A stretch of 64,000 nucleotides of DNA, taken from positions 4,593,501 to 4,657,500 of the forward strand of contig JAURUC010000001.1 in assembly GCA_030803735.1 (NCBI GenBank). The letters are read 5' to 3'. Below, piece after piece: positions 1-64,000 of this stretch. The stretch is from Actinopolyspora lacussalsi (lineage in GTDB: Bacteria > Actinomycetota > Actinomycetes > Mycobacteriales > Pseudonocardiaceae). Within the stretch, counting starts at the first letter, position 1, and the number at the start of each line of letters is the position of its first letter. A program made the position numbers and the translations under genes. The notes below the pieces were generated by a model, which did no database searches, had not been told where the DNA came from, and saw nothing but the letters and a program-made list of their open reading frames with translations.

Positions 1-584
1 CCACCGACTACGTTTTCGCCGGTGACGCCGTCGAACCCTACGAGCCGACCGACGAGACCGGCCCGCGAAGCGTGTACGGCAGTACCAAGCTGGCGGGTGA
101 ACAGGCCGTGCTGGCCGCTCATCCCCGCGCCTGGGTGGTGCGCACCGCGTGGCTCTACGGCGCGCGGGGAGCGAACTTCGTCAGCGCGATGGCCCGGTTG
201 TGCGCCGAACGTGAGACCGTCTCGGTTGCCGAGGATCAGATCGGCTCACCGACCTGGACCGTCGACCTGGCCAGTGGGCTGCTGGAACTGGCCGACTCGG
301 TCGCGCGTCGGGACGAGCCCGCGGCGCGGGTGCTGCACTGCACCAACACCGGCAGCGTGAGCCGCTACGAGTTCGCCAGGGCGGTCTTCGAGGAGCTGGG
401 CGCCGATCCCGACCGAGTGCGTCCGGTCACCACGGCCGATGTTCCCCGGCCCGCACCCCGGCCCGCGTTCTCGGTGCTGTCCGATCGGCGGTGGACCGAG
501 GGCGGTCTCACTCCGCTGCGGCACTGGCGAGAAGCGCTGCGCGCGGCTTTCGAGCGGCACGGTGCCGTCTGGGGCGCGAGCTGA
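1..584 (+). CDS. rmlD: dTDP-4-dehydrorhamnose reductase, C-terminal part
   Basis: This is the last enzyme of dTDP-L-rhamnose synthesis; it reduces dTDP-4-keto-L-rhamnose with NAD(P)H. The window opens inside the gene (reading frame begins at base 3). The visible part starts at the TDYVFAG stretch, followed by the VYGSTKLAGE motif with the SDR-type Tyr and Lys, then the WLYG and DQIGSPTW segments typical of RmlD. About 193 residues are present; the Rossmann N-terminus is missing. The product would supply rhamnose for the wbbL-encoded transferase about 10 kb downstream. In mycobacteria the two genes are adjacent, so the gap here reflects inserted genes. Confidence 0.93.
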   Translation, partial: TDYVFAGDAVEPYEPTDETGPRSVYGSTKLAGEQAVLAAHPRAWVVRTAWLYGARGANFVSAMARLCAERETVSVAEDQIGSPTWTVDLASGLLELADSVARRDEPAARVLHCTNTGSVSRYEFARAVFEELGADPDRVRPVTTADVPRPAPRPAFSVLSDRRWTEGGLTPLRHWREALRAAFERHGAVWGAS

Positions 585-631
585 GTTCCGGGCACACGCG
601 GGGCTGTCGCGGCCGTGACGGCTGATCGTGC

Positions 632-1183
632 TCAGGAGGGTGGAGCACCCGCCAACGGGGTTCCGAACCACAGCAGTTCCGGAAGCGCCGCCAGCAGGCA
701 GAATCGTGCCACTCGGCCGGTGGCGGCGCTGGGCAGCCACACCGGCCACGGAACTCGCAGCATCCCGGCCGCTAGAACGACGGCGGCGAACGGTGGCACG
801 CCGATCAGGCCGCTGAGCAGCACCGTGCTCGCCCCGACGACGGGGTGTCGTCGGCACAACTCGCCCAATCGGCGCGGCCATCGCCACCCCTCGCGGCGAT
901 CGTCGCGGTTCAGCAGCCTCGGCAGCCGTACGGCACCCCGAGCGGCGAGATAGTGCACCGCCTTGCCCAGCAGCTGTCCCACCGCCGCCACCGGCCCCAG
1001 CACCCACCACGGTGGGCCGTGCTGGGTCAGCACCACCGAAACCAGGTACACCTCGGCGCTGAACACCGGTACCACCGCGGTACCCGCGCTCATCGCGAAC
1101 ACGCTCAGCGCCCAGAGCACCGTTCCTCCGCGAAGCGGATCCACCCGGTGTCCCGCCGAACCGTGCCGACACCCGGGGTTCAC
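632..1183 (-). CDS. Small VTT/DedA-like membrane protein
   Basis: A 183-residue integral membrane protein. I see hydrophobic stretches at about residues 22-45, 55-75 and 115-165, with a basic, soluble Arg/Asp-rich loop between (about 85-110). The layout (paired membrane helices, a GxxLGKAVHYLAARG-like stretch, then two tight helices) resembles the SNARE-associated/VTT (DedA, YqaA) family, whose members flip or move lipids across the membrane. The assignment rests on pattern only. The GTG start at 1183 is the furthest upstream; an internal GTG before LWALSV would shorten it by about 20 residues. It is convergent with rmlD. Confidence 0.6.
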   Translation of the reverse strand: MNPGCRHGSAGHRVDPLRGGTVLWALSVFAMSAGTAVVPVFSAEVYLVSVVLTQHGPPWWVLGPVAAVGQLLGKAVHYLAARGAVRLPRLLNRDDRREGWRWPRRLGELCRRHPVVGASTVLLSGLIGVPPFAAVVLAAGMLRVPWPVWLPSAATGRVARFCLLAALPELLWFGTPLAGAPPS

Positions 1184-1250
1184 TACTGACCACCTTCGGT
1201 GATCCTATCCGGCCCGAAGTCGTCGCGGTGCCGAATGTCGTGAGATCCAG

Positions 1251-2324
1251 TCAGGACCGCGCCAGTCGATAGGCCCGCATCGTGGCTTCGGCGCATCCCC
1301 GCCAGGTGAACCCGGCGGCGTGCCCGCGCGCCGCTTCCCGGGATTCGTGGTCCTCGGCCGACTCCACGGCCCGACGCAGTGCCGCGCGCAGTGCCGTGGC
1401 ACGTCCGTACGGAAACAGGTGGGCGTGACCCGCCGTTACTTCACGCAGCGCGGCGATGTCGCTGCACACCACGGGAACTCCGGCGGCCATCGCCTCCAGG
1501 ACCGGCAGACCGAACCCCTCGTCGCGCGAGGGGAGTACCAGTGCGGTGGCACCCGCCACCACACCGCGCAGCTCCTCCTCCGGCAGATAGCCGGTGCGCG
1601 TCACGCGCTCGGACGGCAGCGGGTTCTCCCCTCCAGTGCCGCTCGGACCCGCCACGACGAGTGGCGGCAGCGTCGGATCCAGTGCTTCCAGCAGTGTGGA
1701 CAGTCCCTTGCGTGGACCGTCCTCGCCCACGAAGAGCAGGTAGTTCTCCGGCAGTCCGTACTGTCGCCGTACCCGCGGGTCCGGTGGTCGCGACTCGAAC
1801 CACTCCGGATCCACCCCCAGCGGGGTCACCACCGTGCGCCGCGCACTGATCCCGAAACGTGCCACGACACGCTCGGCGACCGCCGAGGTCGGGGTGCACA
1901 CCACCCTCGCCCGTCGCACGGAGCGGGCCACCAGTCTCTCCCGTCCGTCACCGCTCACCCCGTTCGCGGATGTGTCCAGGAAGTCGAGATCGTGAACCGT
2001 GACGACCCCCGGCGTGCGTACCGTGGCGGGCTGTACGAAGTTCGTGCCGTGCACCACGTCGCCGCGCCCACCCAGTGGTTCGATCGGCGGGAACTCCGAA
2101 CGCGACCAGCACGCCGCCAGCATCCTGGCGGGAAGCGGCGGGCCGATCGCCCGGGTTCCCGCCGGGGCCGCCCCGCGCAGCGCGTACCAGCCACGAGCGG
2201 TCAGTCCCAGCAGCCGCACCCGTGTCTCGGGAAGCTCGGCCAGCGCCTCGCTCAGGCGGGCGGTGTAGCGCCCGATCCCGGTGCGCGTTCCCAGCAGTGG
2301 AGTTCCGTCCAGCACTATCCGCAC
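1251..2324 (-). CDS. Glycosyltransferase family 4
   Basis: A retaining GT-B glycosyltransferase. The N-terminal domain begins VRIVLDGTPLLG and contains the GIGRYT loop typical of GT4 mannosyl/rhamnosyl transferases. The C-terminal domain has FVGEDGPRKG, then PSRDEGFGLPVLEAMAAGVPVV, which holds the Glu pair that contacts the sugar nucleotide. I place the start at GTG 2324: it has an AGGGGA ribosome site and lies one base after the stop of the upstream gene, so the two are translationally coupled. An upstream reading frame continues to 2444, but its residues are not GT-like. Substrate unknown; probably a surface polysaccharide. Product 357 residues. Confidence 0.85.
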   Translation of the reverse strand: MRIVLDGTPLLGTRTGIGRYTARLSEALAELPETRVRLLGLTARGWYALRGAAPAGTRAIGPPLPARMLAACWSRSEFPPIEPLGGRGDVVHGTNFVQPATVRTPGVVTVHDLDFLDTSANGVSGDGRERLVARSVRRARVVCTPTSAVAERVVARFGISARRTVVTPLGVDPEWFESRPPDPRVRRQYGLPENYLLFVGEDGPRKGLSTLLEALDPTLPPLVVAGPSGTGGENPLPSERVTRTGYLPEEELRGVVAGATALVLPSRDEGFGLPVLEAMAAGVPVVCSDIAALREVTAGHAHLFPYGRATALRAALRRAVESAEDHESREAARGHAAGFTWRGCAEATMRAYRLARS

Positions 2325-2325
2325 G

Positions 2326-4851
2326 TCAGGAGTTTCCCCTGCCACGCAGCCGTTGTGCGGCGACTCGTCGCAGCCTGCCCGCCGCACGTTTGGTGACCTC
2401 GCGTATCCCGCCCCGATCCAGGTACTCGCGCAGCAGTCCGACATCCTCGCGCAGCGCCGCCGTCCTCGACTTCCGGGGTGTTCGCGTCAGCGGAGCACTG
2501 GCCGGTAGGCGGTCCGGAGCCGGACGCGGATCGCGGCAGAACTCCGTCAGCGGTCGCAGCGCCGTCTCCCAGGTGAACCGCTCGCGCACCCCGGCGATCC
2601 GCTCCTCACACCCCTGGATGAACGGCTCGTCGTAGAGCACCCGTTCCAGGGCGTTCGCCAGGGCATCCGGATCCTCGGCGGGGACCACCACGCCGAGCCG
2701 CTCGTCCCGCACCAGGTCGGCGAACGAGTCGCCGTCGGTGGTGACCACCGGCAGCCCCGCCCAGAGGTAGTCCAGCATCCTGGTGCGGAACGCGAAGGTG
2801 GTCTCGACGTGTTCGAAGTGCGTGGTGACTCCGCAGTCGGCGTCCAACAGGTAGTTCTGGCGCTGCTCGTACGGAACCCAGGTCTCGTTGAAGAAGACGT
2901 GCTTGTCGGTGAGCCCCAACCGATCGGACAGTTCCCTGGTCCGGTCCGCCATGCCCATCTCCGGGACGTCGGGATTGGGATGCCGCATCCCGAGGAAGAA
3001 CAACCGCAGTTCGGGGTGGTGCTCCGACAGCCGGTGCACCGCGTGCAGCAGGGTGAGCGGGTCGAACCAGCTGTAAACCCCACCCGCCCACAGCACGATC
3101 TTGTCCTCGGCCCCGATGCCCTCCCGCTGCCCGCGGATGCCCGGCCCGGTGCGAGTCGGCGGCCTGTTCGGCAGTCCGAACGGCACCACCGAGATCATCG
3201 ATCGCATGGTCGGATCGTCGTCGTAGACCGAGGGCGTGATTCTGCCCAGTGCGGCGAGGTGGCCCAGCCAGAAGTGCCGTTGCCGCTGCGAGGCGCAGAG
3301 GAAGAAGTCGCCGCGCCGCAGCTGCTTGTTGAGCACCTCGGTGGTGCCGCGCAGATCCGCGTCCCTGCGCTGCTCGTCGGTGTCCCTGCCCTGCTCCAGC
3401 AGTTCCAGGTGCATCGGATCGTAGATGTCGCAGACGACGATCGTGCCGGAGTCCTGCCGCCGAAGCGCGGGCACCATCTCCAGCACGTGCCCCTGCACCA
3501 CCACGATGTCCGCCCAGTCCACGTGCGACGGCAGGTCGCGCGGCGCGGCGCGCAGCACCGTGAAGTCCGCATCGACGGGGGCGACCTCGGCGTTGACGCT
3601 GATCAGCCGCACCTCGTGCTCCACGGCGAGCGCTTCCGCCGTGTGCCAGGCCCGGATGGCGGGACCCGCCATCCGTTCGGTGATCGCGTCCCCGGTCAGC
3701 ACCGCGATCCGGCGCGAGCCCCCGAAGACGGTTTCCAGTTCGAAGGCCTCCACCAGCGCGTCGTGCGCCGCGAGGTAACGCGGTAGCGGATAGGCGGGTT
3801 CCATCGCTTTGCGCAGCAGCGGAACCAGGTCGGCGTCCGAGCGGACCCGCTCGCGCTGCTCGACCTCGCGGGCGCGGTTGAACTCGGGCAGCAGATCGAC
3901 GAACCGGTCGATGGCCAGCACCCCGGCCAGGGCCTGTCGGTCGACGGGGACGGGTGTTTCGTCCTCGCGCGGATCGGCGGGCCTGCGGTCCAGTTCCAAC
4001 TGGTGCGGATCCAGTTCGCCGCGCGCGGTCGACCTGCGCACGCTCAACGCGAGCGCGGCGGGCAGCGCACGCGCCAGGGTCGCCTCGGAGACGTTCTTGT
4101 ACAGCGCGGCCAGGGCGTTGCGTTCCAGCAGGTAGTGCTCGCGTGCCGAACTCACCGCGGCCATCGACTCGTGGTGCCGGTGGTAGGCCACCGAGGTCGG
4201 TTCGTAGCGCACCCGCCAGCCGCGCAGGTTCAGCCGCCACCCCAGGTCCACGTCCTCGTAGAACATGAAGAACCGCTCGTCGAACCCGCCGAGCGCTCGG
4301 AAGAGCTCGGCGCGCACGAACAGCGAGGAACCGGTGCCGAACAGCACGTCGCGGGCGCCGTCGTGACTGCCGTCGTCGAGCTCGCCCGCGTGGCGCTTGT
4401 AGCCCATGCCGAACCAGGTCAGCCCCCCGTCGACGAAGTCGATCCGGCTGCCCTGCCAATCCAGCACCTTGCCCGCCACGGCCCCCACCGTCGGTTCGGC
4501 TCGCAGCACCTCGACCGCCGCGCGCGACCACTTCGGGTCCGGTACCGCGTCGTTGTTGAGGAACGCCAGCACGGTGCCGTTCGCTTCCCGGGCTCCCAGG
4601 TTGCAGCCGCCCGCGAATCCCAGGTTCTCCCGGGAGGTCAGCAGTTTCACCCCGTCGAGAGCACCGAGCCGTTCCGCGTTCTCGGTCGAACTCTCGTTGT
4701 CCACGCAGATGAGTTCGAGTCTGTCGGGTGGGTAGTCCAGTTCCCGTGCCGCGTTCAGGCAGGTGATGGTGCTCTCGGTGCCGTGGTAGTTGACGGTGAT
4801 CACCGACACCATTGGCAGCTCGGCACTGTTCCCGGGGTCAGCCACGTCCAC
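2326..4851 (-). CDS. Two-domain glycosyltransferase (GT2 fused to GT4)
   Basis: An 841-residue fusion. Residues about 14-300 form an inverting GT2 domain: VSVITVNYHG start, the FLNNDAVPDP metal-binding motif, GSSLFVRAELF and the FMFYEDVDLGWRLNLRGW acceptor-site motif. After a linker, residues about 370-780 form a GT-B (GT4-like) domain with a VVQGHVLEM region, WAGGVYSWFDP, and a C-terminal LPVVTTDGDSFADLV segment. Two transferase activities on one chain suggest sequential addition of two sugars to a growing polymer. It is followed at one base distance by the GT4 gene ending at 1251, forming a two-gene operon. Acceptor and donor are not deducible from the sequence. Confidence 0.85.
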   Translation of the reverse strand: MDVADPGNSAELPMVSVITVNYHGTESTITCLNAARELDYPPDRLELICVDNESSTENAERLGALDGVKLLTSRENLGFAGGCNLGAREANGTVLAFLNNDAVPDPKWSRAAVEVLRAEPTVGAVAGKVLDWQGSRIDFVDGGLTWFGMGYKRHAGELDDGSHDGARDVLFGTGSSLFVRAELFRALGGFDERFFMFYEDVDLGWRLNLRGWRVRYEPTSVAYHRHHESMAAVSSAREHYLLERNALAALYKNVSEATLARALPAALALSVRRSTARGELDPHQLELDRRPADPREDETPVPVDRQALAGVLAIDRFVDLLPEFNRAREVEQRERVRSDADLVPLLRKAMEPAYPLPRYLAAHDALVEAFELETVFGGSRRIAVLTGDAITERMAGPAIRAWHTAEALAVEHEVRLISVNAEVAPVDADFTVLRAAPRDLPSHVDWADIVVVQGHVLEMVPALRRQDSGTIVVCDIYDPMHLELLEQGRDTDEQRRDADLRGTTEVLNKQLRRGDFFLCASQRQRHFWLGHLAALGRITPSVYDDDPTMRSMISVVPFGLPNRPPTRTGPGIRGQREGIGAEDKIVLWAGGVYSWFDPLTLLHAVHRLSEHHPELRLFFLGMRHPNPDVPEMGMADRTRELSDRLGLTDKHVFFNETWVPYEQRQNYLLDADCGVTTHFEHVETTFAFRTRMLDYLWAGLPVVTTDGDSFADLVRDERLGVVVPAEDPDALANALERVLYDEPFIQGCEERIAGVRERFTWETALRPLTEFCRDPRPAPDRLPASAPLTRTPRKSRTAALREDVGLLREYLDRGGIREVTKRAAGRLRRVAAQRLRGRGNS

Positions 4852-5044
4852 CAGACTGCCCTATCGGGTGAGTACCGCTTCGCGCAGGCACCCGGTGGCG
4901 GGTGTCCGCTGTCGGGCGTCCGCTGTCCGGAATGACTCGTTCCGCCCAACACGGCGTCACTCGTCTGGTGTCATGTCGCTGTGAACCGCTCCGTAGTATC
5001 CGAACGACTTCGGAGCACGACCGGGTGAAAGGACGACGGGAAAA

Positions 5045-5502
5045 GTGAGCACACCTTCCGATCCGGACGAGATGCTGGCCGGCTTCCGGCAGCAGATCCA
5101 GGACAAGATGCAGCAGGCGCAGCGCATCCAGGACGCGGCTTCGGCGGTGTCGGGCGAGGCGAGCAGTGGGACGGTTCGGTGCGGGTGACCGTCGACCAGA
5201 ACGGCAACATGTCCGATCTGCGGCTGGAGGACGATGCGCTGCGACAGCGCCCCGAGCAGCTGTCCGAGACGATCCTGACCACGGTGCGTTCGGCGCAGGC
5301 GCAGCTCACGGATCGGATGCGGGAAGCGATGGAACCCGTGCTGGGGCAGGACAGCGAGACGATGGATTCGGTGCTGTCCGGGATGCGCGACCGGTTTCCG
5401 GTGGAACCGGAGCAGGGGGACGCCGCGTCCACTCGTGGCGGACGGGGCTCCGGCGAGGAGCAGTACGACGAGTACGACTGGCTGAACCAGCGCAGGAGGT
5501 GA
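5045..5502 (+). pseudogene. YbaB/EbfC-family protein, apparent one-base frameshift
   Basis: Read from GTG 5045, the first 40 codons give a YbaB-type N-terminus (DEMLAGF, then a Gln-rich coiled helix), but the frame ends at a TGA within 150 bases. The remainder of the family fold (DGSVRVTVDQNG, then a long amphipathic helix and an acidic tail) lies in the next frame, from about 5170 to the stop at 5500-5502. One extra G in the GGG run at 5168-5170 would join them into a 152-residue protein (...SGEASSGDGSVRVTV...). So it is either a sequencing/assembly slip, a real loss of function, or recoding. YbaB proteins bind nucleoid DNA; in actinomycetes they often precede T7SS substrate genes, as here. 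Confidence 0.8.
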
Positions 5503-5505
5503 ACC

Positions 5506-5838
5506 TTGGGAGAACAGCGTTTCGACGTCAACACCGACGAGATGCGCGCGCACGCGCAGCACCTGCAGCAGGTGACCGACCGGATCGGCACGGCGCAGGA
5601 CGCCGCTGGTGAGGTCTCGCTGAACGGCACGGACGCGTACGGGCTGCTGTGCAGCCCCATCCTCACCCCGTTGATCGGTGCGATCGAGGTGCAGGGCATG
5701 GCGACCATCGCGACCGCCAACGCGGCGGTGGAGGCCACGGCCGCCGGGATCGAGGGAGCGGCGGAGACCTACGACGCCGTGGATCAGCACGTCTCCGAAC
5801 TGCTGGAATCGGTGCGCAACGAGTTGGGGGAGATCTGA
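5506..5838 (+). CDS. EspC-like T7SS-associated small protein
   Basis: A 110-residue helical protein of the EspC/WXG-like group (ESX secretion-associated, DUF2580 type). The TTG start at 5506 is fixed by an AGGAGG site at 5494-5499 that overlaps the end of the ybaB frame. The N-terminus FDVNTDEMRAHAQHLQQVTDRI is the usual opening helix. Near the C-terminus the sequence TYDAVDQH contains YxxxD, the general T7SS export signal. It overlaps nothing but is spaced by one base from the next gene, whose product has a WxG turn; the pair would form the secreted heterodimer. The substrate role is inferred from family and motif. Confidence 0.75.
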   Translation: MGEQRFDVNTDEMRAHAQHLQQVTDRIGTAQDAAGEVSLNGTDAYGLLCSPILTPLIGAIEVQGMATIATANAAVEATAAGIEGAAETYDAVDQHVSELLESVRNELGEI

Positions 5839-5839
5839 C

Positions 5840-6772
5840 GTGAGCCAGGACAACCCGCTGGTCGAGGCGGAGCCGGATTCCCAGATGTGGGAGGACGGCC
5901 TCATGGTCGTCGATTTCGCCGTCGATTCCTGGCGCGCGGTAAAGAATGAGGACTGGGGCGAAGCCGCCATCACCGGCGGCGCCGCCGCTGTGGACGCTCT
6001 CGCCACCGTGGCCAATCCGTTCGACGCGCTGTTGACCTCCACCTTCGCCTGGATGATGGAACACGTCTGGCCGTTACCGGACATGCTGGACTCGCTGGCG
6101 GGCAACCACGACCAGGTGCAGGCCAACGCCCACACCTGGGCCAACATCTCGGACGAATTGCAGCAGGCAGCGACGGAGATGCAACAGGCGGTCGACACCG
6201 ACACGGCAGGCTGGCAGGGACCGGCCGCCGAGTCGTACCGGATGTTCGGCTCCGGCGAGGCCAAGCTCATCGAGGGAGCCGCGGAATCGGCCAGGGCGGT
6301 TGGCGCGGCGGTTTCCGGCGCTGGAACGGCCATCCTGATCGTCCGCACCACCGTGCGGGACATGATCGCCTCGGCCATGTCCGAACTGGTCACCTATCTG
6401 GTGCGGTCCTCGGCCGCAGCCGGTCTCTCGCTCGGTGCGCTCACCCCGCTGCTCATCGCCGACGGCATCCGGATCGTCGCGAAGTGGGCCAGCAGGGTCT
6501 CCGAATGGCTGGACAAGATCGTCCGGGCCTTCCGGCAGCTGGCCGAGATCGTGGGCAAGGTCAAACCACTGCTGACCAAGGTGGACGAGTTGTTGCAGCT
6601 GGATTCGCGGATCGGGGGTGGTATCCAGAAGTGGGCGAGAAACCGTTCGTTGTCCGATCTGACCCGTGGGCAGGAGATCGCTCGCAACACCGCCGCGATC
6701 GGTGCCACGGCTGACGATCAGGACTACGCGGAGCACGAGATGGGCAAGCACGATCACACCGACGGTGCGTGA
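5840..6772 (+). CDS. WXG-type T7SS effector candidate
   Basis: A 310-residue protein beginning at GTG 5840, one base after the preceding stop. An acidic N-terminus is followed by a helical region with alanine/glycine segments. At about residue 125-135 is the TAGWQGPAAESY turn, a classic WxG motif between two long helices (WXG100-like). Residues about 155-205 are hydrophobic (AVGAAVSGAGTAILIV and LSLGALTPLLIADGI), possibly membrane-active. The C-terminus is a charged helix ending in a His/Asp-rich tail. It has no recognisable catalytic motif. Paired with the EspC-like gene upstream and a two-TM protein downstream, it looks like a T7SS-exported effector, but its target is unknown. Confidence 0.6.
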   Translation: MSQDNPLVEAEPDSQMWEDGLMVVDFAVDSWRAVKNEDWGEAAITGGAAAVDALATVANPFDALLTSTFAWMMEHVWPLPDMLDSLAGNHDQVQANAHTWANISDELQQAATEMQQAVDTDTAGWQGPAAESYRMFGSGEAKLIEGAAESARAVGAAVSGAGTAILIVRTTVRDMIASAMSELVTYLVRSSAAAGLSLGALTPLLIADGIRIVAKWASRVSEWLDKIVRAFRQLAEIVGKVKPLLTKVDELLQLDSRIGGGIQKWARNRSLSDLTRGQEIARNTAAIGATADDQDYAEHEMGKHDHTDGA

Positions 6773-6848
6773 GATGTGAAGCTTTCATCGGCCGTGGTGG
6801 TTCTTCGCAGCTCAAGGAAAAGTCACCCGGCCAGTTCTGGGAGAAATC

Positions 6849-7367
6849 GTGCGTGTTGTTCGTTTCGTCCGTGACGTGTTGCTGGTGCCGATCGGGGTGG
6901 CGCTGCTTCTGTCGGTGATTTTCGTGGTGATCCCGTTGTTCGGCATCGGGGTTGCCGGTTCGGAGGTGACGGCTCGTGGTACGGCTGTGGCGCAGCAGTG
7001 CCGGTTCGCCGGTCCGATCACGGAGTCGGACGCTCCGGAGCGGGGCAGCATCGTCGGTTTCGGTTACATCTGTCAGGCGCGGGTGACCTGGCGGGACGGC
7101 ACCACGGAGATGTGGGAGGTCTCGGGTTCGCAGCTCAAGCCCGGCGATGTCGGTGAGGAGGTCGCGGTGGTCCGGCGGGCCATCGCCGACGGTGGTGCCG
7201 GTACCACCAGCACTCGTCCGGAGGTGTTCCGGGCCGATTACGAGCCGAACAGGTGGCTCGGGGTGCCTGTGATGCTGGCCGTGGGCATGCTCGGATTCAT
7301 GGTGGGAGTGCCCGCCTGTGTCCGGCTCTACCGGATGTTCAGTTCCAAGGAGCCCGCCGAAACCTGA
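6849..7367 (+). CDS. Two-TM membrane protein of the T7SS-type module
   Basis: A 172-residue protein with one transmembrane helix near residues 8-38 and a second near 135-160, separated by an extracytoplasmic domain of about 95 residues with two cysteines (QQCRFAGP and YICQAR) that could pair. The fold resembles small actinobacterial membrane proteins of the DUF3592/DUF6346 kind. It lies 76 bases after the WXG-type gene. By position it could be a membrane partner or an immunity protein for that gene product; nothing in the sequence proves this. The start is GTG 6849. Confidence 0.65.
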   Translation: MRVVRFVRDVLLVPIGVALLLSVIFVVIPLFGIGVAGSEVTARGTAVAQQCRFAGPITESDAPERGSIVGFGYICQARVTWRDGTTEMWEVSGSQLKPGDVGEEVAVVRRAIADGGAGTTSTRPEVFRADYEPNRWLGVPVMLAVGMLGFMVGVPACVRLYRMFSSKEPAET

Positions 7368-7368
7368 T

Positions 7369-7382
7369 TTCCCGGCCGGGAA
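7369..7382. terminator. Perfect 14-base palindrome between convergent genes
   Basis: TTCCCGGCCGGGAA lies directly after the stop of the gene ending at 7367 and 16 bases before the end of the minus-strand gene at 7399. A G/C-rich palindrome in this place may end both transcripts. It has no T-run, which is common for actinomycete hairpins. Confidence 0.45.
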
Positions 7383-7398
7383 GGCGGGCCTCCGTCCC

Positions 7399-8364
7399 TC
7401 ACTTCCCGGCCCAGCTCCGCCAGATGTGGCGGCGAGCGACGGCACACACCTCGGTGATCCTGCGTCGCTGCCGCAGGGTCGTCGGTGCCCGCGCGGCCAC
7501 TTCCGCCAGCACTCCCAGCCGCAGCGACACCCGGAAGTTCGCCGCGTGCGGGACTGGCCGCTGTCGCAGTCCGCGCCAGGGCAGCGCGAGGGTGATCGCG
7601 CCGAACCGCAGCAGTTCCCGCAGGGCGATCTCCACGGGCGCACAGCGCAGCAGCGTCAGCAGCCGGTTGCGCTCGTTCCAGCGGTGGAACCGTGCCGACC
7701 CCGGTGCTGATGAGCAACCGTGCCAGTGCTCGCAGCTCGCGGCGGTCCGCGTGATCCCGTACCCGGCCAGCCGCAGGCGCCAGGAGGTGTCGGTGTCCTC
7801 GTAGTAGCAGAAGTAGTCGGCCGGGATGCCGCCGACCGTCGAGAGCGCCGAGGCGCGCAGCAGGGCCGCCCCGCCGCAGAACCCGAACACCTCGTCCCCG
7901 GTACCGACGTTGTCCGCTGCCACGGTGCTGTCCTCCGCCACGGTGTCGGCGCCGTACCCCGTGCCGGTCAGCCGCACCCCTTGGGAGAGGGGACCTCGCC
8001 GGTTCCACAACCGGCTCGTCGCCGCACCGACACCCGCATCGCGGTCCAACGAATCCTCCAGTGTGGACAGCCAGTCCGCTTCCGGTGCGGCGTCGTCGTT
8101 GAGCCAGCCGAAGTAGGGTGTCCGCACCAGCGGGAAGGCAGCCGCGAGACCGCCCGCATAGCCGAGGTTGCGGGGTAGCCGGAGAACCTCGGGAGCCGAG
8201 GGGTGCCGGGCCAGCAGTTCGCTCGTGCCGTCGTCGGAGGCGTTGTCCACCACCAGCAGCCGGTGGTTGCGCTGCCGGGAGAGCGCGTCCAGGCACGCTC
8301 CGATGTGCTCGGCACCGCGCCAGGTCACCACCACGATCGTGCTGCGGGCCTGCTCCACGGTCAT
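7399..8364 (-). CDS. Glycosyltransferase family 2
   Basis: A 321-residue GT-A fold inverting transferase. Visible motifs: STIVVVTWRG at the start, VVDNASDDGT, GYAGGLAAAF, FGWLNDDAAPEADW (the DxD-like metal site), and YFCYYEDTDTSWRLRLAGYG, the acceptor-side ED motif shared with rhamnosyl- and galactofuranosyl-transferases. The basic C-terminal tail (after residue about 230) lacks a clear membrane helix. The gene is single on the minus strand, divergent from the GT4 gene at 8450 with 85 bases between them. The acceptor is unknown; the context suggests cell-wall or capsule polymer synthesis. Confidence 0.82.
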   Translation of the reverse strand: MTVEQARSTIVVVTWRGAEHIGACLDALSRQRNHRLLVVDNASDDGTSELLARHPSAPEVLRLPRNLGYAGGLAAAFPLVRTPYFGWLNDDAAPEADWLSTLEDSLDRDAGVGAATSRLWNRRGPLSQGVRLTGTGYGADTVAEDSTVAADNVGTGDEVFGFCGGAALLRASALSTVGGIPADYFCYYEDTDTSWRLRLAGYGITRTAASCEHWHGCSSAPGSARFHRWNERNRLLTLLRCAPVEIALRELLRFGAITLALPWRGLRQRPVPHAANFRVSLRLGVLAEVAARAPTTLRQRRRITEVCAVARRHIWRSWAGK

Positions 8365-8449
8365 GTCCGCAGCCTATCGCCTCGGTCCGATCACGGATGT
8401 GGTTGTCTGACGGGCAGCGGTCGGTGAAACGTGCGGACTGGGGGCGGCT

Positions 8450-9592
8450 GTGCCGAAGTTGGTTGTCGTGGCCGAGCAGTTGCTCGCGCCGGTACCGGGC
8501 GGCACCGGGCGTTACACCCGCGAGCTGCTGCGCTCGTTGGCGGCCACGGCTCCGGCCGGGTGGGAAGTGAGTACGGTCGTCAGCTCCGACGGTGATCCGG
8601 CCCGCGCCGAGGTCGACGGTGTGGGCGGCCCGGAAGTGCTGCCGCTGCCACGGCGGGCGTTGACCCTGGCCTGGCAGTACGGCCGGTGGCCCCGCGTCTC
8701 CGCCGATTCGGTGCACGCCCCCACGCCGCTGTTCCCGTCGGTCGCGCCCGGCCGTGGGCTGGTCGTGACCGTGCACGACACGGTTCCCTGGACCCACCCC
8801 GAGACGCTCACCGCGCGCGGCGCGGTCTGGCACCGGCGAGCCGTGACCAGGGCGGCGCGAAAGGCGGACTCGCTGGTGGTGCCCACCGAGGCGGTCGCCG
8901 TTGACCTGCGGCGACATGTCCCGGACGCCACGCGGATCGAGGTGATCGGCGAAGGGGTCAGCACCGCCGTGCTCTCCCCCGGCACAGCGGAGGCGGAGAA
9001 GGCAGCACGTCGGCTGCGGCTGCCCCCGAGATACCTGCTCGCCGTGGGCACGATCGAGCCCCGCAAGGGCTACGAGTGGCTGATCCGCGCGTTGGCCGAG
9101 CCGGAAGCTCCGGACATTCCGCTGCTGGTCGTGGGCGCGCCCGGCTGGGGTGGCGTCTCGTTGTCGGATCTCGCGGCTCGCCACGGGCTCCCGCCCGGCA
9201 GGCTCCGGAATCTCGGTCCCGTCGCGGACAGCGACCTGGCCGTGCTGCTGCGCCGCTCGGCCGCGCTCGTGGCGCCGAGCATGGCCGAGGGGTTCGGGCT
9301 GCCGGTGTTGGAGGCGATGGCGGCCGGAACCCCGGTGGTGCATTCCGACGCTCCCGCGCTCGTGGAACTCGCCGACGGAGCGGGCATCACAGTGCCCAGG
9401 ACGGACGCGGGCGCGCTGGCGCTGGCACTGCGTGAGGTGCTCGACGATCGACGTCGCTCGGCCGGGATGATCGAAGCCGGCAGGTCGCGGGCGAGCCGCT
9501 TCGACTGGCGCGAGACCGCCCGCCGCGTCTGGAGCCTGCACACCGGTGCGGCGAACGTGGCGAACCACTCCCGGAACCCCGACGCTCGGTGA
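8450..9592 (+). CDS. Glycosyltransferase family 4
   Basis: A 380-residue GT-B transferase: GGTGRYTRELL loop near residue 20, TVHDTVPWTHPE, then AVGTIEPRKGYEWLI and PSMAEGFGLPVLEAMAAGTPVVHSD in the C-terminal nucleotide-sugar domain. This is the layout of mannosyl/rhamnosyl transferases of the O-antigen and capsule type. The GTG start at 8450 places LVVVAEQLLAPVPGG as the first beta strand. It is followed by another GT4 gene 104 bases later in the same orientation; the two are paralogous in order of motifs and may act on the same polymer. Confidence 0.85.
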   Translation: MPKLVVVAEQLLAPVPGGTGRYTRELLRSLAATAPAGWEVSTVVSSDGDPARAEVDGVGGPEVLPLPRRALTLAWQYGRWPRVSADSVHAPTPLFPSVAPGRGLVVTVHDTVPWTHPETLTARGAVWHRRAVTRAARKADSLVVPTEAVAVDLRRHVPDATRIEVIGEGVSTAVLSPGTAEAEKAARRLRLPPRYLLAVGTIEPRKGYEWLIRALAEPEAPDIPLLVVGAPGWGGVSLSDLAARHGLPPGRLRNLGPVADSDLAVLLRRSAALVAPSMAEGFGLPVLEAMAAGTPVVHSDAPALVELADGAGITVPRTDAGALALALREVLDDRRRSAGMIEAGRSRASRFDWRETARRVWSLHTGAANVANHSRNPDAR

Positions 9593-9696
9593 ACGATCCC
9601 CGCGACGGGTGGGACCGCTGTCACATTTCGGAGTTCGCGACCATGGATTTCACCATCCCGCCACAATGACCGATGCCTACCTCCTAGGCTGCTCGC

Positions 9697-10857
9697 GTGC
9701 ACCGAGGAGATCCACACGTGCTTATCGACGCCACCGCCGTGCCCGCGGACCGAGGTGGCGTCGGCAGATACGTCGATTCCCTGCTCGCCGCGCTGGACAC
9801 CGCCGGAACACCGATGAGCGTGGCCTGCCAGCCACGCGACGCCGAGCTCTACGGCAGGATCGCGCCGCACACCCGGATAGCGCCCGCCGCCGAATCGGTC
9901 GTCACCCGCACCGCCCGGCTCTCCTGGGAGCAGACCACCCTGCCGAGGCTGGCCAGGCGCCTGAACGCCCGTGTGGTGCACTCCCCGCACTACACCGTTC
10001 CGCTGGCCAACACCAGCGCCTCGGTGGTGACCCTGCACGACGCGACGTTCTTCTCCGACGCGCCGCTGCACTCGCCGGTCAAGGCGCGGTTCTTCCGCGC
10101 CTGGACCAGGGCGGCGCTGCGTCGCGCCACGGTTTGCGTGGTGCCCAGCAGAGCGACCTCCGACGAACTCGTACGTGCGGCCGGAGCCAACGCCGCGCGA
10201 CTGCGGGTGATGTATCACGGGGTGGACCCGGAGCGGTTCCACCCGCCCGCCCCCGAGGAGGTCACCGCCGTTCGACGATCCCTCGGACTGGGCGATCAGC
10301 CCTATGTGGCCTTTCTGGGAGCGTTGGAGCCGCGCAAGAACGTCCCGGCGCTGATCCGCGGTTTCGCCCGCGCGGTCGCCGACCGCCGCGATTCCCCCGC
10401 CCTGGTGCTGGCCGGACAGGCCGGGTGGGACACCGAGGTGGAAAACGCGCTCGAATCGGTGCCGCACCGTGTTCGGGTGATTCGTGCTGGTTATCAACCC
10501 TTCGAGCGATTGGCCGGTTTTCTCGGCGGCGCGGCCCTGGTGGCTTATCCGAGCATCGGGGAGGGGTTCGGGCTTCCGGTGCTGGAAGCCATGGCCTGCG
10601 GTGCGGCCGTTCTCACCACCCGAAGACTCAGCCTGCCGGAAGTGGGCGGAGACGCGGTGGCCTACTGCGGTGTGGCGGAACGAGGGATCGCGCACGGAAT
10701 AAGTGAGCTGCTCGATGATCCGGTGCGTCGTTCCGAACTGTCCAGCGCGGCGCAACAGCGTGCCAAGGAGTTCACCTGGGCCGACTGCGCGGACAGGCAC
10801 CGCGCCGCCTACGAGCACGCCGAGTACCTGCACCGGCGCAACCGGCGCAACCGGTGA
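9697..10857 (+). CDS. Glycosyltransferase family 4
   Basis: A 386-residue GT-B transferase. It shows HVLIDATAVPADRGGVGRYVDSLL at the N-terminus (split here by its GG loop), HSPHYTVPL and TLHDATFFSD in the acceptor domain, then FLGALEPRKNVPALI and PSIGEGFGLPVLEAMACGAAVLT. These are the motifs of GT4 enzymes that use GDP-mannose or dTDP-rhamnose. The GTG start at 9697 fits the first strand. It lies 100 bases before wbbL on the same strand, so it probably takes part in building the rhamnose-containing cell-wall polymer, but the linkage is not readable from sequence. Confidence 0.85.
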   Translation: MHRGDPHVLIDATAVPADRGGVGRYVDSLLAALDTAGTPMSVACQPRDAELYGRIAPHTRIAPAAESVVTRTARLSWEQTTLPRLARRLNARVVHSPHYTVPLANTSASVVTLHDATFFSDAPLHSPVKARFFRAWTRAALRRATVCVVPSRATSDELVRAAGANAARLRVMYHGVDPERFHPPAPEEVTAVRRSLGLGDQPYVAFLGALEPRKNVPALIRGFARAVADRRDSPALVLAGQAGWDTEVENALESVPHRVRVIRAGYQPFERLAGFLGGAALVAYPSIGEGFGLPVLEAMACGAAVLTTRRLSLPEVGGDAVAYCGVAERGIAHGISELLDDPVRRSELSSAAQQRAKEFTWADCADRHRAAYEHAEYLHRRNRRNR

Positions 10858-10957
10858 AACCGCTCCGGACCGACGCGCCGTGCGGCGCGGTCGCGACCGA
10901 GTCGTCCCGGACCGCGCGTTCCGGTGGGCGGCTCCCGGAGCCGATCGGTTCGCCGCC

Positions 10958-11845
10958 ATGCGTGAGAATGACGACGTGCGCGACTCCCACAGTTACGGCG
11001 AGGGGCTCGCCGTCGTCACCGTTACCTATTCGCCCGGCAACACGCTGGACCGTTTCCTGGAGACCCTGCCCAAGGCCACCGATCGGCAACTCAGCGTGAT
11101 CCTCGCCGACAACGGTTCCACCGACGGTTCCCCGGAACGCGCCGCACTGCGCCCCGGTGTGGAGCTCGCGAGGATGGGCGCCAATCTGGGTTACGGTTCG
11201 GCCGCGAACCGCGGCATCGCCGAGTTGAGCGACGACATCGGTTGGGTGGTGGTCGCCAATCCCGACGTCGAGTGGAGCGCGGGCAGCCTCGACGAGTTGC
11301 TGGCGGCCACCGAACGCTGGCCGCGCGGCGGTGCGTTCGGCCCGTTGATCCGGGAACCGGACGGCAGCGTCTACCCCTCGGCCCGATCGCTGCCCTCACT
11401 GGGACGAGGTGCCGGGCACGCCCTGCTGGGTGGGATATGGCCCGACAATCCGTTCAGCCGCGCCTACCGGCAGTCCACCGACAGCTCCGCGGAGCGCACG
11501 GCCGGGTGGTTGTCCGGCTCCTGCCTGTTGCTGCGGCGAGCCGCGCTGGATTCGGTGACCGGTTTCGATCCGCGCTACTTCATGTACTTCGAGGACGTCG
11601 ACCTCGGGGACCGGTTGGGCCGAGCGGGCTGGCTCAACGTGTACGTGCCCGCCAGTGAGGTGACGCACATCGGTGGGCACGCCACCGCGCGTTCCTCGGG
11701 ACGGATGCTGCACGAACACCACCGCAGTGCCTACCGGTACCTCGCCGACCGGAATGCCGGGCCGACCCGGGCGCCGTTGCGGATCGCGCTGCGGGCCGCG
11801 CTGGGCGCGCGCGCCAGGTTCGTCGCGCGCAACTCCGACCGTTAG
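10958..11845 (+). CDS. wbbL: Rhamnosyltransferase WbbL (GT2)
   Basis: A 295-residue GT2 enzyme, close to the length of mycobacterial WbbL, which adds rhamnose from dTDP-rhamnose to GlcNAc-diphospho-polyprenol to make the linker between peptidoglycan and arabinogalactan. Motifs: VVTVTYSPGNTL, ILADNGSTDGS, NLGYGSAANRGI, VVVANPDVEWS, WLSGSCLLLRR and YFMYFEDVDLGDRLGRAGW. The ATG at 10958 is chosen because upstream codons in the same frame are not GT-like. Its place between rhamnose and mannose nucleotide genes matches the mycobacterial order rmlD-wbbL-manB. Mild doubt: related GT2 rhamnosyltransferases share these motifs. Confidence 0.8.
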   Translation: MRENDDVRDSHSYGEGLAVVTVTYSPGNTLDRFLETLPKATDRQLSVILADNGSTDGSPERAALRPGVELARMGANLGYGSAANRGIAELSDDIGWVVVANPDVEWSAGSLDELLAATERWPRGGAFGPLIREPDGSVYPSARSLPSLGRGAGHALLGGIWPDNPFSRAYRQSTDSSAERTAGWLSGSCLLLRRAALDSVTGFDPRYFMYFEDVDLGDRLGRAGWLNVYVPASEVTHIGGHATARSSGRMLHEHHRSAYRYLADRNAGPTRAPLRIALRAALGARARFVARNSDR

Positions 11846-11884
11846 TAGCAGAGCGTTCCACGTCAGCTGCTGGGATGGTTCCGT

Positions 11885-12045
11885 GGCGGAACCTCCCGCG
11901 CGGCTCTCGCTGCGGGTCCGGCGACATCGGGTAGCGACCTACACAACGTCTCCGGCGTCCTCGCGAGAGCCGCACGGGAGAACCCGCGGCGGTGCCGACT
12001 GCCGGGGTGGTTGGAGCTCGGCCTGCGGGAGTGGTCGGGGTTCGG
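11885..12045 (+). repeat. Dispersed structured repeat, copy 1
   Basis: The core (11885-11989) runs from GGCGGAACCTC to AACCCGCGG and folds as a long stem: the arm near 11892-11910 pairs with 11969-11985 (CTCCCGcGCGGCTCTCGC against its complement), enclosing a smaller hairpin around GACATCGGGTAG. It is followed by two imperfect 23-base units rich in GGGTGGT/GGGAGTGGT. It begins 39 bases after the wbbL stop, in the orientation of wbbL, and lies between wbbL and a convergent gene. Other copies: 39595-39702, 43483-43664 (reverse) and 51082-51240. Confidence 0.85.
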
Positions 12046-12118
12046 CTCGGGAGCGCTGCGGCGCACGACCGTCCGGTGAGCTTCTTTCCCGAGCGAGGGA
12101 TTCTGCCGGGACGCCGAG

Positions 12119-12562
12119 TCAGTCGAACCGCTGTGGACCGCGCCTGGGATCGTGCTGGTAGGCGGCGTTGTCGATCCGGTGCGGTGTGGTGGGGACGTCG
12201 GCGTCGTAGGTGGGCCAGGCTCGCTGTTCGGCCGCGGGCTGTTCGGCTGTTGGTTGTTCCGACGGGGGATACGACTCGGGCCGTTGCGGCTCCGACTGCC
12301 GGGGGCTCTCCTGCTCCCCTTGACCGGATCGCTGGTCCCACTGGGGGTTCTGCTGTTCCCGCTGGGGAGGCCGTCCCGTCGAGTCCTGGATGAGCTGCGT
12401 GGAGTTCGGATCGTCCCGCTCCACGTCACGCACCGAGTCGCGCGGGATGCGCACGGTCTGCGCCGCGTCCATCGGTGAGGTGGCGCTGTCCGGTGTGACG
12501 ACGAACGCACCCCGTGCCCGCGCACGAGCAAGTGTTTCGTCGGCTCGGTTGCGGGGGTCCAT
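12119..12562 (-). CDS. Hypothetical Gln/Pro/Glu-rich protein
   Basis: A 147-residue protein of unknown function. The N-terminal third (MDPRNRADETLARARARGAF, then VVTPDSATSPMDAAQTVRIP) looks ordered and has a conserved feel; the C-terminal two thirds are low-complexity, rich in Gln, Pro, Glu and Ser, and probably disordered. No signal peptide, membrane helix or catalytic motif is visible. The ATG at 12562 is preceded by a GAGAGGG ribosome site; the frame runs further upstream, but that part has no coding character. It is convergent with wbbL and divergent from the guanylyltransferase gene. Confidence 0.65.
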   Translation of the reverse strand: MDPRNRADETLARARARGAFVVTPDSATSPMDAAQTVRIPRDSVRDVERDDPNSTQLIQDSTGRPPQREQQNPQWDQRSGQGEQESPRQSEPQRPESYPPSEQPTAEQPAAEQRAWPTYDADVPTTPHRIDNAAYQHDPRRGPQRFD

Positions 12563-12899
12563 GGTCCCTCTCAATGCTGGCCGGTGGATTTTCAGCCGCA
12601 GCGTGGCCCGTCCGTCCGGTGGATTAGCCGGTCCCGAGTCGGCCGGCCTCGCGGCTCGACCCCGTGGTGGCAGGTCCATCGTGACAGAGTGTTCGACACC
12701 GCGTGGTTTCGCATTGGCGGACCGTGCCGACCAGGGGCGCCATACCAGGTGGGTGCTGCTACTGCCAGAGTATTCCTCATGGATTCCTACGTCAGGGTGA
12801 TGAGTTGGTCGAATTCGACGACCGAATGAAATCGCCCTGTCGTAGGCGACGACCACCCGTGCGAGTCGTATCGAGCGGACCCTCGGTCCGGGGAGGTGC
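12563..12899. other. Divergent intergenic region, 337 bases
   Basis: No gene is seen. It separates the minus-strand gene starting at 12562 from the plus-strand guanylyltransferase gene at 12900 and must hold both promoters. The only striking structure is the nested inverted repeat at 12786-12846. Confidence 0.6.
12786..12846. promoter_or_regulatory. Nested inverted repeats upstream of guanylyltransferase gene
   Basis: CCTACGTCAGGG (12786-12797) is matched by CCCTGTCGTAGG (12835-12846), complementary except for one central T:T. Between them sits the perfect palindrome GTCGAATTCGAC (12808-12819). The structure ends 53 bases before the start codon at 12900, where an operator or a leader hairpin would act. 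Function is inferred from position only. Confidence 0.45.
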
Positions 12900-14003
12900 A
12901 TGGCGATGACGAGTCCCGACGACCACGCGCCGACGAGCGGTGCGGAGGCCGTGGTGCTCGTGGGAGGCCGAGGTACGCGGTTGCGGCCGCTGACCTTGTC
13001 CGCACCCAAACCGATGCTGCCCACCGCCGGAGTGCCGTTCCTGACCCACCTGCTCTCGCGGATCCGCGCCGCGGGGATCACCAGGGTGATACTCAGCACC
13101 TCCTACCGGGCCGAGACCTTCACCGAGTACTTCGGTGACGGTTCCGGAATGGGGCTGGAGCTGGAGTACGTGGTGGAGCACGAGCCGCTGGACACCGCCG
13201 GTGCGATTCGCAACGTGGCGGACCGGCTGCGGGAACCCGATGTGCTGGTGTTCAACGGGGACATCCTCTCGGGAGTGGACCTGCCCGCGCTGCTGGGCGA
13301 GCACCGCGCGGATGCGGCCGACGTCACACTGCATCTGGTCAGGGTGGATGATCCCGGCCGGTTCGGTTGCGTGCCCACCGACGAGGACGGCAGGGTGACC
13401 GCTTTCCTGGAGAAGACGCCGAATCCTCCGGTGGACCAGGTCAACGCGGGGTGTTACGTCTTCCGTCGTGAGGTGATCGACGGGATTCCCGGGGGCCGTC
13501 CCGTCTCGGTGGAACGCGAGACGTTCCCCGGGCTGCTGGAGTCCGGAGCGCGGTTGCACGGGTACGTGGACTCCAGCTACTGGCTGGACCTGGGCACGCC
13601 CGCCGCTTTCGCGCGCGGCTCGGCGGATCTGGTCCGGGGCGTCGCTCCCACGGAGGCGCTCGACGGCCGGGTGGGGGAGTCACTGGTGCTGCCCGGCGCC
13701 TCGATCGCCGAGAGCGCCTCACTGGGAGGAGGTACCACGGTCGGTGCGGACTGCGTCGTGTCCGAACGGGCCGCGCTCTCGGCGGCCACGCTGTTCGACG
13801 GAGCCCGGGTGGAGGCCGGCGCCGAGATCACCGACAGCGTCGTGGGGGCGGGTGCCGTGATCGGGGCGGGCACGGTGCTGCGTGGTGCCGTGGTCGCCGA
13901 CGGTGCCGTGGTCGGCGCGGGCTGCGAACTGCTCGAAGGCGTCCGGGTCTGGCCCGGCGTGGAACTGCCCGCCGGTGGGGTGCGCTTCTCGCACGACTGC
14001 TGA
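12900..14003 (+). CDS. Mannose-1-phosphate guanylyltransferase
   Basis: A 367-residue sugar-nucleotide pyrophosphorylase that would make GDP-mannose from mannose-1-phosphate and GTP. The N-terminal Rossmann-like domain has the signature VVLVGGRGTRLRPLTLSAPKPMLP (split: GGRGTRLRPLT, then KPML), FNGDILSG for metal binding, and VNAGCYVF; the C-terminal half is a left-handed beta-helix with hexapeptide repeats (SVVGAGAVIGAGTVL and following). It corresponds in position and fold to M. tuberculosis Rv3264c. Start ATG 12900 or 12906; a GGGGAGGTGC site precedes both. It works with the phosphomannomutase (44942) and manA (47871) further along the window. Confidence 0.88.
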   Translation: MAMTSPDDHAPTSGAEAVVLVGGRGTRLRPLTLSAPKPMLPTAGVPFLTHLLSRIRAAGITRVILSTSYRAETFTEYFGDGSGMGLELEYVVEHEPLDTAGAIRNVADRLREPDVLVFNGDILSGVDLPALLGEHRADAADVTLHLVRVDDPGRFGCVPTDEDGRVTAFLEKTPNPPVDQVNAGCYVFRREVIDGIPGGRPVSVERETFPGLLESGARLHGYVDSSYWLDLGTPAAFARGSADLVRGVAPTEALDGRVGESLVLPGASIAESASLGGGTTVGADCVVSERAALSAATLFDGARVEAGAEITDSVVGAGAVIGAGTVLRGAVVADGAVVGAGCELLEGVRVWPGVELPAGGVRFSHDC

Positions 14004-14456
14004 ACTCCGGGGCGACGTGGTTCAGGCCCGCTTGCCGTTCCGGGGCCCTTCGTCCTTCATCGTCGATGAGTTCGTTTCCGACGGGTTGACCGGCCTCTCG
14101 AACCACACAGTGGGACGTGAGGGTTCGGGCGTAGCCGAAACCACCTGCCGGTTCGTCGGGTTTCGTTCCGATCTGTGCAGGAGAGAGGCTCAGTGCTCCG
14201 GTCGGTTTTCAACCCAAAAAAACATACTGTTAAGTATTTTTTTCTTGTGGTTCATCTTCGGGTAACTCTTGACGTCGGTTCGCGCGCGGAGTGCCTGCTA
14301 TAGCTTTTTTTGCTGGTAATTCCGCTGGTATGTGGCGTCGACGCAGGCTCGTGGGGCGTTCTTCGCAGCTCACTGGAAGCTGTAGTGAATAGTGATTTAT
14401 GTTACATTTTTTTGCCTTGAACAAACAAACTGGGCGGTTTTATTTTTGTTGAGGCG
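14004..14456. other. AT-rich intergenic strip at the cluster border
   Basis: No gene is seen. From about 14205 the composition changes sharply: runs such as CAAAAAAACATACTG, GTATTTTTTTC, AGCTTTTTTTG and ACATTTTTTTG occur within 250 bases of an otherwise roughly 68 percent GC sequence. ATAC (about 14223) and GTAT (about 14233) can form a small hairpin flanked by A and T runs. The strip separates the conserved GDP-mannose gene from the C7-cyclitol cluster and probably carries the cluster promoter; such drops in GC are also common at sites of DNA acquisition. Confidence 0.6.
14417..14446 (+). promoter_or_regulatory. Possible promoter of the cyclitol cluster
   Basis: TTGAAC (14417-14422) and TATTTT (14441-14446) are separated by 18 bases and lie at the downstream end of the AT-rich strip, about 225 bases before the cyclase start. 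Each box matches the vegetative consensus at four or five of six bases. Weak evidence beyond position and base composition. Confidence 0.3.
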
Positions 14457-14663
14457 GTGCGGCAGCCGGAAACCCCGGAGGCGGCCGCGAGGGTGTCCGC
14501 GGTAACGGGAGCGAAGCCCGTTCTCCCGTGGAGCCCACCGGACGAGCGATGGGGGACTGATCCGCTCCGTTACCTGTCTCGCCCGTGTTCGCGGGTCGAG
14601 CGCGTGCGGGGTGAGTACCCCGTGATCGGACAGTTGTACGAATCGACTTTCAACGGATTGTGA
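14457..14663 (+). CDS. Possible small leader protein, 68 residues
   Basis: An open frame from GTG 14457 to the stop at 14661-14663, seven bases before the cyclase ATG. About three quarters of its codons end in G or C, similar to the genes that follow, and the TGAGGCG sequence before the start could be a ribosome site, though it is very close. The product (MRQPETPEAAARVS..., ending YESTFNGL) is unlike anything I know. It may be a real small gene or leader peptide coupled to the cyclase, whose own ribosome site is weak, or chance. Confidence 0.3.
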   Translation: MRQPETPEAAARVSAVTGAKPVLPWSPPDERWGTDPLRYLSRPCSRVERVRGEYPVIGQLYESTFNGL

Positions 14664-14670
14664 GCTCTCG

Positions 14671-15900
14671 ATGTCCATTCCCACTGTCAATCCAACACCG
14701 ACGAGCATCACCGCCGCGTTCGACCTTCCCAAGCCCCCGGGGGTCAGCTGGCGCGTCCGGTCCCAGCAGGTGGTGGATTACGAAGTGAGCATGACCCGTG
14801 GACTGCTGTCCACATCGAACTCCACGTTCGCCCATGCCTGCGGTGCCGATGGAAAGCGCAGGACTCGCTGTCTGGTGGTGGTGGACGATGCCGTGGAGCA
14901 GCTCTACGGCGAACGGTTACGTGCCTACTTCTCGGCTTGGCGGATAGCGCACAATTGGAGAGTCGTCCCCGGCGACGAGAACACGAAGCAACTCGACACG
15001 GCTCTCGGGCTCGTGGACGACATGAGTTCGATGGGCATACTCCGCCGTGCCGAGAAGATCGTGGCGATCGGCGGCGGAGTGGTGCTCGACGTGGTCGGTA
15101 TGACCGCGAGCCTGTACCGCCGAGGTATTCCCTACATTCGGGTTCCCACCACTCTGATCGGCCAGGTCGACGCGGGAATCGGCGTCAAGACCGGCATAAA
15201 TCACGGGCAGCACAAGAATCGACTCGGAACGTACTGTGCGCCGGAAACAGCTCTCATCGACCCCGAGTTCCTGCGCACCGTGGATCGTAGGCACATCAAC
15301 AACGGGCTGGCCGAGATCATCAAGATGGCTTTGATCAAGGACTCCCAGCTGTTCGATCTGCTCGAAGCCACCGTCGCGTCGATCGATCCGGAAACGCTCG
15401 CCGACTGCGGTCCGGCCGGTGGTGAGATCCTGTCCCGTTCGATCGCGGGAATGTTGGACGAACTCGAGCCGAACCTGTGGGAGAAGGTACTCGAAAGGGC
15501 CGTCGACTACGGCCACACTTTCAGTCCCTCGCTCGAACTCCGTGCCGACCCTCCGCTGCTGCACGGGGAAGCGGTGGCCGTGGACATGGCCATCTGCGTC
15601 GCTTTGGCCCGCAACCGCGGCCTGCTGTCGGAGCAGGACGCCGACCGGGCACTCACGCTCATGAACGCGGCGGGATTGCCGCTCACTCATCCCGTATTCA
15701 CCGCGGAGTTGTTGGAACGTGCGCTGGAGGACGCCGTCAAACACAGGGATGGCTACCAGCGCATGCCGCTGACGGCAGGTATCGGTTCAGCGGTGTTCGT
15801 GAACGACATCACTGCCGACGAGCTGCGAGCGGCGTTGTCGTTCGTGGCCCATCGCGATCATCGAGCGGCTGACTCGCATGTGCTGGAGAGCGCGCGATGA
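14671..15900 (+). CDS. Sedoheptulose-7-phosphate cyclase (2-epi-5-epi-valiolone synthase type)
   Basis: A 409-residue member of the dehydroquinate-synthase superfamily. NAD site: VAIGGGVVLDVVGMTAS (residues about 131-147); then RVPTTLIGQVDAGIGVKTGIN, NGLAEIIKMALI, VDYGHTFSPSLE (His282) and LLHGEAVAVD (His298) supply the metal and substrate residues. Dehydroquinate synthase has GHTFGHAIE; GHTFSP...LE and the length above 400 are the mark of C7-cyclitol cyclases that turn sedoheptulose 7-phosphate into 2-epi-5-epi-valiolone or a stereoisomer (AcbC, ValA, CetA). Which isomer is made cannot be decided by eye. Its 3' end overlaps the kinase gene by four bases (ATGA). It is the committing step of the cluster. 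Confidence 0.88.
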   Translation: MSIPTVNPTPTSITAAFDLPKPPGVSWRVRSQQVVDYEVSMTRGLLSTSNSTFAHACGADGKRRTRCLVVVDDAVEQLYGERLRAYFSAWRIAHNWRVVPGDENTKQLDTALGLVDDMSSMGILRRAEKIVAIGGGVVLDVVGMTASLYRRGIPYIRVPTTLIGQVDAGIGVKTGINHGQHKNRLGTYCAPETALIDPEFLRTVDRRHINNGLAEIIKMALIKDSQLFDLLEATVASIDPETLADCGPAGGEILSRSIAGMLDELEPNLWEKVLERAVDYGHTFSPSLELRADPPLLHGEAVAVDMAICVALARNRGLLSEQDADRALTLMNAAGLPLTHPVFTAELLERALEDAVKHRDGYQRMPLTAGIGSAVFVNDITADELRAALSFVAHRDHRAADSHVLESAR

Positions 15901-16988
15901 GGGTGCCGGAGACGTTCCAGGACGAACATACGGGCGCCGCGAGTGCCGCGCGTGAGGCCGTGGTGTTCGACATCGGTGGTACTCACTTCCGGTGTGCCCG
16001 TTGGTCTCCCGAATCGGGAGTGCGTCGGATGTGGTCCAAGCCTTCGCCGAGCGTTCTCGTTCACCCGGACGCGGGCGCCGACGAACTTCGAACGCGGCTG
16101 ATCGACGAGATATGCGCCGGGGTGGGCCAGGAAAAGGGCACCACAGCCGGTATCTCGTTGGGAGCGGCGCTGGATCAGCGCAGTGGTGTGGTCTATGCTT
16201 CCGCTCCGCTCTGGGGTGACAGCGTGACTCGGTTCGACCTGCTGGCCGGGTTGCGAGAGCGAAGGCCGGACGTCGATTGGCACCTGGTCAACGACGTGAC
16301 AGCGGCACTGCTCGGACTGGGGGAGACGCCGCGGTTCGACGGGTTTCGTCGGCTCCTCCTCGTTACGGTGAGCAGTGGTATCGCGTGCAGGTTGGTGGAT
16401 CGTCGACTGCGAACCATCCCGGTCGACGTCTGCGGTCTCCAGGGGGAGATCGGTCATATCCCCTCCGGCACCACTCTCGCGGGAAACCGGGTGGAGCTGA
16501 ACTGTGACTGCGGGAGCCCGGACCATCTGGCCGCCTTCGCCTCGGGGCCCGGCATCCGCCGGCTGGCCGAACGACTCCGCGAGCTGGAACCGCGACGCTG
16601 TGCCGTCTCACCGCTGTTCGACGAGGACATCGAGTTCGAAAGTACGTTCCGCCGACTCCTGGACGACGATGATCCGCTCGCTCGGGAGATCCTCGACGCG
16701 GCCACGTCGCCGTTGGCGGATGTACTGCGAACTGCCTGGTGCCTGGACCCCTCCATAGATCGGATCGCGCTCACCGGGGGAGTCGTGGACGGTCTCGGCG
16801 AGCACTATCACCGCGCGCTGGCTGAGCGGTTGACCAGGGACGGTGTCTACCTGACGAGTCGATTCCACCCGGAATGGCTAGCCGAGCGCCTCGTGCGCTG
16901 CGACAGTTCCGAGGCCGATGGCCTGGTGGGAGCCGGTGTCGCCGCGGTCGGATCCGGACGTTCGGCCAGGATCGGGGTGGAATCGTGA
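15897..16988 (+). CDS. ROK-family kinase, probable C7-cyclitol kinase
   Basis: A 363-residue ROK/glucokinase-fold protein. Residues about 22-30 give the phosphate loop VFDIGGTHFR; LVNDVTAALLG holds the catalytic Asp; GEIGHIPSG and NCDCGSPDHLAAFASG correspond to the ROK zinc site; LTGGVVDGLG is the second ATP segment. In a cluster with a cyclitol cyclase the obvious counterparts are AcbM and ValC, which phosphorylate O-7 of the cyclitol. The zinc motif is altered: the usual CxCGxxGCxE reads CxCGxxDHxA here. Start ATG 15897 overlaps the cyclase stop; the end overlaps the next start (GTGA). Confidence 0.82.
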   Translation: MRVPETFQDEHTGAASAAREAVVFDIGGTHFRCARWSPESGVRRMWSKPSPSVLVHPDAGADELRTRLIDEICAGVGQEKGTTAGISLGAALDQRSGVVYASAPLWGDSVTRFDLLAGLRERRPDVDWHLVNDVTAALLGLGETPRFDGFRRLLLVTVSSGIACRLVDRRLRTIPVDVCGLQGEIGHIPSGTTLAGNRVELNCDCGSPDHLAAFASGPGIRRLAERLRELEPRRCAVSPLFDEDIEFESTFRRLLDDDDPLAREILDAATSPLADVLRTAWCLDPSIDRIALTGGVVDGLGEHYHRALAERLTRDGVYLTSRFHPEWLAERLVRCDSSEADGLVGAGVAAVGSGRSARIGVES

Positions 16989-18121
16989 CGGGAAACGCAC
17001 AACCCCGCAACAACGCACTCGTCCGAGCGGGAGCTCGCGTCACGGTACGGCAACGTCCGACCCCGGTCCCGGCCGCGGGCGAGTTGGTGGTGGCCACCGA
17101 GGTCGCGGGACTCTGCGGCACCGATATCCAGATACTGCGCGGTTCGCGGAAGGAATCGGCCTCCGTGCTGGGGCACGAAGGGATAGCGACGGTGGTCTCG
17201 GTCGGAGAGGGGATCCGGGACTCGTTCTCGCCGGGGGATGCTGTCGTGATCAACCCCACCCATCCGAACGATCCGGGTTTCCTCCTCGGACACAACGTGG
17301 ACGGGTTGTTGCAGCGACGGACCCTCGTGCCCGCCACCGCGATACGAGCGGGCTTGGTCCTCGGACTGGATCGGCGCCCCGAAGCCGAGCTCGCCGCGCT
17401 GGTGGAGCCACTGGCGGTGGTCAACTACGCGCTACGGGCGCTGAGCCGGTTTCGGCCGTCGACACTGCTGGTGGTCGGGGACGGAACCATCGGGCAGCTG
17501 GCCGTTCGCTCAGCCGCAAGATGGGCGACGACCGTGAAGCGGACCGTGTTGGTGCACCACGGTGAATCGGGCAGGCAGTGGACACTGCGCTCCGGACTTC
17601 CACCCGATGACTCTCTCGTGGACGGCGAGGATATGACGGGGATGCTGCGCGAGGGGCCGGTCGGAGTCCTACTGGCCACCCCGAGGGAGAGCACGGGGCC
17701 TTGCCTGGAACGAGTGCTGCGTTCCGTCGGAGACGGTTCGGTCATCGACGTCATCGGCGGAGTACCCCCCGGACTTACCGTGAAAAGCCTTCCCGGAACC
17801 GATCTGGCGGGAATCCGGGCGGCGAACCTCGCCGGGCGACCCGATGTCCCCTTGACTGCCGAACGCACCGCGACAACGGGAAGTCGGATCAACTTGTTCG
17901 GCCATCGGGGGGTGTCCAACGCTCACCTCGGCACGGCTGTCTCCGAACTGGTCCGCAGTCCGGAGCGGTACCGGGAGCTGATCACCCATATCGGGGATCT
18001 CGAATACGCGTCACGAATCATGAGCGACCTCGCCCGCGGCAACGAGCGAATCGCCGATGGCCGAAGAGTGATCAAGCTGGCTGTCCGGGTGACACCGACC
18101 TGTCGAAAAGGAGACGACTGA
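16985..18121 (+). CDS. Zinc-type alcohol dehydrogenase (AcbL-like)
   Basis: A 378-residue medium-chain dehydrogenase. GLCGTDIQILRG and VLGHEGIATV provide the catalytic zinc Cys, His and Glu; ALVEPLAVVNYALRAL and VVGDGTIGQLAV form the coenzyme-binding fold. The four-cysteine structural zinc lobe is absent (NPTHPNDPGFLLGHN stands in its place), as in some cyclitol dehydrogenases. GTG 16985 is chosen because it overlaps the kinase stop as GTGA; an upstream in-frame start reads into the kinase gene. By order (after the kinase, before an SDR) it matches AcbL, the step that oxidises or reduces the 7-phosphorylated cyclitol. Confidence 0.78.
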   Translation: MTGNAQPRNNALVRAGARVTVRQRPTPVPAAGELVVATEVAGLCGTDIQILRGSRKESASVLGHEGIATVVSVGEGIRDSFSPGDAVVINPTHPNDPGFLLGHNVDGLLQRRTLVPATAIRAGLVLGLDRRPEAELAALVEPLAVVNYALRALSRFRPSTLLVVGDGTIGQLAVRSAARWATTVKRTVLVHHGESGRQWTLRSGLPPDDSLVDGEDMTGMLREGPVGVLLATPRESTGPCLERVLRSVGDGSVIDVIGGVPPGLTVKSLPGTDLAGIRAANLAGRPDVPLTAERTATTGSRINLFGHRGVSNAHLGTAVSELVRSPERYRELITHIGDLEYASRIMSDLARGNERIADGRRVIKLAVRVTPTCRKGDD

Positions 18122-18888
18122 TGACGCAGTCCGATGACGAATCCCCCGCGGGGAAGCGCGCCCTGGTTGTCGGCGGCTCCACCGGTATCGGCAGGGGAAT
18201 AGCCGACGCCTGGGCCGCCGAAGGAATGGATGTCGTCGTACTCAGCCGAAGTGAACCCTCCGACGCGTCGAGCTCGAACCTTCGCTGGGAACCGTTGGAT
18301 CTCCTCGATGCCGCGAAGACGAAGGAGCGGCTCGCCGACCTCGCGGTCGATCCGTTGTTGGCGGTGTGTTTCTCCGCCGTCGACTACGGGGCGAAGCGCG
18401 CTCCGCTCGGCGAGGTCACCGAAGCGGAATGGCGAACCCAGTTCGAGATAAACCTCCACGGGTTGTGGCTGACCCTGAGCGCGACGCTGCCCGCGTTGCG
18501 TGCCTCAGCTCCGGGGCTCTTCGTGGGGGTTTCCTCCGAAGTCGTCCACAACGCCGGACCGATGCGGTCCGGCTACGCCGCGACGAAGGCGGCAGGGTCG
18601 GCCCTGCTCGATTCGGTTCGGTTGGAGGAGAGCACGGACGAGATCCGGATCGTTCAGGTGCTGCCCGAGGGGATGGTGGACACCCCCGGCATACGCCGCA
18701 GGCGGTCCTCGGATTTCGACTTCAGCTCCTACATGACTCCCGACACCTTCGCGCCGCTCGCCGCTGAGCTCGTGCGAACCAGGGGAGCCGAATTCCAGGG
18801 AGACAGCCTCGTGGTCGGTTCCGGAGGCGACTGGCGTTCGCTGTCCTCGGGGACTCCCGTCTCGCAGAGTCGGAGAGCGGGATCGTGA
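18121..18888 (+). CDS. Short-chain dehydrogenase/reductase (AcbN-like)
   Basis: A 255-residue SDR. VVGGSTGIGRGIADAW is the nucleotide-binding loop; FSAVDYGA replaces the usual NNAG; INLHGLWLT, VGVSSEVVHN and the YAATK tetrad (Tyr and Lys four apart) give the catalytic residues; PEGMVDTPG follows the family PG motif. The ATG at 18121 shares its A with the preceding TGA stop, so the genes are coupled. In the acarbose operon AcbN, an SDR, follows AcbL; the same order here suggests action on the cyclitol ring, for example a dehydration or a ketone reduction. The exact reaction is inferred. Confidence 0.78.
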   Translation: MTQSDDESPAGKRALVVGGSTGIGRGIADAWAAEGMDVVVLSRSEPSDASSSNLRWEPLDLLDAAKTKERLADLAVDPLLAVCFSAVDYGAKRAPLGEVTEAEWRTQFEINLHGLWLTLSATLPALRASAPGLFVGVSSEVVHNAGPMRSGYAATKAAGSALLDSVRLEESTDEIRIVQVLPEGMVDTPGIRRRRSSDFDFSSYMTPDTFAPLAAELVRTRGAEFQGDSLVVGSGGDWRSLSSGTPVSQSRRAGS

Positions 18889-19718
18889 CCGGCGGGAATC
18901 CAGCGATCGGGCTGGCCGAGTGGCGTCTGCCGGTTCGTGGGGCCGAAGCGGTCGAGCTGGCCGCCTCCTACGGTGTCCGGGGGATCCAACTCGACTTCGG
19001 AGGTTCGGGGCGTGGGGTGCCGCTGGACACCCCCGGTAGGGCGCGCTCGCTTCGCCGGGAAGCCAACGGTTCGGGAGTCGAGTTGTTGGCGGTGGCGGGA
19101 AACCTGCTCAACGACATCGGCCTCACCGCGCCGGAGAGAAGCCGGGCGGCACGGAGTGCCCGCGGTGCGGTGATCGCGTTGCTCGACTCGGCCGTGTCTC
19201 TCGGCGTGCGACTGGTCCTTGTGCCGAGCTTTCGTGCCAGCACGATCGACGGTCCGGAAGAGTTGGAGCGGACGGTCAGCGTACTGCGGTGGGCGGCCGA
19301 GGAGGCTCGGACCCGGAACCTGGTGCTGGCCAACGAGAACGTGCTGTCGCCCACGACGGCGGTCGAACTGTTCGAGCGGGTCGGATCGGACTCGTTCAGG
19401 CTCGTGCTGGACACCGGGAACCCGGACGTGGAAGGGACGGACGTACCGGGACTCGTCCGAACCCTGGGGCCGCGTATCGCGGACCAGGTTCACCTGAAGG
19501 ACGGGCCGCTCGGACTCGGAGACGAGTGGCGTGGTTCCGGAGAAATCCGCGCCACTGAACTGTCGCGCGCATTCGCGCGAAGCGGGATATCGGTGAACTG
19601 GCTGATTCTCGAGAACGACTATCGCGTCGCCGATCCCCGTGTGATCGGCCTCGATGTAGCGGCCGCTCGTCGGTTCGCGGATCGGATTGTTCCAACCAAG
19701 ACCGGAGACAGCGGGTGA
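18885..19718 (+). CDS. TIM-barrel sugar-phosphate isomerase/epimerase (AcbO-like role)
   Basis: A 277-residue protein of the xylose-isomerase-like TIM-barrel group: GVRGIQLDFGG, a helix-strand series, LVLANENVLSP with a metal-ligand Glu, LVLDTGNPDVEG with Asp, QVHLKDGP with His, and a late ENDYR Glu. These acids and His fit the usual metal site. Such enzymes epimerise next to a ketone, as needed for the C-2 epimerisation of 2-epi-5-epi-valiolone 7-phosphate; in acarbose the gene after acbN is acbO with this job. The GTG start overlaps the SDR stop as GTGA, and the end overlaps the next gene as TGATG. Reaction inferred from family and order. Confidence 0.75.
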   Translation: MTGGNPAIGLAEWRLPVRGAEAVELAASYGVRGIQLDFGGSGRGVPLDTPGRARSLRREANGSGVELLAVAGNLLNDIGLTAPERSRAARSARGAVIALLDSAVSLGVRLVLVPSFRASTIDGPEELERTVSVLRWAAEEARTRNLVLANENVLSPTTAVELFERVGSDSFRLVLDTGNPDVEGTDVPGLVRTLGPRIADQVHLKDGPLGLGDEWRGSGEIRATELSRAFARSGISVNWLILENDYRVADPRVIGLDVAAARRFADRIVPTKTGDSG

Positions 19719-20371
19719 TGCACGTGTTTCTGAGTTTCTCCGCCCTGTTGTTCGACATGGACGGTACGTTGGTCGACTCAACGGTCGTGGTCGAACGCAC
19801 TTGGCGACGTTTCGCCCGTAGGCACGGTATCGACGCCTCGGAAGTGCTGGCCGACGCGCATGGGCGCCCCACCGGTGAGACCGTGCTGCGTTTCGCCCCC
19901 GACGGGGTGGACGTGGCGCGTGAGACCGCGACCCTCGTGGCCGAGGAAGTCGAGGACATCGAGGGTGTGGTTCAGGTGCCGGGGGCGGCGGAGTTCCTTC
20001 GCCGCGTTCCCGAATCCCGCATGGCGGTGGTTACTTCAGCCAGCCGCGAGCTGGCCGTACGGCGAATGGAGGCAGCGGGTGTACCACTCCCGAGCGTACT
20101 GGTGACCGCCGACGACATCTCCTCCGGAAAACCGGACCCCGAGGGCTACCTCAAGGCGGCGGAACTGCTGGGAGTGCCGCCGTCCTCCACGGTCGTGTTC
20201 GAGGACGCCGAATCCGGCCTGTTGGCAGCGGAGGCGGCCGGCGCGACTCCGGTGGTCGTGGGATCCCACGACCGCGCCTCCGCCGCGGGACGTATCGGAA
20301 TAAGGGATTTCCACGCGATAAGTGTCGCCGGATTCGACGAGGACGAGCGGGTCGGAATATCGTTCGAATGA
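19718..20371 (+). CDS. HAD-family phosphatase
   Basis: A 217-residue haloacid-dehalogenase-fold hydrolase of the beta-phosphoglucomutase-like group. Motif I is LLFDMDGTLVDS with both Asp residues; motif II VVTSAS; motif III SGKPDPEGYL; motif IV FEDAESGLLAAEAAG. It would remove the phosphate placed by the kinase once ring chemistry is complete, releasing a free cyclitol. The ATG at 19718 is preferred to the GTG three bases earlier because it forms the TGATG coupling seen elsewhere in this operon. A 102-base gap follows, so a new promoter may lie before the next gene. Confidence 0.82.
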   Translation: MHVFLSFSALLFDMDGTLVDSTVVVERTWRRFARRHGIDASEVLADAHGRPTGETVLRFAPDGVDVARETATLVAEEVEDIEGVVQVPGAAEFLRRVPESRMAVVTSASRELAVRRMEAAGVPLPSVLVTADDISSGKPDPEGYLKAAELLGVPPSSTVVFEDAESGLLAAEAAGATPVVVGSHDRASAAGRIGIRDFHAISVAGFDEDERVGISFE

Positions 20372-20473
20372 TTACTCGAATTCTGCCTGTTCGGTTCCGC
20401 TGAGTCGGACCGATCGTTGAGGTCGGTGACGATTCTTCGCATGGATTGACTCGTAAACCCTTTGTGGGGAGAC

Positions 20474-21523
20474 ATGACCCAAAAAACATCTTCCGGTCGG
20501 CTGCCGACTGCCACGGTTTCTCTCGTGTTGGAATCTCCGGGACGGCTCGCGCATCGCAGTTTGCCAGTGCACGAGCCCGCGCCGGGCCATTGTCTCGTCG
20601 CGGTGGAACACGTCGGTCTCTGCGGCACGGATCTGGGTTTCTACACGGGTACCAGTAGCTACCTGCACACTGGTCGCAAGAGCTATCCGTTCGTACTCGG
20701 CCACGAGTGGAGCGGAGAAGTCGTCCTCACCGGCGAGGGCGTTACCGGCCTGCGGGAAGGCGATCGGGTGTCCGGGCACAACTTCAGACGTTGTGGAAGC
20801 TGTGCCGTTTGTGCGGCGGGCGGGACCTTTCACTGCCCGTACCGCACCGAGATGGGGGTTGTCGGCGAGGAGCCGGGCGCCGCCTCGGAGTATCTCTCCG
20901 TGCCCGCCGAGACGGTCCACCGGATCCCGGACGGAGTCGGTAATCGTGCTGCTGCCCTGCTGGAGCCGTGCTCCGCATCGGTACACGCCCTGCGACGGCT
21001 CGCGGTTTCCGGAGCGGACAGCGTCGCGATCCTCGGAGCCGGAACACTCGGCTTGGCGGCCGCCCAGTTGGCCGTTTCGCGAGGCGCGAGTGTGACGGTT
21101 CTCGACCCCAACCCCCGGCTCGCCTCCCTGGCAGCCGAACTGGGGACAGACCGCGTCGCGGATCCCGACGAGGTGCGCAGCGGTAACTACGACGTGGTTG
21201 TCGAGGCATCCGGTGCGAGCGAGGCGGTGCGTCAAGCGATCCGGCTCTGCGGCCAGAACGCCCGGTTGGCGCAACTCGGTACGCCCCACGGGCCGGTCGA
21301 TGCCGTCCCCGTCGACGAAGCGGTGGGGAAGAACCTGGTGACGCACAATGTTCTGTCCGGCGCGGACCACTGGCCGCAATTACTGGAAGAGGTCGCTTCG
21401 GGAAATCTCCGGTTGGAACCGATGGTAGATCGAGAGTTCTCTTTCCACGAAGCGGACAAGGCATTCGAAAGGCTGAACGACAGCGGGCGGGACCGTCCGA
21501 AAGTTCTGCTGAATATCCGTTGA
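20474..21523 (+). CDS. Zinc-dependent alcohol dehydrogenase with structural zinc
   Basis: A 349-residue medium-chain dehydrogenase of the sorbitol/threonine dehydrogenase type. Catalytic zinc: GLCGTDLGFY and LGHEWSGEV. Structural zinc: four cysteines spaced as CGSCAVC plus HC within residues about 98-112, complete here unlike in the paralogue at 16985. Coenzyme fold: VAILGAGTLGLAAAQLA, with Asp (VLDPN) after the second strand, which favours NAD(H). The ATG at 20474 follows GGGGAG at proper distance; an upstream GTG lacks this. Probably oxidises a ring hydroxyl to the ketone of a keto-carbasugar; the substrate is an inference from the cluster. Confidence 0.82.
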   Translation: MTQKTSSGRLPTATVSLVLESPGRLAHRSLPVHEPAPGHCLVAVEHVGLCGTDLGFYTGTSSYLHTGRKSYPFVLGHEWSGEVVLTGEGVTGLREGDRVSGHNFRRCGSCAVCAAGGTFHCPYRTEMGVVGEEPGAASEYLSVPAETVHRIPDGVGNRAAALLEPCSASVHALRRLAVSGADSVAILGAGTLGLAAAQLAVSRGASVTVLDPNPRLASLAAELGTDRVADPDEVRSGNYDVVVEASGASEAVRQAIRLCGQNARLAQLGTPHGPVDAVPVDEAVGKNLVTHNVLSGADHWPQLLEEVASGNLRLEPMVDREFSFHEADKAFERLNDSGRDRPKVLLNIR

Positions 21524-21524
21524 A

Positions 21525-22451
21525 ATGCATATCACGAACGGGGCTGAAATGCGTGCGGTAAGAATCGAGGAAACCGGGGATCCGGAGGTTGTCGGTATCG
21601 AGCGGGTCGAGGACCCCGCTGTCGGTGCCGGTGACGTTCTGATCGAGGTGGTAGCCGCCGGGGTGAACCCGATAGATGTGGCGACGCGAAACGGCACGGT
21701 GCCGACCGACCTCCCGGCCGTGCTGGGGTGGGACGTCTCCGGGACGGTGCGCGATGCGGGTGAGGACGTGACGCGGTTCGGCGTGGGGGATCCGGTCATA
21801 GCCATGTCCGCGCAGGCAGCCACCGGACGGGGAACCCACGCCGAGTACGTGGCGCTGCCCGAGAGTCTCCTGGCGCCCGCACCACGTGAGCTCGATCAGG
21901 TGGAAGCGGCTGCCTTGCCGTTGGCGGGACTGACCGCTTCCCAGACCGTGACCGAGCTCGGTTCTCCCTCCAACGGCGCGGAGGAATTGCTGGTGGTGGG
22001 GGCACAGGGCGCGGTGGGCAGCCTCGTGGTTCAACTGGCCCGGCTGAACGGCTGGCGGATCTCGACCTTCGTGCGGCCGAGCGACGTGACCCGGAAGCCG
22101 CCCCGGGGTGTGCTGCGCCAGTACTCCGAGGAACATCCACCACCTCCCGCCGGTTTCTCCGCGGTCGTCGACACCGCGGGAGTCCCGGAACACCTCCGGT
22201 CGGTGTGCGACGAGGGGAGGTACCTCACGACGACACCGTTCGCGCAACCGGAACCGAGTCGAGGAGTGCGGATCGTGCTGATCGGTGTGGAACAGGACGG
22301 TGACGAACTCGCCCGACTCGGAACTCTCGTCGACGAGGGAAGTATCGAACCGGGTAAACCCTCGGCTGTCGTCGACTTCGAGCGAGCGGACTGGGCGCAT
22401 CGGACACTCGAAAACGGTGGAACCAGGGGAAAACTGATTCTGGTCCCCTGA
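21525..22451 (+). CDS. Zinc-free quinone-oxidoreductase-like reductase
   Basis: A 308-residue medium-chain reductase of the NADPH:quinone oxidoreductase group. It opens MRAVRIEETGDPEVVGIERV from the second ATG (21549), has GVNPIDVATRNG and LGWDVSGTV in place of the zinc ligands, and VVGAQGAVGSLVVQLA as coenzyme loop. Members reduce activated C=C or quinone bonds, so it could set the saturation state of an enone ring in the cluster product. The first ATG (21525) lies one base after the previous stop; the second has a better family fit. Codon use is slightly more AT-rich than in the backbone genes. Confidence 0.75.
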   Translation: MHITNGAEMRAVRIEETGDPEVVGIERVEDPAVGAGDVLIEVVAAGVNPIDVATRNGTVPTDLPAVLGWDVSGTVRDAGEDVTRFGVGDPVIAMSAQAATGRGTHAEYVALPESLLAPAPRELDQVEAAALPLAGLTASQTVTELGSPSNGAEELLVVGAQGAVGSLVVQLARLNGWRISTFVRPSDVTRKPPRGVLRQYSEEHPPPPAGFSAVVDTAGVPEHLRSVCDEGRYLTTTPFAQPEPSRGVRIVLIGVEQDGDELARLGTLVDEGSIEPGKPSAVVDFERADWAHRTLENGGTRGKLILVP

Positions 22452-22500
22452 GAAACCCCGGGCGGGGCTCCTGGAATTACTACACGAAAGAAGTGAAATT

Positions 22501-23757
22501 ATGACGGTTGTGGAAGAAAAAGCCAAGTCGGAATCGGATCGGCGCAGATCTCGATTACCCTCCTTGACCGGGATGCGCTTCCTCGCGGCGCTGGCGGTTT
22601 TCGGATTTCATTCCTCACTACAGATACCCGCCAATTCGGTGTTCGCGCACGACGGTGTGGCCGACACGTACCAGAAGATCATGTCCCAGGCCGGTGCGGC
22701 GGGCGTCACGTTCTTCTTCGTGTTGAGCGGCTTCGTGATGACCTGGTCGTACAAGCCGCACGACCGCAACGTGGACTTCTGGCGCCGCAGGCTGGTCAAG
22801 ATCTACCCGAATCACGTGGTGACGTGGGCTGTTGCGCTGCTGCTGTTCGCGGCCGTCTACACGCACCCCTACCAGGCCGTGGCCAACCTGTTTCTCGTGC
22901 AGGCGTGGATCCCGGAGTACGACACCTACCTCAGCGTCAATCCGCCGAGCTGGTCGTTGTCCACCGAAGTGGCCTTCTACCTGCTCTTTCCGCTGGTGTT
23001 CGCGGTAGCGCGCAAAATTCGCGAGCAGTATCTGTGGTGGTTTGTCTGGCTGACCGTGGCGCTGGTGGCGATCACCGCCCTGGTGGCCTACGTCCTGTTG
23101 CCGGAGCATCCGCGTCCACCGGACGGCCTCCCGATCTCCACTTACCAGTACTGGGTGAACTACGTCTTTCCACCGCTGCGGCTGTTCGATTTCTTCCTCG
23201 GCATACTGCTGGCCCGCATCGTGCTGGCCGGAAGGTGGGTGCGTCTCGGGATCGGTCCACTGGTGTTGGCGCTGCTCGGTTGCTATACCGTTTCCCTGTT
23301 CGTGCCTTACCTCTACGGCATGCGCGCGGTGTGCATCGTTCCGCTGGCACTGCTGATCCCCGCGATCGCGACGTCCGATGTTCGAGGTGAGCGTTCGTTC
23401 CTCCGTGGCCGCACCATGGTATGGCTCGGTGAGATCTCCTTCGCCTTCTACCTGGTGCACGCCATAGTGCTCGTCACGGGACGCGAGCTGCTGGGAGACA
23501 GTTATTTCGGGACTCCGTTGGCAACCGGAGTTCTCCTGCTTTATCTGGTGCTGAGTATTCTGCTCGCCTGGGCGCTGTACGAGTTCGTGGAAAAGCCCAC
23601 GACGAAACACTGGTCGAAACCGAAGAAGAAGGGTTCCGGAAAGAGGAACTCAGCTGCCACGGAAAACTTGGGGGCTGGGGGTTCCCGGAACGACAGGGCA
23701 GTGGATTCCGCTGTCGGAGAAAACGAGAGCAGGAGCTCGGCGACCGCGGATCGGTGA
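22501..23757 (+). CDS. Membrane O-acyltransferase (acyltransferase 3), copy 1
   Basis: A 418-residue protein with about ten transmembrane helices of the OafA/acyltransferase-3 family, which includes MdmB-type enzymes that acylate antibiotic sugars. Signatures: LPSLTGMRFLAAL at the N-terminus, FGFHSS with the conserved His, FFFVLSGFVMTWSY, FWRRRLVKIYPNH with the essential Arg, NPPSWSLSTEVAFY, and WLGEISFAFYLVH near the end. A charged, cytoplasmic 50-residue tail follows the last helix. It would move an acyl group from a CoA donor onto a cyclitol hydroxyl. It has a close paralogue at 25075, and each is followed by an MFS gene. Confidence 0.85.
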   Translation: MTVVEEKAKSESDRRRSRLPSLTGMRFLAALAVFGFHSSLQIPANSVFAHDGVADTYQKIMSQAGAAGVTFFFVLSGFVMTWSYKPHDRNVDFWRRRLVKIYPNHVVTWAVALLLFAAVYTHPYQAVANLFLVQAWIPEYDTYLSVNPPSWSLSTEVAFYLLFPLVFAVARKIREQYLWWFVWLTVALVAITALVAYVLLPEHPRPPDGLPISTYQYWVNYVFPPLRLFDFFLGILLARIVLAGRWVRLGIGPLVLALLGCYTVSLFVPYLYGMRAVCIVPLALLIPAIATSDVRGERSFLRGRTMVWLGEISFAFYLVHAIVLVTGRELLGDSYFGTPLATGVLLLYLVLSILLAWALYEFVEKPTTKHWSKPKKKGSGKRNSAATENLGAGGSRNDRAVDSAVGENESRSSATADR

Positions 23758-23835
23758 CCGGGCGGAAATTCGGTTGTCGGCTGAATCGCCTCGGCTGTTC
23801 TCGTGGAACGTTACGAGATGCGACAAGGGGACCTC

Positions 23836-25035
23836 GTGTATCTGCGGATAGTCGGTCTGATCGTGGCCATCTTCGGGGTGGGTACGTCGGAACTAATGCC
23901 GAGCGGAATGCTCGAACAGTTGGCGGGAGGACTCGACATCAGTCTGGCGACCGCCGGACTGTCCGTGACCGTTTATGCCCTGACGATGGCTGTCGGTGGT
24001 CCGCTGGTATCGGCGGCCACCACGGCGATGACGCGGAAGAGGATCCTGCTGTTCCTACTCGGGATCTTCGTGCTCGGCAACGGCATCATCGCCGCGGCCC
24101 CCGGATACGCGGTGGTCCTGGTCGGCCGAGTGCTGACGGCTCTCACCCATGGAACCTTCATGGCCGTCAGCGTCGTCACCGCGGGCAGCATGGTTCCGGC
24201 TCACAAGTCCGGAAGCGCCGTGGCCGGGGTGCAGCTGGGCATCAATCTGGCAACCGTGCTGGGGGTTCCGTTCGGGACGCTGCTGGCACAACGGCTCAGT
24301 TGGCGTTCGAGTTTCGCGGCGGTGTGCGTCATAGCGGTGCTGGCCGCCGTGCTCATCATGATCACGGTACCGGACTCGGGCACGCCCGAGTCCTCGAGCG
24401 TGCGGTCCGAGGTCCGGGCATTCAGCAGGTGGAACGTCGTCACCACGGTGGTCGCGACCGTGCTGTGCTCAGCCGGGATGTTCACGATCATCACGTACTT
24501 GGCTCCGTTGTTGACCAGGGGAACGGGGTTTCCGGCCGAGGTGGTCCCCCTACTGTTGCTGGGTTACGGGGCCGGTTCCGTGATCGGCAACTCCGTCGGA
24601 GGCAAGCTGGCGGACAAGTCCCTGTCCGCGGCGACGGCGGTTCTGTCGGGGTCGCTGACACTGACCTGCCTCCTCTGCTGGCTGGGAACCTTCTCGCGAA
24701 GTGCCATGATTCCGGTGCTGCTGGTGTTCGCGCTGGTGACGTTCGCGCTGATTCCGTGCCTGCAGACGAGAGTGGTGAAAACTGCGGAGGAGGCTCCGAC
24801 CCTTTCGTTGACCGTGAACATGTCGGCATTCGGTCTGGGTGCCGCGATCGGTTCCTGGTACGGCGGAAAGATAATCGAGCTCGGTGTCGGTGTGCGGACC
24901 GTTCCGATCGGTGCCGCGGTTCTCGCGATCGCGGGAATGTCGGTGATCGTGATAACCGTACTTCTGGAGCGCAGGAAAACCGACGCCTCTCGTGCCGATT
25001 CGCGAAACAGGACGGCGGAAAAAGAAGTAATTTGA
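23836..25035 (+). CDS. MFS exporter, copy 1
   Basis: A 12-helix major facilitator of the drug:H+ antiporter (AraJ/YdhP-like) type, 399 residues. The N-terminal helix pair carries FGVGTSELMPSGM; loop 2-3 ends TRKRILL; VLVGRVLTALTHGTFMAV is the helix-4/5 antiporter region. I chose GTG 23836 because of the AAGGGGACC site just before it; frames open further upstream (ATG 23818) but without a good site. Likely role: export of, or resistance to, the cluster product. It shares the layout and many motifs with the MFS at 27284. Confidence 0.83.
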   Translation: MYLRIVGLIVAIFGVGTSELMPSGMLEQLAGGLDISLATAGLSVTVYALTMAVGGPLVSAATTAMTRKRILLFLLGIFVLGNGIIAAAPGYAVVLVGRVLTALTHGTFMAVSVVTAGSMVPAHKSGSAVAGVQLGINLATVLGVPFGTLLAQRLSWRSSFAAVCVIAVLAAVLIMITVPDSGTPESSSVRSEVRAFSRWNVVTTVVATVLCSAGMFTIITYLAPLLTRGTGFPAEVVPLLLLGYGAGSVIGNSVGGKLADKSLSAATAVLSGSLTLTCLLCWLGTFSRSAMIPVLLVFALVTFALIPCLQTRVVKTAEEAPTLSLTVNMSAFGLGAAIGSWYGGKIIELGVGVRTVPIGAAVLAIAGMSVIVITVLLERRKTDASRADSRNRTAEKEVI

Positions 25036-25074
25036 TTTGGTTCGAGTCGCAGGAAATATTGAAAAGGGAGCGAT

Positions 25075-26277
25075 ATGTCGTCCTCGGTAATTGGTGAGAG
25101 AGCCTACTCGGCTTATTCGAGGTTACCCTCGCTCACCGGGATGAGATTCATAGCGGCGGCTATGGTGTTTTTCTTCCATGCCTCGCTGACGGATCCGCCG
25201 CAGAACCCTTATGCGGACCCGTTCGCGTCCGATCTCTATCAGACGCTCTTCAGTAAAGCGGGTTGGATGGGAGTGTCCTTCTTCTTCGTGCTCAGTGGCT
25301 TCGTGCTGACGTGGTCAGCGCGTTCCACCGACACGATGGGAGGATTCTGGCGAAGGCGGCTGGTGAAGATCTTCCCGGCGCACGTGGTCACCTGGGCGCT
25401 GGCCATGATCCTGTTCGCCGCCGCTGCCTCCGATCCGCACCAGTGGTTGCCGAACCTCTTCCTGATCCACTCCTGGTTCCCGCAGCACGAGATCTTCATC
25501 AGCGTGAATCCGCCGAGCTGGTCGTTGTGCAGCGAGCTGCTCTTCTACATGTGCTTCCCGTTCATCATCAAGGGTGTCGTGCGGATCAAGCAGGAACGTC
25601 TCTGGTCGTACGCTGGACTGATGATCCTGGGGATGGTGGGTGTCCAGGTTTTCACCCAGTTCGTGCTTCCCGACACCCCGCAGACCCCCGAAGGGTTCCC
25701 GGTGTCGGTCTGGCAGTTCTGGTTCGGTTACAACTTCCCTCCCGTGCGACTTTTCGAATTCGTGCTGGGGATGCTGCTGGCGCGAATCGTGATGTCCGGA
25801 ATGTGGTTCCGCTCGCTCGGATTCGTTCACGCGACGGTACTGGCGGTTGCCGGATATGCGCTCGCCATGGTCGTGCCGTGGTTGTACGGGCTCAACGTGG
25901 CCACCATCGTTCCGATCGTCGTACTGGTGTGTACCGCCGCGACCGCGGACATCGAGGGGCGGCCGAGCGTGTTGCGCAGTCGCACCATGATTTGGCTCGG
26001 TGAGGTTTCCTTCGGTTTTTATCTCGCGCAGTACGTTGTGATATATTATCTTCGGCAGCAGATGGATGCCCGTCTGTTCAGCACTCCCTTGGGTACTCTC
26101 GTCCTATTGGGTCTCTTCTTCGTCACGCTGTTGGTCGGGTGGCTGGTGCACAAATTCGTGGAGAAGCCCGCCATGCGTCGTTGGGGACGTCCTCGTGGCG
26201 GCGGCGGGAGTTTTCTCGCCAAGCCCATGGTGGGACAGGAATCGACTTCCCCTGCCGGGGAGAAAGCACGGCTCTGA
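25075..26277 (+). CDS. Membrane O-acyltransferase (acyltransferase 3), copy 2
   Basis: A 400-residue paralogue of the protein at 22501. Shared motifs: SRLPSLTGMRFIAA, FFFHAS with the catalytic His, FFFVLSGFVLTWSA, FWRRRLVKIFPAHVVTWAL, NPPSWSLCSELLFY, RLFEFVLGMLLARIV, WLGEVSFGFYLAQ. It lacks the long tail of copy 1. The divergence of the two copies, especially in the external loops, suggests different acyl donors or different hydroxyl acceptors. The ATG at 25075 follows AAAGGGAGCG. The 39-base spacing from the MFS gene fits one operon. Confidence 0.85.
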   Translation: MSSSVIGERAYSAYSRLPSLTGMRFIAAAMVFFFHASLTDPPQNPYADPFASDLYQTLFSKAGWMGVSFFFVLSGFVLTWSARSTDTMGGFWRRRLVKIFPAHVVTWALAMILFAAAASDPHQWLPNLFLIHSWFPQHEIFISVNPPSWSLCSELLFYMCFPFIIKGVVRIKQERLWSYAGLMILGMVGVQVFTQFVLPDTPQTPEGFPVSVWQFWFGYNFPPVRLFEFVLGMLLARIVMSGMWFRSLGFVHATVLAVAGYALAMVVPWLYGLNVATIVPIVVLVCTAATADIEGRPSVLRSRTMIWLGEVSFGFYLAQYVVIYYLRQQMDARLFSTPLGTLVLLGLFFVTLLVGWLVHKFVEKPAMRRWGRPRGGGGSFLAKPMVGQESTSPAGEKARL

Positions 26278-26357
26278 CGTAGGTTTTACGCCTGCCAGTG
26301 TTTCGTGACACGTCTTTTGCGGACGATTGAACTCTGTTTCTCTAGGAGGTTTTGGAA

Positions 26358-27140
26358 ATGAACGTGCAGTACGTTGAAGCGGCTGGTAAGCGGGTGCCGG
26401 TGCGTATCGAGGGGGAAGGCCCCGGTCTGCTGTTGGTGCACGGCACCGGAGCGACGGGGGATGCCAACTTCGGACACCTGCTGGAAAGTTTCACCCCCGA
26501 TCACACCACGATCGTGCCGGACTACGCCGGAAGCGATGACGACACTGCCGATCCGGGGGAATTCGCTCTGGATCAGCTGGTGGAACAGGTTGTGGCCGCG
26601 GCCCGCGCGGCAGAACTCGACGAACCCGTGGACGTGGTGGGGTATTCGCTGGGCGCTGTTGTCACCGCGGCAGCGGCTGCCAAGTACCCGAACCTGTTCC
26701 GCCGAGTAGTTCTCGTCGCGGGATGGGTCACCATGGACCCGAGGCAGCGGCTGGTCTTCGACCTGTGGCGCAGGCTGGCCGACACCGATCCGCAAGCGTA
26801 CTCGCGGTTCGTGACCATGCTGCTTTTCACCAGGTCGTTCATGAACGGTCTCGGCGACGCGGGGCTGGAGGAAGCGGCTTCCGGTACCGGTTTCACTCCG
26901 GCGACACTGCGGCAGATCGACCTGAACAGCAGGATCGACATCAGTGATTCGGTGGGAGACGTGGTCGCTCCCACACTGGTCATCGGCTGTTCACACGATC
27001 AGCTCATCCCCGTCGAACACGCGAGGCAGCTGCACCAGGCCATCGGACAAAGTGACTACGTCGAGCTGGAGAGTGGGCATCTGGTCGTGGTGGAAAAATC
27101 CGACGAACTCGTCAAGCACATTTCCGAGTTCCTCAAGTGA
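26358..27140 (+). CDS. Alpha/beta hydrolase
   Basis: A 260-residue serine hydrolase. LLLVHGTGATGDANF is the oxyanion loop, VDVVGYSLGAVVTAAA holds the nucleophile Ser, IGCSHDQLIPVEHAR the acidic residue, and LESGHLVVVEKSDEL the His, so the triad is complete. ATG 26358 follows a perfect AGGAGG at 26345-26350. It is placed between an acyltransferase and an exporter. It could remove an acyl group, either from a protected intermediate or from imported product as self-defence; no known substrate can be read from the sequence. A strong hairpin follows at 27159. Confidence 0.8.
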   Translation: MNVQYVEAAGKRVPVRIEGEGPGLLLVHGTGATGDANFGHLLESFTPDHTTIVPDYAGSDDDTADPGEFALDQLVEQVVAAARAAELDEPVDVVGYSLGAVVTAAAAAKYPNLFRRVVLVAGWVTMDPRQRLVFDLWRRLADTDPQAYSRFVTMLLFTRSFMNGLGDAGLEEAASGTGFTPATLRQIDLNSRIDISDSVGDVVAPTLVIGCSHDQLIPVEHARQLHQAIGQSDYVELESGHLVVVEKSDELVKHISEFLK

Positions 27141-27158
27141 CGGACCGGCTCGGTGGAC

Positions 27159-27192
27159 GGGTGGGGCGGTGTCTCCGAACGCCGCCCCACCC
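27159..27192 (+). terminator. Hairpin after the hydrolase gene
   Basis: GGGTGGGGCGG (27159-27169) pairs perfectly with CCGCCCCACCC (27182-27192) across a 12-base loop, 18 bases after the stop at 27140. It may terminate the operon before the last exporter gene or thin its expression. Confidence 0.6.
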
Positions 27193-27283
27193 GATCGAAG
27201 CGGCAGTCCGGGCCGGCCCGCGGTCGGCCCCGCCTCCTTCGGACCTATCGTACGAACGACCTGGTGGGAGTTGAATCGCGGAG

Positions 27284-28507
27284 ATGTCTTTCGCCGTCCT
27301 CGCCCTGATGCTCTGTGTGTTCTGTTTGGGAACCGCGGAAGTAGCGCTCTCGGGCATCCTCCCCGAGGTGGCCGCTGACCTCTCGGTCTCGATTCCGTCG
27401 GCCGGGTTGCTCGTGACGGCCTACGCCGTGGGTGTGGCCGTCTTCGGCCCACTGGTCACGCTCGGTACCCTGAAGGTGTCCAGCAGAAAGCTCATGCTCG
27501 GACTGATGGGGGTTTTCCTGGTCGGCAACGCCCTCTCCGCGTTCGCCGCCAACTACGAACTACTCATCGGGGCGCGACTCCTAACGGCCCTCAGCCACGG
27601 GACGTTCGTCGCGATGGCCGGTTTCGTCGCCGCAGGGATGGCGCCGCCGGGCAAGGAGGCCTCCGCGATAGCCAACATATCGCTGGGGTTCAACCTGGCG
27701 AACGTGCTGGGCGTCCCGTTGACGACGATGATCGGGCAGGCGTTCGGCTGGCGAATGACCTTCGCCGCCATCACGCTGGCGGCGGTGCTGGCCACTGGTC
27801 TGGTCGCCTGGCAGGTTCCTCGGAAGGACGTGCGTGGCGGCTCCACCGAGTTGGCAGCGGGCGGCGTGAAAGCCGAGACACGGGTGTTGCTTCGTCCCGT
27901 CGTGCTCGGCACGGTCCTGGTGACGGTGCTCGCCCAGGGGTCGGTTTTCGCCGTGTCCACCTACATATCCCCCCTGCTTCGGTTCGTCGCGGATTACCCG
28001 GCGTCCTCGGTGAGTCTGCTGCTTCTGGTGTTCGGCGCCGGGTCGGTCTGCGGAAACTTTCTCGGCGGACGTGTCACCGACCGCAGTACCAGCGTGGGAG
28101 TTTTCGGCAGTCTCGGAGTGCTCACCGTCATGCTCGTGGTGTTCTGGGGTTTCCTGCCGGTGTCACCGGCCGTTCCCGTTGTGCTTTTCCTGTTCGGAGC
28201 GGCGGGATTCGCGATCATACCGGCGCTGCAGACTCGTATCCTGCGGTTGTCGGCAGCCGCTCCGATCCTCGCCCTCTCGGCCAACGTCTCGGCCTTCAAC
28301 CTCGGTAACGGGTTCGGCGCCTGGATGGGCGGAACCGTGATCGAGCTGGAGTGGGGTGTGCGAAACGTGCTTCTCGTGGCCGGAGCGATCACCCTGGTGG
28401 CGCTTTCGCTGGCCTGGATCATCGATCGGTTGAGCAGAACCTCGGGCTCGGCACCAGCGGCGCACCGAACCGCCGAGTCGGAGCTTTCCGTCGGCGAGGC
28501 CGGTTGA
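27284..28507 (+). CDS. MFS exporter, copy 2
   Basis: A 407-residue, 12-helix major facilitator of the same drug-antiporter type as copy 1. Parallel motifs: FCLGTAEVALSGILPEVA, VTAYAVGVAVFGPLVT, IGARLLTALSHGTFVAMAG, NLANVLGVPLTTMIGQ, and FNLGNGFGAWMGGTVIELEWG near the C-terminus. Start ATG 27284. The order acyltransferase-MFS, then acyltransferase-hydrolase-MFS, implies duplication of a two-gene module. A product may need two exporters if two differently acylated forms are made. Confidence 0.83.
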   Translation: MSFAVLALMLCVFCLGTAEVALSGILPEVAADLSVSIPSAGLLVTAYAVGVAVFGPLVTLGTLKVSSRKLMLGLMGVFLVGNALSAFAANYELLIGARLLTALSHGTFVAMAGFVAAGMAPPGKEASAIANISLGFNLANVLGVPLTTMIGQAFGWRMTFAAITLAAVLATGLVAWQVPRKDVRGGSTELAAGGVKAETRVLLRPVVLGTVLVTVLAQGSVFAVSTYISPLLRFVADYPASSVSLLLLVFGAGSVCGNFLGGRVTDRSTSVGVFGSLGVLTVMLVVFWGFLPVSPAVPVVLFLFGAAGFAIIPALQTRILRLSAAAPILALSANVSAFNLGNGFGAWMGGTVIELEWGVRNVLLVAGAITLVALSLAWIIDRLSRTSGSAPAAHRTAESELSVGEAG

Positions 28508-28533
28508 GAAGCCGCTCCCCGCTACGACCGTCG

Positions 28534-28549
28534 GACGGTCCGGACCGTC
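28534..28549. terminator. 16-base perfect palindrome at the cluster end
   Basis: GACGGTCCGGACCGTC lies 27 bases after the last exporter gene and before the convergent immunity-like gene ending at 28630. It could stop transcription from both sides. Confidence 0.45.
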
Positions 28550-28629
28550 GTCAACCCCTTGTCCGTTCCCGAGCGCCGCGGCCCGGCTACCTCGTGGGAA
28601 ATCGACGCCCGCGCCGGAAACCGCGCCGC

Positions 28630-29259
28630 TCACTCTCCCCGGAACCGCAGCGGGTTGTCGAGGTCGAGGAAGGTTCGGGCGAGCTTGTTGGTCTCGGTTC
28701 CGTTGCCGCGCACCGAGTGCAGGATGCCGTTGTAGACGAGGTCCCACAGCTCGCGGTTCCGCTGGAGATCGTTGAGCTGTGCGGAAAGCTCCCGTCCCGC
28801 TGCGTCGGTCAGCTGCAGTACTCGGGAAGCGCCTTCCGTGGTTACCTTCACCGAGGTGAGCTCGTACGTTCCGACGAATCCGTTCTTCCCGTAACGAAGC
28901 CAGTCGGCTCCCGCTGACATGCGCGTGTTGCGCCCTGTCAGCAACGTGATGAACGGCCACGGAACTATGAACAACCAGAGCCACCACGTCGTCATCCATC
29001 CGAACCCGCTGTCTCTGATGACGCCGAATACGAAGACGATGACCGATATCGCCAGTCCGATACCGAAGGATTGGCCACGGGCCGGGTAGAACCACTCGAG
29101 TACGGGGGACTCACCTTCCGGAGCTTGCGGGGCCTTGTTCTCCCCACCCGAACGTTTCTTCTCGGCTCGTTTCCACTCGGGCTCCAGCGGTGCGCGTGGT
29201 GGGCGTGGTTGCCCGGTTCGGGGGTCGGGTTTTGGTGGCAGTCCGGCTGTGTGGCTCAT
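28630..29259 (-). CDS. Two-TM candidate immunity protein, copy B
   Basis: A 209-residue protein. A Pro/Arg-rich N-terminus (PKPDPRTGQPRPPRAPLEP) leads to two membrane helices near residues 67-115 with WMTTWWLWLF between, then a soluble domain ending NGILHSVRGNG and LDNPLRFRGE. It equals copy A (29504) exactly in length; N- and C-termini are near identical while the middle differs at roughly four in ten residues. It follows the orphan effector C-terminus by 11 bases. A membrane protein next to a hydrophobic-tailed secreted protein suggests an immunity role; there is no family assignment I can vouch for. Confidence 0.7.
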   Translation of the reverse strand: MSHTAGLPPKPDPRTGQPRPPRAPLEPEWKRAEKKRSGGENKAPQAPEGESPVLEWFYPARGQSFGIGLAISVIVFVFGVIRDSGFGWMTTWWLWLFIVPWPFITLLTGRNTRMSAGADWLRYGKNGFVGTYELTSVKVTTEGASRVLQLTDAAGRELSAQLNDLQRNRELWDLVYNGILHSVRGNGTETNKLARTFLDLDNPLRFRGE

Positions 29260-29270
29260 TGGTGCTCGTT

Positions 29271-29478
29271 TCAGAAGATGTCGCCGACGAAGTCGCCGAC
29301 CGCGCCTGCGGCGTCGCCGAGCTTGTCGCCGGTCCAGCTCGCGGCGTCGCCCACCGCGTCCACGGCGTCGTCGCCCCATTCGTCGATGGCGAAGCCGACA
29401 CCGACGCTGACCACGACGCCGCCTGCCACGGCCCAGCCGACCGGGGTGCTCATGGCGAGCAACCCGGCGGTGGCAGCG
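29271..29478 (-). pseudogene. Orphan C-terminus of the WXG-type effector
   Basis: A copy of the last 69 or so codons of the effector at 30145, two base differences in 208, with the same stop codon. It is cut off at 29478, where the sequence passes into the 3' end region of the immunity-like gene. An in-frame ATG at 29453 could give a 60-residue peptide (MSTPVGWAVAGG..., ending GDFVGDIF). The arrangement, a detached toxin C-terminus beside its own immunity gene, is known from polymorphic toxin loci, where it serves as a store for recombination. Here it is either such a store or debris of the duplication. Confidence 0.75.
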
Positions 29479-29503
29479 AACGGTATCGAGACGACCGCGC
29501 CGC

Positions 29504-30133
29504 TCACTCTCCCCGGAACCGCAGCGGGTTGTCGAGGTCGAGGAAGGTCCGGGCGAGCTTGTTGGTCTCGGCGCCGTTGCCGCGCACCGAGTGCAGGATG
29601 CCGTTGTAGACGAGGTCCCACAGCTCGCGGTTCATCTGGAGGTTGTGCAGCGGAGCGTACGCGCTGTTTCCGTGTTCGTCCGTGAGCTCCAGATAACGTG
29701 ATGCTCCACCGGTCGTGATCTTTGCCGTGGTGAGCTCGTAGGTACTGACGAATCCGGTTTTTCCGTAACGTAGCCAATCAGCGCCTGCGGATATGCGGAT
29801 GGCTCTCCCCACGAACAGGAACGGTAGCGGTGAAAGAACGACGAACAGCCACAACCACCACGTCGTCATCCAGCTGAATCCGGTGTCCCTGACGCAGAAG
29901 AAGACGAACATGACGGTCGCCATGATCGCACCGAGTGTCACCGAGAAACCTCGTGTGGGACGGAACCATTCGAGTACGGGGCCGTATCCGTCGGGTGGTT
30001 GAGGTACTTGGTGCTCACCTCCGGGACGTTTGTCCTCGGCACGCTTCCAATCCGGTTCGAGTGGCGCGCGTGGTGGGCGTGGTTGCCCGGTTCGGGGGTC
30101 GGGTTTTGGTGGCAGTCCGGCTGTGTGGCTCAT
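29504..30133 (-). CDS. Two-TM candidate immunity protein, copy A
   Basis: A 209-residue protein starting at ATG 30133, 11 bases after the effector stop at 30145. Same plan as copy B: Pro-rich N-terminus, helices near residues 67-112 (MATVMFVFFCVRD, WLWLFVVLSPLPFLFV), then ISAGADWLRYGKTGF and a soluble domain ending LRFRGE. The tight spacing to the effector gene is the strongest hint that the two products act together. If it is an immunity protein, the soluble C-terminal part probably faces the cytoplasm. A third, more distant relative is at 34305. Confidence 0.72.
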   Translation of the reverse strand: MSHTAGLPPKPDPRTGQPRPPRAPLEPDWKRAEDKRPGGEHQVPQPPDGYGPVLEWFRPTRGFSVTLGAIMATVMFVFFCVRDTGFSWMTTWWLWLFVVLSPLPFLFVGRAIRISAGADWLRYGKTGFVSTYELTTAKITTGGASRYLELTDEHGNSAYAPLHNLQMNRELWDLVYNGILHSVRGNGAETNKLARTFLDLDNPLRFRGE

Positions 30134-30144
30134 TGGTGCTCGTT

Positions 30145-31392
30145 TCAGAAGATGTCGCCGACGAAGTCGCCGACCGCGCCTGCGGCGTCGCCGAGCTTGT
30201 CGCCGGTCCAGCTCGCGGCGTCGCCCACCGCGTCCACGGCGTCGTCGCCCCATTCGTCGATGGCGAAGCCGACGCCGACGCTGACCACGACGCCGCCTGC
30301 CACGGCCCAGCCGACCGGGGTGCTCATGGCGAGCAGCCCGGCGGTGGCAGCGGAACCGGCAGCGTAGCCGCCGAGGTTGATGGCGGCGCTCTCGCCCACC
30401 GATTTGTCCGAGGTTTGGACGTCGTAGGCGATGCTGCCACCGGTTATGAGCAACCCGGCGACGGGAAGTTTGCTCGCCACCCGGACGCTGCCACGTAACA
30501 GTGGATTGGCTGCCCTGTTCGGGTTCGCTCCGAAACTGAGGTTCGCGCCGAGCAGGGCTTTGGTTCTCGGACTCAGCTTGTCGACCAGCCGCGCGGTCCG
30601 GGTAGCGGTGGCCTTGTTCTCCATCGCCGTCTTGTTCAGCTGGTTGCGGACGTGGATGGCGGCGGCGCGGGTCTGGTTGCGCAGTCCCAGGTTGGGGCTG
30701 TGCATCAGCTTCTCCGCCCGCGCGATCTTGCCACTGTCGGCGATCTCGACCGCCGCTGCCCGCATCGCGCTGGTGCTTCCGGCCACCGCACCCGCCAGCC
30801 CGGTGGTGAAGTCGGTGATGGTGAAGGGGCTCTTCTCCACGAGCCCGGAGACGAACCTGTTGAGCACGCCGAGTGCACTGTTGTGCTGCTCGCGGGCTTC
30901 GGTGACGATCTGGCTGCACTCCTGGTACGCGCGGACCTTGCGCGCGTAGGCGGCCTGCGCCTGGGTGGCCGAGGCATGGGCCTGCTGTTCCGCCGGAGTG
31001 GCCGGGCGGTCTTCAGGCAGCGGTTTCGGGGCGTCCGGTTCCGGTCCCGGCTCCATGATGCGTCGCTCGGTCACCGTCAGACCGGCTTCTCGCGCGGTCT
31101 CGCGAGCACGCCGCATCCGTTTCTGGGCGGTCTCCAGTTCGTCCGCGTACTTGTTCAGTTCCCGGCACATCGCCGCGTGGTCCTCGGCGACCTCGTCGAC
31201 CTCGGGGCCAACCTTGCTCATCACAGCGCGGAACGAGTCCCCGGCCTCGCCGGACCAGGCGCTCTCCGAGCCGTTGCGAGCGCGAGTTACCTGCGTACCG
31301 GTCTCGTGAACGGACTCGGACACGGTGTTCATCCAGCGGGCGCTTTCCCGAATGCTCGACGGGTTTCCCCGAATCTCCAGGTCGAGTGGCAT
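30145..31392 (-). CDS. WXG-type secreted effector candidate with hydrophobic C-terminus
   Basis: A 415-residue protein. Residues 1-110: helical hairpin with SAWSGEAGDSFRAVM (WxG turn) as in T7SS substrates; 110-160: Pro/Gln-rich linker; 160-290: helical region; 300-415: Gly/Ala/Val-rich hydrophobic segments (VAGLLITGGSIAYDV, GGYAAGSAATAGLLA, GWAVAGGVVVSVGVGFAI) and an amphipathic tail ending GAVGDFVGDIF. ATG 31392 is chosen 19 bases after the partner gene. No enzyme motif is visible. The glycine-zipper-like end suggests insertion into a membrane, as with membrane-depolarising T7SS toxins. Its C-terminus alone is duplicated at 29271, which supports a modular toxin. Confidence 0.68.
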   Translation of the reverse strand: MPLDLEIRGNPSSIRESARWMNTVSESVHETGTQVTRARNGSESAWSGEAGDSFRAVMSKVGPEVDEVAEDHAAMCRELNKYADELETAQKRMRRARETAREAGLTVTERRIMEPGPEPDAPKPLPEDRPATPAEQQAHASATQAQAAYARKVRAYQECSQIVTEAREQHNSALGVLNRFVSGLVEKSPFTITDFTTGLAGAVAGSTSAMRAAAVEIADSGKIARAEKLMHSPNLGLRNQTRAAAIHVRNQLNKTAMENKATATRTARLVDKLSPRTKALLGANLSFGANPNRAANPLLRGSVRVASKLPVAGLLITGGSIAYDVQTSDKSVGESAAINLGGYAAGSAATAGLLAMSTPVGWAVAGGVVVSVGVGFAIDEWGDDAVDAVGDAASWTGDKLGDAAGAVGDFVGDIF

Positions 31393-31411
31393 GTGTGTCG
31401 CTCCCCAGTGG

Positions 31412-31690
31412 TCAGCCTGGTTGCTCGTCGAACCGCTCGGCGTTGGAACGATCCGTCTCCTCGTAGAGATCGCGTCCCTCGGCGACGGCGTCACCGGCCG
31501 CGCCGAGCCCCTCGACGATTCCCGCGGTGGAACTGGTCAGCAGCGCCATCGCGCCCGCGACCGCCTCGGTCGCCTCGCCCACGTCGGGTGCGGGCGGGGG
31601 CGACGAAGTGTCGTCCAGACTCGTCGCGGCGTTGCGCAGCTTGTTGGCCACTCCGGTGAGTTCTTCCGGATCCACGTGCGTCCCGCTCAC
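31412..31690 (-). CDS. EspC-like T7SS partner protein with YxxxD signal
   Basis: A 92-residue helical protein: VDPEELTGVANKLRNAATSL, a Pro-rich turn, then a long Ala/Gly helix and a tail with LYEETDRS, in which Y and D are spaced as YxxxD. This is the size and signal of EspC/WXG-like partners exported as heterodimers by type VII systems. GTG 31690 overlaps the previous stop as GTGA. It precedes the effector gene by 19 bases. No T7SS core genes (EccC, EccD) are in this window, so the exporter must lie elsewhere. Confidence 0.72.
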   Translation of the reverse strand: MSGTHVDPEELTGVANKLRNAATSLDDTSSPPPAPDVGEATEAVAGAMALLTSSTAGIVEGLGAAGDAVAEGRDLYEETDRSNAERFDEQPG

Positions 31691-32058
31691 TGCCGAGCCT
31701 CCTCCTCGCCGTCGTTGCGCTGCTCGTCGGGAAGCAGAGCGTCCCAGATCACCAGGTCCGCCCCGCTGCGTCGCTGTATCTCCTCGACCTTGTCCATCGG
31801 CAACGAGGCCCAGGGCTGCAGCTCGCCGCAGCAGGCGACCAGCGAGTCCAGCGAGGAGTAGGCCAGCACCGCCAGCCTCCCGTCGGCCAGCCTGCGCAGG
31901 TCGAGGGTGACCTCGGTGTCCTGTTTCAGCACCCGCTTCGACGGGAGATAGGCGGTAGTCGGTTCCACGCCTTCGCGTTCGGCGATGTAGTCCGCGCCGA
32001 TTACCGCAGGAGCCTCCGACTCGTGCTGCCGAAACACGTGTTCGTCGCCGATCGCCAA
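31687..32058 (-). CDS. SseB/SAV_915-like hypothetical protein
   Basis: A 123-residue soluble acidic protein. The part LRRLADGRLAVLAYSSLDSLVACCGELQPWASLPMDKVEEI resembles the SseB-like domain of small actinobacterial proteins (split here for length): LAVLAYSSLDSL, then QPWASLPMDKVEEI. These often lie in operons with WXG-type genes. No catalytic residues are visible. It is the first gene of the effector operon and its stop overlaps the EspC-like start. It may be a chaperone for the substrate pair; that is a guess from position. Confidence 0.6.
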   Translation of the reverse strand: MAIGDEHVFRQHESEAPAVIGADYIAEREGVEPTTAYLPSKRVLKQDTEVTLDLRRLADGRLAVLAYSSLDSLVACCGELQPWASLPMDKVEEIQRRSGADLVIWDALLPDEQRNDGEEEARQ

Positions 32059-32175
32059 CGGTCCTCCCCAGCCGGCCGAAAGTGAATCATTCGGCAGGGT
32101 GTCACTCTGAAGGGCGAGATCGACAGGGTGGGACTACTCAGGATGAGCGGTTTCGTGTGGCGTGTCACAGCGAGA

Positions 32176-32203
32176 TGGCGGCACGAATCGAGTCGTGCCG
32201 CCA
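32176..32203 (-). terminator. Hairpin after the small 54-residue gene
   Basis: TGGCGGCACGA (32176-32186) and TCGTGCCGCCA (32193-32203) form a perfect 11-base stem with a six-base loop. It begins 10 bases past the stop of the minus-strand small gene (32213), as expected for a terminator, and it separates that gene from the effector operon. Confidence 0.65.
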
Positions 32204-32212
32204 CGCGCGGGA

Positions 32213-32377
32213 TCATTCCTCGAATCGTCGTTCCGGTTCGGTGCGTTCGGGCGCTGTGGTGCTCTCGGCACTGCCCGAAGTGGTTCGGTGCCCGACCCCG
32301 GTGGTCTCCGGCGAGATCCACACACGCACCTGAACGGGTTCGCCGATGAGCCGGTGTTCCTCCCGGTGCGCGCTCAT
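32213..32377 (-). CDS. Small conserved-looking protein, 54 residues
   Basis: ATG 32377 overlaps the stop of the zinc-finger gene as ATGA, and the frame ends just before a strong hairpin. The product starts MSAHREEHRLIGEPVQVRVW and continues with a Thr/Gly-rich segment and a Glu/Arg-rich end. The translational coupling and the terminator make it likely real despite its size. The family is not recognised. It probably acts with the zinc-finger protein. Confidence 0.6.
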   Translation of the reverse strand: MSAHREEHRLIGEPVQVRVWISPETTGVGHRTTSGSAESTTAPERTEPERRFEE

Positions 32378-32670
32378 TCACTCTCACCTGTCAGACGACG
32401 GATCGCGGCTCGGCGTCGCGCTTGTTCGTCCTCGTTCAGGCGTCGTTGCTCCATCCGGTCGCAGGCCAGTGACATGCAGGTGTCGCAGGTGGGCATCAGC
32501 CAGTCCACCTCGGTCGGATCGATCAGTTCGACGTCCTCGCCGCACAGCGTCGTTCGTCGCTGACCAGGTCTGGGACGTAGTTCCGGCGACAGCGCGTGTC
32601 GCCAACCCGCCACCGGCTGCCACCACACCACCGGTCCCCGCCAACGCAGCGTTTCCTCGGGAAGCGTCAT
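32374..32670 (-). CDS. Small zinc-finger-like protein
   Basis: A 98-residue protein starting at ATG 32670 after a GGAAAGGAACG site. Cysteines in TTLCGEDV and in MPTCDTCMSLAC are spaced like a zinc knuckle. The N-terminus is Trp-rich (LRWRGPVVWWQPVAGWRHALSP) and the C-terminus is a charged helix (RRLNEDEQARRRAAIRRL). Such small zinc-finger proteins often lie beside XRE/DUF397 regulators in Pseudonocardiales. It is transcribed away from the XRE gene at 32866, with the palindrome at 32757-32770 between. Confidence 0.65.
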   Translation of the reverse strand: MTLPEETLRWRGPVVWWQPVAGWRHALSPELRPRPGQRRTTLCGEDVELIDPTEVDWLMPTCDTCMSLACDRMEQRRLNEDEQARRRAAIRRLTGESE

Positions 32671-32756
32671 GGTCGTTCCTTTCCTGCCATTGGAACGGCG
32701 GCACGGAACTCCGTTGCCGTGCTCACCAGACATCGGATTGCACTGGTTAAAGTATT

Positions 32757-32770
32757 AGTTATAGATAACT
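32757..32770. promoter_or_regulatory. Probable operator: AT-rich palindrome between divergent genes
   Basis: AGTTATAGATAACT is a perfect inverted repeat (AGTTAT, two-base spacer, ATAACT) inside an AT-rich stretch in the 195-base gap between the zinc-finger gene and the XRE regulator gene. Flanking GTATT and AATAC extend the symmetry loosely. Position and form suit the binding site of the XRE protein itself, controlling both directions. Confidence 0.55.
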
Positions 32771-32865
32771 GATCCAATACCACGATCTGATGAAAGGCCG
32801 AGCAGGACGACCTCGTTTGCCTGAGAGACTGAAGCTTGAAACTCGCGAGCTCAGGAGGCGACCAG

Positions 32866-33705
32866 GTGACTGACCGTGGCGATGCCAGCGCCCTTCGGTG
32901 GCTGATCGGCAACGAGCTACGGCTGGCGCGTGAACGTGCGGGGAAGAGACAGGGCGAAGCGGGTTCTTTGCTCGGGTGCAGCCAGGCGAAGATCAACTAC
33001 CTGGAAACGGGCCGCAATAAGCAGCAGCCGGACGAAGTCAGCAAACTGCTGCACTTCTACGAAGCAGGAGCCGCGAAAGCCGACCGGCTCGCCGCCATCG
33101 CCGGGCATCCCGATCAGGGAACCTGGTGGGCCGATTTCGAGGACGTGGTACCGGACTGGTTCGCGACATTCGTGGGGCTCGAAGGATTGGCCTCACGAGA
33201 GTTCGTCTACGAGACCATGACGATTCCCGGACTGCTGCAGACCCGCGAGTACGCGACAGCGCTGCTGAACGGGCATCTCCGTGTTCCCGTGATCGATATC
33301 GAGCAGGTGGTGAACCTGCGAATCGCCAGGCAACAGTCCCTCCATAGTTCGCCTCCCCTGCACTTCGAGGTGGTGGTCGAGGAAAGCGTCCTGGACCGCG
33401 CCGTGGGCGGGCACGATGTCATGCAGGCTCAGCTACGTCACACCCTGGAGCTCTGCGAGCGGGAGAACATCACGCTGCGCGTGATGCCGCTCTCGGTTCC
33501 GGTGCACGACGGCATCGAAGGGGAGTTCATGCTGCTCGACTTCGAGCAGGCCCAGAGCATCGGATACATCGAGTACCCCAGCGGAGCCATCTACATCCAG
33601 AATCAGGAACAGGTCGCCGGTTACACCAAGGCCGCTCAGCGGCTGAACGAAGCCGCGCTCACTCCGGAACAGTCGTTGCGGGCGGTCGCCGCCCGTCTCG
33701 CATGA
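32866..33705 (+). CDS. XRE-family regulator with DUF5753 domain
   Basis: A 279-residue DNA-binding protein. Residues about 10-65 are the helix-turn-helix (IGNELRLARERAGKRQGEAG, then LLGCSQAKINYLETG); the rest is the DUF5753 effector domain with FVYETMTIPGLLQTREYA, a signature near its start. The GTG at 32866 follows AGGAGG at 32853-32858; an in-frame TTG at 32836 has no such site. It is followed by a DUF397 gene at 24 bases, the usual pair (WhiJ or Scr1/Scr2-like) in actinomycetes, where the small protein modulates the regulator. It probably binds the palindrome just upstream. Confidence 0.88.
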   Translation: MTDRGDASALRWLIGNELRLARERAGKRQGEAGSLLGCSQAKINYLETGRNKQQPDEVSKLLHFYEAGAAKADRLAAIAGHPDQGTWWADFEDVVPDWFATFVGLEGLASREFVYETMTIPGLLQTREYATALLNGHLRVPVIDIEQVVNLRIARQQSLHSSPPLHFEVVVEESVLDRAVGGHDVMQAQLRHTLELCERENITLRVMPLSVPVHDGIEGEFMLLDFEQAQSIGYIEYPSGAIYIQNQEQVAGYTKAAQRLNEAALTPEQSLRAVAARLA

Positions 33706-33729
33706 GCCGCAACCAGCAAGGAGAGCGAA

Positions 33730-33924
33730 ATGGTCGATGAGGAACGGGTTTTCCGGGTGTCTTCCTACTCGGGAAACGGCGCGAACTGCGTCGAGGTGGG
33801 ACTGGGCGGCGACGCGGTGGCCGTGCGGGACTCGAAGGCTCCCGAACACGGGACGCTGCGCTTCACCGAGGCACGGTGGCTCGACTTCCTGGGAACACTG
33901 CGCGGTGCGGTGAACGACCGCTGA
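33730..33924 (+). CDS. DUF397 protein, partner of the XRE regulator
   Basis: A 64-residue protein with all DUF397 marks: VFRVSSYSGNGANCVEVG, then VAVRDSKAPEHGTLRF and a final W-L-x-F-L-G helix. ATG 33730 follows AAGGAGAG. DUF397 genes are encoded beside XRE-DUF5753 genes and are thought to act as their antagonists or, in some cases, as antitoxins. Paralogue on the minus strand at 34045. Confidence 0.88.
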   Translation: MVDEERVFRVSSYSGNGANCVEVGLGGDAVAVRDSKAPEHGTLRFTEARWLDFLGTLRGAVNDR

Positions 33925-33943
33925 AGTAGTACCCGGCCGCGGC

Positions 33944-34012
33944 CCCGATCGGGCGTCAATTTCTCGCGAAATCGCCGCCCAGGCGGGAGGACGCGGCCGT
34001 CACCAGCGGCGT
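33944..34012. repeat. 69-base direct repeat, left copy
   Basis: Matches 34981-35049 at 67 of 69 positions. It contains the palindromic AATTTCTCGCGAAAT core. The right copy covers the last codons and stop of the Nudix gene, so this left copy is a displaced piece of that 3' end. The two copies bracket a DUF397 gene and a third immunity-like gene. Confidence 0.9.
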
Positions 34013-34044
34013 TGGATCATCGTTGTCCGGGGTTTCCCCGGTGC

Positions 34045-34242
34045 TTACCCGCGCAGGCCGCGCAGGAAGTTCCGCCACTGTTGGTGGTCGAAGGTCAGTA
34101 CCGCGCCCTGGCGGTCCTTGGAGTCGCGGGCGGCGACCGCGCCGGGCAGCGCGGCGACCTCGACGCAGTTGGCCCCGTTGTCGCTGTAGCTGGATACCCG
34201 CCAGTCGAGACGGTGGTCCTTGCCGGGGTTGTTGCCGGTCAT
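34045..34242 (-). CDS. DUF397 protein, second copy
   Basis: A 65-residue DUF397 protein: WRVSSYSDNGANCVEVAAL, VAARDSKDRQGAVLTF, and WRNFLRGLRG at the end. It has no XRE gene directly beside it on its strand, so it is an orphan or works with the regulator at 32866. It lies inside the segment bracketed by the 69-base direct repeats, 62 bases after the third immunity-like gene and in the same orientation. Confidence 0.85.
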   Translation of the reverse strand: MTGNNPGKDHRLDWRVSSYSDNGANCVEVAALPGAVAARDSKDRQGAVLTFDHQQWRNFLRGLRG

Positions 34243-34304
34243 CGTTCACCTCTCGCTCGGCGGTTCGGTGTGCGGCGGCAGGGAAGCGCAGGGAACCGCG
34301 CCGC

Positions 34305-34931
34305 TCACTCTCCCCGAAAGCGCAGCGGGTCGTCGAGTTCGAGTGAATCGCGGGCCGATTGGCTGATCGTGGCGCCGTTGACATGCACCGAGTGCAGGAT
34401 GCCGTTGTAGACGAGGTCCCACAACTCGGTGTTCCGCTGCGGATCGTCGAGATAGGAGGAGAACTCGTTGCCGTGGACGTCGACGAGCCGCAGCGACTGG
34501 TGCAGCTTCGTTCCGGCCACTTCGACCGAAGCGAGCTGATAGGTCAGCACGAAGTCCCCGTTCTCGTGGGCCAACCAGTCGACCCCGGCGGACAGGTTCG
34601 GATTGTGCTTCCGTAGCCCGGAAATCAACGCCCAGGAGCCCAGCGTGCCCCAGAAAACCAGCACTCGTGGCAGGTCGACCCCGCCCATGAAGACACCGAT
34701 CACGAAGATGACGGCTACCAGGGTCAATCTGGCCAGCAGGGAGCGTAACCGGGAGTGGTGGAACCACTCGACCATCGGAGAAACCTCGTGCGGCGGCCGT
34801 GGTGCGTTGTGCTGCTTGCCCCGTTCGGTGGGCGCGTTCGGGTTGCGGTCTCTGACCAGCGGTGCGCGCGGTGGACGAGGCTGCCCGGTGCGCGGGTCGG
34901 GGCAGGGCGGCAGTGTGGCCGGGTGGTTCAT
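34305..34931 (-). CDS. Two-TM candidate immunity protein, copy C
   Basis: A 208-residue relative of the proteins at 28630 and 29504. The N-terminal PDPRTGQPRPPRAPL and the C-terminal NTELWDLVYNGILHSV and LDDPLRFRGE are kept; the middle is very different, though it still has two hydrophobic stretches near residues 62-105. It has no effector gene next to it, so it would be an orphan immunity gene, a common sign of past exposure to related toxins. The sequence just outside its stop (CCGCGCCGCTCACTCTCCCC) is also shared with the other two copies. Confidence 0.7.
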   Translation of the reverse strand: MNHPATLPPCPDPRTGQPRPPRAPLVRDRNPNAPTERGKQHNAPRPPHEVSPMVEWFHHSRLRSLLARLTLVAVIFVIGVFMGGVDLPRVLVFWGTLGSWALISGLRKHNPNLSAGVDWLAHENGDFVLTYQLASVEVAGTKLHQSLRLVDVHGNEFSSYLDDPQRNTELWDLVYNGILHSVHVNGATISQSARDSLELDDPLRFRGE

Positions 34932-34980
34932 GGGTGCTCGTTCCGGTCGGCGTGGTCCGAGTGTTCGGTTATCGATCCGC

Positions 34981-35049
34981 CCCGATCGGCCGTCAATTTC
35001 TCGCGAAATCGCCGCCCAGCCGGGAGGACGCGGCCGTCACCAGCGGCGT
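34981..35049. repeat. 69-base direct repeat, right copy
   Basis: The native copy: it spans the 3' end and stop codon of the Nudix gene (stop at 34993-34995). Two positions differ from the left copy at 33944. Repeats of a gene's 3' end on both sides of cargo resemble the footprint of an insertion or of a recombination event. Confidence 0.9.
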
Positions 35050-35571
35050 GAGATCGCCCCCGCCGGGCAGCGAGCCCAGCGGCCACCAGCGCAGGTCCAC
35101 CGACTCCTCGCTGCGGCGCGGCACGGCACCGGAGGGCGCGCGCACCACGAACCGCACGTCGAAGTGCCGCGTCGGCTTGCCCAGCGAGCAGGTGACCGGG
35201 TGCACGTCCAGGTGCACCGGGTCGGGATTAACCACCAGCCCCTCGATGCCGGACTCCTCGGTGGCTTCCCGCAGCGCCGCGGCGGCCAGCGTCTCGTCGG
35301 CGGGCTCGCAGTGTCCGCCCAGCTGCAACCAGCGTCCGACCCTGGGGTGCAGCGTCAACATGGTGTGCTCGCCGCTGTCGTCCAGCACCAGCGCCGAGGA
35401 GGTCACGTGCCCCGGCTCACACTCGCGCAGGCAGGCGTCGCCACGCGCCCGCAGCAGCCCCACGAAGGCGTGCCGCAGCGCCTCCTGCCCCGAATCGGGT
35501 GCCCCGCCGGCCAGTGTGGGCGGTGTCCAGTCCTCCAGCGTGTGCAGCGCGTCGGTGTGCGGCCCGTTCAA
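34993..35571 (-). CDS. Nudix hydrolase in the F420 operon
   Basis: A 192-residue Nudix protein. The Nudix box reads [24 protein letters not shown] (G x5 E x7 REAxEE), preceded by [15 protein letters not shown]. The start is most likely TTG 35571, which overlaps the fbiB stop as TTGA; the open frame continues upstream but overlaps fbiB. The N-terminal 40 residues are helical. It probably hydrolyses a nucleoside diphosphate-linked compound, perhaps as a house-cleaning step linked to F420 or other nucleotide cofactors. Coupling to fbiB is seen; the function is inferred. Its 3' end is duplicated at 33944. Confidence 0.8.
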
Positions 35572-36911
35572 AGCTCCACCAACCCCTCTTCCGGATCGCG
35601 CGGTTCCCGCGGCCCCTCGTGCGGCTCGGCCGGATACCCCACGGCCACCGCCCCCAGCGGCTCCCAGTGCTCGGGTAGCTCCAACGCGTTCCGCACCACC
35701 TCGGGGCAGAACAGCGTGGAGGATACCCAGCAGGAGCCGAGGTCCTCGGCGGCCAGCGAGACCAGCAGGTTCTGCACGGCGGCCCCGCCCGCGACCACGA
35801 ACATCGAACGTTCGGCGTCGGTGCGGCGCTCGTCCGGGTAGTCGTGCGCGCCGTCCCGGAGCAGGAACGGCACCACCAGCTCCGGCGCCTCGTAGAGCAG
35901 ATCGCCCCGGCCGACCCTGCGGCGGGCCCGCTCCTCGGCGAGCCCGTCCACGCGCAGGTCCTCCAGCCACGCGGTTCGCATCGCGTCCAGCAGTTTGCCG
36001 CGCAGCGCGCGGTCCCGCAGCCACACGAACCGCACCGGCCGGGTGTGGTGCGGGGCGGGCGCGGTCAGCGCCGCACCGACCGCCCGGCGCAGCGCCGCGG
36101 CGTCCACCGGTGTGTCGGCGAACTCGCGCACCGAGCGGCGCAGCAGCACCGCCTCGCCGCGTCCCTGCGCGATCGCCTCGGCGGTTCCCAGCCGGAACAG
36201 GTCCTCCTCGACGGTGCGCACCAGGTCACCCGCTCGCGAACCGTCGGCGCGCTCGTCGATCCCGCGAACCACCGCGACCGGGGTCCTGCCCAGCTTGCCC
36301 TTGACCAGGTCGGCGGCCCCCGCGATCTCGTCGGCCACCGCCACTTCGGTGACCTCCAGCTCGTTGCCGAGCGAGTCGGTGGAGCCCGCGTAGCGGTGCA
36401 GCACCGCCACGCCCGCCGAACCGATCGCCACGTCGGTCTGGCCGAGCCGCCAGGCTCGCCCCATCGTGTCGGTGATCACCACGGCGACCCGTACCCCGGC
36501 CCGCTCGGCCAGCTCGGCGCGCAACCGCTCCGCCGTGGCGTCGGGGTCGCGGGGCAGCAGCGCGATCCGATCGGTGGCCACGTTGGACGCGTCCACCCCG
36601 GACGCGGCCTGCACTATGCCGAGCTTGTTCTGTGTGATCAGTGTCCTGCCCTTGCGGGCCAGCACGTGGTCGGCCTCGGCCAGTACCTGTTCCCGTCGCA
36701 GCCTGTCCCGCTCCTCGGGATCCGGCGGCGTGTCCATGACCCGTCCCTCGATCTTGGACACGATCTTGCTGGTGATCACCAGGACGTCGTCGTCGCGCAA
36801 CCAGGGTGCTGCCGTCAGCAACGCACCCGCGAGATCGTCGCCCTCCGCGAACTCCGGCAGTCCCGGAACGGAGTGGACCCGCAGTTCCTCGTCTGCGGCG
36901 TGGTCGTTCAT
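35568..36911 (-). CDS. fbiB: FbiB, bifunctional F420:gamma-glutamyl ligase/reductase
   Basis: A 447-residue two-domain protein. Residues about 10-250 are CofE-like: [33 protein letters not shown] and [21 protein letters not shown] bind GTP, metal and F420-0. Residues about 260-447 form a nitroreductase-like FMN domain ([13 protein letters not shown]; the end [11 protein letters not shown]), which in actinobacteria reduces dehydro-F420-0. ATG 36911 overlaps the fbiA stop as ATGA. It adds glutamates to F420 and completes the cofactor used by actinobacterial oxidoreductases. Length agrees with mycobacterial FbiB. Confidence 0.93.
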
Positions 36912-37918
36912 GCGGTCACCTCCGGAGCGGCCACCCCGCCGATGTCGAAGGCCGCTCGCGCCATCTCCGCGCTCGCCGCGGTGTCCGACATGAGCAGCGG
37001 CACCGAACGGGTCGCCACGCCCGGCACCTGGGCGGTGTCGGTGCTGTGGACCAGCCAGGCGTCCAGGATGCCCTCCCCGGAGGTGGAACGGGAACCGTAG
37101 TGCTCGCCTACTGCCTGGGCGGTGCTGCTCACCCCGATCGCGCGCAGGCAGGCGTCGGCCATGCCGCGCACCGCCCCGCCGCTGATGATCGGGGAGAGTC
37201 CGACCACGGCCGCCGTCGTCTCGCGCAGCGCCGCACGCACCCCCGGTACGGCCAGCATCGTCCCGATGCTGACCACCGGGTTGGACGGCGCCACCAGCAC
37301 GATGTCGGCCTCGTTGATCGCCTCGGTGGCCCCCTCGTGGGCGGTCGCCTCGTCCGCGCCGACCGGAACGATCGCGTTGGCCTCGGGCCTGGCGCCGTAG
37401 CGCACCCACCACTCCTGGAAGTGCACCGCTCGCGCGCCCGAGCCGGAGGGGTCCTCGATCGCCACGTGCGTCTCGACGCGGTCGTCGGTCACCGGCAGCA
37501 GCCGCACGCCCGGTCGCCACCGGTCGCACAGCGCCTCGGTGACCTCCGAGAGCGGATACCCGGCCCGCAGCATCCTGGTGCGGATCAGGTGGGTGGCGAT
37601 GTCGCGGTCACCCAGCCCGAACCAGGTGGGCTCGGCCTCGTAGGCGGCCAGCTCCTCCGCGACCGACCAGGTCTCCGCCTCGCGGCCCCACCCCTTGGCG
37701 GTGTCGATGCCACCACCGAGGGTGTACATGCAGGTGTCCAGGTCCGGGCACACCCGCAGACCGTGCATCCAGACGTCGTCGGCGATGTTGACTATCGCGG
37801 AGACCTCGTGCGGTGCGGATCCCTCGGGTTCGCCGACCGGGGGTAGCCCCAGGGCCTTCTTGACGCCGAGCAGGAACTGCGCTCCACCGACTCCGCCGAC
37901 CAGTACTGCGACCTTCAC
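36908..37918 (-). CDS. fbiA: FbiA (CofD), F420 phospholactate/phosphoenolpyruvate transferase
   Basis: A 336-residue CofD-family enzyme that joins the side chain of the GDP-activated three-carbon unit to the deazaflavin Fo. Signatures: [21 protein letters not shown] at the N-terminus (split: VGGVGGAQF, then LLGVKKAL), [50 protein letters not shown], and the late [22 protein letters not shown] 37918 begins directly with the phosphate-binding strand. First gene of fbiA-fbiB-Nudix on the minus strand. Confidence 0.94.
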
Positions 37919-38049
37919 GTCCCGAATCCTCCCACGGGGCGAAGCGGGGGTTGTCCCGCGGCTCGGTGAACTCCGCGCGCGACAACCGGTGCCGGTCGGA
38001 GCGCCGAGCCGTCCGGCGTGTTCGCCCGTGGCGGGTCACGCGAGGAGCG

Positions 38050-38799
38050 TCACTCCCAGAAGCGGAAGTACAGGTTGCCGTACCCGTAGAGGCGGGTGCT
38101 ACCGCCGACCGCGTTGAACAACGCGTCCGCGCCGTTGAAGAAGACGTAGCTCGCTCCGGGGATCACGAACAGGATCAGCACGATCCCCAGCGGCGCCCAC
38201 GGCCGGGCCTGTTCCCCGAAGTGCCGTGCCTTGGGCGAGAGCCAGGGCTCGATGGCGCCGTAGCCGTCCAGCCCGGGAACCGGCAGGATGTTGAGCACGA
38301 AGGCGATCACCTGCAGGAAGGCCAGGTAGGACAGCCCGGCGGCCAGCCCGAGCGGCATCTCGATCGTGGCCACCGAGGCGGTGAGACCGATTCCCAGCAG
38401 CAGGTTCATCGCCGGACCGGCCAGTGAGACGTTCGCCTCGTCCCGTTTGGACCGCAGCGCCGCGTGGTTGATCCACACCGCGCCGCCCGGCAGCGGGATG
38501 CCGCCGATGAGCACGAACAGGATCGGCAGCAACAGGCTCAACACCGGATCGGTGTAGCGCCTCGGGTCGAGGGTGAGATAGCCCTTCTCCCGCACCTCGC
38601 GGTCACCGCCGCGCAGTGCGGCGACGGCGTGCCCGAACTCGTGCAGGCACAGCGAGGTGGCCCAGCCACCGAGCACGAGGAGCACGACTCCGGTGATGAT
38701 CAGCGCCCGGTTGTCCGAGGTGGCCAGCACGCCGCCGAGGACTGTGACCGCCAGCAGGGCGAGGAACAGTGGGCTGATACGCGTCGGGGTGTTTCGCAC
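38050..38799 (-). CDS. Site-2-type membrane metalloprotease (M50)
   Basis: A 249-residue integral membrane zinc protease. CLHEFGHAVAAL gives the HExxH zinc motif inside a membrane helix; LNILPVPGLDGYGAIEPWL contains the third ligand Asp of the family (NPxPxLDG form). Other helices cover about residues 10-50, 85-105, 130-160 and 200-215. The GTG at 38799 has a GGGAG site; the frame opens further to an ATG at 38841, but the extra Arg-rich residues look untranslated. Role unknown; such proteins cleave membrane-anchored regulators. Single gene, convergent with nothing, between fbiA and whiB2. Confidence 0.83.
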   Translation of the reverse strand: MRNTPTRISPLFLALLAVTVLGGVLATSDNRALIITGVVLLVLGGWATSLCLHEFGHAVAALRGGDREVREKGYLTLDPRRYTDPVLSLLLPILFVLIGGIPLPGGAVWINHAALRSKRDEANVSLAGPAMNLLLGIGLTASVATIEMPLGLAAGLSYLAFLQVIAFVLNILPVPGLDGYGAIEPWLSPKARHFGEQARPWAPLGIVLILFVIPGASYVFFNGADALFNAVGGSTRLYGYGNLYFRFWE

Positions 38800-39248
38800 C
38801 CCACCAGTCTCCCGGTCGCTCGCCGGGCGTCGTCGCCGCATCGGTGGTATCCCTGTGTCCGAGGATCTTGAGCGGTCCGGACGGGGGATCCCCGTTGGAC
38901 TGTTCCGGTTACCCCGTTCTGCTCCTTCGGTAGGTGGAACCGTCCCTCTACGGGATGGTCTCCGCTTGACCGTGGCGGGCTACACGGGTGTAATCACATT
39001 GGTGTTATTTACCGCTGGAAAGATTGATCGGTTGACTCGGTGGGATGGGGAAACCGATCACCTGATCCGGCGGTGCCGGGTAACGGGAGGCCCGGTTAGT
39101 GCACGGTCGGAGGAACCGCGATGGCGTGATCGCGATTTCGTCCGGCGGTCGGTATTCCGGCCACGCCGAACCGGTTGTCCGGTTCATCACGTCCCGTGAG
39201 TCCTGGGGAGGGCCGCGGGAACGGAAAAATTTAACGGGGGAGGTTCAA
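38800..39248. other. Intergenic region upstream of whiB2, 449 bases
   Basis: No gene is seen. The region is divergent, serving the protease gene on the left and whiB2 on the right. An AT-rich stretch (about 38990-39015) and the inverted repeat GATCGGTT (39026-39033) / AACCGATC (39052-39059) lie 190-220 bases before the whiB2 ATG. Long, structured leaders are typical for whiB-type developmental genes. No sigma-factor boxes can be named with certainty. Confidence 0.5.
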
Positions 39249-39560
39249 ATGTTGCGGACCGAGCAGGAAGGTCTGACAGCGGGGGAGGACGCTCGCGTCG
39301 CCGAGATCGACATTCTGGCCGGGCTGATCGAGGCGGAGGAAGATCAGGACTGGCAGGAACGCGCGCTGTGCGCCCAAACCGATCCGGAAGCGTTCTTTCC
39401 GGAAAAAGGTGGTTCCACTCGCGAGGCGAAACGTATTTGCGCCGGATGTGAAGTACGTTCGGAATGTCTCGAATACGCCCTGGAGCACGATGAAAGGTTC
39501 GGTATTTGGGGCGGACTTTCCGAACGGGAACGGCGCAGGCTCAAACGGCAGGCCAGTTGA
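39249..39560 (+). CDS. whiB2: WhiB2-type iron-sulphur transcription factor
   Basis: A 103-residue WhiB-family protein. Four cysteines hold the 4Fe-4S cluster: ALCAQTDPEAFFPEKGG, then ICAGCEVRSEC; the FGIWGGLSERERRRLKR turn and basic tail bind DNA and sigma. The DPEAFFPEKGGSTREAK and YALEHDERFGIWGG stretches are those of WhiB2/WhmD, the essential regulator of septation and cell division. ATG 39249 follows GGGGGAGG. Repeat copy 4 starts 34 bases after the stop. Confidence 0.95.
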   Translation: MLRTEQEGLTAGEDARVAEIDILAGLIEAEEDQDWQERALCAQTDPEAFFPEKGGSTREAKRICAGCEVRSECLEYALEHDERFGIWGGLSERERRRLKRQAS

Positions 39561-39594
39561 TCGAACTCTTCGGTTCCGGTCGTCGAGGGGTCGG

Positions 39595-39702
39595 GTGGCG
39601 GGGGCTCCCGCGAGCTCTCACTTCGGGAGTCTCTGACGCTGAACAGGTACTGTCTCACGTTGGGGCCGTCCTCGGGAGCGCACGCGGGAGAACCCGCCGC
39701 GG
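39595..39702 (+). repeat. Dispersed structured repeat, copy 4 (most divergent)
   Basis: From GTGGCGGGGGCTC to AACCCGCCGCGG. The outer stem CTCCCGCG...CGCGGGAG is kept, the inner hairpin sequence has changed (GAACAGGTACTGTCTCACGT). It follows whiB2 in the same orientation. The 23-base tail is reduced to fragments. Confidence 0.7.
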
Positions 39703-39891
39703 TGGCGGCTGCTCGGGCGGTTTCCGCTGCTGTCACACCGAGGACACCGCCATCCGATGATCAACTCGATCGTTCGCCGCGTCGTCCGCTGCGGTAACGA
39801 ATTCCTACTCGTCGGTAAGAGCATGTCCCGGAACGCGTGGCCGTCCATTACCGTCGTGCGGTGATCGGACCACGGCACGCGGGAGGACACG
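39703..39891. other. Region between repeat copy 4 and the large GT gene
   Basis: Together with the repeat this gap is 331 bases long. I see no gene here; the stretch must hold the promoter of the large gene at 39892. A GGGAGG ribosome site precedes the GTG. Confidence 0.5.
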
Positions 39892-42800
39892 GTGGCCGCA
39901 TTACGTTCCGCCGGGGAAACGGGCGGTGAACACCACCCGAGCACGGCACCGGTGCTGGCGGTGCTGGTGTGTCATCGGGGCGCGGAGTGGTTGCCGGAGG
40001 CGCTGACGGCGCTGCGGCGCCTGACGGTGTTACCGCGCCACTTCTTGGCGGTGGAGGTCGGGTCGGACGAGGAAACCGTCGAACCGTTCGCGGCGGAGGC
40101 GGCGCTGTCGGCGACCGACGGTGTCGCTGTGGAGAGTGCCACTCCGGACGGTGCTGATCCGACCGGTGCTGGTCCGGACGTTCCCGCGGCCGACGTCGCG
40201 GAGTTGCTGGACGGTGTGCTCACCGTCGGAAGCGACACCGGTTTCGGCGCGGCAGTGGCGCACGCCGTGGAGTACGCCGAGCAGCGCTGGGGCGATCCCG
40301 GTAACTGGCTGTGGCTGCTGCGCGACGACGCCGCTCCCGAGCCCGACTGCTTGGACACGCTGCTGCGGGTGGCCGACAACGATTCCTCGGCGGCCGTGCT
40401 CGGCCCGCTGGGACTCGACCGGGACGATCCGCGGCTGATCGTCGACGCGGGACTGTCGATGGACACATCGGGCCGGGTGCGTACCGGTTCCCGGTCCCCG
40501 GGACTCGATCCGGCGCTCGGCGACGCCCCGGGCGGTGCGGGCTCCGCGTTGCAGGTGTCCGAGGTGTTGGCGGTCTCCGGGGCGTGTGCGCTGGTGCGGC
40601 GCGAGGTCTTCGACGAGCTCGATGGATTCGACGAGCGACTGCCACCGGGCTGCGCGGAGGTCGACCTGGGTTGGCGAGCCAACGCCGCGGGACACCTCGT
40701 GCTGTGCGTGCCGGAGGCCCGCATGCGGCGCGTGGCCGCCGCGCGCACCGGCGAGCGGGGTGAACCACGGCACGAGGGGGCGGACTCCGTCACCGCCGCC
40801 ACCGTTCGGCGCCGGGGCGAGGTACTCACCTACCTCGCCAATGTGGGCAACCGCGCCTACCGGTTCGGCGTACCGCGGCTGGTGCTGCTGGCGCTGCCTC
40901 GGAGCTTCGTACGGCTCGTGACCGGACGGGCACCGGAGGCGTTCGCGGAGCTCGTGGTGGGACTCCGACTGCTCACGGGAAGACTGCGGCTCCGTGACGC
41001 ACGAGTCGGCCACGGCAGAGCCGCCACGGCGGGCAGTGGGGTCGACGGCTTGTTGACCGGCAGGGGCGACCGGATGCGCGACCTCGTGCTGAGCGGATAT
41101 GCCCGGTTGGTGCGTAACCGGGTGCGGCACGACGCCCGGATCGGCCTCGACCGGTCGAGTGCCTCGCCCGCCCGGGTGCCCGACGTGCCGAATCCCGCCA
41201 AGCACGGACCGGACGCGTTGCCGAGCGGAGCCCTGGGGCACGCGGGTGCCCGCCGACGCTCCGCGATGGGGCTGCGCAGACCCACCGATCCGGTGGTGAT
41301 CGCCGTGCCCGAACACCACTCCGCCGCCGCACGGGAGAGCGAGGCCGAGGCTGACGAGGCCGGCGACGGAACCGAAGCGCGAGCACGCCCCACCCCGGCC
41401 CCCCGCGACGGCGCCGCCGACACCTCGCCGCCGGCGGAACTGCTGTTCGTGCCGGTCGACCGTCGGCGAGTGCTGCGCGAGCTGCTGCTGAACCCGCCGC
41501 TCGTGCTGTTCGTCGGGCTGGTCCTGCTGGCCCTGCTCGCGCACGGCCCGTTCGCCGAGACCTCCCGGCTGGGGACGGAACTGCACGGTGGCAGGCTGCT
41601 GCCCGCGGCGGGGCTCGAGCAGACGTGGTCGAGCTACCTCGCCGCGTGGCACCCGAGCCACGGCGGAACCGGATCCCCCGCACCGCCGACCCTGCTGGTG
41701 CTGGGGTTGTTGGGCGGGCTGCTGGCCCCCTTCGGCGGTCCACCCGCCGCGGTCGCCCTGTTGCTGCTGGCACAGTTGCCCGCCGCCGGGCTGTCCGCCT
41801 ACCTGGCGGGCCGCTCGATTCCGGTTCCCCGGAGTTGGCTGGCGGTGGCCGCCGCGGCCTACGCGCTGCTCCCGGTCGCGATGGCGGGGGCCGTGCAGGG
41901 ACGTCTCGACGCGGTACTGGCTCATGTACTGCTTCCGCCGGTGCTGGCGGGCCTGGCCGGGTTGTTGGGACTGGTGCCGCGATACCGGGGCGGGCGGCCC
42001 AACTGGTTGGGCACGGCGTGCCGTACCGCGCTCGCGGCGGCGGTGCTGGCCGCGTTCGCCCCCGGCGTGTACGTACTGCTGGTACTGCTCGCGGTGGTGG
42101 GGTTCCTCTGCCCGCCCTTCGCACCGGCGGGCGCGGTGCGCAGGCTGGCCGGGCTGGCCTCCTTCGTGCTGCTTCCCGTCGCCTGTCTGCTGCCGTGGCC
42201 GGTGGTGGCGCTGCGGCATCCGGAGCTGCTGTTGCACGGTCCCGGCGTCCCGGTGACCGAGCATCCCGCCGGACTCTCGCTGCTGGCGTTGCACCCCGGA
42301 GACACCGCGTGGGGTTGGGTCGCCGTTTCACTGCCGGTGGGCGCGGCGCTGCTCCTGTTGTTCCGGGTTCCCGGTCGTGCCGCGTTGCCCGGCTTGGTGG
42401 TGGCCTGCTTCGGCTGGGGCGCGAGTCTGCTGGTCGCACGAATCTCCCTCCCCCCGCTGCTCGGTGGGACCGAGAGCGTCGGGTGGGCCGGTGGAGCGTT
42501 GCTGCTGACGGCGTGCGGCCTGCTCTGGGTCGTGCTGGCGTGCCTGGCCGGGCCTCGAAGGTGGTCGGCGGGTGTGCCGTCTCGGCGACCGATGGGAGCC
42601 GTCGCTGTCGTGGTGCTGCTGTCACTGGCGCTCGGGACGCTTTCCACGGCACGGTCCGGCCCGCTGCGTCCGGTCCCCGAGACGTCGACCGCGGCGGGCG
42701 ACACCGGCTACTGGCTGACCCTGCGCCCCGATTCCGGAGTGCCGCGGCTCACGCCCCGGCCGCGGCCCCGGTTCGGAAGTGCTTCGCTGGCGCCTGCTCC

Positions 42801-43419
42801 CGGCGCCGTCGCGGCGCTCTCGCGTATCCAGGCCGATCTGCTGTCGGGGGAGGCGGAGCGGGTGCGTTCCGGGGTGGCCGCCGCAGCTTCCAGGGGAGCG
42901 GGGCGCATCGCGATTCCCGGTGACACCGACTCGGGGGAGTTCGTGGAACTCTCGGGCCGAACCGTCGCGGCCAACGGGGACTCCGTGCGCGGGCGACGGG
43001 TGTTCCGGGTTCTGCTGCCCCACACCCCCGTGACGCTGCTCGGCCCCGCGCTGGCGCGCAACGCCCGGGAGGACGTCTCACCGCGCCCCAGAACCCGACC
43101 GATAGGGGTATCCACCCGGTTGCCGCACGTGACGATTCGGGTGTCCAAGGGCGGTCCCGGAAGGGTGCTGTTGCTCGCGGCCCAGCGGGAGTCCGGGTGG
43201 CGGGCGTACATCGACGGTTCGAGCGTGGGCCTCGCCACTGGTTGGGGCGAGCAGGTGGCCGTGCCGTTGCCCGAGACGGGTGGGCAGGTGAGGATCGGTT
43301 TCACCGCCGTGCCGCGTACCAGTCTGCTCGCCTTCCAGGCCGCCGCGATCCTGTTCACACTGATCGGTGCGTTCCCCGGTCGCGGTCGACGGCAGCGGGA
43401 CGACTCCCCGGAACACTGA
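39892..43419 (+). CDS. Large membrane protein with N-terminal GT2 domain
   Basis: A 1175-residue protein. Residues about 20-300 form a GT2 domain (VLAVLVCHRGAEWL, WLWLLRDDAAPEPD as metal site, SGACALVRREVFDELDGFDERL as acceptor region); a loop of about 200 polar residues follows; about twelve membrane helices occupy residues 535-920; the last 250 residues are mostly extracytoplasmic with a final helix. It resembles polyprenyl-linked glycosyltransferases of the mycobacterial cell envelope in plan. GTG 39892 is preceded by GGGAGG. Related genes sit beside whiB2 in many actinomycetes. Substrate unknown. Confidence 0.78.
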   Translation: MAALRSAGETGGEHHPSTAPVLAVLVCHRGAEWLPEALTALRRLTVLPRHFLAVEVGSDEETVEPFAAEAALSATDGVAVESATPDGADPTGAGPDVPAADVAELLDGVLTVGSDTGFGAAVAHAVEYAEQRWGDPGNWLWLLRDDAAPEPDCLDTLLRVADNDSSAAVLGPLGLDRDDPRLIVDAGLSMDTSGRVRTGSRSPGLDPALGDAPGGAGSALQVSEVLAVSGACALVRREVFDELDGFDERLPPGCAEVDLGWRANAAGHLVLCVPEARMRRVAAARTGERGEPRHEGADSVTAATVRRRGEVLTYLANVGNRAYRFGVPRLVLLALPRSFVRLVTGRAPEAFAELVVGLRLLTGRLRLRDARVGHGRAATAGSGVDGLLTGRGDRMRDLVLSGYARLVRNRVRHDARIGLDRSSASPARVPDVPNPAKHGPDALPSGALGHAGARRRSAMGLRRPTDPVVIAVPEHHSAAARESEAEADEAGDGTEARARPTPAPRDGAADTSPPAELLFVPVDRRRVLRELLLNPPLVLFVGLVLLALLAHGPFAETSRLGTELHGGRLLPAAGLEQTWSSYLAAWHPSHGGTGSPAPPTLLVLGLLGGLLAPFGGPPAAVALLLLAQLPAAGLSAYLAGRSIPVPRSWLAVAAAAYALLPVAMAGAVQGRLDAVLAHVLLPPVLAGLAGLLGLVPRYRGGRPNWLGTACRTALAAAVLAAFAPGVYVLLVLLAVVGFLCPPFAPAGAVRRLAGLASFVLLPVACLLPWPVVALRHPELLLHGPGVPVTEHPAGLSLLALHPGDTAWGWVAVSLPVGAALLLLFRVPGRAALPGLVVACFGWGASLLVARISLPPLLGGTESVGWAGGALLLTACGLLWVVLACLAGPRRWSAGVPSRRPMGAVAVVVLLSLALGTLSTARSGPLRPVPETSTAAGDTGYWLTLRPDSGVPRLTPRPRPRFGSASLAPAPGAVAALSRIQADLLSGEAERVRSGVAAAASRGAGRIAIPGDTDSGEFVELSGRTVAANGDSVRGRRVFRVLLPHTPVTLLGPALARNAREDVSPRPRTRPIGVSTRLPHVTIRVSKGGPGRVLLLAAQRESGWRAYIDGSSVGLATGWGEQVAVPLPETGGQVRIGFTAVPRTSLLAFQAAAILFTLIGAFPGRGRRQRDDSPEH

Positions 43420-43442
43420 TACGGCGCGACCCCGCGTGGTTT

Positions 43443-43460
43443 CGATTTCTCGCGAAATCG
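43443..43460. repeat. Palindrome of the GATTTC/GAAATC family
   Basis: CGATTTC-TCGC-GAAATCG, perfect seven-base arms, 23 bases after the large GT gene. Relatives occur at 33956-33975, 34993-35012, 51265-51282 and 51327-51351. Confidence 0.75.
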
Positions 43461-43482
43461 CCGCGCGGGGTGCGGCACGAGA

Positions 43483-43551
43483 GCCGGACTCCCACCACCC
43501 CGTGGGCCGGACTCCCACCACCCCGCGGGCCGGACCCCTACCACTCACGCA
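43483..43551 (-). repeat. Three tandem 23-base units (tail of repeat copy 3)
   Basis: Units at 43483-43505, 43506-43528 (one difference) and 43529-43551 (degenerate), based on GCCGGACTCCCACCACCCCG. On the minus strand they read GGGGTGGTGGGAGTCCGGC and form the downstream tail of repeat copy 3; copies 1 and 2 have two related units. Confidence 0.85.
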
Positions 43552-43561
43552 GCTCGACCGA

Positions 43562-43664
43562 CCGCGGGTTCTCCGGTGCGGCTCTCGCGAGGAAGGTCCG
43601 ACGTTGTGTAGTGACTACCCGATGTCGGGCCTCCCGCAGCGAGAGCCGTGCCAGAGGTTCCGCC
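43562..43664 (-). repeat. Dispersed structured repeat, copy 3 core
   Basis: Reverse orientation relative to copies 1, 2 and 4, but in the same orientation as the metallopeptidase gene whose end lies at 43706. Arms CTCTGGCACGGCTCTCGC and its partner pair with a few G-U type changes; the inner loop GACATCGGGTAGTCACTAC is nearly that of copy 1. Confidence 0.85.
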
Positions 43665-43705
43665 AAGTGAGTGGCTCACCAGAGGGCGGATCGGCACCAC
43701 ACAAC

Positions 43706-44179
43706 TCAGTTGCCGTCGATCACTCCGGGATCGAGCCCGAGATAGCTGGCGATCTGCTCCACGAGCACGTCGTGTATCAGGTCCGTCATGTCCGTGCCGT
43801 TGCCGGCCCTGGCCTCCAGCGGACGCCGGTACAGCACGATTCGCGCCCTGGTGGGGTTGCCGCGCCGGTCGGTGCTCTCCGGGACGAGGCGCGCCAGTGG
43901 CACATTGGAGTCCACGACCATGTCGTCGCCCCACACCACGGACTCGGGTGACGTCACATCGACTTCCGGTACCTCGTCGACCGCCACGTCGAGCTGGGTG
44001 AGTTCGGTGTGCCACCGCTGCTCGATCGGTTCGAGGGCATCGAGCACCAGCGCGTCGAAGCGCTGCGAGCGGCTCCGGGCGGCAGGGACCGAGGACGGGT
44101 AGAGCGGACCGCGCATGCCGCGGCCACGTCGGTCCCGTCGCTTTCCGGTTCGCTGTCGAGCCTGCCGTGTGGTCACCAC
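43706..44179 (-). CDS. Zincin-like metallopeptidase family protein
   Basis: A protein of about 157 residues of the actinobacterial family represented by M. tuberculosis Rv3259 (DUF1025/possible zinc protease). The conserved block is RIVLYRRPLEARAG followed by IHDVLVEQIASYLGLDP. The HExxH of active zincins is replaced by HDVLVEQ, so it may not be catalytic. The Arg-rich N-terminus makes the start uncertain: GTG 44179 or 44176, or the ATG 44227, are all open. It is divergent from the DUF3499 gene, in the same order as Rv3259-Rv3258c. Confidence 0.75.
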   Translation of the reverse strand: MVTTRQARQRTGKRRDRRGRGMRGPLYPSSVPAARSRSQRFDALVLDALEPIEQRWHTELTQLDVAVDEVPEVDVTSPESVVWGDDMVVDSNVPLARLVPESTDRRGNPTRARIVLYRRPLEARAGNGTDMTDLIHDVLVEQIASYLGLDPGVIDGN

Positions 44180-44444
44180 GCGGTGAGGATACTCCGCCCG
44201 AAACGGGATACGGAATCGTGCCCGCACCAGTAGCTACCGAACGTGTTCGTGCGATACGTTTCGGATAATTCGTCCGCGTAGTTTCGCTATCGTGCGCAAC
44301 TTCACCAACAGGATGATCAATGCAGCGCAACGGATCGCCATGTCCGGATGAACGCCGGACGGCAGTTCCCACATCGGGTTATTCCGCCCGATTTTTCCGC
44401 GTGCCGTCGAGTACCGACGTGACAAGAGCGCTATGGTGCCAGGC

Positions 44445-44801
44445 GTGCGGAGCGTGAGGCGTTGCTCTCGAACCGGGTGCACCGACCCGGCGGTAGCGAC
44501 GCTGACCTATGCCTATGCGGATTCGACCGCGGTGGTCGGCCCGCTGGCCACTTATGCCGAACCCCACAGTTACGACCTGTGCGAGGAACACGCACTCCGG
44601 CTGACGGTTCCCAAGGGCTGGCACGTCGTACGGCACGAGGGAGAGTTCAGCGCCGACCAGCCTTCCGGCGATGACCTCACGGCGCTCGCCGAGGCGGTTC
44701 GGGAGGCGGGCCGTGCCGATCCCGCCGATTCACCCGGGTTCCACGGCGGCGGAAGCAAACGAGGCCACCTGCGTGCGCTGCCCGACCCGGGCAACGAGTA
44801 G
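44445..44801 (+). CDS. DUF3499 protein
   Basis: A protein of about 118 residues in the DUF3499 family, found throughout actinobacteria beside phosphomannomutase genes (as Rv3258c). VRRCSRTGCTDPAVATLTYAY carries two Cys, and YDLCEEHALRLTVPKGW another Cys and His, so a zinc site is likely. Start options are ATG 44433, GTG 44445 and GTG 44454; the middle one fits the family N-terminus best. Function unknown. Confidence 0.85.
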   Translation: MRSVRRCSRTGCTDPAVATLTYAYADSTAVVGPLATYAEPHSYDLCEEHALRLTVPKGWHVVRHEGEFSADQPSGDDLTALAEAVREAGRADPADSPGFHGGGSKRGHLRALPDPGNE

Positions 44802-44941
44802 CACTCGGCGAACTCGTCGTTGCCACGTTCCCGTCTTTCCCACTGAATCCCGATGGCAGTCGGCGGACACCACGACCGAGCCGTTCGCGGGTAAGCTGCG
44901 GCACGCAGGCAAGGGATGCCGTCATTACGGGAGAGTGCAGC

Positions 44942-46291
44942 GTGCGGGACCTGTCGGGGATCGTCAAGGCGTATGACATCCGGGGTTTGGTGGGCGATGA
45001 TCTGAACACGGATGTGGCCCGCGAAGTCGGTGCCGCGTTCACGAGACTGGTCGGTGGCCCCGCGGTGGTGGTGGGGCACGACATGCGGGATTCCTCTCCC
45101 GAGCTGGCGGCAGCGTTCTCCGAGGGAGTGACCGGGCAGGGAATCGATGTGATTCACATCGGTCTGGCCGGCACCGACATGCTCTACTTCGCCTCGGGGC
45201 AGCTGGATCTTCCGGGAGCGATGTTCACGGCCAGCCACAACCCGGCCCAGTACAACGGGATCAAGCTGTGCCGTGCCGGAGCCGCTCCCGTCGGGCAGGA
45301 CAGCGGGCTGTCCGAGATCAAGGAGCTCGTGGGGCACGGCGTGCCCGAGTTCCTCGGTGCGCAGGGCACGGTCACCGAACGCGACATGCTCGGCGAGTAC
45401 GCGCACTACCTGCGCGGACTGGTCGACCTCGGCGCGATCCGGCCGCTGAAGATCGTCGTCGACGCGGGCAACGGCATGGCCGGACACACCGTCCCCAGCG
45501 TTTTCGACGGTCTGCCCGTCGAAGTCGTGCCCATGTACTTCGAACTCGACGGTACGTTCCCCAACCACGAGGCGAACCCGTTGGAGCCCGCCAACCTCGT
45601 GGATCTCCAGGCCAAGGTGCGTGAGGTCGGTGCGGACGCGGGGCTGGCCTTCGACGGGGACGCCGACCGGTGCTTCGTGGTCGACGCGGCGGGTGAACCG
45701 GTCTCCCCCAGCGCGATCACCGCTCTGGTCGCCACGCGGGAACTCGCGAAGGAACCCGGCGCCGCCGTCATCCACAACCTGATCACCTCGAAGGCCGTGC
45801 CCGAGATCGTCACCGAACAGGGCGGCAAGCCCGTCCGCACCAGGGTCGGTCACTCCTTCATCAAGCAGACCATGGCCGAGACCGGCGCGATCTTCGGTGG
45901 AGAGCACTCGGCGCACTACTACTTCCGCGACTTCTGGCGCGCCGATTCGGGGATGCTGGCCGCACTGCACGTGTTGGCGGCGCTGGGTGGCCAGTCCGGT
46001 TCTCTCGCGGACCTGATGACGAGCTACACCCGCTACGCGGCTTCCGGGGAGGTCAACTCGACGGTCGACGATCCCGCTGCCCGGATGCGCGCGGTGATCG
46101 AGACGTTTCGCAACCGCAACGGTGCTCGTATCGACGAGCTCGACGGGCTTACCGTGGAGTTGTCGGACGGGTCGTGGTTCAATCTTCGCCCGTCCAACAC
46201 CGAGCCGGTCCTCCGGCTGAACGTGGAGGGCGTCGACTCGACGAGCATGGTCGCGTTGCGCGACGAGGTGCTGGCTGTACTGCGGAAGTGA
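44942..46291 (+). CDS. manB: Phosphomannomutase/phosphoglucomutase
   Basis: A 449-residue alpha-D-phosphohexomutase that interconverts mannose 6- and 1-phosphate. TASHNPAQYNGIK contains the phosphoserine; AFDGDADRCFVVD is the metal loop; GGEHSAHYYFRDFW is the sugar-binding loop; RPSNTEPVLRLNVE binds phosphate. The GTG at 44942 begins VRDLSGIVKAYDIRG, the usual start of the family. It feeds the guanylyltransferase at 12900 and acts after manA. Position equals Rv3257c. A strong hairpin follows at once. Confidence 0.93.
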   Translation: MRDLSGIVKAYDIRGLVGDDLNTDVAREVGAAFTRLVGGPAVVVGHDMRDSSPELAAAFSEGVTGQGIDVIHIGLAGTDMLYFASGQLDLPGAMFTASHNPAQYNGIKLCRAGAAPVGQDSGLSEIKELVGHGVPEFLGAQGTVTERDMLGEYAHYLRGLVDLGAIRPLKIVVDAGNGMAGHTVPSVFDGLPVEVVPMYFELDGTFPNHEANPLEPANLVDLQAKVREVGADAGLAFDGDADRCFVVDAAGEPVSPSAITALVATRELAKEPGAAVIHNLITSKAVPEIVTEQGGKPVRTRVGHSFIKQTMAETGAIFGGEHSAHYYFRDFWRADSGMLAALHVLAALGGQSGSLADLMTSYTRYAASGEVNSTVDDPAARMRAVIETFRNRNGARIDELDGLTVELSDGSWFNLRPSNTEPVLRLNVEGVDSTSMVALRDEVLAVLRK

Positions 46292-46293
46292 TC

Positions 46294-46319
46294 CCGCTCG
46301 CCCCGGGCGGGGCGAGCGG
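46294..46319 (+). terminator. Strong hairpin after phosphomannomutase
   Basis: CCGCTCGCCCCG and CGGGGCGAGCGG, 12 paired bases with a two-base loop, three bases after the stop codon. No T-run, as usual in this GC range. It may only attenuate, since the next gene lies 82 bases on. Confidence 0.7.
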
Positions 46320-46400
46320 TGGCTTCGCCGGTGCGTCTCGGCGTTCCGGCCGGTTGTGGACCGTCCGACCGATGGTGCGGTGTGATTCCAGAGAGGAAGA

Positions 46401-46628
46401 GTGACTGTGGCGATCGATCCCCGACTGCGGGAGATCCTGGTGTGCCCGTGCCCCCGACACGCGCCGCTGCGGGACGGTCTGCCGGATGATCCGGACGCCG
46501 AATATCTGACCTGCACCTCCTGCGGGCGCGGTTTCCCCGTCCGGGAAGGAATTCCCGTCCTCCTGCTGGAGGAGGCGCTTTCCGCCCCCGGGCCCGATCC
46601 CGCCCCCGACGAGCGAGGGGAGGGGTGA
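46401..46628 (+). CDS. Trm112-like small zinc-ribbon protein
   Basis: A 75-residue Trm112/YcaR-type protein: IDPRLREILVCPCPRHAPL, LTCTSCGRGFPVREGIPVLL. Two Cys pairs suggest a zinc ribbon. These small proteins are partners of methyltransferases or stand alone in mannose-gene operons of actinobacteria. Start GTG 46401; end overlaps the SIS gene as GTGA. Confidence 0.85.
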   Translation: MTVAIDPRLREILVCPCPRHAPLRDGLPDDPDAEYLTCTSCGRGFPVREGIPVLLLEEALSAPGPDPAPDERGEG

Positions 46629-47713
46629 AGACGGTGTTGGACGACAGCGTCCTCGATGACCAGCGGCGAATCTTCGAACTGGACACCGGGGGTCTGCTCC
46701 GCATGGCCGCACTGGGGGGCGCGCAGGTTCGCGCGGCCGCCTCGGCCGCCTCGGAGGCGGGTGTGGACGACCTCGCCGGTTACAAACCGCGTGCTCTGGT
46801 GCTGCTGTCCACCTCCGGTGTCGGGCCTGCCACGTGTCGGTCGCTGGCGGCCCTGCTCGGTTCCTCCTGTCCGGTTCCTGTCGTGATCACCGACGTCATG
46901 CCCACCTGGGTCGGCCCTTTGGACGTGGTCTTCGCCTACGGGGCGGACGGTGGGGACACGTTGCTGGCCGAGTCGCTGGAACTGGCCACCAGGCGCGGGG
47001 CGAGCGTGATTCTCGCCGCTCCGGACGAGGGCCCCGTGGGGGCCGCCGCCGCGGGGCGGGCGAGAACGATTTCCCCCAGGATCCCGGTGTCCGAGCCGTT
47101 GAGCCTCGCGCACGCCTTCACAGCGGGGGTGAGGGTTCTCACGGCGTTGGGACTGCTCGACACCGATACCGACGCGTTGGCGGACGCGTTGGACGAACAG
47201 GCGGAGCGTTCCCACCCACGACACGAGATCTCGGAGAATCCCGCCAAGACGTTGGCGTTACGCCTGGCCGACCGTATCCCGCTGCTGTGGGGAGTGGACG
47301 GAACGTCCACGGCGGTCGCCGAACACGGCTCCTTCGTACTCGGGCGTTACGCGGGGATACCGTGCGATGTCACCGACTATCAGCAGGCGGTGCATCGTGC
47401 GGCGCTGTACCGCGCCGCCGCGACGGCCGGCAGCGAGGCGGATCTGTTCGCCGATCCCACGGAGGAAACCACGGCGGGGTGGCGCGTCGTGCTGCTGAGC
47501 ACCCGCGACGGTGAACGGGCACGGTTCACCGAGCGAACCGCCACAGCGGCGCTGCCCGGCGCCGACGTGCTCGCCCCGAACGAGTCCCAGCAGGGGGACG
47601 GGGTCCGGAGTTCGCTGTCCCTCGCTGTCGGGTTCGACATGGCCGCGGTCTACATCGGGTTGGCTTCGGACTCGTTGCACGGGGACGACAGACCGGTGTC
47701 GGCGGTGCGCTGA
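46625..47713 (+). CDS. SIS-domain sugar isomerase-like protein
   Basis: A 362-residue protein related to the bifunctional phosphoglucose/phosphomannose isomerases, in the position of Rv3256c. LDDQRRIFELDTGGLLRMAA at the N-terminus; the SIS fold shows RALVLLSTSGVGPATCRSLAALLG and VVFAYGADGGDTLLAESLELA. IPLLWGVDGTSTAVAEHG and a C-terminal domain follow. The usual active-site His and Glu are not evident, so it may be a regulator or scaffold in mannose metabolism and not an enzyme. GTG 46625 overlaps the Trm112 stop. Confidence 0.78.
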   Translation: MKTVLDDSVLDDQRRIFELDTGGLLRMAALGGAQVRAAASAASEAGVDDLAGYKPRALVLLSTSGVGPATCRSLAALLGSSCPVPVVITDVMPTWVGPLDVVFAYGADGGDTLLAESLELATRRGASVILAAPDEGPVGAAAAGRARTISPRIPVSEPLSLAHAFTAGVRVLTALGLLDTDTDALADALDEQAERSHPRHEISENPAKTLALRLADRIPLLWGVDGTSTAVAEHGSFVLGRYAGIPCDVTDYQQAVHRAALYRAAATAGSEADLFADPTEETTAGWRVVLLSTRDGERARFTERTATAALPGADVLAPNESQQGDGVRSSLSLAVGFDMAAVYIGLASDSLHGDDRPVSAVR

Positions 47714-47870
47714 GGACCTGGGTGCTTCGGCACTCGCATCCCCGGCCGATTCGCACGGAGTTTCCGGTGTTCTCCTGCGAAGCGCGGGCGGGACGCCATT
47801 CGTTGTACTCCCGCCGGGCGGTATCGGTTCCGTCGGGGAAACGCGGTTAGACGAGGAAGCGAGAACGACT

Positions 47871-49154
47871 GTGGAGTTACTGCGCAACGCGGTACGCCCG
47901 TATGCATGGGGGTCCCGGACCGCGATCGCGGAGCTACTCGGCCGTCCCGTCCCCGCGCCACATCCCGAAGCCGAACTCTGGATGGGCGCCCATCCCGGAG
48001 ATTCCTCGCGGTTGCTGTGTCAGGACGGATCGGAGATTTCGCTGGTGCGCTTGTTGGACGCGGAGCCGAGCCACCAGCTGGGGCGGGCGTGCACCGACAT
48101 ATGGGGCAATCGGCTGCCCTACCTGATGAAGGTGCTCGCCGCGGACGAGCCGTTGAGCCTGCAGGCCCACCCCTCCGCCGAGCAGGCGGCCGACGGATTC
48201 GCACGGGAGGAGGCGGACGGGGTCCCGCGCGGTGCCGCCGACCGCAACTATCCGGATCCCACCGCGAAACCCGAGTTGATCTGCGCGCTGACCGAGTTCC
48301 ACGCGCTCGCCGGATTCCGCGCCGCCGAAACCACCGTTCGGTTGCTGCACCAGCTCGACGTGCCGAGTCTGCGGGCGCACACCCGCCTGTTGGCCGATCA
48401 GCCGGATCGGGACGGGCTGCGTGCGTTGTTCACCACGTGGATCACTCTGCCGGAGGACACCCTCCGTGCGCTGATGCCGGATCTGTTGCGGGCGTGTGCC
48501 GAGCACGTGCGTTCCGGGGGTGAATTCACCGAGGAGTGCCGCACGGTTCTCGAACTGGGCGAGGACTACCCGAACGACGCCGGCGTGCTGGCGAGTCTGC
48601 TGCTGAATCGAATCGTGTTGCGGCCGGGGGAGGCCATCTATCTCGCGCCCGGGAACCTGCACGCCTATCTGCGCGGGACCGGCGTGGAGATACTGGCCAA
48701 TTCGGACAACATCCTTCGGTGCGGCCTGACCCCCAAACACGTCGACGTGGCCGAACTGCTGAGGGTTCTCGACTTCGAGAACGGTGAACTGCGAATACTA
48801 AACGGTGAACGGCGCGACACCAATCTGACCGTCTACCGCACCGAGGCCGACGAGTTCGAGTTGTCCAGAGTGGAATGGCAGCACGGTGACCGGTCCGGTG
48901 TCCTGCTCGACTCCGCGGGACCGCAGATCCTGCTGTGCACCGAGGGCGGGGTCAGGTTGTCCCCCTACGCCGCGGGAGCCGGTACCAACGGGAACGGCAG
49001 CCACAACGGTGGCTCCGGTGACGCTCGCGAACTGGAGCTCTCGCGCGGGGACTCGGTCTGGCTCGCCGCTTCGGACCCCTGTGTGCTGGCGCAGCCGCTC
49101 GGTGCGGCGGGCGAAGGGGTGCAGCTGTTCCGGGCGGCCCCCGGCGCTGTCTGA
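47871..49154 (+). CDS. manA: Mannose-6-phosphate isomerase, class I
   Basis: A 427-residue type I phosphomannose isomerase. LRNAVRPYAWGSRTAIAELLG at the start, AELWMGAHPG, the zinc-site motif LSLQAHPS, KPELICALTEFHALAGFR with ligand Glu and His, and LAPGNLHAYLRGTGVEI with the catalytic Arg region. GTG 47871 fits the family start; open frame upstream lacks family residues. Converts fructose 6-phosphate to mannose 6-phosphate for the mutase at 44942 and the guanylyltransferase at 12900. A Gly/Asn-rich insertion of about 20 residues sits in the C-terminal domain. Confidence 0.94.
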   Translation: MELLRNAVRPYAWGSRTAIAELLGRPVPAPHPEAELWMGAHPGDSSRLLCQDGSEISLVRLLDAEPSHQLGRACTDIWGNRLPYLMKVLAADEPLSLQAHPSAEQAADGFAREEADGVPRGAADRNYPDPTAKPELICALTEFHALAGFRAAETTVRLLHQLDVPSLRAHTRLLADQPDRDGLRALFTTWITLPEDTLRALMPDLLRACAEHVRSGGEFTEECRTVLELGEDYPNDAGVLASLLLNRIVLRPGEAIYLAPGNLHAYLRGTGVEILANSDNILRCGLTPKHVDVAELLRVLDFENGELRILNGERRDTNLTVYRTEADEFELSRVEWQHGDRSGVLLDSAGPQILLCTEGGVRLSPYAAGAGTNGNGSHNGGSGDARELELSRGDSVWLAASDPCVLAQPLGAAGEGVQLFRAAPGAV

Positions 49155-49164
49155 CCTGGGCTTT

Positions 49165-49185
49165 CCGCCGGGGACATCCCGGCGG
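49165..49185 (+). terminator. Hairpin after manA
   Basis: CCGCCGGG and CCCGGCGG with loop GACAT, 10 bases after the manA stop. Confidence 0.6.
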
Positions 49186-49532
49186 GCGTGTTCGGACGGA
49201 CCAGTCGTCCGCTCCCGACCGCGGTGCCCGACATCGAGCGGCCGCACCGCATGCCTCGCCGTCTCGCGGTACGCCCGACTCGCGCTCGGGCCGACTCGCG
49301 CTCGGGCCGACTCGCGCTCCGGGAGAACTCGGTCCCGCGGAGCGGTGCTCGCATTAAAAGAGTATTTTTCACGAGCAATTAGTGGTGTCGCGCAACTTTT
49401 CCGCCCCTCGCGCTCCCGATCCGCGCGGATTCGGCGGCTCGTTAGTAGATTGTGCTCTCAACCACCATCGGCAACGGTCTCGCGCCCGTTATCGTGCGGT
49501 GCCACCAGTAAGCATGATCCGAGGAGGCAGTG
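49186..49532. other. Intergenic region between manA and the permease gene
   Basis: No gene is seen. It holds the 16-base tandem repeat at 49275-49322 and then an AT-richer stretch (about 49350-49385, CATTAAAAGAGTATTTTTCA) that may carry the permease promoter. I found no amino-acid riboswitch pattern. Confidence 0.5.
49275..49322. repeat. Three tandem 16-base units
   Basis: CCGACTCGCGCTCGGG at 49275-49290, 49291-49306 and, with one change, 49307-49322. Each unit has partial internal symmetry (CCGA...TCGG). Located about 100 bases after the manA terminator. Confidence 0.85.
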
Positions 49533-51038
49533 GTGCCAGGAAACGGAATCTGGCGGACCAAAACGGTCGAACAATCGATCCTGGACACCGATGAACCCGA
49601 CACCAGACTACGGAAGAATCTCGGTACCTGGGATCTGATCGTTTTCGGTGTTTCGGTGGTAATCGGTGCGGGGATCTTCACGCTCACCGCACAGGTAGCG
49701 GGTGACACCACTGGTCCCGCCGTCTCACTCGCCTTCGTGCTCGCCGCGATCGCCTGCGCCCTCGCGGCACTGTGCTACGCCGAATTCGCCTCCACCGTTC
49801 CGGTGGCAGGCAGCGCCTACACGTACTCCTACGCCACGTTCGGCGAGTTCTTAGCCTGGATAATCGGCTGGGACCTGATCCTGGAGTTCTCCATCGCGGC
49901 TTCGGCCGTCGCCAAGAGCTGGTCTTCCTACCTGCAGCAGGTCATGTCCGGCATCGGGGTCTCGCTGGACACCAAGCTCCCGCTGGGCCCGCTCCAGTTC
50001 GACTGGGGAGCCATGCTGCTCGTCGCGGTGCTGGTAGCGGTGCTGATCACCGGCACCAAGCTCTCGGCGCGGGTCAGCATGGTGATCACGGCCATCAAGG
50101 TCGGGGTGGTGCTGTTCATCATCATCGCCGGGATCGCCTACATCAAACCGGACAACTACACCCCGTTCGTTCCGGAGGGGCAAAGCATCTCCGAGGGCGG
50201 TCCCGCCCTGCACCAGTCGCTGCTCTCGCTGCTGCTCGGGGGTGAATCCAGCACGTTCGGCATCTACGGGCTGCTGGCGGGGGCCTCGGTGGTGTTCTTC
50301 GCCTTCATCGGCTTCGACGTGGTGGCGACCACGGCGGAGGAGACCCGCGATCCGCAGCGCAACGCGCCGCGCGGCATCCTCGGTTCGGTGGTGATCACCA
50401 CCGTGCTGTACGTGGGAGTTTCGCTCGTGCTGACCGGCATGGTGCGCTACACCGAGCTGGCCACCGGCCCCGACGGGCAGAGCGCCACCCTCGCGACCGC
50501 CTTCGAGATCAACGGTGTGAACTGGGCGGCCACACTGATCTCGGTGGGAGCACTGATCGGTCTCATCACCGTCGTGATGGTGCTGCTTCTCGGCCAGACC
50601 AGGGTGCTGTTCGCCATGGCCAGGGACGGTCTGCTGCCTCGCGGCCTGGCCAAGACCGACCCGCACCGCGGAACTCCGGTGCGCATCACCGTGCTGGTGG
50701 GAGCGGTGGTGTTCGTCGCTTCCGGCTTCTTCTCGTTCTCCAGCCTGGCCGAGATGGTCAACATCGGTACTCTGTTCGCGTTCGTCCTGGTTTCGGTCGG
50801 CGTGATCGTGCTGCGCCGCAAGCGTCCCGACCTGCCACGCGGCTTCCGCGCGCCGCTGGTTCCGGCGGTTCCGATCCTGGCGGTGCTGGCCTGCCTGTGG
50901 CTGATGATCAACCTGACCGCGTTCACCTGGATCAGGTTCCTCGTGTGGATGCTCGCGGGTGTGATCATCTACGCCCTTTACAGCCGCACCCACTCGGTGC
51001 TCGGGCAGCGGGAGAGGGCCGAGAACCTCCCCGACTGA
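49533..51038 (+). CDS. Amino-acid permease (APC family)
   Basis: A 501-residue, 12-helix transporter of the cationic amino-acid subgroup, in the position of Rv3253c. After a polar N-terminus, LGTWDLIVFGVSVVIGAGIF is the first helix with the GxG substrate loop; FAFIGFDVVATTAEETRDPQRN is the helix 6-7 region with the conserved Glu; RVLFAMARDGLLPRGLAK completes the family signature. Of two adjacent GTG codons (49530, 49533) the second lies at better distance from GAGGAGG. Substrate probably Lys or Arg by family. Confidence 0.88.
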   Translation: MPGNGIWRTKTVEQSILDTDEPDTRLRKNLGTWDLIVFGVSVVIGAGIFTLTAQVAGDTTGPAVSLAFVLAAIACALAALCYAEFASTVPVAGSAYTYSYATFGEFLAWIIGWDLILEFSIAASAVAKSWSSYLQQVMSGIGVSLDTKLPLGPLQFDWGAMLLVAVLVAVLITGTKLSARVSMVITAIKVGVVLFIIIAGIAYIKPDNYTPFVPEGQSISEGGPALHQSLLSLLLGGESSTFGIYGLLAGASVVFFAFIGFDVVATTAEETRDPQRNAPRGILGSVVITTVLYVGVSLVLTGMVRYTELATGPDGQSATLATAFEINGVNWAATLISVGALIGLITVVMVLLLGQTRVLFAMARDGLLPRGLAKTDPHRGTPVRITVLVGAVVFVASGFFSFSSLAEMVNIGTLFAFVLVSVGVIVLRRKRPDLPRGFRAPLVPAVPILAVLACLWLMINLTAFTWIRFLVWMLAGVIIYALYSRTHSVLGQRERAENLPD

Positions 51039-51081
51039 CGTTTGGAGCGGTCGGCCGTGCCAGCTGCTGAGTTGGTTGCGT

Positions 51082-51240
51082 GGCGGAACCTCACGGGCCG
51101 TCTCGCTGCGGGATCCTCGACATCGAGTAGTTACTACGCCACGTCGAGGCTGTCCTCGCGAGACGACCCGTGAGAACCCGCGGCGGTGCGGCCCGCTGGG
51201 GTGGTCGGAGCTCGAGCTGCGGGAGTGGTCGGGGCCCGGC
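51082..51240 (+). repeat. Dispersed structured repeat, copy 2
   Basis: Core 51082-51183, tail of two 23-base units to 51240. The stem differs from copy 1 on both sides at once: CTCACGGGCCGTCTCGC here pairs with its own partner, so base changes are compensated. Inner hairpin GTAGTTACTAC is perfect. It starts 44 bases after the permease stop. Confidence 0.85.
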
Positions 51241-51264
51241 TGCTCGTCGGCGCTGGTGTTCCGG

Positions 51265-51282
51265 CGATTTCTTGGGAAATCG
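51265..51282. repeat. Palindrome of the GATTTC/GAAATC family
   Basis: CGATTTC-TTGG-GAAATCG, perfect seven-base arms, further flanked by CCGG...CCGG. Another, less symmetrical member (GGCGTCAATTTCTCGCGAGA) lies at 51327-51351. Confidence 0.75.
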
Positions 51283-51363
51283 ACGCCGGGCGGTGCCACA
51301 CCGCCGTATTGGGGGAAGCGTACCGGGGCGTCAATTTCTCGCGAGATCGCCGCGCCTCTCGGC

Positions 51364-54030
51364 TCACTGGCTCGACGGACGCAGGGCGGGGCCGCGTTCC
51401 CAGGGTGGCGTCATCCCGGGCAGGTCGATGATCTCCGGAGGTTCGGCGTGCGGGAGCCGAGAGGGCTGTTCGGTTCCGGTGGTTTCGGCGCTGTGCCCCT
51501 CCTGCTCGCCCGGATCGTCCTCCAGCGTGGGCTCGGTGGCCACGGTGGCGACCCTTTCCTCCCGTCGGACGGTCTCCCCACCCGTGACCGAGTGCGAGCC
51601 CACCTTCGTCGAAGACCCACCGGTGGCACGGTTCGTCGCGCGGTCCTCGGAGGTGTCCGTGCGATGGGTCTTGCCGTTCCGGGAGCTTCCCGCCGGATCG
51701 ACCATCGTCGTGCGCAGCGGGAGGTTCGTGCCGCGTGCCGGAACCTCCAGGGCCGCCGCCATCGACACGGCCCTGTCCCACTCGGGGTCGCCGCTGTACT
51801 CGGAGTGCCGCGACAACCCGGCCGTCCAACGCCGATGCTCGAACGGTCCGCGCTGCGGATCGGGCAACCAGTGATCGTTACCGAGCACCAGCGCACCCGT
51901 GGGACCGCGTGCGGCGGCGTGCAGCGGCCCCTCGCTGCCGTCCGGGCGGAAGCCCACCCCCAGCAGCTTGCCGTCGTGGACCTGCCGGTTCCACGTCCCG
52001 ACCGCACCGCCGATCGGATCAGTCCCTCGGCACAGTGAGCGCCACTGCCCGGCCAGCGAGCCCGCCAGGGAGCGCTGCGCCTCGTGGCCGAGAAAGCCGG
52101 GAAATCCGCGAGCGTACGCCCACTGCAGCTGTGAACCGGCCGTGACCAGGCCGACCCGTTCGTGGTCCTGTTCGTCGAGCCTGCCGAGCAACCTGGCCGC
52201 GGCGACGGAGACGAGCAGGCTGCCCTGGCTGTGACCGGACAACACCACGCGGGTGTTCGGGTCCGCCAGGTGTTCACACGCCCGGTCGACCAGTTCGGGG
52301 ATCACCTTCAGCGCGTAGCACGGCGGCACGATCGGATGAGAATCCCGCGGCCAGAACAGGGTCAGATCGCACAGCAGACTCAACTGCCGCCCCGCGTTCG
52401 GACGACGAACCGCCAGGTGAACCATCCGCAGCAGCGTCGCCACCAGGGTCGCGAGTGCTCCCACGCCCAGCAGCAGCAACCAACGTCCCCAGAAGGGAGG
52501 TTCGGGGCCACCGAGGCGCAGCACCAGAGCCAGGACCGCTCCCACCGTCAGGGCACCCGCCAGCAGCAGCACCAGCCGATGCCCGTGGCTGCGTTGCAGC
52601 TCGGCCCATTTCCACGCGCGTTCGGCGCTGCGTTGATCCGCGGGGCGCCCGGCGTGCAGCAGCTCCACCTCGGGGGATACCCCGTCCGTACGGATCGCGC
52701 GCCACCAGCGCAACCACACCCACGGCACCCCGACGAGCCCCGCGAGTACGAGCACGGCCGTCGCCGCCCCCCACAACAGCGTCACGGTGTCGTAGGAAAC
52801 CGGTAGCAGCAGATCCGTACCGAGCGCCTGCCGCGCACTCAGCGTCAGACCCGCACCGAAACCCGCGCCGAGCAGGCACGCGATCAGCAGTACCGGGGCG
52901 GCGAACCAGCCACCGGCCCACGGGCGCAGTCTCGACGGGAGGCGACGCCACGAGCGACGAGCCAGCAACGCGGCTGGTAGCAGCAGCACCCCGATACAGC
53001 CGCACAGTGCCAGCAGGCCGAGAGTCAGCGAGTCGGTCACCGGTCCCGAGCCGGGGAGCGGGCCGGACATGTGGGCCGGGAAGAGCGCTGTGAGCAGCAA
53101 CAGCAGCCCGCTCGTGCCCAGCAGCAGGATTCGCGCGTAGTGTCCCACCAGCGGGTGCACGGAGCGTCGGAAACCGCTCTCGGACTCTCCCGAACCGGTC
53201 GGATCGTCCAGCAGCAACGTTCCCAGCACGCACAGCGCGGTTACGGCCGCTGCCGCCATCCAGCGCGGGTCAGTGGCGGCGGTCGGTCCGCCGAGAGCCA
53301 GCAGCACCACCGTGCATAGCGCGGCCACCGCGTGCAGCGTCCGCAGGGCGGGGGTGCTCGGATCGCGCACCACTCCGGCCCCCGGCAGTCTCGGTGCCTG
53401 CGCGCTGTGCTCGTTCCCGGCACCACTCGGGTTCCGAACCCGCCAGGACATCGCGGACAGGCGGTACATGCCGAACACGGCGGCCACCACGAAGAGCAGA
53501 GCAGGAACCGAACGCAGCGGTTCGAACGTACGCAGCTCGTCGGGGACGGTGCTCAGACACCCTGTCCCCGCGCGCAGGCACTGGGCCGCCACCAGATCCA
53601 GGCTCAGCACGGTCAGCTGTGCGGTGAACAGCATCGTCAGCAGCAGCCCCGCCAGGCGCAGCCCCGCGCGGAGCAGCGCTCCCAGCGAGCGCGACCAGTG
53701 GCTGTCCCGGTCGACCGGCGGCAGCATCCAGTGTGCCAGGTTAGCCAGCGCGAACGGGAACAGCAGTGCCCACAGCGCCTTGCCGCGTCCGGAGGTCATA
53801 CCGCCCCAGACGTACCCCTCGACCGAACGAGGGACGGTTCGTTCCCCCGCGGTGAGGTCGGGCCCCGGGATCGGGCGCAGCAGTCGGTCAGCGGGGCTGA
53901 CGATTCGTCCGGTGCCGTCGCCTGCCACGTCCACCGAAGCCACCGAATCGGTCAGCTCCCGCGGTTCCGTCCCGAGGACGCCGTGTACCCGCAGCTCGAC
54001 CACGCGAGTGTCCGGCCCGGGTACGTGCAC
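51364..54030 (-). CDS. Large membrane protein with alpha/beta-hydrolase-like domain
   Basis: An 888-residue protein. The N-terminus VVELRVHGVLGTEPRELTDS looks like the oxyanion loop of a hydrolase; residues about 85-520 contain ten or so membrane helices; then VVLSGHSQGSLLVSVAAARLL (residue about 600) has the nucleophile elbow GxSxG. So the hydrolase fold seems split by a membrane insertion. The last 170 residues are polar and low-complexity. Start GTG 54030. Function unknown; a lipid or ester substrate is conceivable. Divergent from tmk, convergent with the permease. Confidence 0.7.
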   Translation of the reverse strand: MHVPGPDTRVVELRVHGVLGTEPRELTDSVASVDVAGDGTGRIVSPADRLLRPIPGPDLTAGERTVPRSVEGYVWGGMTSGRGKALWALLFPFALANLAHWMLPPVDRDSHWSRSLGALLRAGLRLAGLLLTMLFTAQLTVLSLDLVAAQCLRAGTGCLSTVPDELRTFEPLRSVPALLFVVAAVFGMYRLSAMSWRVRNPSGAGNEHSAQAPRLPGAGVVRDPSTPALRTLHAVAALCTVVLLALGGPTAATDPRWMAAAAVTALCVLGTLLLDDPTGSGESESGFRRSVHPLVGHYARILLLGTSGLLLLLTALFPAHMSGPLPGSGPVTDSLTLGLLALCGCIGVLLLPAALLARRSWRRLPSRLRPWAGGWFAAPVLLIACLLGAGFGAGLTLSARQALGTDLLLPVSYDTVTLLWGAATAVLVLAGLVGVPWVWLRWWRAIRTDGVSPEVELLHAGRPADQRSAERAWKWAELQRSHGHRLVLLLAGALTVGAVLALVLRLGGPEPPFWGRWLLLLGVGALATLVATLLRMVHLAVRRPNAGRQLSLLCDLTLFWPRDSHPIVPPCYALKVIPELVDRACEHLADPNTRVVLSGHSQGSLLVSVAAARLLGRLDEQDHERVGLVTAGSQLQWAYARGFPGFLGHEAQRSLAGSLAGQWRSLCRGTDPIGGAVGTWNRQVHDGKLLGVGFRPDGSEGPLHAAARGPTGALVLGNDHWLPDPQRGPFEHRRWTAGLSRHSEYSGDPEWDRAVSMAAALEVPARGTNLPLRTTMVDPAGSSRNGKTHRTDTSEDRATNRATGGSSTKVGSHSVTGGETVRREERVATVATEPTLEDDPGEQEGHSAETTGTEQPSRLPHAEPPEIIDLPGMTPPWERGPALRPSSQ

Positions 54031-54293
54031 TGTTCCTCCTGTGGGTCGGTGCGGTGCGGGGGAGTCCGCTTTTCCGCGGAGTTCGCGAGTCCACTCACGA
54101 CGGAAGAGCGGCTCCCGCCTCGGTCCTGTGGGAGCTGATTCTCCCGGTTAGATTGTCTCTTCTCGACGGTCTTGTCGCGACCTACTTCCCGGAAATCCTT
54201 TCATCGATACTTTCCCGTCGTCCGGAAGAGGCGTGCGGCCGGGTGGCCCACGCGGTCGCTACTCCGGTGGATGGACTGCGTAGGGTTCGCATC
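54031..54293. other. Divergent region before tmk
   Basis: 263 bases without a recognisable gene. An AT-richer stretch near 54150-54210 may hold the tmk promoter. An open frame reaches back to 54054 in the tmk frame, but its residues are not kinase-like. Confidence 0.4.
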
Positions 54294-54935
54294 ATGGGGC
54301 GACTGATCGTGATCGAAGGGCTGGACGGCGCGGGAAAGCAGACGCTGACCGACTCGTTGAGCGGCGAGCTGACGGCCAGGGGGCTGTCGGTGGGCCGCGC
54401 GGCCTTTCCGCGCTACGGCCAGGACGTGCACGCCGATCTCGTCGCCGAGGCGTTGCGGGGCGCGCACGGCGACCTAGCCGAGTCCGTGTACGGCATGGCC
54501 GTGCTCTACGCACTGGACCGGCAGCGCGCCGCGGAGTGGCTGCGAGCACGGCTCGCCGAACACGACGTGCTGTTGCTCGACCGGTACGTGGCCTCCAACG
54601 CCGCCTACGGGGCGGCCCGGTTGTGGCAGCACGCCGACGGTGAGTTCGTATCCTGGGCCTACCAGCTCGAGGTCACCCGATTCGGACTGCCGGAGCCGGA
54701 ACTGCAGATCCTGCTCCGCGTGCCCGGTGAAGTCGCCGCGGAGCGGGCCGAACGCAGGGAACGATCCGGCACGGCGGACGGCAGGGACATGTTCGAGTCG
54801 GACTCGGGACTGCAGGACCGCTGTGCGGCGGTTTACCTGGAACTCGCCGAGATGTCGTGGTGGTCCCCCTGGCACGTGGTGGACGACGCCGCCACCACGG
54901 ATCCGGCGGGACTGGCCGACCACGTGCTCGCGTAA
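54294..54935 (+). CDS. tmk: Thymidylate kinase
   Basis: A 213-residue dTMP kinase. LIVIEGLDGAGKQTLTDSL is the P-loop; FPRYG and the LLDRYVASNAAYGAAR segment (DR motif) bind the nucleotide and magnesium. As in mycobacteria the residue after GK is Gln. ATG 54294 begins MGRLIVIEG. It makes dTDP for DNA synthesis and lies directly before mtrA, as Rv3247c does. Confidence 0.93.
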   Translation: MGRLIVIEGLDGAGKQTLTDSLSGELTARGLSVGRAAFPRYGQDVHADLVAEALRGAHGDLAESVYGMAVLYALDRQRAAEWLRARLAEHDVLLLDRYVASNAAYGAARLWQHADGEFVSWAYQLEVTRFGLPEPELQILLRVPGEVAAERAERRERSGTADGRDMFESDSGLQDRCAAVYLELAEMSWWSPWHVVDDAATTDPAGLADHVLA

Positions 54936-55053
54936 CCTACTCCACCGTAGTGCTCCGTTTGGCGGTACCATAGCCCTGGCGCTGGGCAATGATCCGACGA
55001 CCTGCGGTGATGAGTACCGGGTGGTGCTTGCCCCCGTGGTGCAAAGTGCAACC

Positions 55054-55740
55054 ATGTGGGGCATGAAGTCACGCGTGCTCGTGGTGGACGACGACCCTGC
55101 CCTGGCGGAGATGCTGACCATCGTACTCCGCGGTGAAGGGTTCGATACCGCCGTCGTCAACGACGGCACCAAGGCGATGCCCGCGCTGCGTGAACTCAAA
55201 CCCGATCTGGTGTTGCTCGACCTGATGTTGCCGGGCATGAACGGCATCGACGTGTGCAAGGCCATTCGTGCCGAATCGATGGTCCCCGTCGTCATGCTCA
55301 CCGCGAAGAGTGACACCGTTGACGTCGTCCTCGGCCTGGAGTCCGGTGCCGACGACTACATCGTCAAACCGTTCAAGCCGAAGGAGCTGGTGGCACGGCT
55401 GCGGGTGCGGCTGCGCCGCACGGAGGCGGAACCCGCCGAAGTGCTCTCCATCGGTGACCTTACGGTCGACGTCCCCGGGCACGAGGTCACGCGCGACGGA
55501 GTTCCGATCTCGCTGACGCCGTTGGAGTTCGACCTGCTGGTCGCGCTCGCGCGCAAGCCCCGCCAGGTTTTCACCCGTGAGGTGTTACTCGAGCAGGTGT
55601 GGGGCTACCGGCACGCGGCCGACACCCGGTTGGTCAACGTACACGTACAGCGACTCCGGTCGAAGATCGAGAAGGATCCGGAGCACCCGGAGGTCGTACT
55701 GACGGTTCGGGGCGTCGGGTACAAGGCCGGGCCGCCATGA
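55054..55740 (+). CDS. mtrA: Response regulator MtrA
   Basis: A 228-residue OmpR-type regulator. The receiver domain has VVDDDPALAEMLTIVLRGEG, phospho-acceptor Asp56 in LLDLMLPGMNG, and the switch Lys in DYIVKPFKPKELVAR. The C-terminal winged helix ends RGVGYKAGPP. Residues MLTIVLRGEGFDTAV and DVVLGLESGADDY are those of MtrA. The start is ATG 55054 or 55063. MtrA controls cell division, cell-wall hydrolases and replication timing. A 118-base gap from tmk contains its promoter. Confidence 0.96.
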   Translation: MWGMKSRVLVVDDDPALAEMLTIVLRGEGFDTAVVNDGTKAMPALRELKPDLVLLDLMLPGMNGIDVCKAIRAESMVPVVMLTAKSDTVDVVLGLESGADDYIVKPFKPKELVARLRVRLRRTEAEPAEVLSIGDLTVDVPGHEVTRDGVPISLTPLEFDLLVALARKPRQVFTREVLLEQVWGYRHAADTRLVNVHVQRLRSKIEKDPEHPEVVLTVRGVGYKAGPP

Positions 55741-55783
55741 TCGCCGAACACGATGATTGTCTCGACACGGCAGGACGGACGGG

Positions 55784-57538
55784 GTGAACGGTGAGCAGCC
55801 TCGTGCCGGCGCCGAGCGCTCCTTCCCGGCCCGGCTCCGGGATGACGTCCGCAGGCGCTGGCACTGGTTCGAATCGACCTGGCGCCGCTCGATGCAGCTG
55901 CGTGTCGTCGTCAGCACCCTGGCGCTGTCCTCGGCCGTGGTCTTCGTACTGGGGATGGTGCTGCAGACGCAGATCACCAACAGACTGCTGCAGAACAAGG
56001 AGGACGCCGCGGTCCGGCAGGTCGAGCAGAACCTGCCGATCCTGGAGTACCAGCTGACGGCGGTCGATCCCAATTCCGGCGATGTCGACGAGCAGCTGGA
56101 AGCCGCGCTGAACCAGCTGACCACCAGCACCGCCGACAATACCGAGACCGACTCGTTCGCCGGGAACTACGAGCCCGCCCTGGTGGACGGCCAAGCCATC
56201 ACCGAGAACGGTGAACAACCTTCCGCGGGGCCGATCGACAGCGTTCCGAACTCGCTGCGCAAGCTCGTCAAGGAGGACAACCTGGCGAGTAAGATCGAGA
56301 CGGTCAGGCGCGACGGCGAGTCGGTCACCATGCTCATCATCGGCAGCCCGGCCGGAACCGCCACCCGACCGTTGCAGGCCTATTTCCTGTTCCCACTGGA
56401 GTCGGAGCGCAAAACACTGGGACTGGTGCAGAGCACCCTGCTGGTGGGCGGTCTGGTGCTGCTCGTGCTGCTCGGCGCCATCACCAATCTCGTCACCCGG
56501 CAGGTGGTGCGTCCCGTCCGGCAGGCCGCCCACACCGCCGAGCGGCTGGCCGCGGGCAATCTCGACGAACGGATGCGGGTCATCGGCGAGGACGACATGG
56601 CCCGGCTCGCGGACTCGTTCAACGAGATGGCCGACAGTCTCAAGCAGCAGATTCAGCAGCTCGAGGAGTTCGGCCAACTCCAGCGGCGCTTCACCTCGGA
56701 CGTCTCGCACGAGCTGCGTACCCCGCTGACCACCGTGCGGATGGCCGCGGATGTGCTGCACGCCTCCCGCGACGATCTGCCGGACGGACTGGAGCGCTCC
56801 GCCGAGCTGCTCGTCGACGAGCTCGACAGGTTCGAGTCGCTGCTCGGTGATCTGCTGGAGATATCCCGGCTCGACGCCGGAGTCGCCGACCTGGCCACCG
56901 AGTCGCTCGACGTGCCGGATCTGGTGCGGCGTGTCATGGATTCGTTGCTGCCCATCGCCAGGACCGGCGGAGTCGAGCTGCGTGGCGACTTCCCCGTCGA
57001 GGAGGTTCACATCCTCGCGGACGCCCGGCGAATCGAACGCATCGTGCGAAACCTGGTCGCCAACGCCGTCGACCACGCGGAGGGCAGGCCGGTGGACATC
57101 AACTTCGCCGCGGACGACCGCTCGGTGGCGGTCACCGTGCGCGACTACGGTGTCGGACTGCGCCCCGGTGAGGCCGAACTCGTGTTCACCAGGTTCTGGC
57201 GCGCCGATCCCTCGCGGGATCGACAGACCGGCGGTACGGGCCTCGGACTCTCCATCGCGGCCGAGGACGCTCGGCTGCACGGTGGCTGGCTCGACGCCTG
57301 GGGCGAACCCGGCAAGGGGTCCTGCTTCCGGCTCACCCTGCCGCGCGACTCGGGCGACCGGGTGGACACGAGCCCGTTGTCGCTGCCGAGCACCCGCAGT
57401 ATCGCCGCCCCCGAAGCACTGCTGGCCGTACCCGGGGACGCGACGGACAACGGTTCCACCCCCTCGGACGAGGGGTACGACCAAAACGATCAGGGACCGA
57501 CCTGGAGCTCCGGTCCCGGCGAGCAGGAGAAACGATGA
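55784..57538 (+). CDS. mtrB: Sensor histidine kinase MtrB
   Basis: A 584-residue membrane kinase. Helix 1 at about residues 40-62; extracellular domain; helix 2 at about 205-235 (LVGGLVLLVLLGAITNLV); HAMP segment; the phospho-acceptor His in FTSDVSHELRTPLTTVR; ATP-binding G boxes VRDYGVGLRPGEAELVF and GGTGLGLSIAAEDARLHGG. GTG 55784 is preferred; a TTG 27 bases before it is also in frame. Its C-terminal tail is acidic and overlaps lpqB by four bases. Partner of MtrA; LpqB modulates it at the membrane. Confidence 0.94.
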   Translation: MNGEQPRAGAERSFPARLRDDVRRRWHWFESTWRRSMQLRVVVSTLALSSAVVFVLGMVLQTQITNRLLQNKEDAAVRQVEQNLPILEYQLTAVDPNSGDVDEQLEAALNQLTTSTADNTETDSFAGNYEPALVDGQAITENGEQPSAGPIDSVPNSLRKLVKEDNLASKIETVRRDGESVTMLIIGSPAGTATRPLQAYFLFPLESERKTLGLVQSTLLVGGLVLLVLLGAITNLVTRQVVRPVRQAAHTAERLAAGNLDERMRVIGEDDMARLADSFNEMADSLKQQIQQLEEFGQLQRRFTSDVSHELRTPLTTVRMAADVLHASRDDLPDGLERSAELLVDELDRFESLLGDLLEISRLDAGVADLATESLDVPDLVRRVMDSLLPIARTGGVELRGDFPVEEVHILADARRIERIVRNLVANAVDHAEGRPVDINFAADDRSVAVTVRDYGVGLRPGEAELVFTRFWRADPSRDRQTGGTGLGLSIAAEDARLHGGWLDAWGEPGKGSCFRLTLPRDSGDRVDTSPLSLPSTRSIAAPEALLAVPGDATDNGSTPSDEGYDQNDQGPTWSSGPGEQEKR

Positions 57539-59271
57539 CGTTGCGATGGCGGCTCGCTCGAGCGGTGACTCTGCTGCTGGTGCTGTCCGTTCCGGTCACC
57601 GGCTGTGCCTCGATACCGGAGGAGACCAATGCCGGCGTGATCCGACAGGTCGAGGAAGCTCCCGAGACCAGCACCGAGGCCCAGCCACCATCCGAGAACC
57701 TCAACGACACGGACCTCGTCCGCAGTTTCCTGGAGGCCACCGCGGAGCCCGCCAACGACTACGCGGCGGCCCGGCTGCACCTGACCGAGCAGGCGGCCGA
57801 CTCGTGGCAGGTTCCCTCGGAACGGTTCATCGTAAACAGCGTCAACACCGTGCCGAAGTCGGAGCCGGAAACCGCCGACTCCGTCAGGATCGTCGGCCTG
57901 GACTTGCACCAGCTCGGCAAGCTGCGGAAGGACCAGTCCTACGTTCCGGAGGAGAAGGACCTCAGTCTGCGGGTCAAGGTCCGGCAGCGTTCCGACGGGC
58001 AGTGGCGGATAGTCGATCCGCCTCGCAAGCTGCTGGTCGCCAGCGACGCCTTCAAGTCCCACTACCGGGCCGTATCGGTCTACTTCCTGGATCACCAGCG
58101 CGAGGGGGTGATCCCCGACATCCGGTGGGTGCGGCAGAACCCGAAGAGCACACTGCCCTCGCGGGTCATCAGCCTGTTGCTGTCGGGCCCCTCCGAGGGC
58201 TTCGACCTGGCGATGAAGACCGCCATACCGGAGGACACCACCACGGCGAGCAACGTGAGCGAGACCGATGACGGTGCGCTGCTCGTCAATCTACGCGACC
58301 TCGGCGATCTGAGCGGCAAGAAGAAGCGGCTGATCGCCGCCCAAGTGGTGCTGACGCTGCGCGGTGTCCGAACCGCCCGGGTGGAACTGCGGGACGAGGG
58401 CGCGTCGTTGCTGTCGAACACCGAGGTGCTGCGTCCCTCCGACGTGAGCGAGTACGAGCAGCAGAACGAGGCTCCCCGGGACGTGAAGCCACTCGCGGTG
58501 GTCGACGAGAAACTGCTGGTGTTCAGCGAGGACTCCCCCCAGGTACCCGGCCCCGCGGGCAACGGGAGCTACCGGATCACTACCGCCGCTCGTTCCGACG
58601 ACGGTTCCCGAGTGGCCGCTGTGGTGCGTCGCGATGACAGCGGAGTCGAGCTGCGCGTGGGCGCGTACGGCGAGGAGCTGCGGAGACTCGGGATTCGAGG
58701 CAATTTCATGAGCAGGCCGACCTGGCGCAGTGAATCCGAGTTCTGGACCGTCGTCAACGGCGAACGGGTGATGCGGGCTACCCGCGACGAGAACGGCTCC
58801 TGGTCGGTCAGCCGGATCGACGCGAGCGACTTCCCCGGTGAGGGGAATATCGAAGCCCTGCGGATCTCCCGAGGTGGTACCCGGCTCGCCGCCGTCGTCG
58901 ACGGGCGAATAGTCGTCGCCGGTATAGCGGGCGGCGACTCGGACGTGTCGCTGCAAGAGCCCGTGACGCTGAGCGGTGGCACGGGGGATTCCGAGATCAA
59001 GGGGGTCGACTGGCTCACCGGCGACTCGCTGGTGGCCATCACCGGTAGGGACGGTCAGCCCGTGGTCAGGGTTTCGGTCGACGGTTTCAACTGGGACTCC
59101 TATCGATCCTCCAATCTGCGCAACCCCAAAATGGTGACCGTGGGGCCGGACCAACGGGTCATAGTCGCCGACGATTCCTACCTCTGGCAGGCCAAGGATC
59201 TGTCCGATTACTGGGAAGTGCTGCGGGACATCCCGATCGGGGCGTCCTCGAAACCCTTCTACCCGGGGTGA
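57535..59271 (+). CDS. lpqB: Lipoprotein LpqB
   Basis: A 578-residue secreted lipoprotein. The signal peptide (WRLARAVTLLLVLSVPVTG) ends in the lipobox VTGC with Cys at residue about 23. Then come GerMN-type domains (VYFLDHQREGVIPDIRWV, LLLSGPSEGFDLAMKTAIP) and a beta-propeller-like C-terminal half. LpqB binds the outer domain of MtrB and tunes signalling. ATG 57535 overlaps the mtrB stop as ATGA. The order mtrA-mtrB-lpqB is a hallmark of actinobacteria. Confidence 0.94.
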   Translation: MTLRWRLARAVTLLLVLSVPVTGCASIPEETNAGVIRQVEEAPETSTEAQPPSENLNDTDLVRSFLEATAEPANDYAAARLHLTEQAADSWQVPSERFIVNSVNTVPKSEPETADSVRIVGLDLHQLGKLRKDQSYVPEEKDLSLRVKVRQRSDGQWRIVDPPRKLLVASDAFKSHYRAVSVYFLDHQREGVIPDIRWVRQNPKSTLPSRVISLLLSGPSEGFDLAMKTAIPEDTTTASNVSETDDGALLVNLRDLGDLSGKKKRLIAAQVVLTLRGVRTARVELRDEGASLLSNTEVLRPSDVSEYEQQNEAPRDVKPLAVVDEKLLVFSEDSPQVPGPAGNGSYRITTAARSDDGSRVAAVVRRDDSGVELRVGAYGEELRRLGIRGNFMSRPTWRSESEFWTVVNGERVMRATRDENGSWSVSRIDASDFPGEGNIEALRISRGGTRLAAVVDGRIVVAGIAGGDSDVSLQEPVTLSGGTGDSEIKGVDWLTGDSLVAITGRDGQPVVRVSVDGFNWDSYRSSNLRNPKMVTVGPDQRVIVADDSYLWQAKDLSDYWEVLRDIPIGASSKPFYPG

Positions 59272-59322
59272 TCGAGGTTCTCCGGTCGGCCCGGTCGGCG
59301 GTTGGCATGCCCGTGCGCCCGA

Positions 59323-59360
59323 TCCGTACGGACAGTGCGTGTCCGTACGGACAGTGCGTG
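59323..59360. repeat. Perfect 19-base tandem duplication with inner palindrome
   Basis: TCCGTACGGACAGTGCGTG occurs twice without a gap (59323-59341, 59342-59360). Each unit opens with the palindrome TCCGTACGGA. It lies in the 159-base gap between lpqB and the ComF-type gene, about 70 bases before the start at 59431. Confidence 0.85.
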
Positions 59361-59430
59361 CGGACGACACGCCGAGCCGTCGGTGGCGGGGCGACCCGGC
59401 ACCGGCCCACGCCGAGTCAACCTCGGCGGC

Positions 59431-60126
59431 GTGTCATTCGATCGATACTCCCTCGCGGGCGTCCCGTCGGGGCTGGTGGATCTGCTGCTGCCATTGCGCT
59501 GTGCGGGCTGCGGTCTTGCCGGTGCCGTGCTCTGCGCCGAGTGCGACATGCGGTTCCACGAGCCGCGCGTGATCCGTCCTCCCGCGCTGTTCCGGGAACC
59601 GCCGATTCACGCCTTGGCTCGTTATCGCGGTCGGGTGCGTACGACGCTGCTGGCCTACAAGGAGGGCGGTCGTCGTGACCTGGAGAGGCCACTGGGAAAT
59701 CACGTGGCCGCCGCCGTCCGGGCCGTTCTCGCCGCATCCGGCTCGATCATCGAAACCGACTCGCCCCGTCTGGTGCCGGCCCCGTCGAGGGACGCGGCCG
59801 TGCGACGCAGGGGCAGAGCGCACCTGGCGCGACTCACCCACCGCGCGGAGCGGAGGTTGCCCGGCTTGTGCACGGCGGACTGCCTTCGGTTGAGTCCACG
59901 AGTGCGCGATTCGGTGGGGTTGGACAGCGGACGGCGCTTCGAGAATCTGCGTGGCGGGGTGCTGTCACGGCCCGGTCGTCTGCCGCCGCCGGGTACTCCC
60001 GTGCTGCTGCTCGACGACGTCCTCACCACCGGTGCCACGGTGCTCAACTGCCTACGAACGCTCTCCGAGGCCGAGCTTCCGGTGGTGGCCGTCCTGGTGC
60101 TGGCGAGCGCTTGCCGGGAGTCCTGA
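59431..60126 (+). CDS. ComF-type phosphoribosyltransferase-like protein
   Basis: A 231-residue protein of the ComF/GntX family, the position of Rv3242c. LLLPLRCAGCGLAGAVLCAEC is the N-terminal zinc knuckle; LLAYKEGGRRDLERPLG and the PRPP-binding loop VLLLDDVLTTGATV complete the fold. In competent bacteria ComF helps DNA uptake; in actinomycetes its role is unknown. GTG 59431 is taken as start because residues before it (encoded over the tandem repeat) look non-coding. Confidence 0.85.
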   Translation: MSFDRYSLAGVPSGLVDLLLPLRCAGCGLAGAVLCAECDMRFHEPRVIRPPALFREPPIHALARYRGRVRTTLLAYKEGGRRDLERPLGNHVAAAVRAVLAASGSIIETDSPRLVPAPSRDAAVRRRGRAHLARLTHRAERRLPGLCTADCLRLSPRVRDSVGLDSGRRFENLRGGVLSRPGRLPPPGTPVLLLDDVLTTGATVLNCLRTLSEAELPVVAVLVLASACRES

Positions 60127-60613
60127 CCGGCCCGTGTGCGCCCCGGTGTCCGGAGCATCCCGTTGCCCACCCCGGGTGCGTCCCGCGAGGCGAACCGGAT
60201 TCCGCCCCGACGGGAACCGATGGTTTGTCTCATACGTTTGCCGGGTATACGCGGATGGCCGTACCGCCCGGCGCGGGCACGGTGCGGACGTCCGGGTACA
60301 GGTCCGAAAGGGCGAGCACGGGACGCGGCCGTGCTACTGCTGTCGTCGGGACCGGCCCTGCGCCGGGCGGAGGTGTGTCATTGCGAACCCGGGACCATGC
60401 CAGTTACACAGGGTGCCCGATTGACTTCACCCGACTCGGGGGGTGTCACAACTCCGCAACGCGAGCTAACGTGCGTTCCCATCAAGCCGTTTTCCGGCAG
60501 TGGAATGAGGTGAGGCAGTGATGACCCTGACGCCGGAAACGAGCTGAGCACGCTCACTCCGGTGTCGCCGTGATCGTCATTCACGGAAGCACGCTGAGCA
60601 ACGGAGGTCGTGA
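60127..60613. other. Intergenic region before hpf, 487 bases
   Basis: No convincing gene is seen; a few short open frames have no family features. It holds the SigF/SigB-type promoter match at 60222-60248. The hpf start is preceded by ACGGAGG. Confidence 0.5.
60222..60248 (+). promoter_or_regulatory. SigF/SigB-type promoter match upstream of hpf
   Basis: GGTTT (60222-60226), 16 bases, GGGTAT (60243-60248): a full match to the general-stress sigma consensus of actinobacteria and Bacillus (GTTT-N14-18-GGGTAT). It points toward hpf, leaving a leader of about 360 bases. Ribosome hibernation genes are commonly stress-induced, which supports the reading; no transcription start is known. Confidence 0.55.
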
Positions 60614-61369
60614 ATGGACATCGTCGTCAAGGGCCGCAACGTCGAGGTGCCCACGCATTACCAGCAGCACGTCGACGAGAAGCTGAGCCGCCTCGACCGT
60701 TACGACAGGAAGGCCATGCGGGCCGACGTGGAGCTCCGGCACGAGCGTAATCCACGCCAGGCGAAGAACTGCCAGCGGGTCGAAATCACTCTCAAGGGAC
60801 GCGGACCGGCCGTACGAGCCGAGGCCAGCGCGGTCGATTTCTACGCCGCCCTGGACGCCGCGTCGACGAAGCTGGAGAACCGGCTACGCAAGATGCACGA
60901 CCGCCGGAAGGTGCACTACGGTCGGCGCAACCCCCGTTCGGTGGCGGAGGCCACCGCCGCGATGGCGGATCGTCCGGTCGCCGTCGCCGGTGCCGGTGGC
61001 ACGACCGGCGGCCGCACACGCACGACACTCCTGGAACCGCCGGCCGACCAGCTGCGACACGACAGCGCGGAGGGGAACAGCACCGTGAGCGACAGCGCCG
61101 TGAGCAATCAGCGGGCTTCCCGGACAACCGAACCTCCCGCGGGCGGCGCCGGATTCCCGCAACAGCGTGAGGAAAGCAGCGACTACGAACCCGGTCGAAT
61201 CGTCCGCGAGAAGGAACACCCCGCCACACCGATGACCGTGGACCAAGCCCTCTACGAGATGGAGTTGGTGGGACACGACTTCTACCTGTTCTTCGACGCG
61301 GAAGCCGACAAGCCCAGCGTGGTTTACCGTCGCAGGGGATTCGACTACGGAGTGATCAGACTGGCCTGA
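60614..61369 (+). CDS. hpf: Ribosome hibernation promoting factor, long form
   Basis: A 251-residue long HPF. Residues 1-100 are the S30AE domain (MDIVVKGRNVEVPTHYQQHV, AALDAASTKLENRLRKMHDRRKVH) that fills the tRNA/mRNA channel; a 90-residue low-complexity linker follows; the C-terminal 55 residues (EKEHPATPMTVDQALYEMEL and VYRRRGFDYGVIRL) dimerise ribosomes into 100S particles. It is in the position of Rv3241c, before secA1. The start ATG 60614 has an ACGGAGG site. Confidence 0.94.
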   Translation: MDIVVKGRNVEVPTHYQQHVDEKLSRLDRYDRKAMRADVELRHERNPRQAKNCQRVEITLKGRGPAVRAEASAVDFYAALDAASTKLENRLRKMHDRRKVHYGRRNPRSVAEATAAMADRPVAVAGAGGTTGGRTRTTLLEPPADQLRHDSAEGNSTVSDSAVSNQRASRTTEPPAGGAGFPQQREESSDYEPGRIVREKEHPATPMTVDQALYEMELVGHDFYLFFDAEADKPSVVYRRRGFDYGVIRLA

Positions 61370-61704
61370 CCCGGGTGGTCCTCGCGGCTACTCCAGCCGT
61401 ACCGATTTGGTACGGACCATAACCATCGTGGCCGTCCGCCGCGTACCGTGGTGCGCGGGGACGGCCACGTCTGTGGTTCGACGCAGCCGACGGCGGCCAG
61501 ATTCCCCCTGCCACCGCACGATCGGGTGTGGCGGGAACACACGTGCGTGCCGGAAACGTTCGTGGTCCGTGGCCACTTCCGGCGTTCGCGCAGTGAGCAT
61601 CGTCCGACGGTGCCTGAGCGAACCGTGCGGAGGTGGGCTTCTAATACTATGGCCGTAAAGCGTCCGTGACGGGCGCGTCACGATCAGCAAGTGAGGTCGA
61701 CCGG
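61370..61704. other. Intergenic region before secA, 335 bases
   Basis: No gene is seen. TAATACTAT near 61642-61650 is the most promoter-like stretch, but no clear -35 partner is found. The secA start has only a weak ribosome site (GTGAGG). Confidence 0.4.

Positions 61705-64000
<2,296 letters not shown>

Follow-up and report, generated by a model that had tools for sequence, protein, structure and literature searches.

A putative gene cassette for a nitrogen-free, acyl-esterified C7 carbasugar in Actinopolyspora lacussalsi

The 64-kb stretch of Actinopolyspora lacussalsi DNA analysed here (the window) contains 13 genes, all on the + strand at 14671..28507, which open with a set of enzymes resembling the cyclitol core of acarbose biosynthesis. 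The locus thus raises the question of what such a core can yield when it is followed by acyltransferases and exporters. Positions and enzyme classes of all 13 genes, proposed in a preliminary description of this DNA, were confirmed by the ORF positions and by Pfam. Alignment of the window with the three congeners compared, out of seven that are cluster-free, ends at 14003 and resumes at 28615-28621, and the cassette can therefore be delimited to approximately 14004-28614 (14.6 kb) with exactly these 13 genes. Its non-coding ends, neither of which was assigned a strand, are a left one at 14004..14670, presumably the promoter region upstream of the cyclase gene, and a right one at 28508..28614. 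Rfam searches at gathering scores gave no match anywhere in the 64-kb window, including 14004..14670. According to Pfam, genes 1-6 (14671-20371) encode a protein of the DHQ_synthase fold, a ROK kinase, an ADH_N protein (MDR1), an SDR, an AP_endonuc_2 TIM barrel and a HAD protein, and genes 7-13 a zinc ADH (MDR2), a zinc-free ADH (QOR), an Acyl_transf_3 protein (AT3-1), an MFS protein, a second Acyl_transf_3 protein (AT3-2), an alpha/beta hydrolase and a second MFS protein. The first six genes overlap successively by 1-4 bases (cyclase/kinase, kinase/MDR1 and SDR/TIM barrel 4, MDR1/SDR 1, TIM barrel/HAD 1 or 4), in line with the one-to-four-base overlaps originally noted from the cyclase to the epimerase. 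Judging from this gene content, the likely product of the cassette is an exported carbasugar of the valienol/valienone type that is free of nitrogen and bears acyl esters. Directly legible in the DNA are the gene classes, the EEVS-type cyclase, the homology of MDR1 to a protein of Actinoplanes sp. SE50, the borders, and the conservation in two Saccharopolyspora genomes of core, HAD, AT3, MDR2, hydrolase and MFS genes; from these we infer each reaction, the order of the steps, the positions of the esters and the ketone.

The cyclase (14671..15900) looks like an EEVS of the ValA/AcbC type rather than a dehydroquinate synthase (DHQS). Against the PDB it scored 394 bits with 4p53 (E 4e-117), 240 with 5tpr, which is labelled DHQS in the PDB and which we take to be a DDGS, and 144 with the best other DHQS, while its score with the aroB model TIGR01357 of NCBIfam (226.5) lies under the cut-off of 305. 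The structure 4p53 is that of ValA (PMC4426668). At the positions of D279 and H358 in the cyclase, 4p53 likewise has D and H, whereas 5tpr has A and T; D and H occupy these sites in 36 of 36 rows (the window and 35 relatives), and the genome's own DHQS has N and T there. A role as dehydroquinate synthase was rejected on the 4p53 score, the sub-cut-off aroB score and the two residues, all of which agree with the earlier reading of the enzyme as a C7-cyclitol cyclase. The accompanying tree was a quick one of 37 rows with SH-aLRT support only, in which the genome's own DHQS sits on a very long branch. It was built without L035, L037, L038 and L054 (branch length 10, probably due to a wrong reading frame), without L036 (branch 1.12), and with a length filter of >300 aa that removed L023, L027 and L028 (called genes of 298, 210 and 277 aa), so that it covers five of the eight group I loci; L001, L003, L004, L030 and L031-L033 likewise lie outside it. 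Given the significance of the 4p53 match and the recurrence of this gene order in further genera, the clustering of these genes is beyond chance.

Among the remaining core enzymes, MDR1 (16985..18121) is a zinc MDR that shares 52% identity over 96% of the query with P0149, a 'cyclitol dehydrogenase [Actinoplanes sp. SE50]' that is probably AcbL, and 49% with PrlV of Nonomuraea spiralis. MDR1 lacks the structural-zinc cysteines, with Cys44 in the motif GLCGTD and further cysteines at 240 and 373 only, and its full-length homology to the acarbose protein predicts an AcbL-type activity, making it a putative 5-epi-valiolone-7-phosphate dehydratase. AcbL dehydrates its substrate to valienone-7-phosphate, AcbN interconverts valienone-7-phosphate and valienol-7-phosphate by reducing the former to the latter, and AcbJ dephosphorylates (PMC7081202). 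Kinase, SDR and epimerase owe their putative roles to protein family and position in the cluster. The ROK kinase (15897..16988; ROK 2.8e-10), a presumed AcbM-like cyclitol 7-kinase, has 38-55% identical counterparts adjoining the cyclase in relatives outside Actinopolyspora; there the SDR (18121..18888; adh_short 1e-22; Y-x3-K in the translation), which may act as an AcbN-like, reversible valienone-7-phosphate reductase, also keeps its position with 49-65% identity. The position of the putative AcbO-like TIM-barrel epimerase (18885..19718; AP_endonuc_2 1.2e-21) is conserved as well. Neither kinase nor TIM barrel matched a PDB sequence at E 1e-3. The AcbJ-like HAD phosphatase (19718..20371, alternative start 19715) matches HAD families, carries a DMDGT motif and is 57% identical over 90% to P0357 of Actinoplanes utahensis. 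Because of the resemblance of MDR1 to the SE50 protein, the core should yield valienone/valienol 7-phosphate, to be freed by the HAD protein. In the predicted route, the cyclase would convert sedoheptulose 7-phosphate to 2-epi-5-epi-valiolone, and kinase, epimerase, MDR1 and SDR would proceed, like AcbM, AcbO, AcbL and AcbN, via its 7-phosphate, 5-epi-valiolone-7-phosphate and valienone-7-phosphate to valienol-7-phosphate, from which the HAD phosphatase would remove the 7-phosphate.

Downstream of the HAD gene, the tail would finish the free cyclitol. MDR2 (20474..21523) has the catalytic and structural zinc motifs of a classical polyol dehydrogenase; in PDB and NCBIfam searches it came closest to ketose reductase and to threonine, sorbitol and scyllo-inosose dehydrogenases, every NCBIfam match lying under its cut-off, and it might oxidize one hydroxyl of the free cyclitol to a ketone. 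Such proteins are not cyclitol-specific, as a relative in genome G1009 adjoins sugar-catabolism genes and no cyclase, for which reason that locus was not counted as a cluster. The preliminary description had predicted a keto-carbasugar. This ketone is not established, because AcbN reduces valienone-7-phosphate to valienol-7-phosphate; an AcbN-like SDR should thus give an alcohol, and a keto form would need re-oxidation by MDR2 or a HAD phosphatase acting first. The prediction of acyl transfer and export fared better, being backed by the conservation of the respective genes in Saccharopolyspora and in S. violascens and S. tricolor. The two membrane O-acyltransferases, AT3-1 (22501..23757; Acyl_transf_3 6.6e-33) and AT3-2 (25075..26277; Acyl_transf_3 2.3e-28), which share 48% identity and an R-x10-H motif, would place esters on one or two hydroxyls. 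The alpha/beta hydrolase (26358..27140; Abhydrolase_1 1.6e-21) contains GYSLG, SHD and GH motifs, and as a possible deacylase or acyl-transfer enzyme it could serve in ester trimming or producer protection. Searches of both AT3 proteins and the hydrolase against NCBIfam gave no match at E 1e-30. Product export would be mediated by MFS1 (23803..25035; MFS_1 1.2e-44) and MFS2 (27284..28507), of which the latter accompanies the core more widely: its ten best matches, about 50-55% identical, come from clusters of actinomycetes and proteobacteria.

QOR (21525..22451) complicates the prediction of the ring, since it could equally saturate it. A QOR-like enone reduction has been proposed for validone formation in validamycin, and the enzyme, a zinc-free MDR encoded directly after MDR2, finds its best matches among quinone/enone-type reductases (PIG3/quinone oxidoreductase, below cut-off). 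If QOR acted on the enone, the product would be an acylated 5a-carba-hexose or keto-carba-hexose, an outcome that we regard as possible but unlikely, as QOR was found in neither Saccharopolyspora cluster and so is not a basic part of the family. A blastp search of the genes called in L002 and L005-L033 gave no match to it at E 1e-5, and in the S. lincolnensis stretch a 32% partial match lies approximately 11 kb past the HAD gene; of all clusters examined, the Actinopolyspora version alone includes QOR. In the favoured reading, it may reduce part of the enone to saturated congeners. AT3, QOR and the hydrolase all belong to large families in which sequence does not reveal the substrate.

That the tail belongs to the pathway is indicated by the two Saccharopolyspora genomes, which carry a 10-gene version with core, HAD, AT3, MDR2, hydrolase and MFS. 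Both loci examined (L062 and L071) have these genes in one order on one strand, at 47-69% identity (53% for the hydrolase in both), but differ from the cassette in a single AT3 and a single MFS, no match to QOR and another gene order after HAD, so QOR, the second AT3 and the second MFS look like additions. One could instead assign AT3, hydrolase and MFS to the neighbouring surface-glycan locus or to drug efflux, leaving an unacylated valienol/valienone as the cyclitol, given that a glycosyltransferase locus adjoins the cassette, that AT3 enzymes often acylate surface glycans and that both MFS proteins have sub-threshold matches to chloramphenicol efflux. However, the stretch 6848-14003 of this locus is kept in congeners without the cassette, and AT3 and hydrolase accompany the core in Saccharopolyspora, which speaks against attributing the AT3 genes to the glycan locus and renders this assignment very unlikely.

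As first described, the acarbose-like core stands in a cassette free of nitrogen, nucleotide and pseudoglycosyl genes: Pfam identified no aminotransferase, AcbR/AcbU-type nucleotidyltransferase or second kinase among the 13 genes. The same absence had been asserted for the window as a whole. For aminotransferases this held in the Pfam scan (E cut-offs 1e-3, 1e-10 and 1e-5), which covered 37 of the 54 proteins called in the window, but not for nucleotidyltransferases, as the window contains ManC (12900-14003) besides six proteins with glycosyltransferase domains. ManC is not a candidate for the missing cyclitol nucleotidyltransferase; it scores 596 bits against a mannose-1-phosphate guanylyltransferase cut-off of 440 and occurs in all seven cluster-free congeners. 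Together with four of the six glycosyltransferase-domain proteins it lies within 6848-14003, which is syntenic in congeners without the cluster, and the intended point therefore stands. Genome-wide, the glycosyltransferase search, which covered GT5 and GT20, detected no GT5 (AcbS-type) and a single GT20 far from the cassette (G000:C1:4078267). The latter is trehalose-synthase/OtsA-like, although its name is not certain at 530 bits against an OtsA cut-off of 565, and a VldE-like role was rejected on its 93-98% conservation in all seven cluster-free congeners. Trans-acting genes elsewhere in the genome might in principle lead to a pseudo-oligosaccharide or aminocyclitol, as the match of the core to that of acarbose and the nearby sugar nucleotidyltransferase and glycosyltransferase genes would allow, but with no GT5, and with the only GT20 and the guanylyltransferase both shared with seven of seven cluster-free congeners, this is most improbable.

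The cassette shares EEVS, ROK kinase, TIM epimerase, AcbL-like MDR, SDR and HAD with the cyclitol half of acarbose biosynthesis (AcbC-M-O-L-N-J), but lacks any AcbU/AcbR/AcbS/AcbI/AcbV-type gene and has in addition MDR2, QOR, two AT3, the hydrolase and two MFS. By chemistry, not genes, its predicted product falls near the gabosines, COTC and rancinamycins, nitrogen-free C7 cyclohexenones with esters. No gene cluster for these compounds was among the matches listed in the open-access literature, where few subscription journals are represented. The preliminary description had considered the gene combination unfamiliar. It is not a lone one: Actinomycetota and Pseudomonadota harbour a family of such clusters, of which this is an elaborated form. 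With related blocks in other bacteria, the cassette is a variant of known chemistry, not a new type of system. In genome G722, taken to be S. lincolnensis (L060/L061), the first six genes have the same order and the cyclase is 72% identical, but no match to AT3, MDR2 or hydrolase was found in the cluster, which instead encodes a BBE-type oxidase, a beta-lactamase-fold protein and a luciferase-like enzyme. S. lincolnensis is reported to make C7 carbasugars (PMC10717218), which supports our reading by association only and, as its cluster has no such matches, for the core alone.

More tentatively, a scattered and apparently unnamed family of C7-cyclitol clusters without nitrogen or nucleotide steps may span Actinomycetota and Pseudomonadota, with this cassette as its most elaborate member seen here. 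All would start from a valienone/valienol-7-phosphate core, with lineages swapping the modules that tailor it (AT3, BBE oxidase, beta-lactamase-fold acyl enzyme, keto-acid dehydrogenase, second MDR); such a family might supply the missing rancinamycin, gabosine and COTC genes as well as new esters. The cassette offers a bounded gene set for putative esterified nitrogen-free carbasugars, and suggests that the acarbose core can travel as a module, which different lineages complete by acylation or other tailoring in place of C-N coupling. Since plant root growth is inhibited by free C7 cyclitols such as (+)-streptol (PMC8599487), new ones merit interest as probes of glycosidases or plants. Further combinations of core and AT3 occur in S. 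violascens (L010), where an AT3 and two MFS adjoin the core, and in S. tricolor (L012), where they adjoin cyclase and kinase at the end of the contig. In both the AT3 and MFS are divergent; this AT3 shares 57-59% identity with AT3-2, and an MFS 54-55% with MFS1. In S. violascens the epimerase is followed by a different second MDR, and a HAD is lacking. In two gammaproteobacterial MAGs an AT3 follows core and HAD, but at 22-27% identity only.

The window (G000:C1:4593501-4657500) belongs to a genome consisting of a single contig of 5.03 Mb, and its positions 14671–28507 are filled by thirteen genes, all on the plus strand. The first six encode a cyclase, a ROK kinase, an AcbL-like MDR (MDR1), an AcbN-like SDR, an AcbO-like epimerase and an AcbJ-like HAD phosphatase, and overlap each other by 1–4 bases; they are followed by a second MDR (MDR2), a quinone-reductase-like MDR (QOR), two membrane O-acyltransferases (AT3-1 and AT3-2) with an MFS exporter gene between them, an alpha/beta hydrolase and a second MFS exporter (MFS2). 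Pfam classes agree with the gene families named in the preliminary description for all thirteen genes. Its statement that the window holds no nucleotidyltransferase was wrong: its left flank encodes one such protein, together with six that have glycosyltransferase domains.

Alignments of the window with cluster-free congeners (G003, G004 and G008; three of seven compared) end at 14003, the stop of the guanylyltransferase gene manC, and resume at 28615–28621, which delimits a cassette of about 14004–28614. Between these borders the congeners carry other sequence, approximately 0.5 kb in G004 (locus L046) and 1.8 kb in G003 (L047) and G008 (L050), as if this were a variable site. The G+C content is 0.639 in 14004–28610 vs. 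0.685 in the remaining window. The cyclase was present in two of nine Actinopolyspora genomes examined (E 1e-60) and, at E 1e-130, in four of 397 genomes sampled from the order, namely A. lacussalsi itself, G202, G007 and G326. G202, listed as the same species, has a cyclase whose identity rounds to 100% (909 bits, vs. 913 for the self-match); the position of this match fits locus L004, from Actinopolyspora righensis DSM 45501. G007 also has the cassette, with a DNA identity of 97% over 17013–28624 and 94% over 6848–17012. Beside the cassette, on the minus strand of 28611–32058, two duplicated stretches (28621–29320 and 29492–30194) both match one segment of L046 and are adjoined by a gene for a WXG100/T7SS-signal protein (30145–31392); this region resembles a locus for a type VII secretion effector whose partner genes are repeated.

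The cyclase does not fit the dehydroquinate synthases (DHQS). Against PDB it scored 394 bits with ValA (4p53), 240 bits with 5tpr, an entry labelled DHQS that we take to be a DDGS, and 144 bits with the next DHQS, and of the five NCBIfam models that it matched at E 1e-10, four of them named DHQS, it reached the cut-off of none. At D279 and H358, presumably the two positions separating EEVS from DDGS, D and H occur in all 36 aligned rows (the window and 35 relatives); the DHQS of the same genome has N and T. The assignment of 4p53 to ValA and the existence of fingerprint sites that tell such cyclases apart are both described in PMC4426668. P0117 and P0120 (Actinophytocola, Amycolatopsis), as well as P0113, are EEVS-like cyclases of 504–509 aa with an extra cupin domain (PF07883).

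MDR1 shares 49% identity with PrlV of Nonomuraea spiralis and 52% identity, over 96% of its length, with P0149, a protein of Actinoplanes sp. SE50 annotated as cyclitol dehydrogenase. We take P0149 to be AcbL, because AcbL and SalM formerly carried this name (PMC10717218). In vitro, AcbL catalyzes a dehydration yielding valienone-7-phosphate, which AcbN interconverts with valienol-7-phosphate, and the HAD protein AcbJ removes the phosphate from either compound (PMC7081202). The HAD protein of the cassette is 57% identical to P0357 of Actinoplanes utahensis, an organism that probably also encodes an MDR1 relative (P0159) and with which acarbose has been fermented (PMC3581085). Kinase, SDR and epimerase were assigned from family and gene position. 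In the acarbose pathway, AcbU, AcbR and AcbS lead to GDP-valienol and C–N coupling (PMC9200736); the cassette has no counterpart of these enzymes. A search for GT5 proteins gave no match in the whole genome and was positive in 12 of 14 control genomes. The single GT20 of the genome is OtsA-like, although below the OtsA cut-off, and is conserved in all seven cluster-free congeners.

Streptomyces lincolnensis makes rancinamycins. With its cyclase P0005 as query (E 1e-150), a cyclase was recovered from six of 392 sampled Streptomyces genomes; the best match, in G722, is 99% identical, and we therefore take this genome to be S. lincolnensis. Its cluster has the order BBE-type oxidase, cyclase, kinase, MDR1, SDR, epimerase, HAD, beta-lactamase-fold and luciferase-like gene, in which MDR1 and HAD are spaced as SLCG_5041 and SLCG_5038 would be. 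These two genes are placed in the C7-cyclitol cluster of S. lincolnensis in PMC10717218, which also reports four carbasugars from this organism. The six-gene core is thus tied, by association only, to nitrogen-free carbasugars.

The cassette is a variant within a wider cluster family, with chemistry of a known type; no description of this family was found in the literature examined. Using the cyclase as query in GTDB species genomes, 31 loci were collected, 19 of which have cyclase, kinase, MDR1, SDR and epimerase in the order of the cassette (one, L027, in pieces). The SDR is missing from seven, and HAD is present in 14. Group I combines an MFS gene and another MDR without HAD, as the compact operon cyclase-kinase-MDR1-SDR-epimerase-MFS-second MDR, in three actinomycetes (L006, L007, L009) and in the Pseudomonadota L023 (Salinicola MAG), L024 (Phyllobacterium), L025 (Agrobacterium vitis), L027 (Pantoea; kinase, MDR1, SDR and MFS2 genes in pieces) and L028 (Chimaeribacter). 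Group I*, five Streptomyces, has a divergent MFS, to which S. violascens and S. tricolor add AT3 and a second MFS. Group II (S. tibetensis, S. fumanus, S. cyaneochromogenes) carries BBE oxidase, HAD, beta-lactamase-fold and luciferase-like genes, and group IV, two gammaproteobacterial MAGs, HAD, AT3, a beta-lactamase-fold gene and MFS. In group III, seven Streptomyces with HAD, beta-lactamase-fold and keto-acid dehydrogenase genes and mostly BBE and aldo/keto reductase genes, the ROK kinase and AcbL-like MDR form a single ORF of 724–834 aa (L016:11188-13446; same place in L014, L018, L019, L020, L021 and L029). Both ROK and ADH_N domains were found in the L016 protein, and the fusion suggests that the kinase and MDR steps may be directly coupled. 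E1-type genes occur in all seven fusion loci and an E2 gene in six; a role in acyl-CoA supply is possible. The S. tricolor locus L012 is cut off after the kinase, and L030 has a partial cyclase and kinase followed by MFS. In a quick cyclase tree, groups I*, II, III and IV each formed one clade and group I required two changes (five of its eight loci included), with the window cyclase outside all five groups. Its sister is uncertain: Glycomyces proteins in the quick tree (support 81) vs. P0049 of Saccharopolyspora gregorii plus part of group I in a flawed tree (86).

The genes called in L002 and L005–L033 included none that matched QOR or the hydrolase at E 1e-5, and their matches to MDR2 were weak (52 bits at most). 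At E 1e-85, MDR2 was found in six of 390 genomes of the family: three Actinopolyspora, G1009, where it lies in a sugar-catabolism setting without a cyclase, and two genomes taken as Saccharopolyspora. Both of the latter have the uninterrupted run cyclase-kinase-MDR1-SDR-epimerase-HAD-AT3-MDR2-hydrolase-MFS. Because they form one run with the core and HAD there, AT3, MDR2, hydrolase and MFS are assigned to the predicted pathway; QOR, one of the AT3 proteins and one of the MFS exporters seem to have been added in Actinopolyspora. The two AT3 proteins are paralogues (48% identity), each with the R-x10-H motif, and both zinc motifs are present in MDR2 and neither in QOR. The gene anatomy given in the preliminary description is correct, and the nitrogen-free acylated carbasugar proposed there stands as the best chemical reading of the product; its ketone and the number of its esters are tentative predictions.

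Some cyclase relatives among the 31 loci are archaeal: in three Thermoplasmata MAGs (L031, L032, L033; 32–36% identity) the cyclase occurs alone of the cassette genes, in a neighbourhood common to all three and unlike the bacterial clusters.
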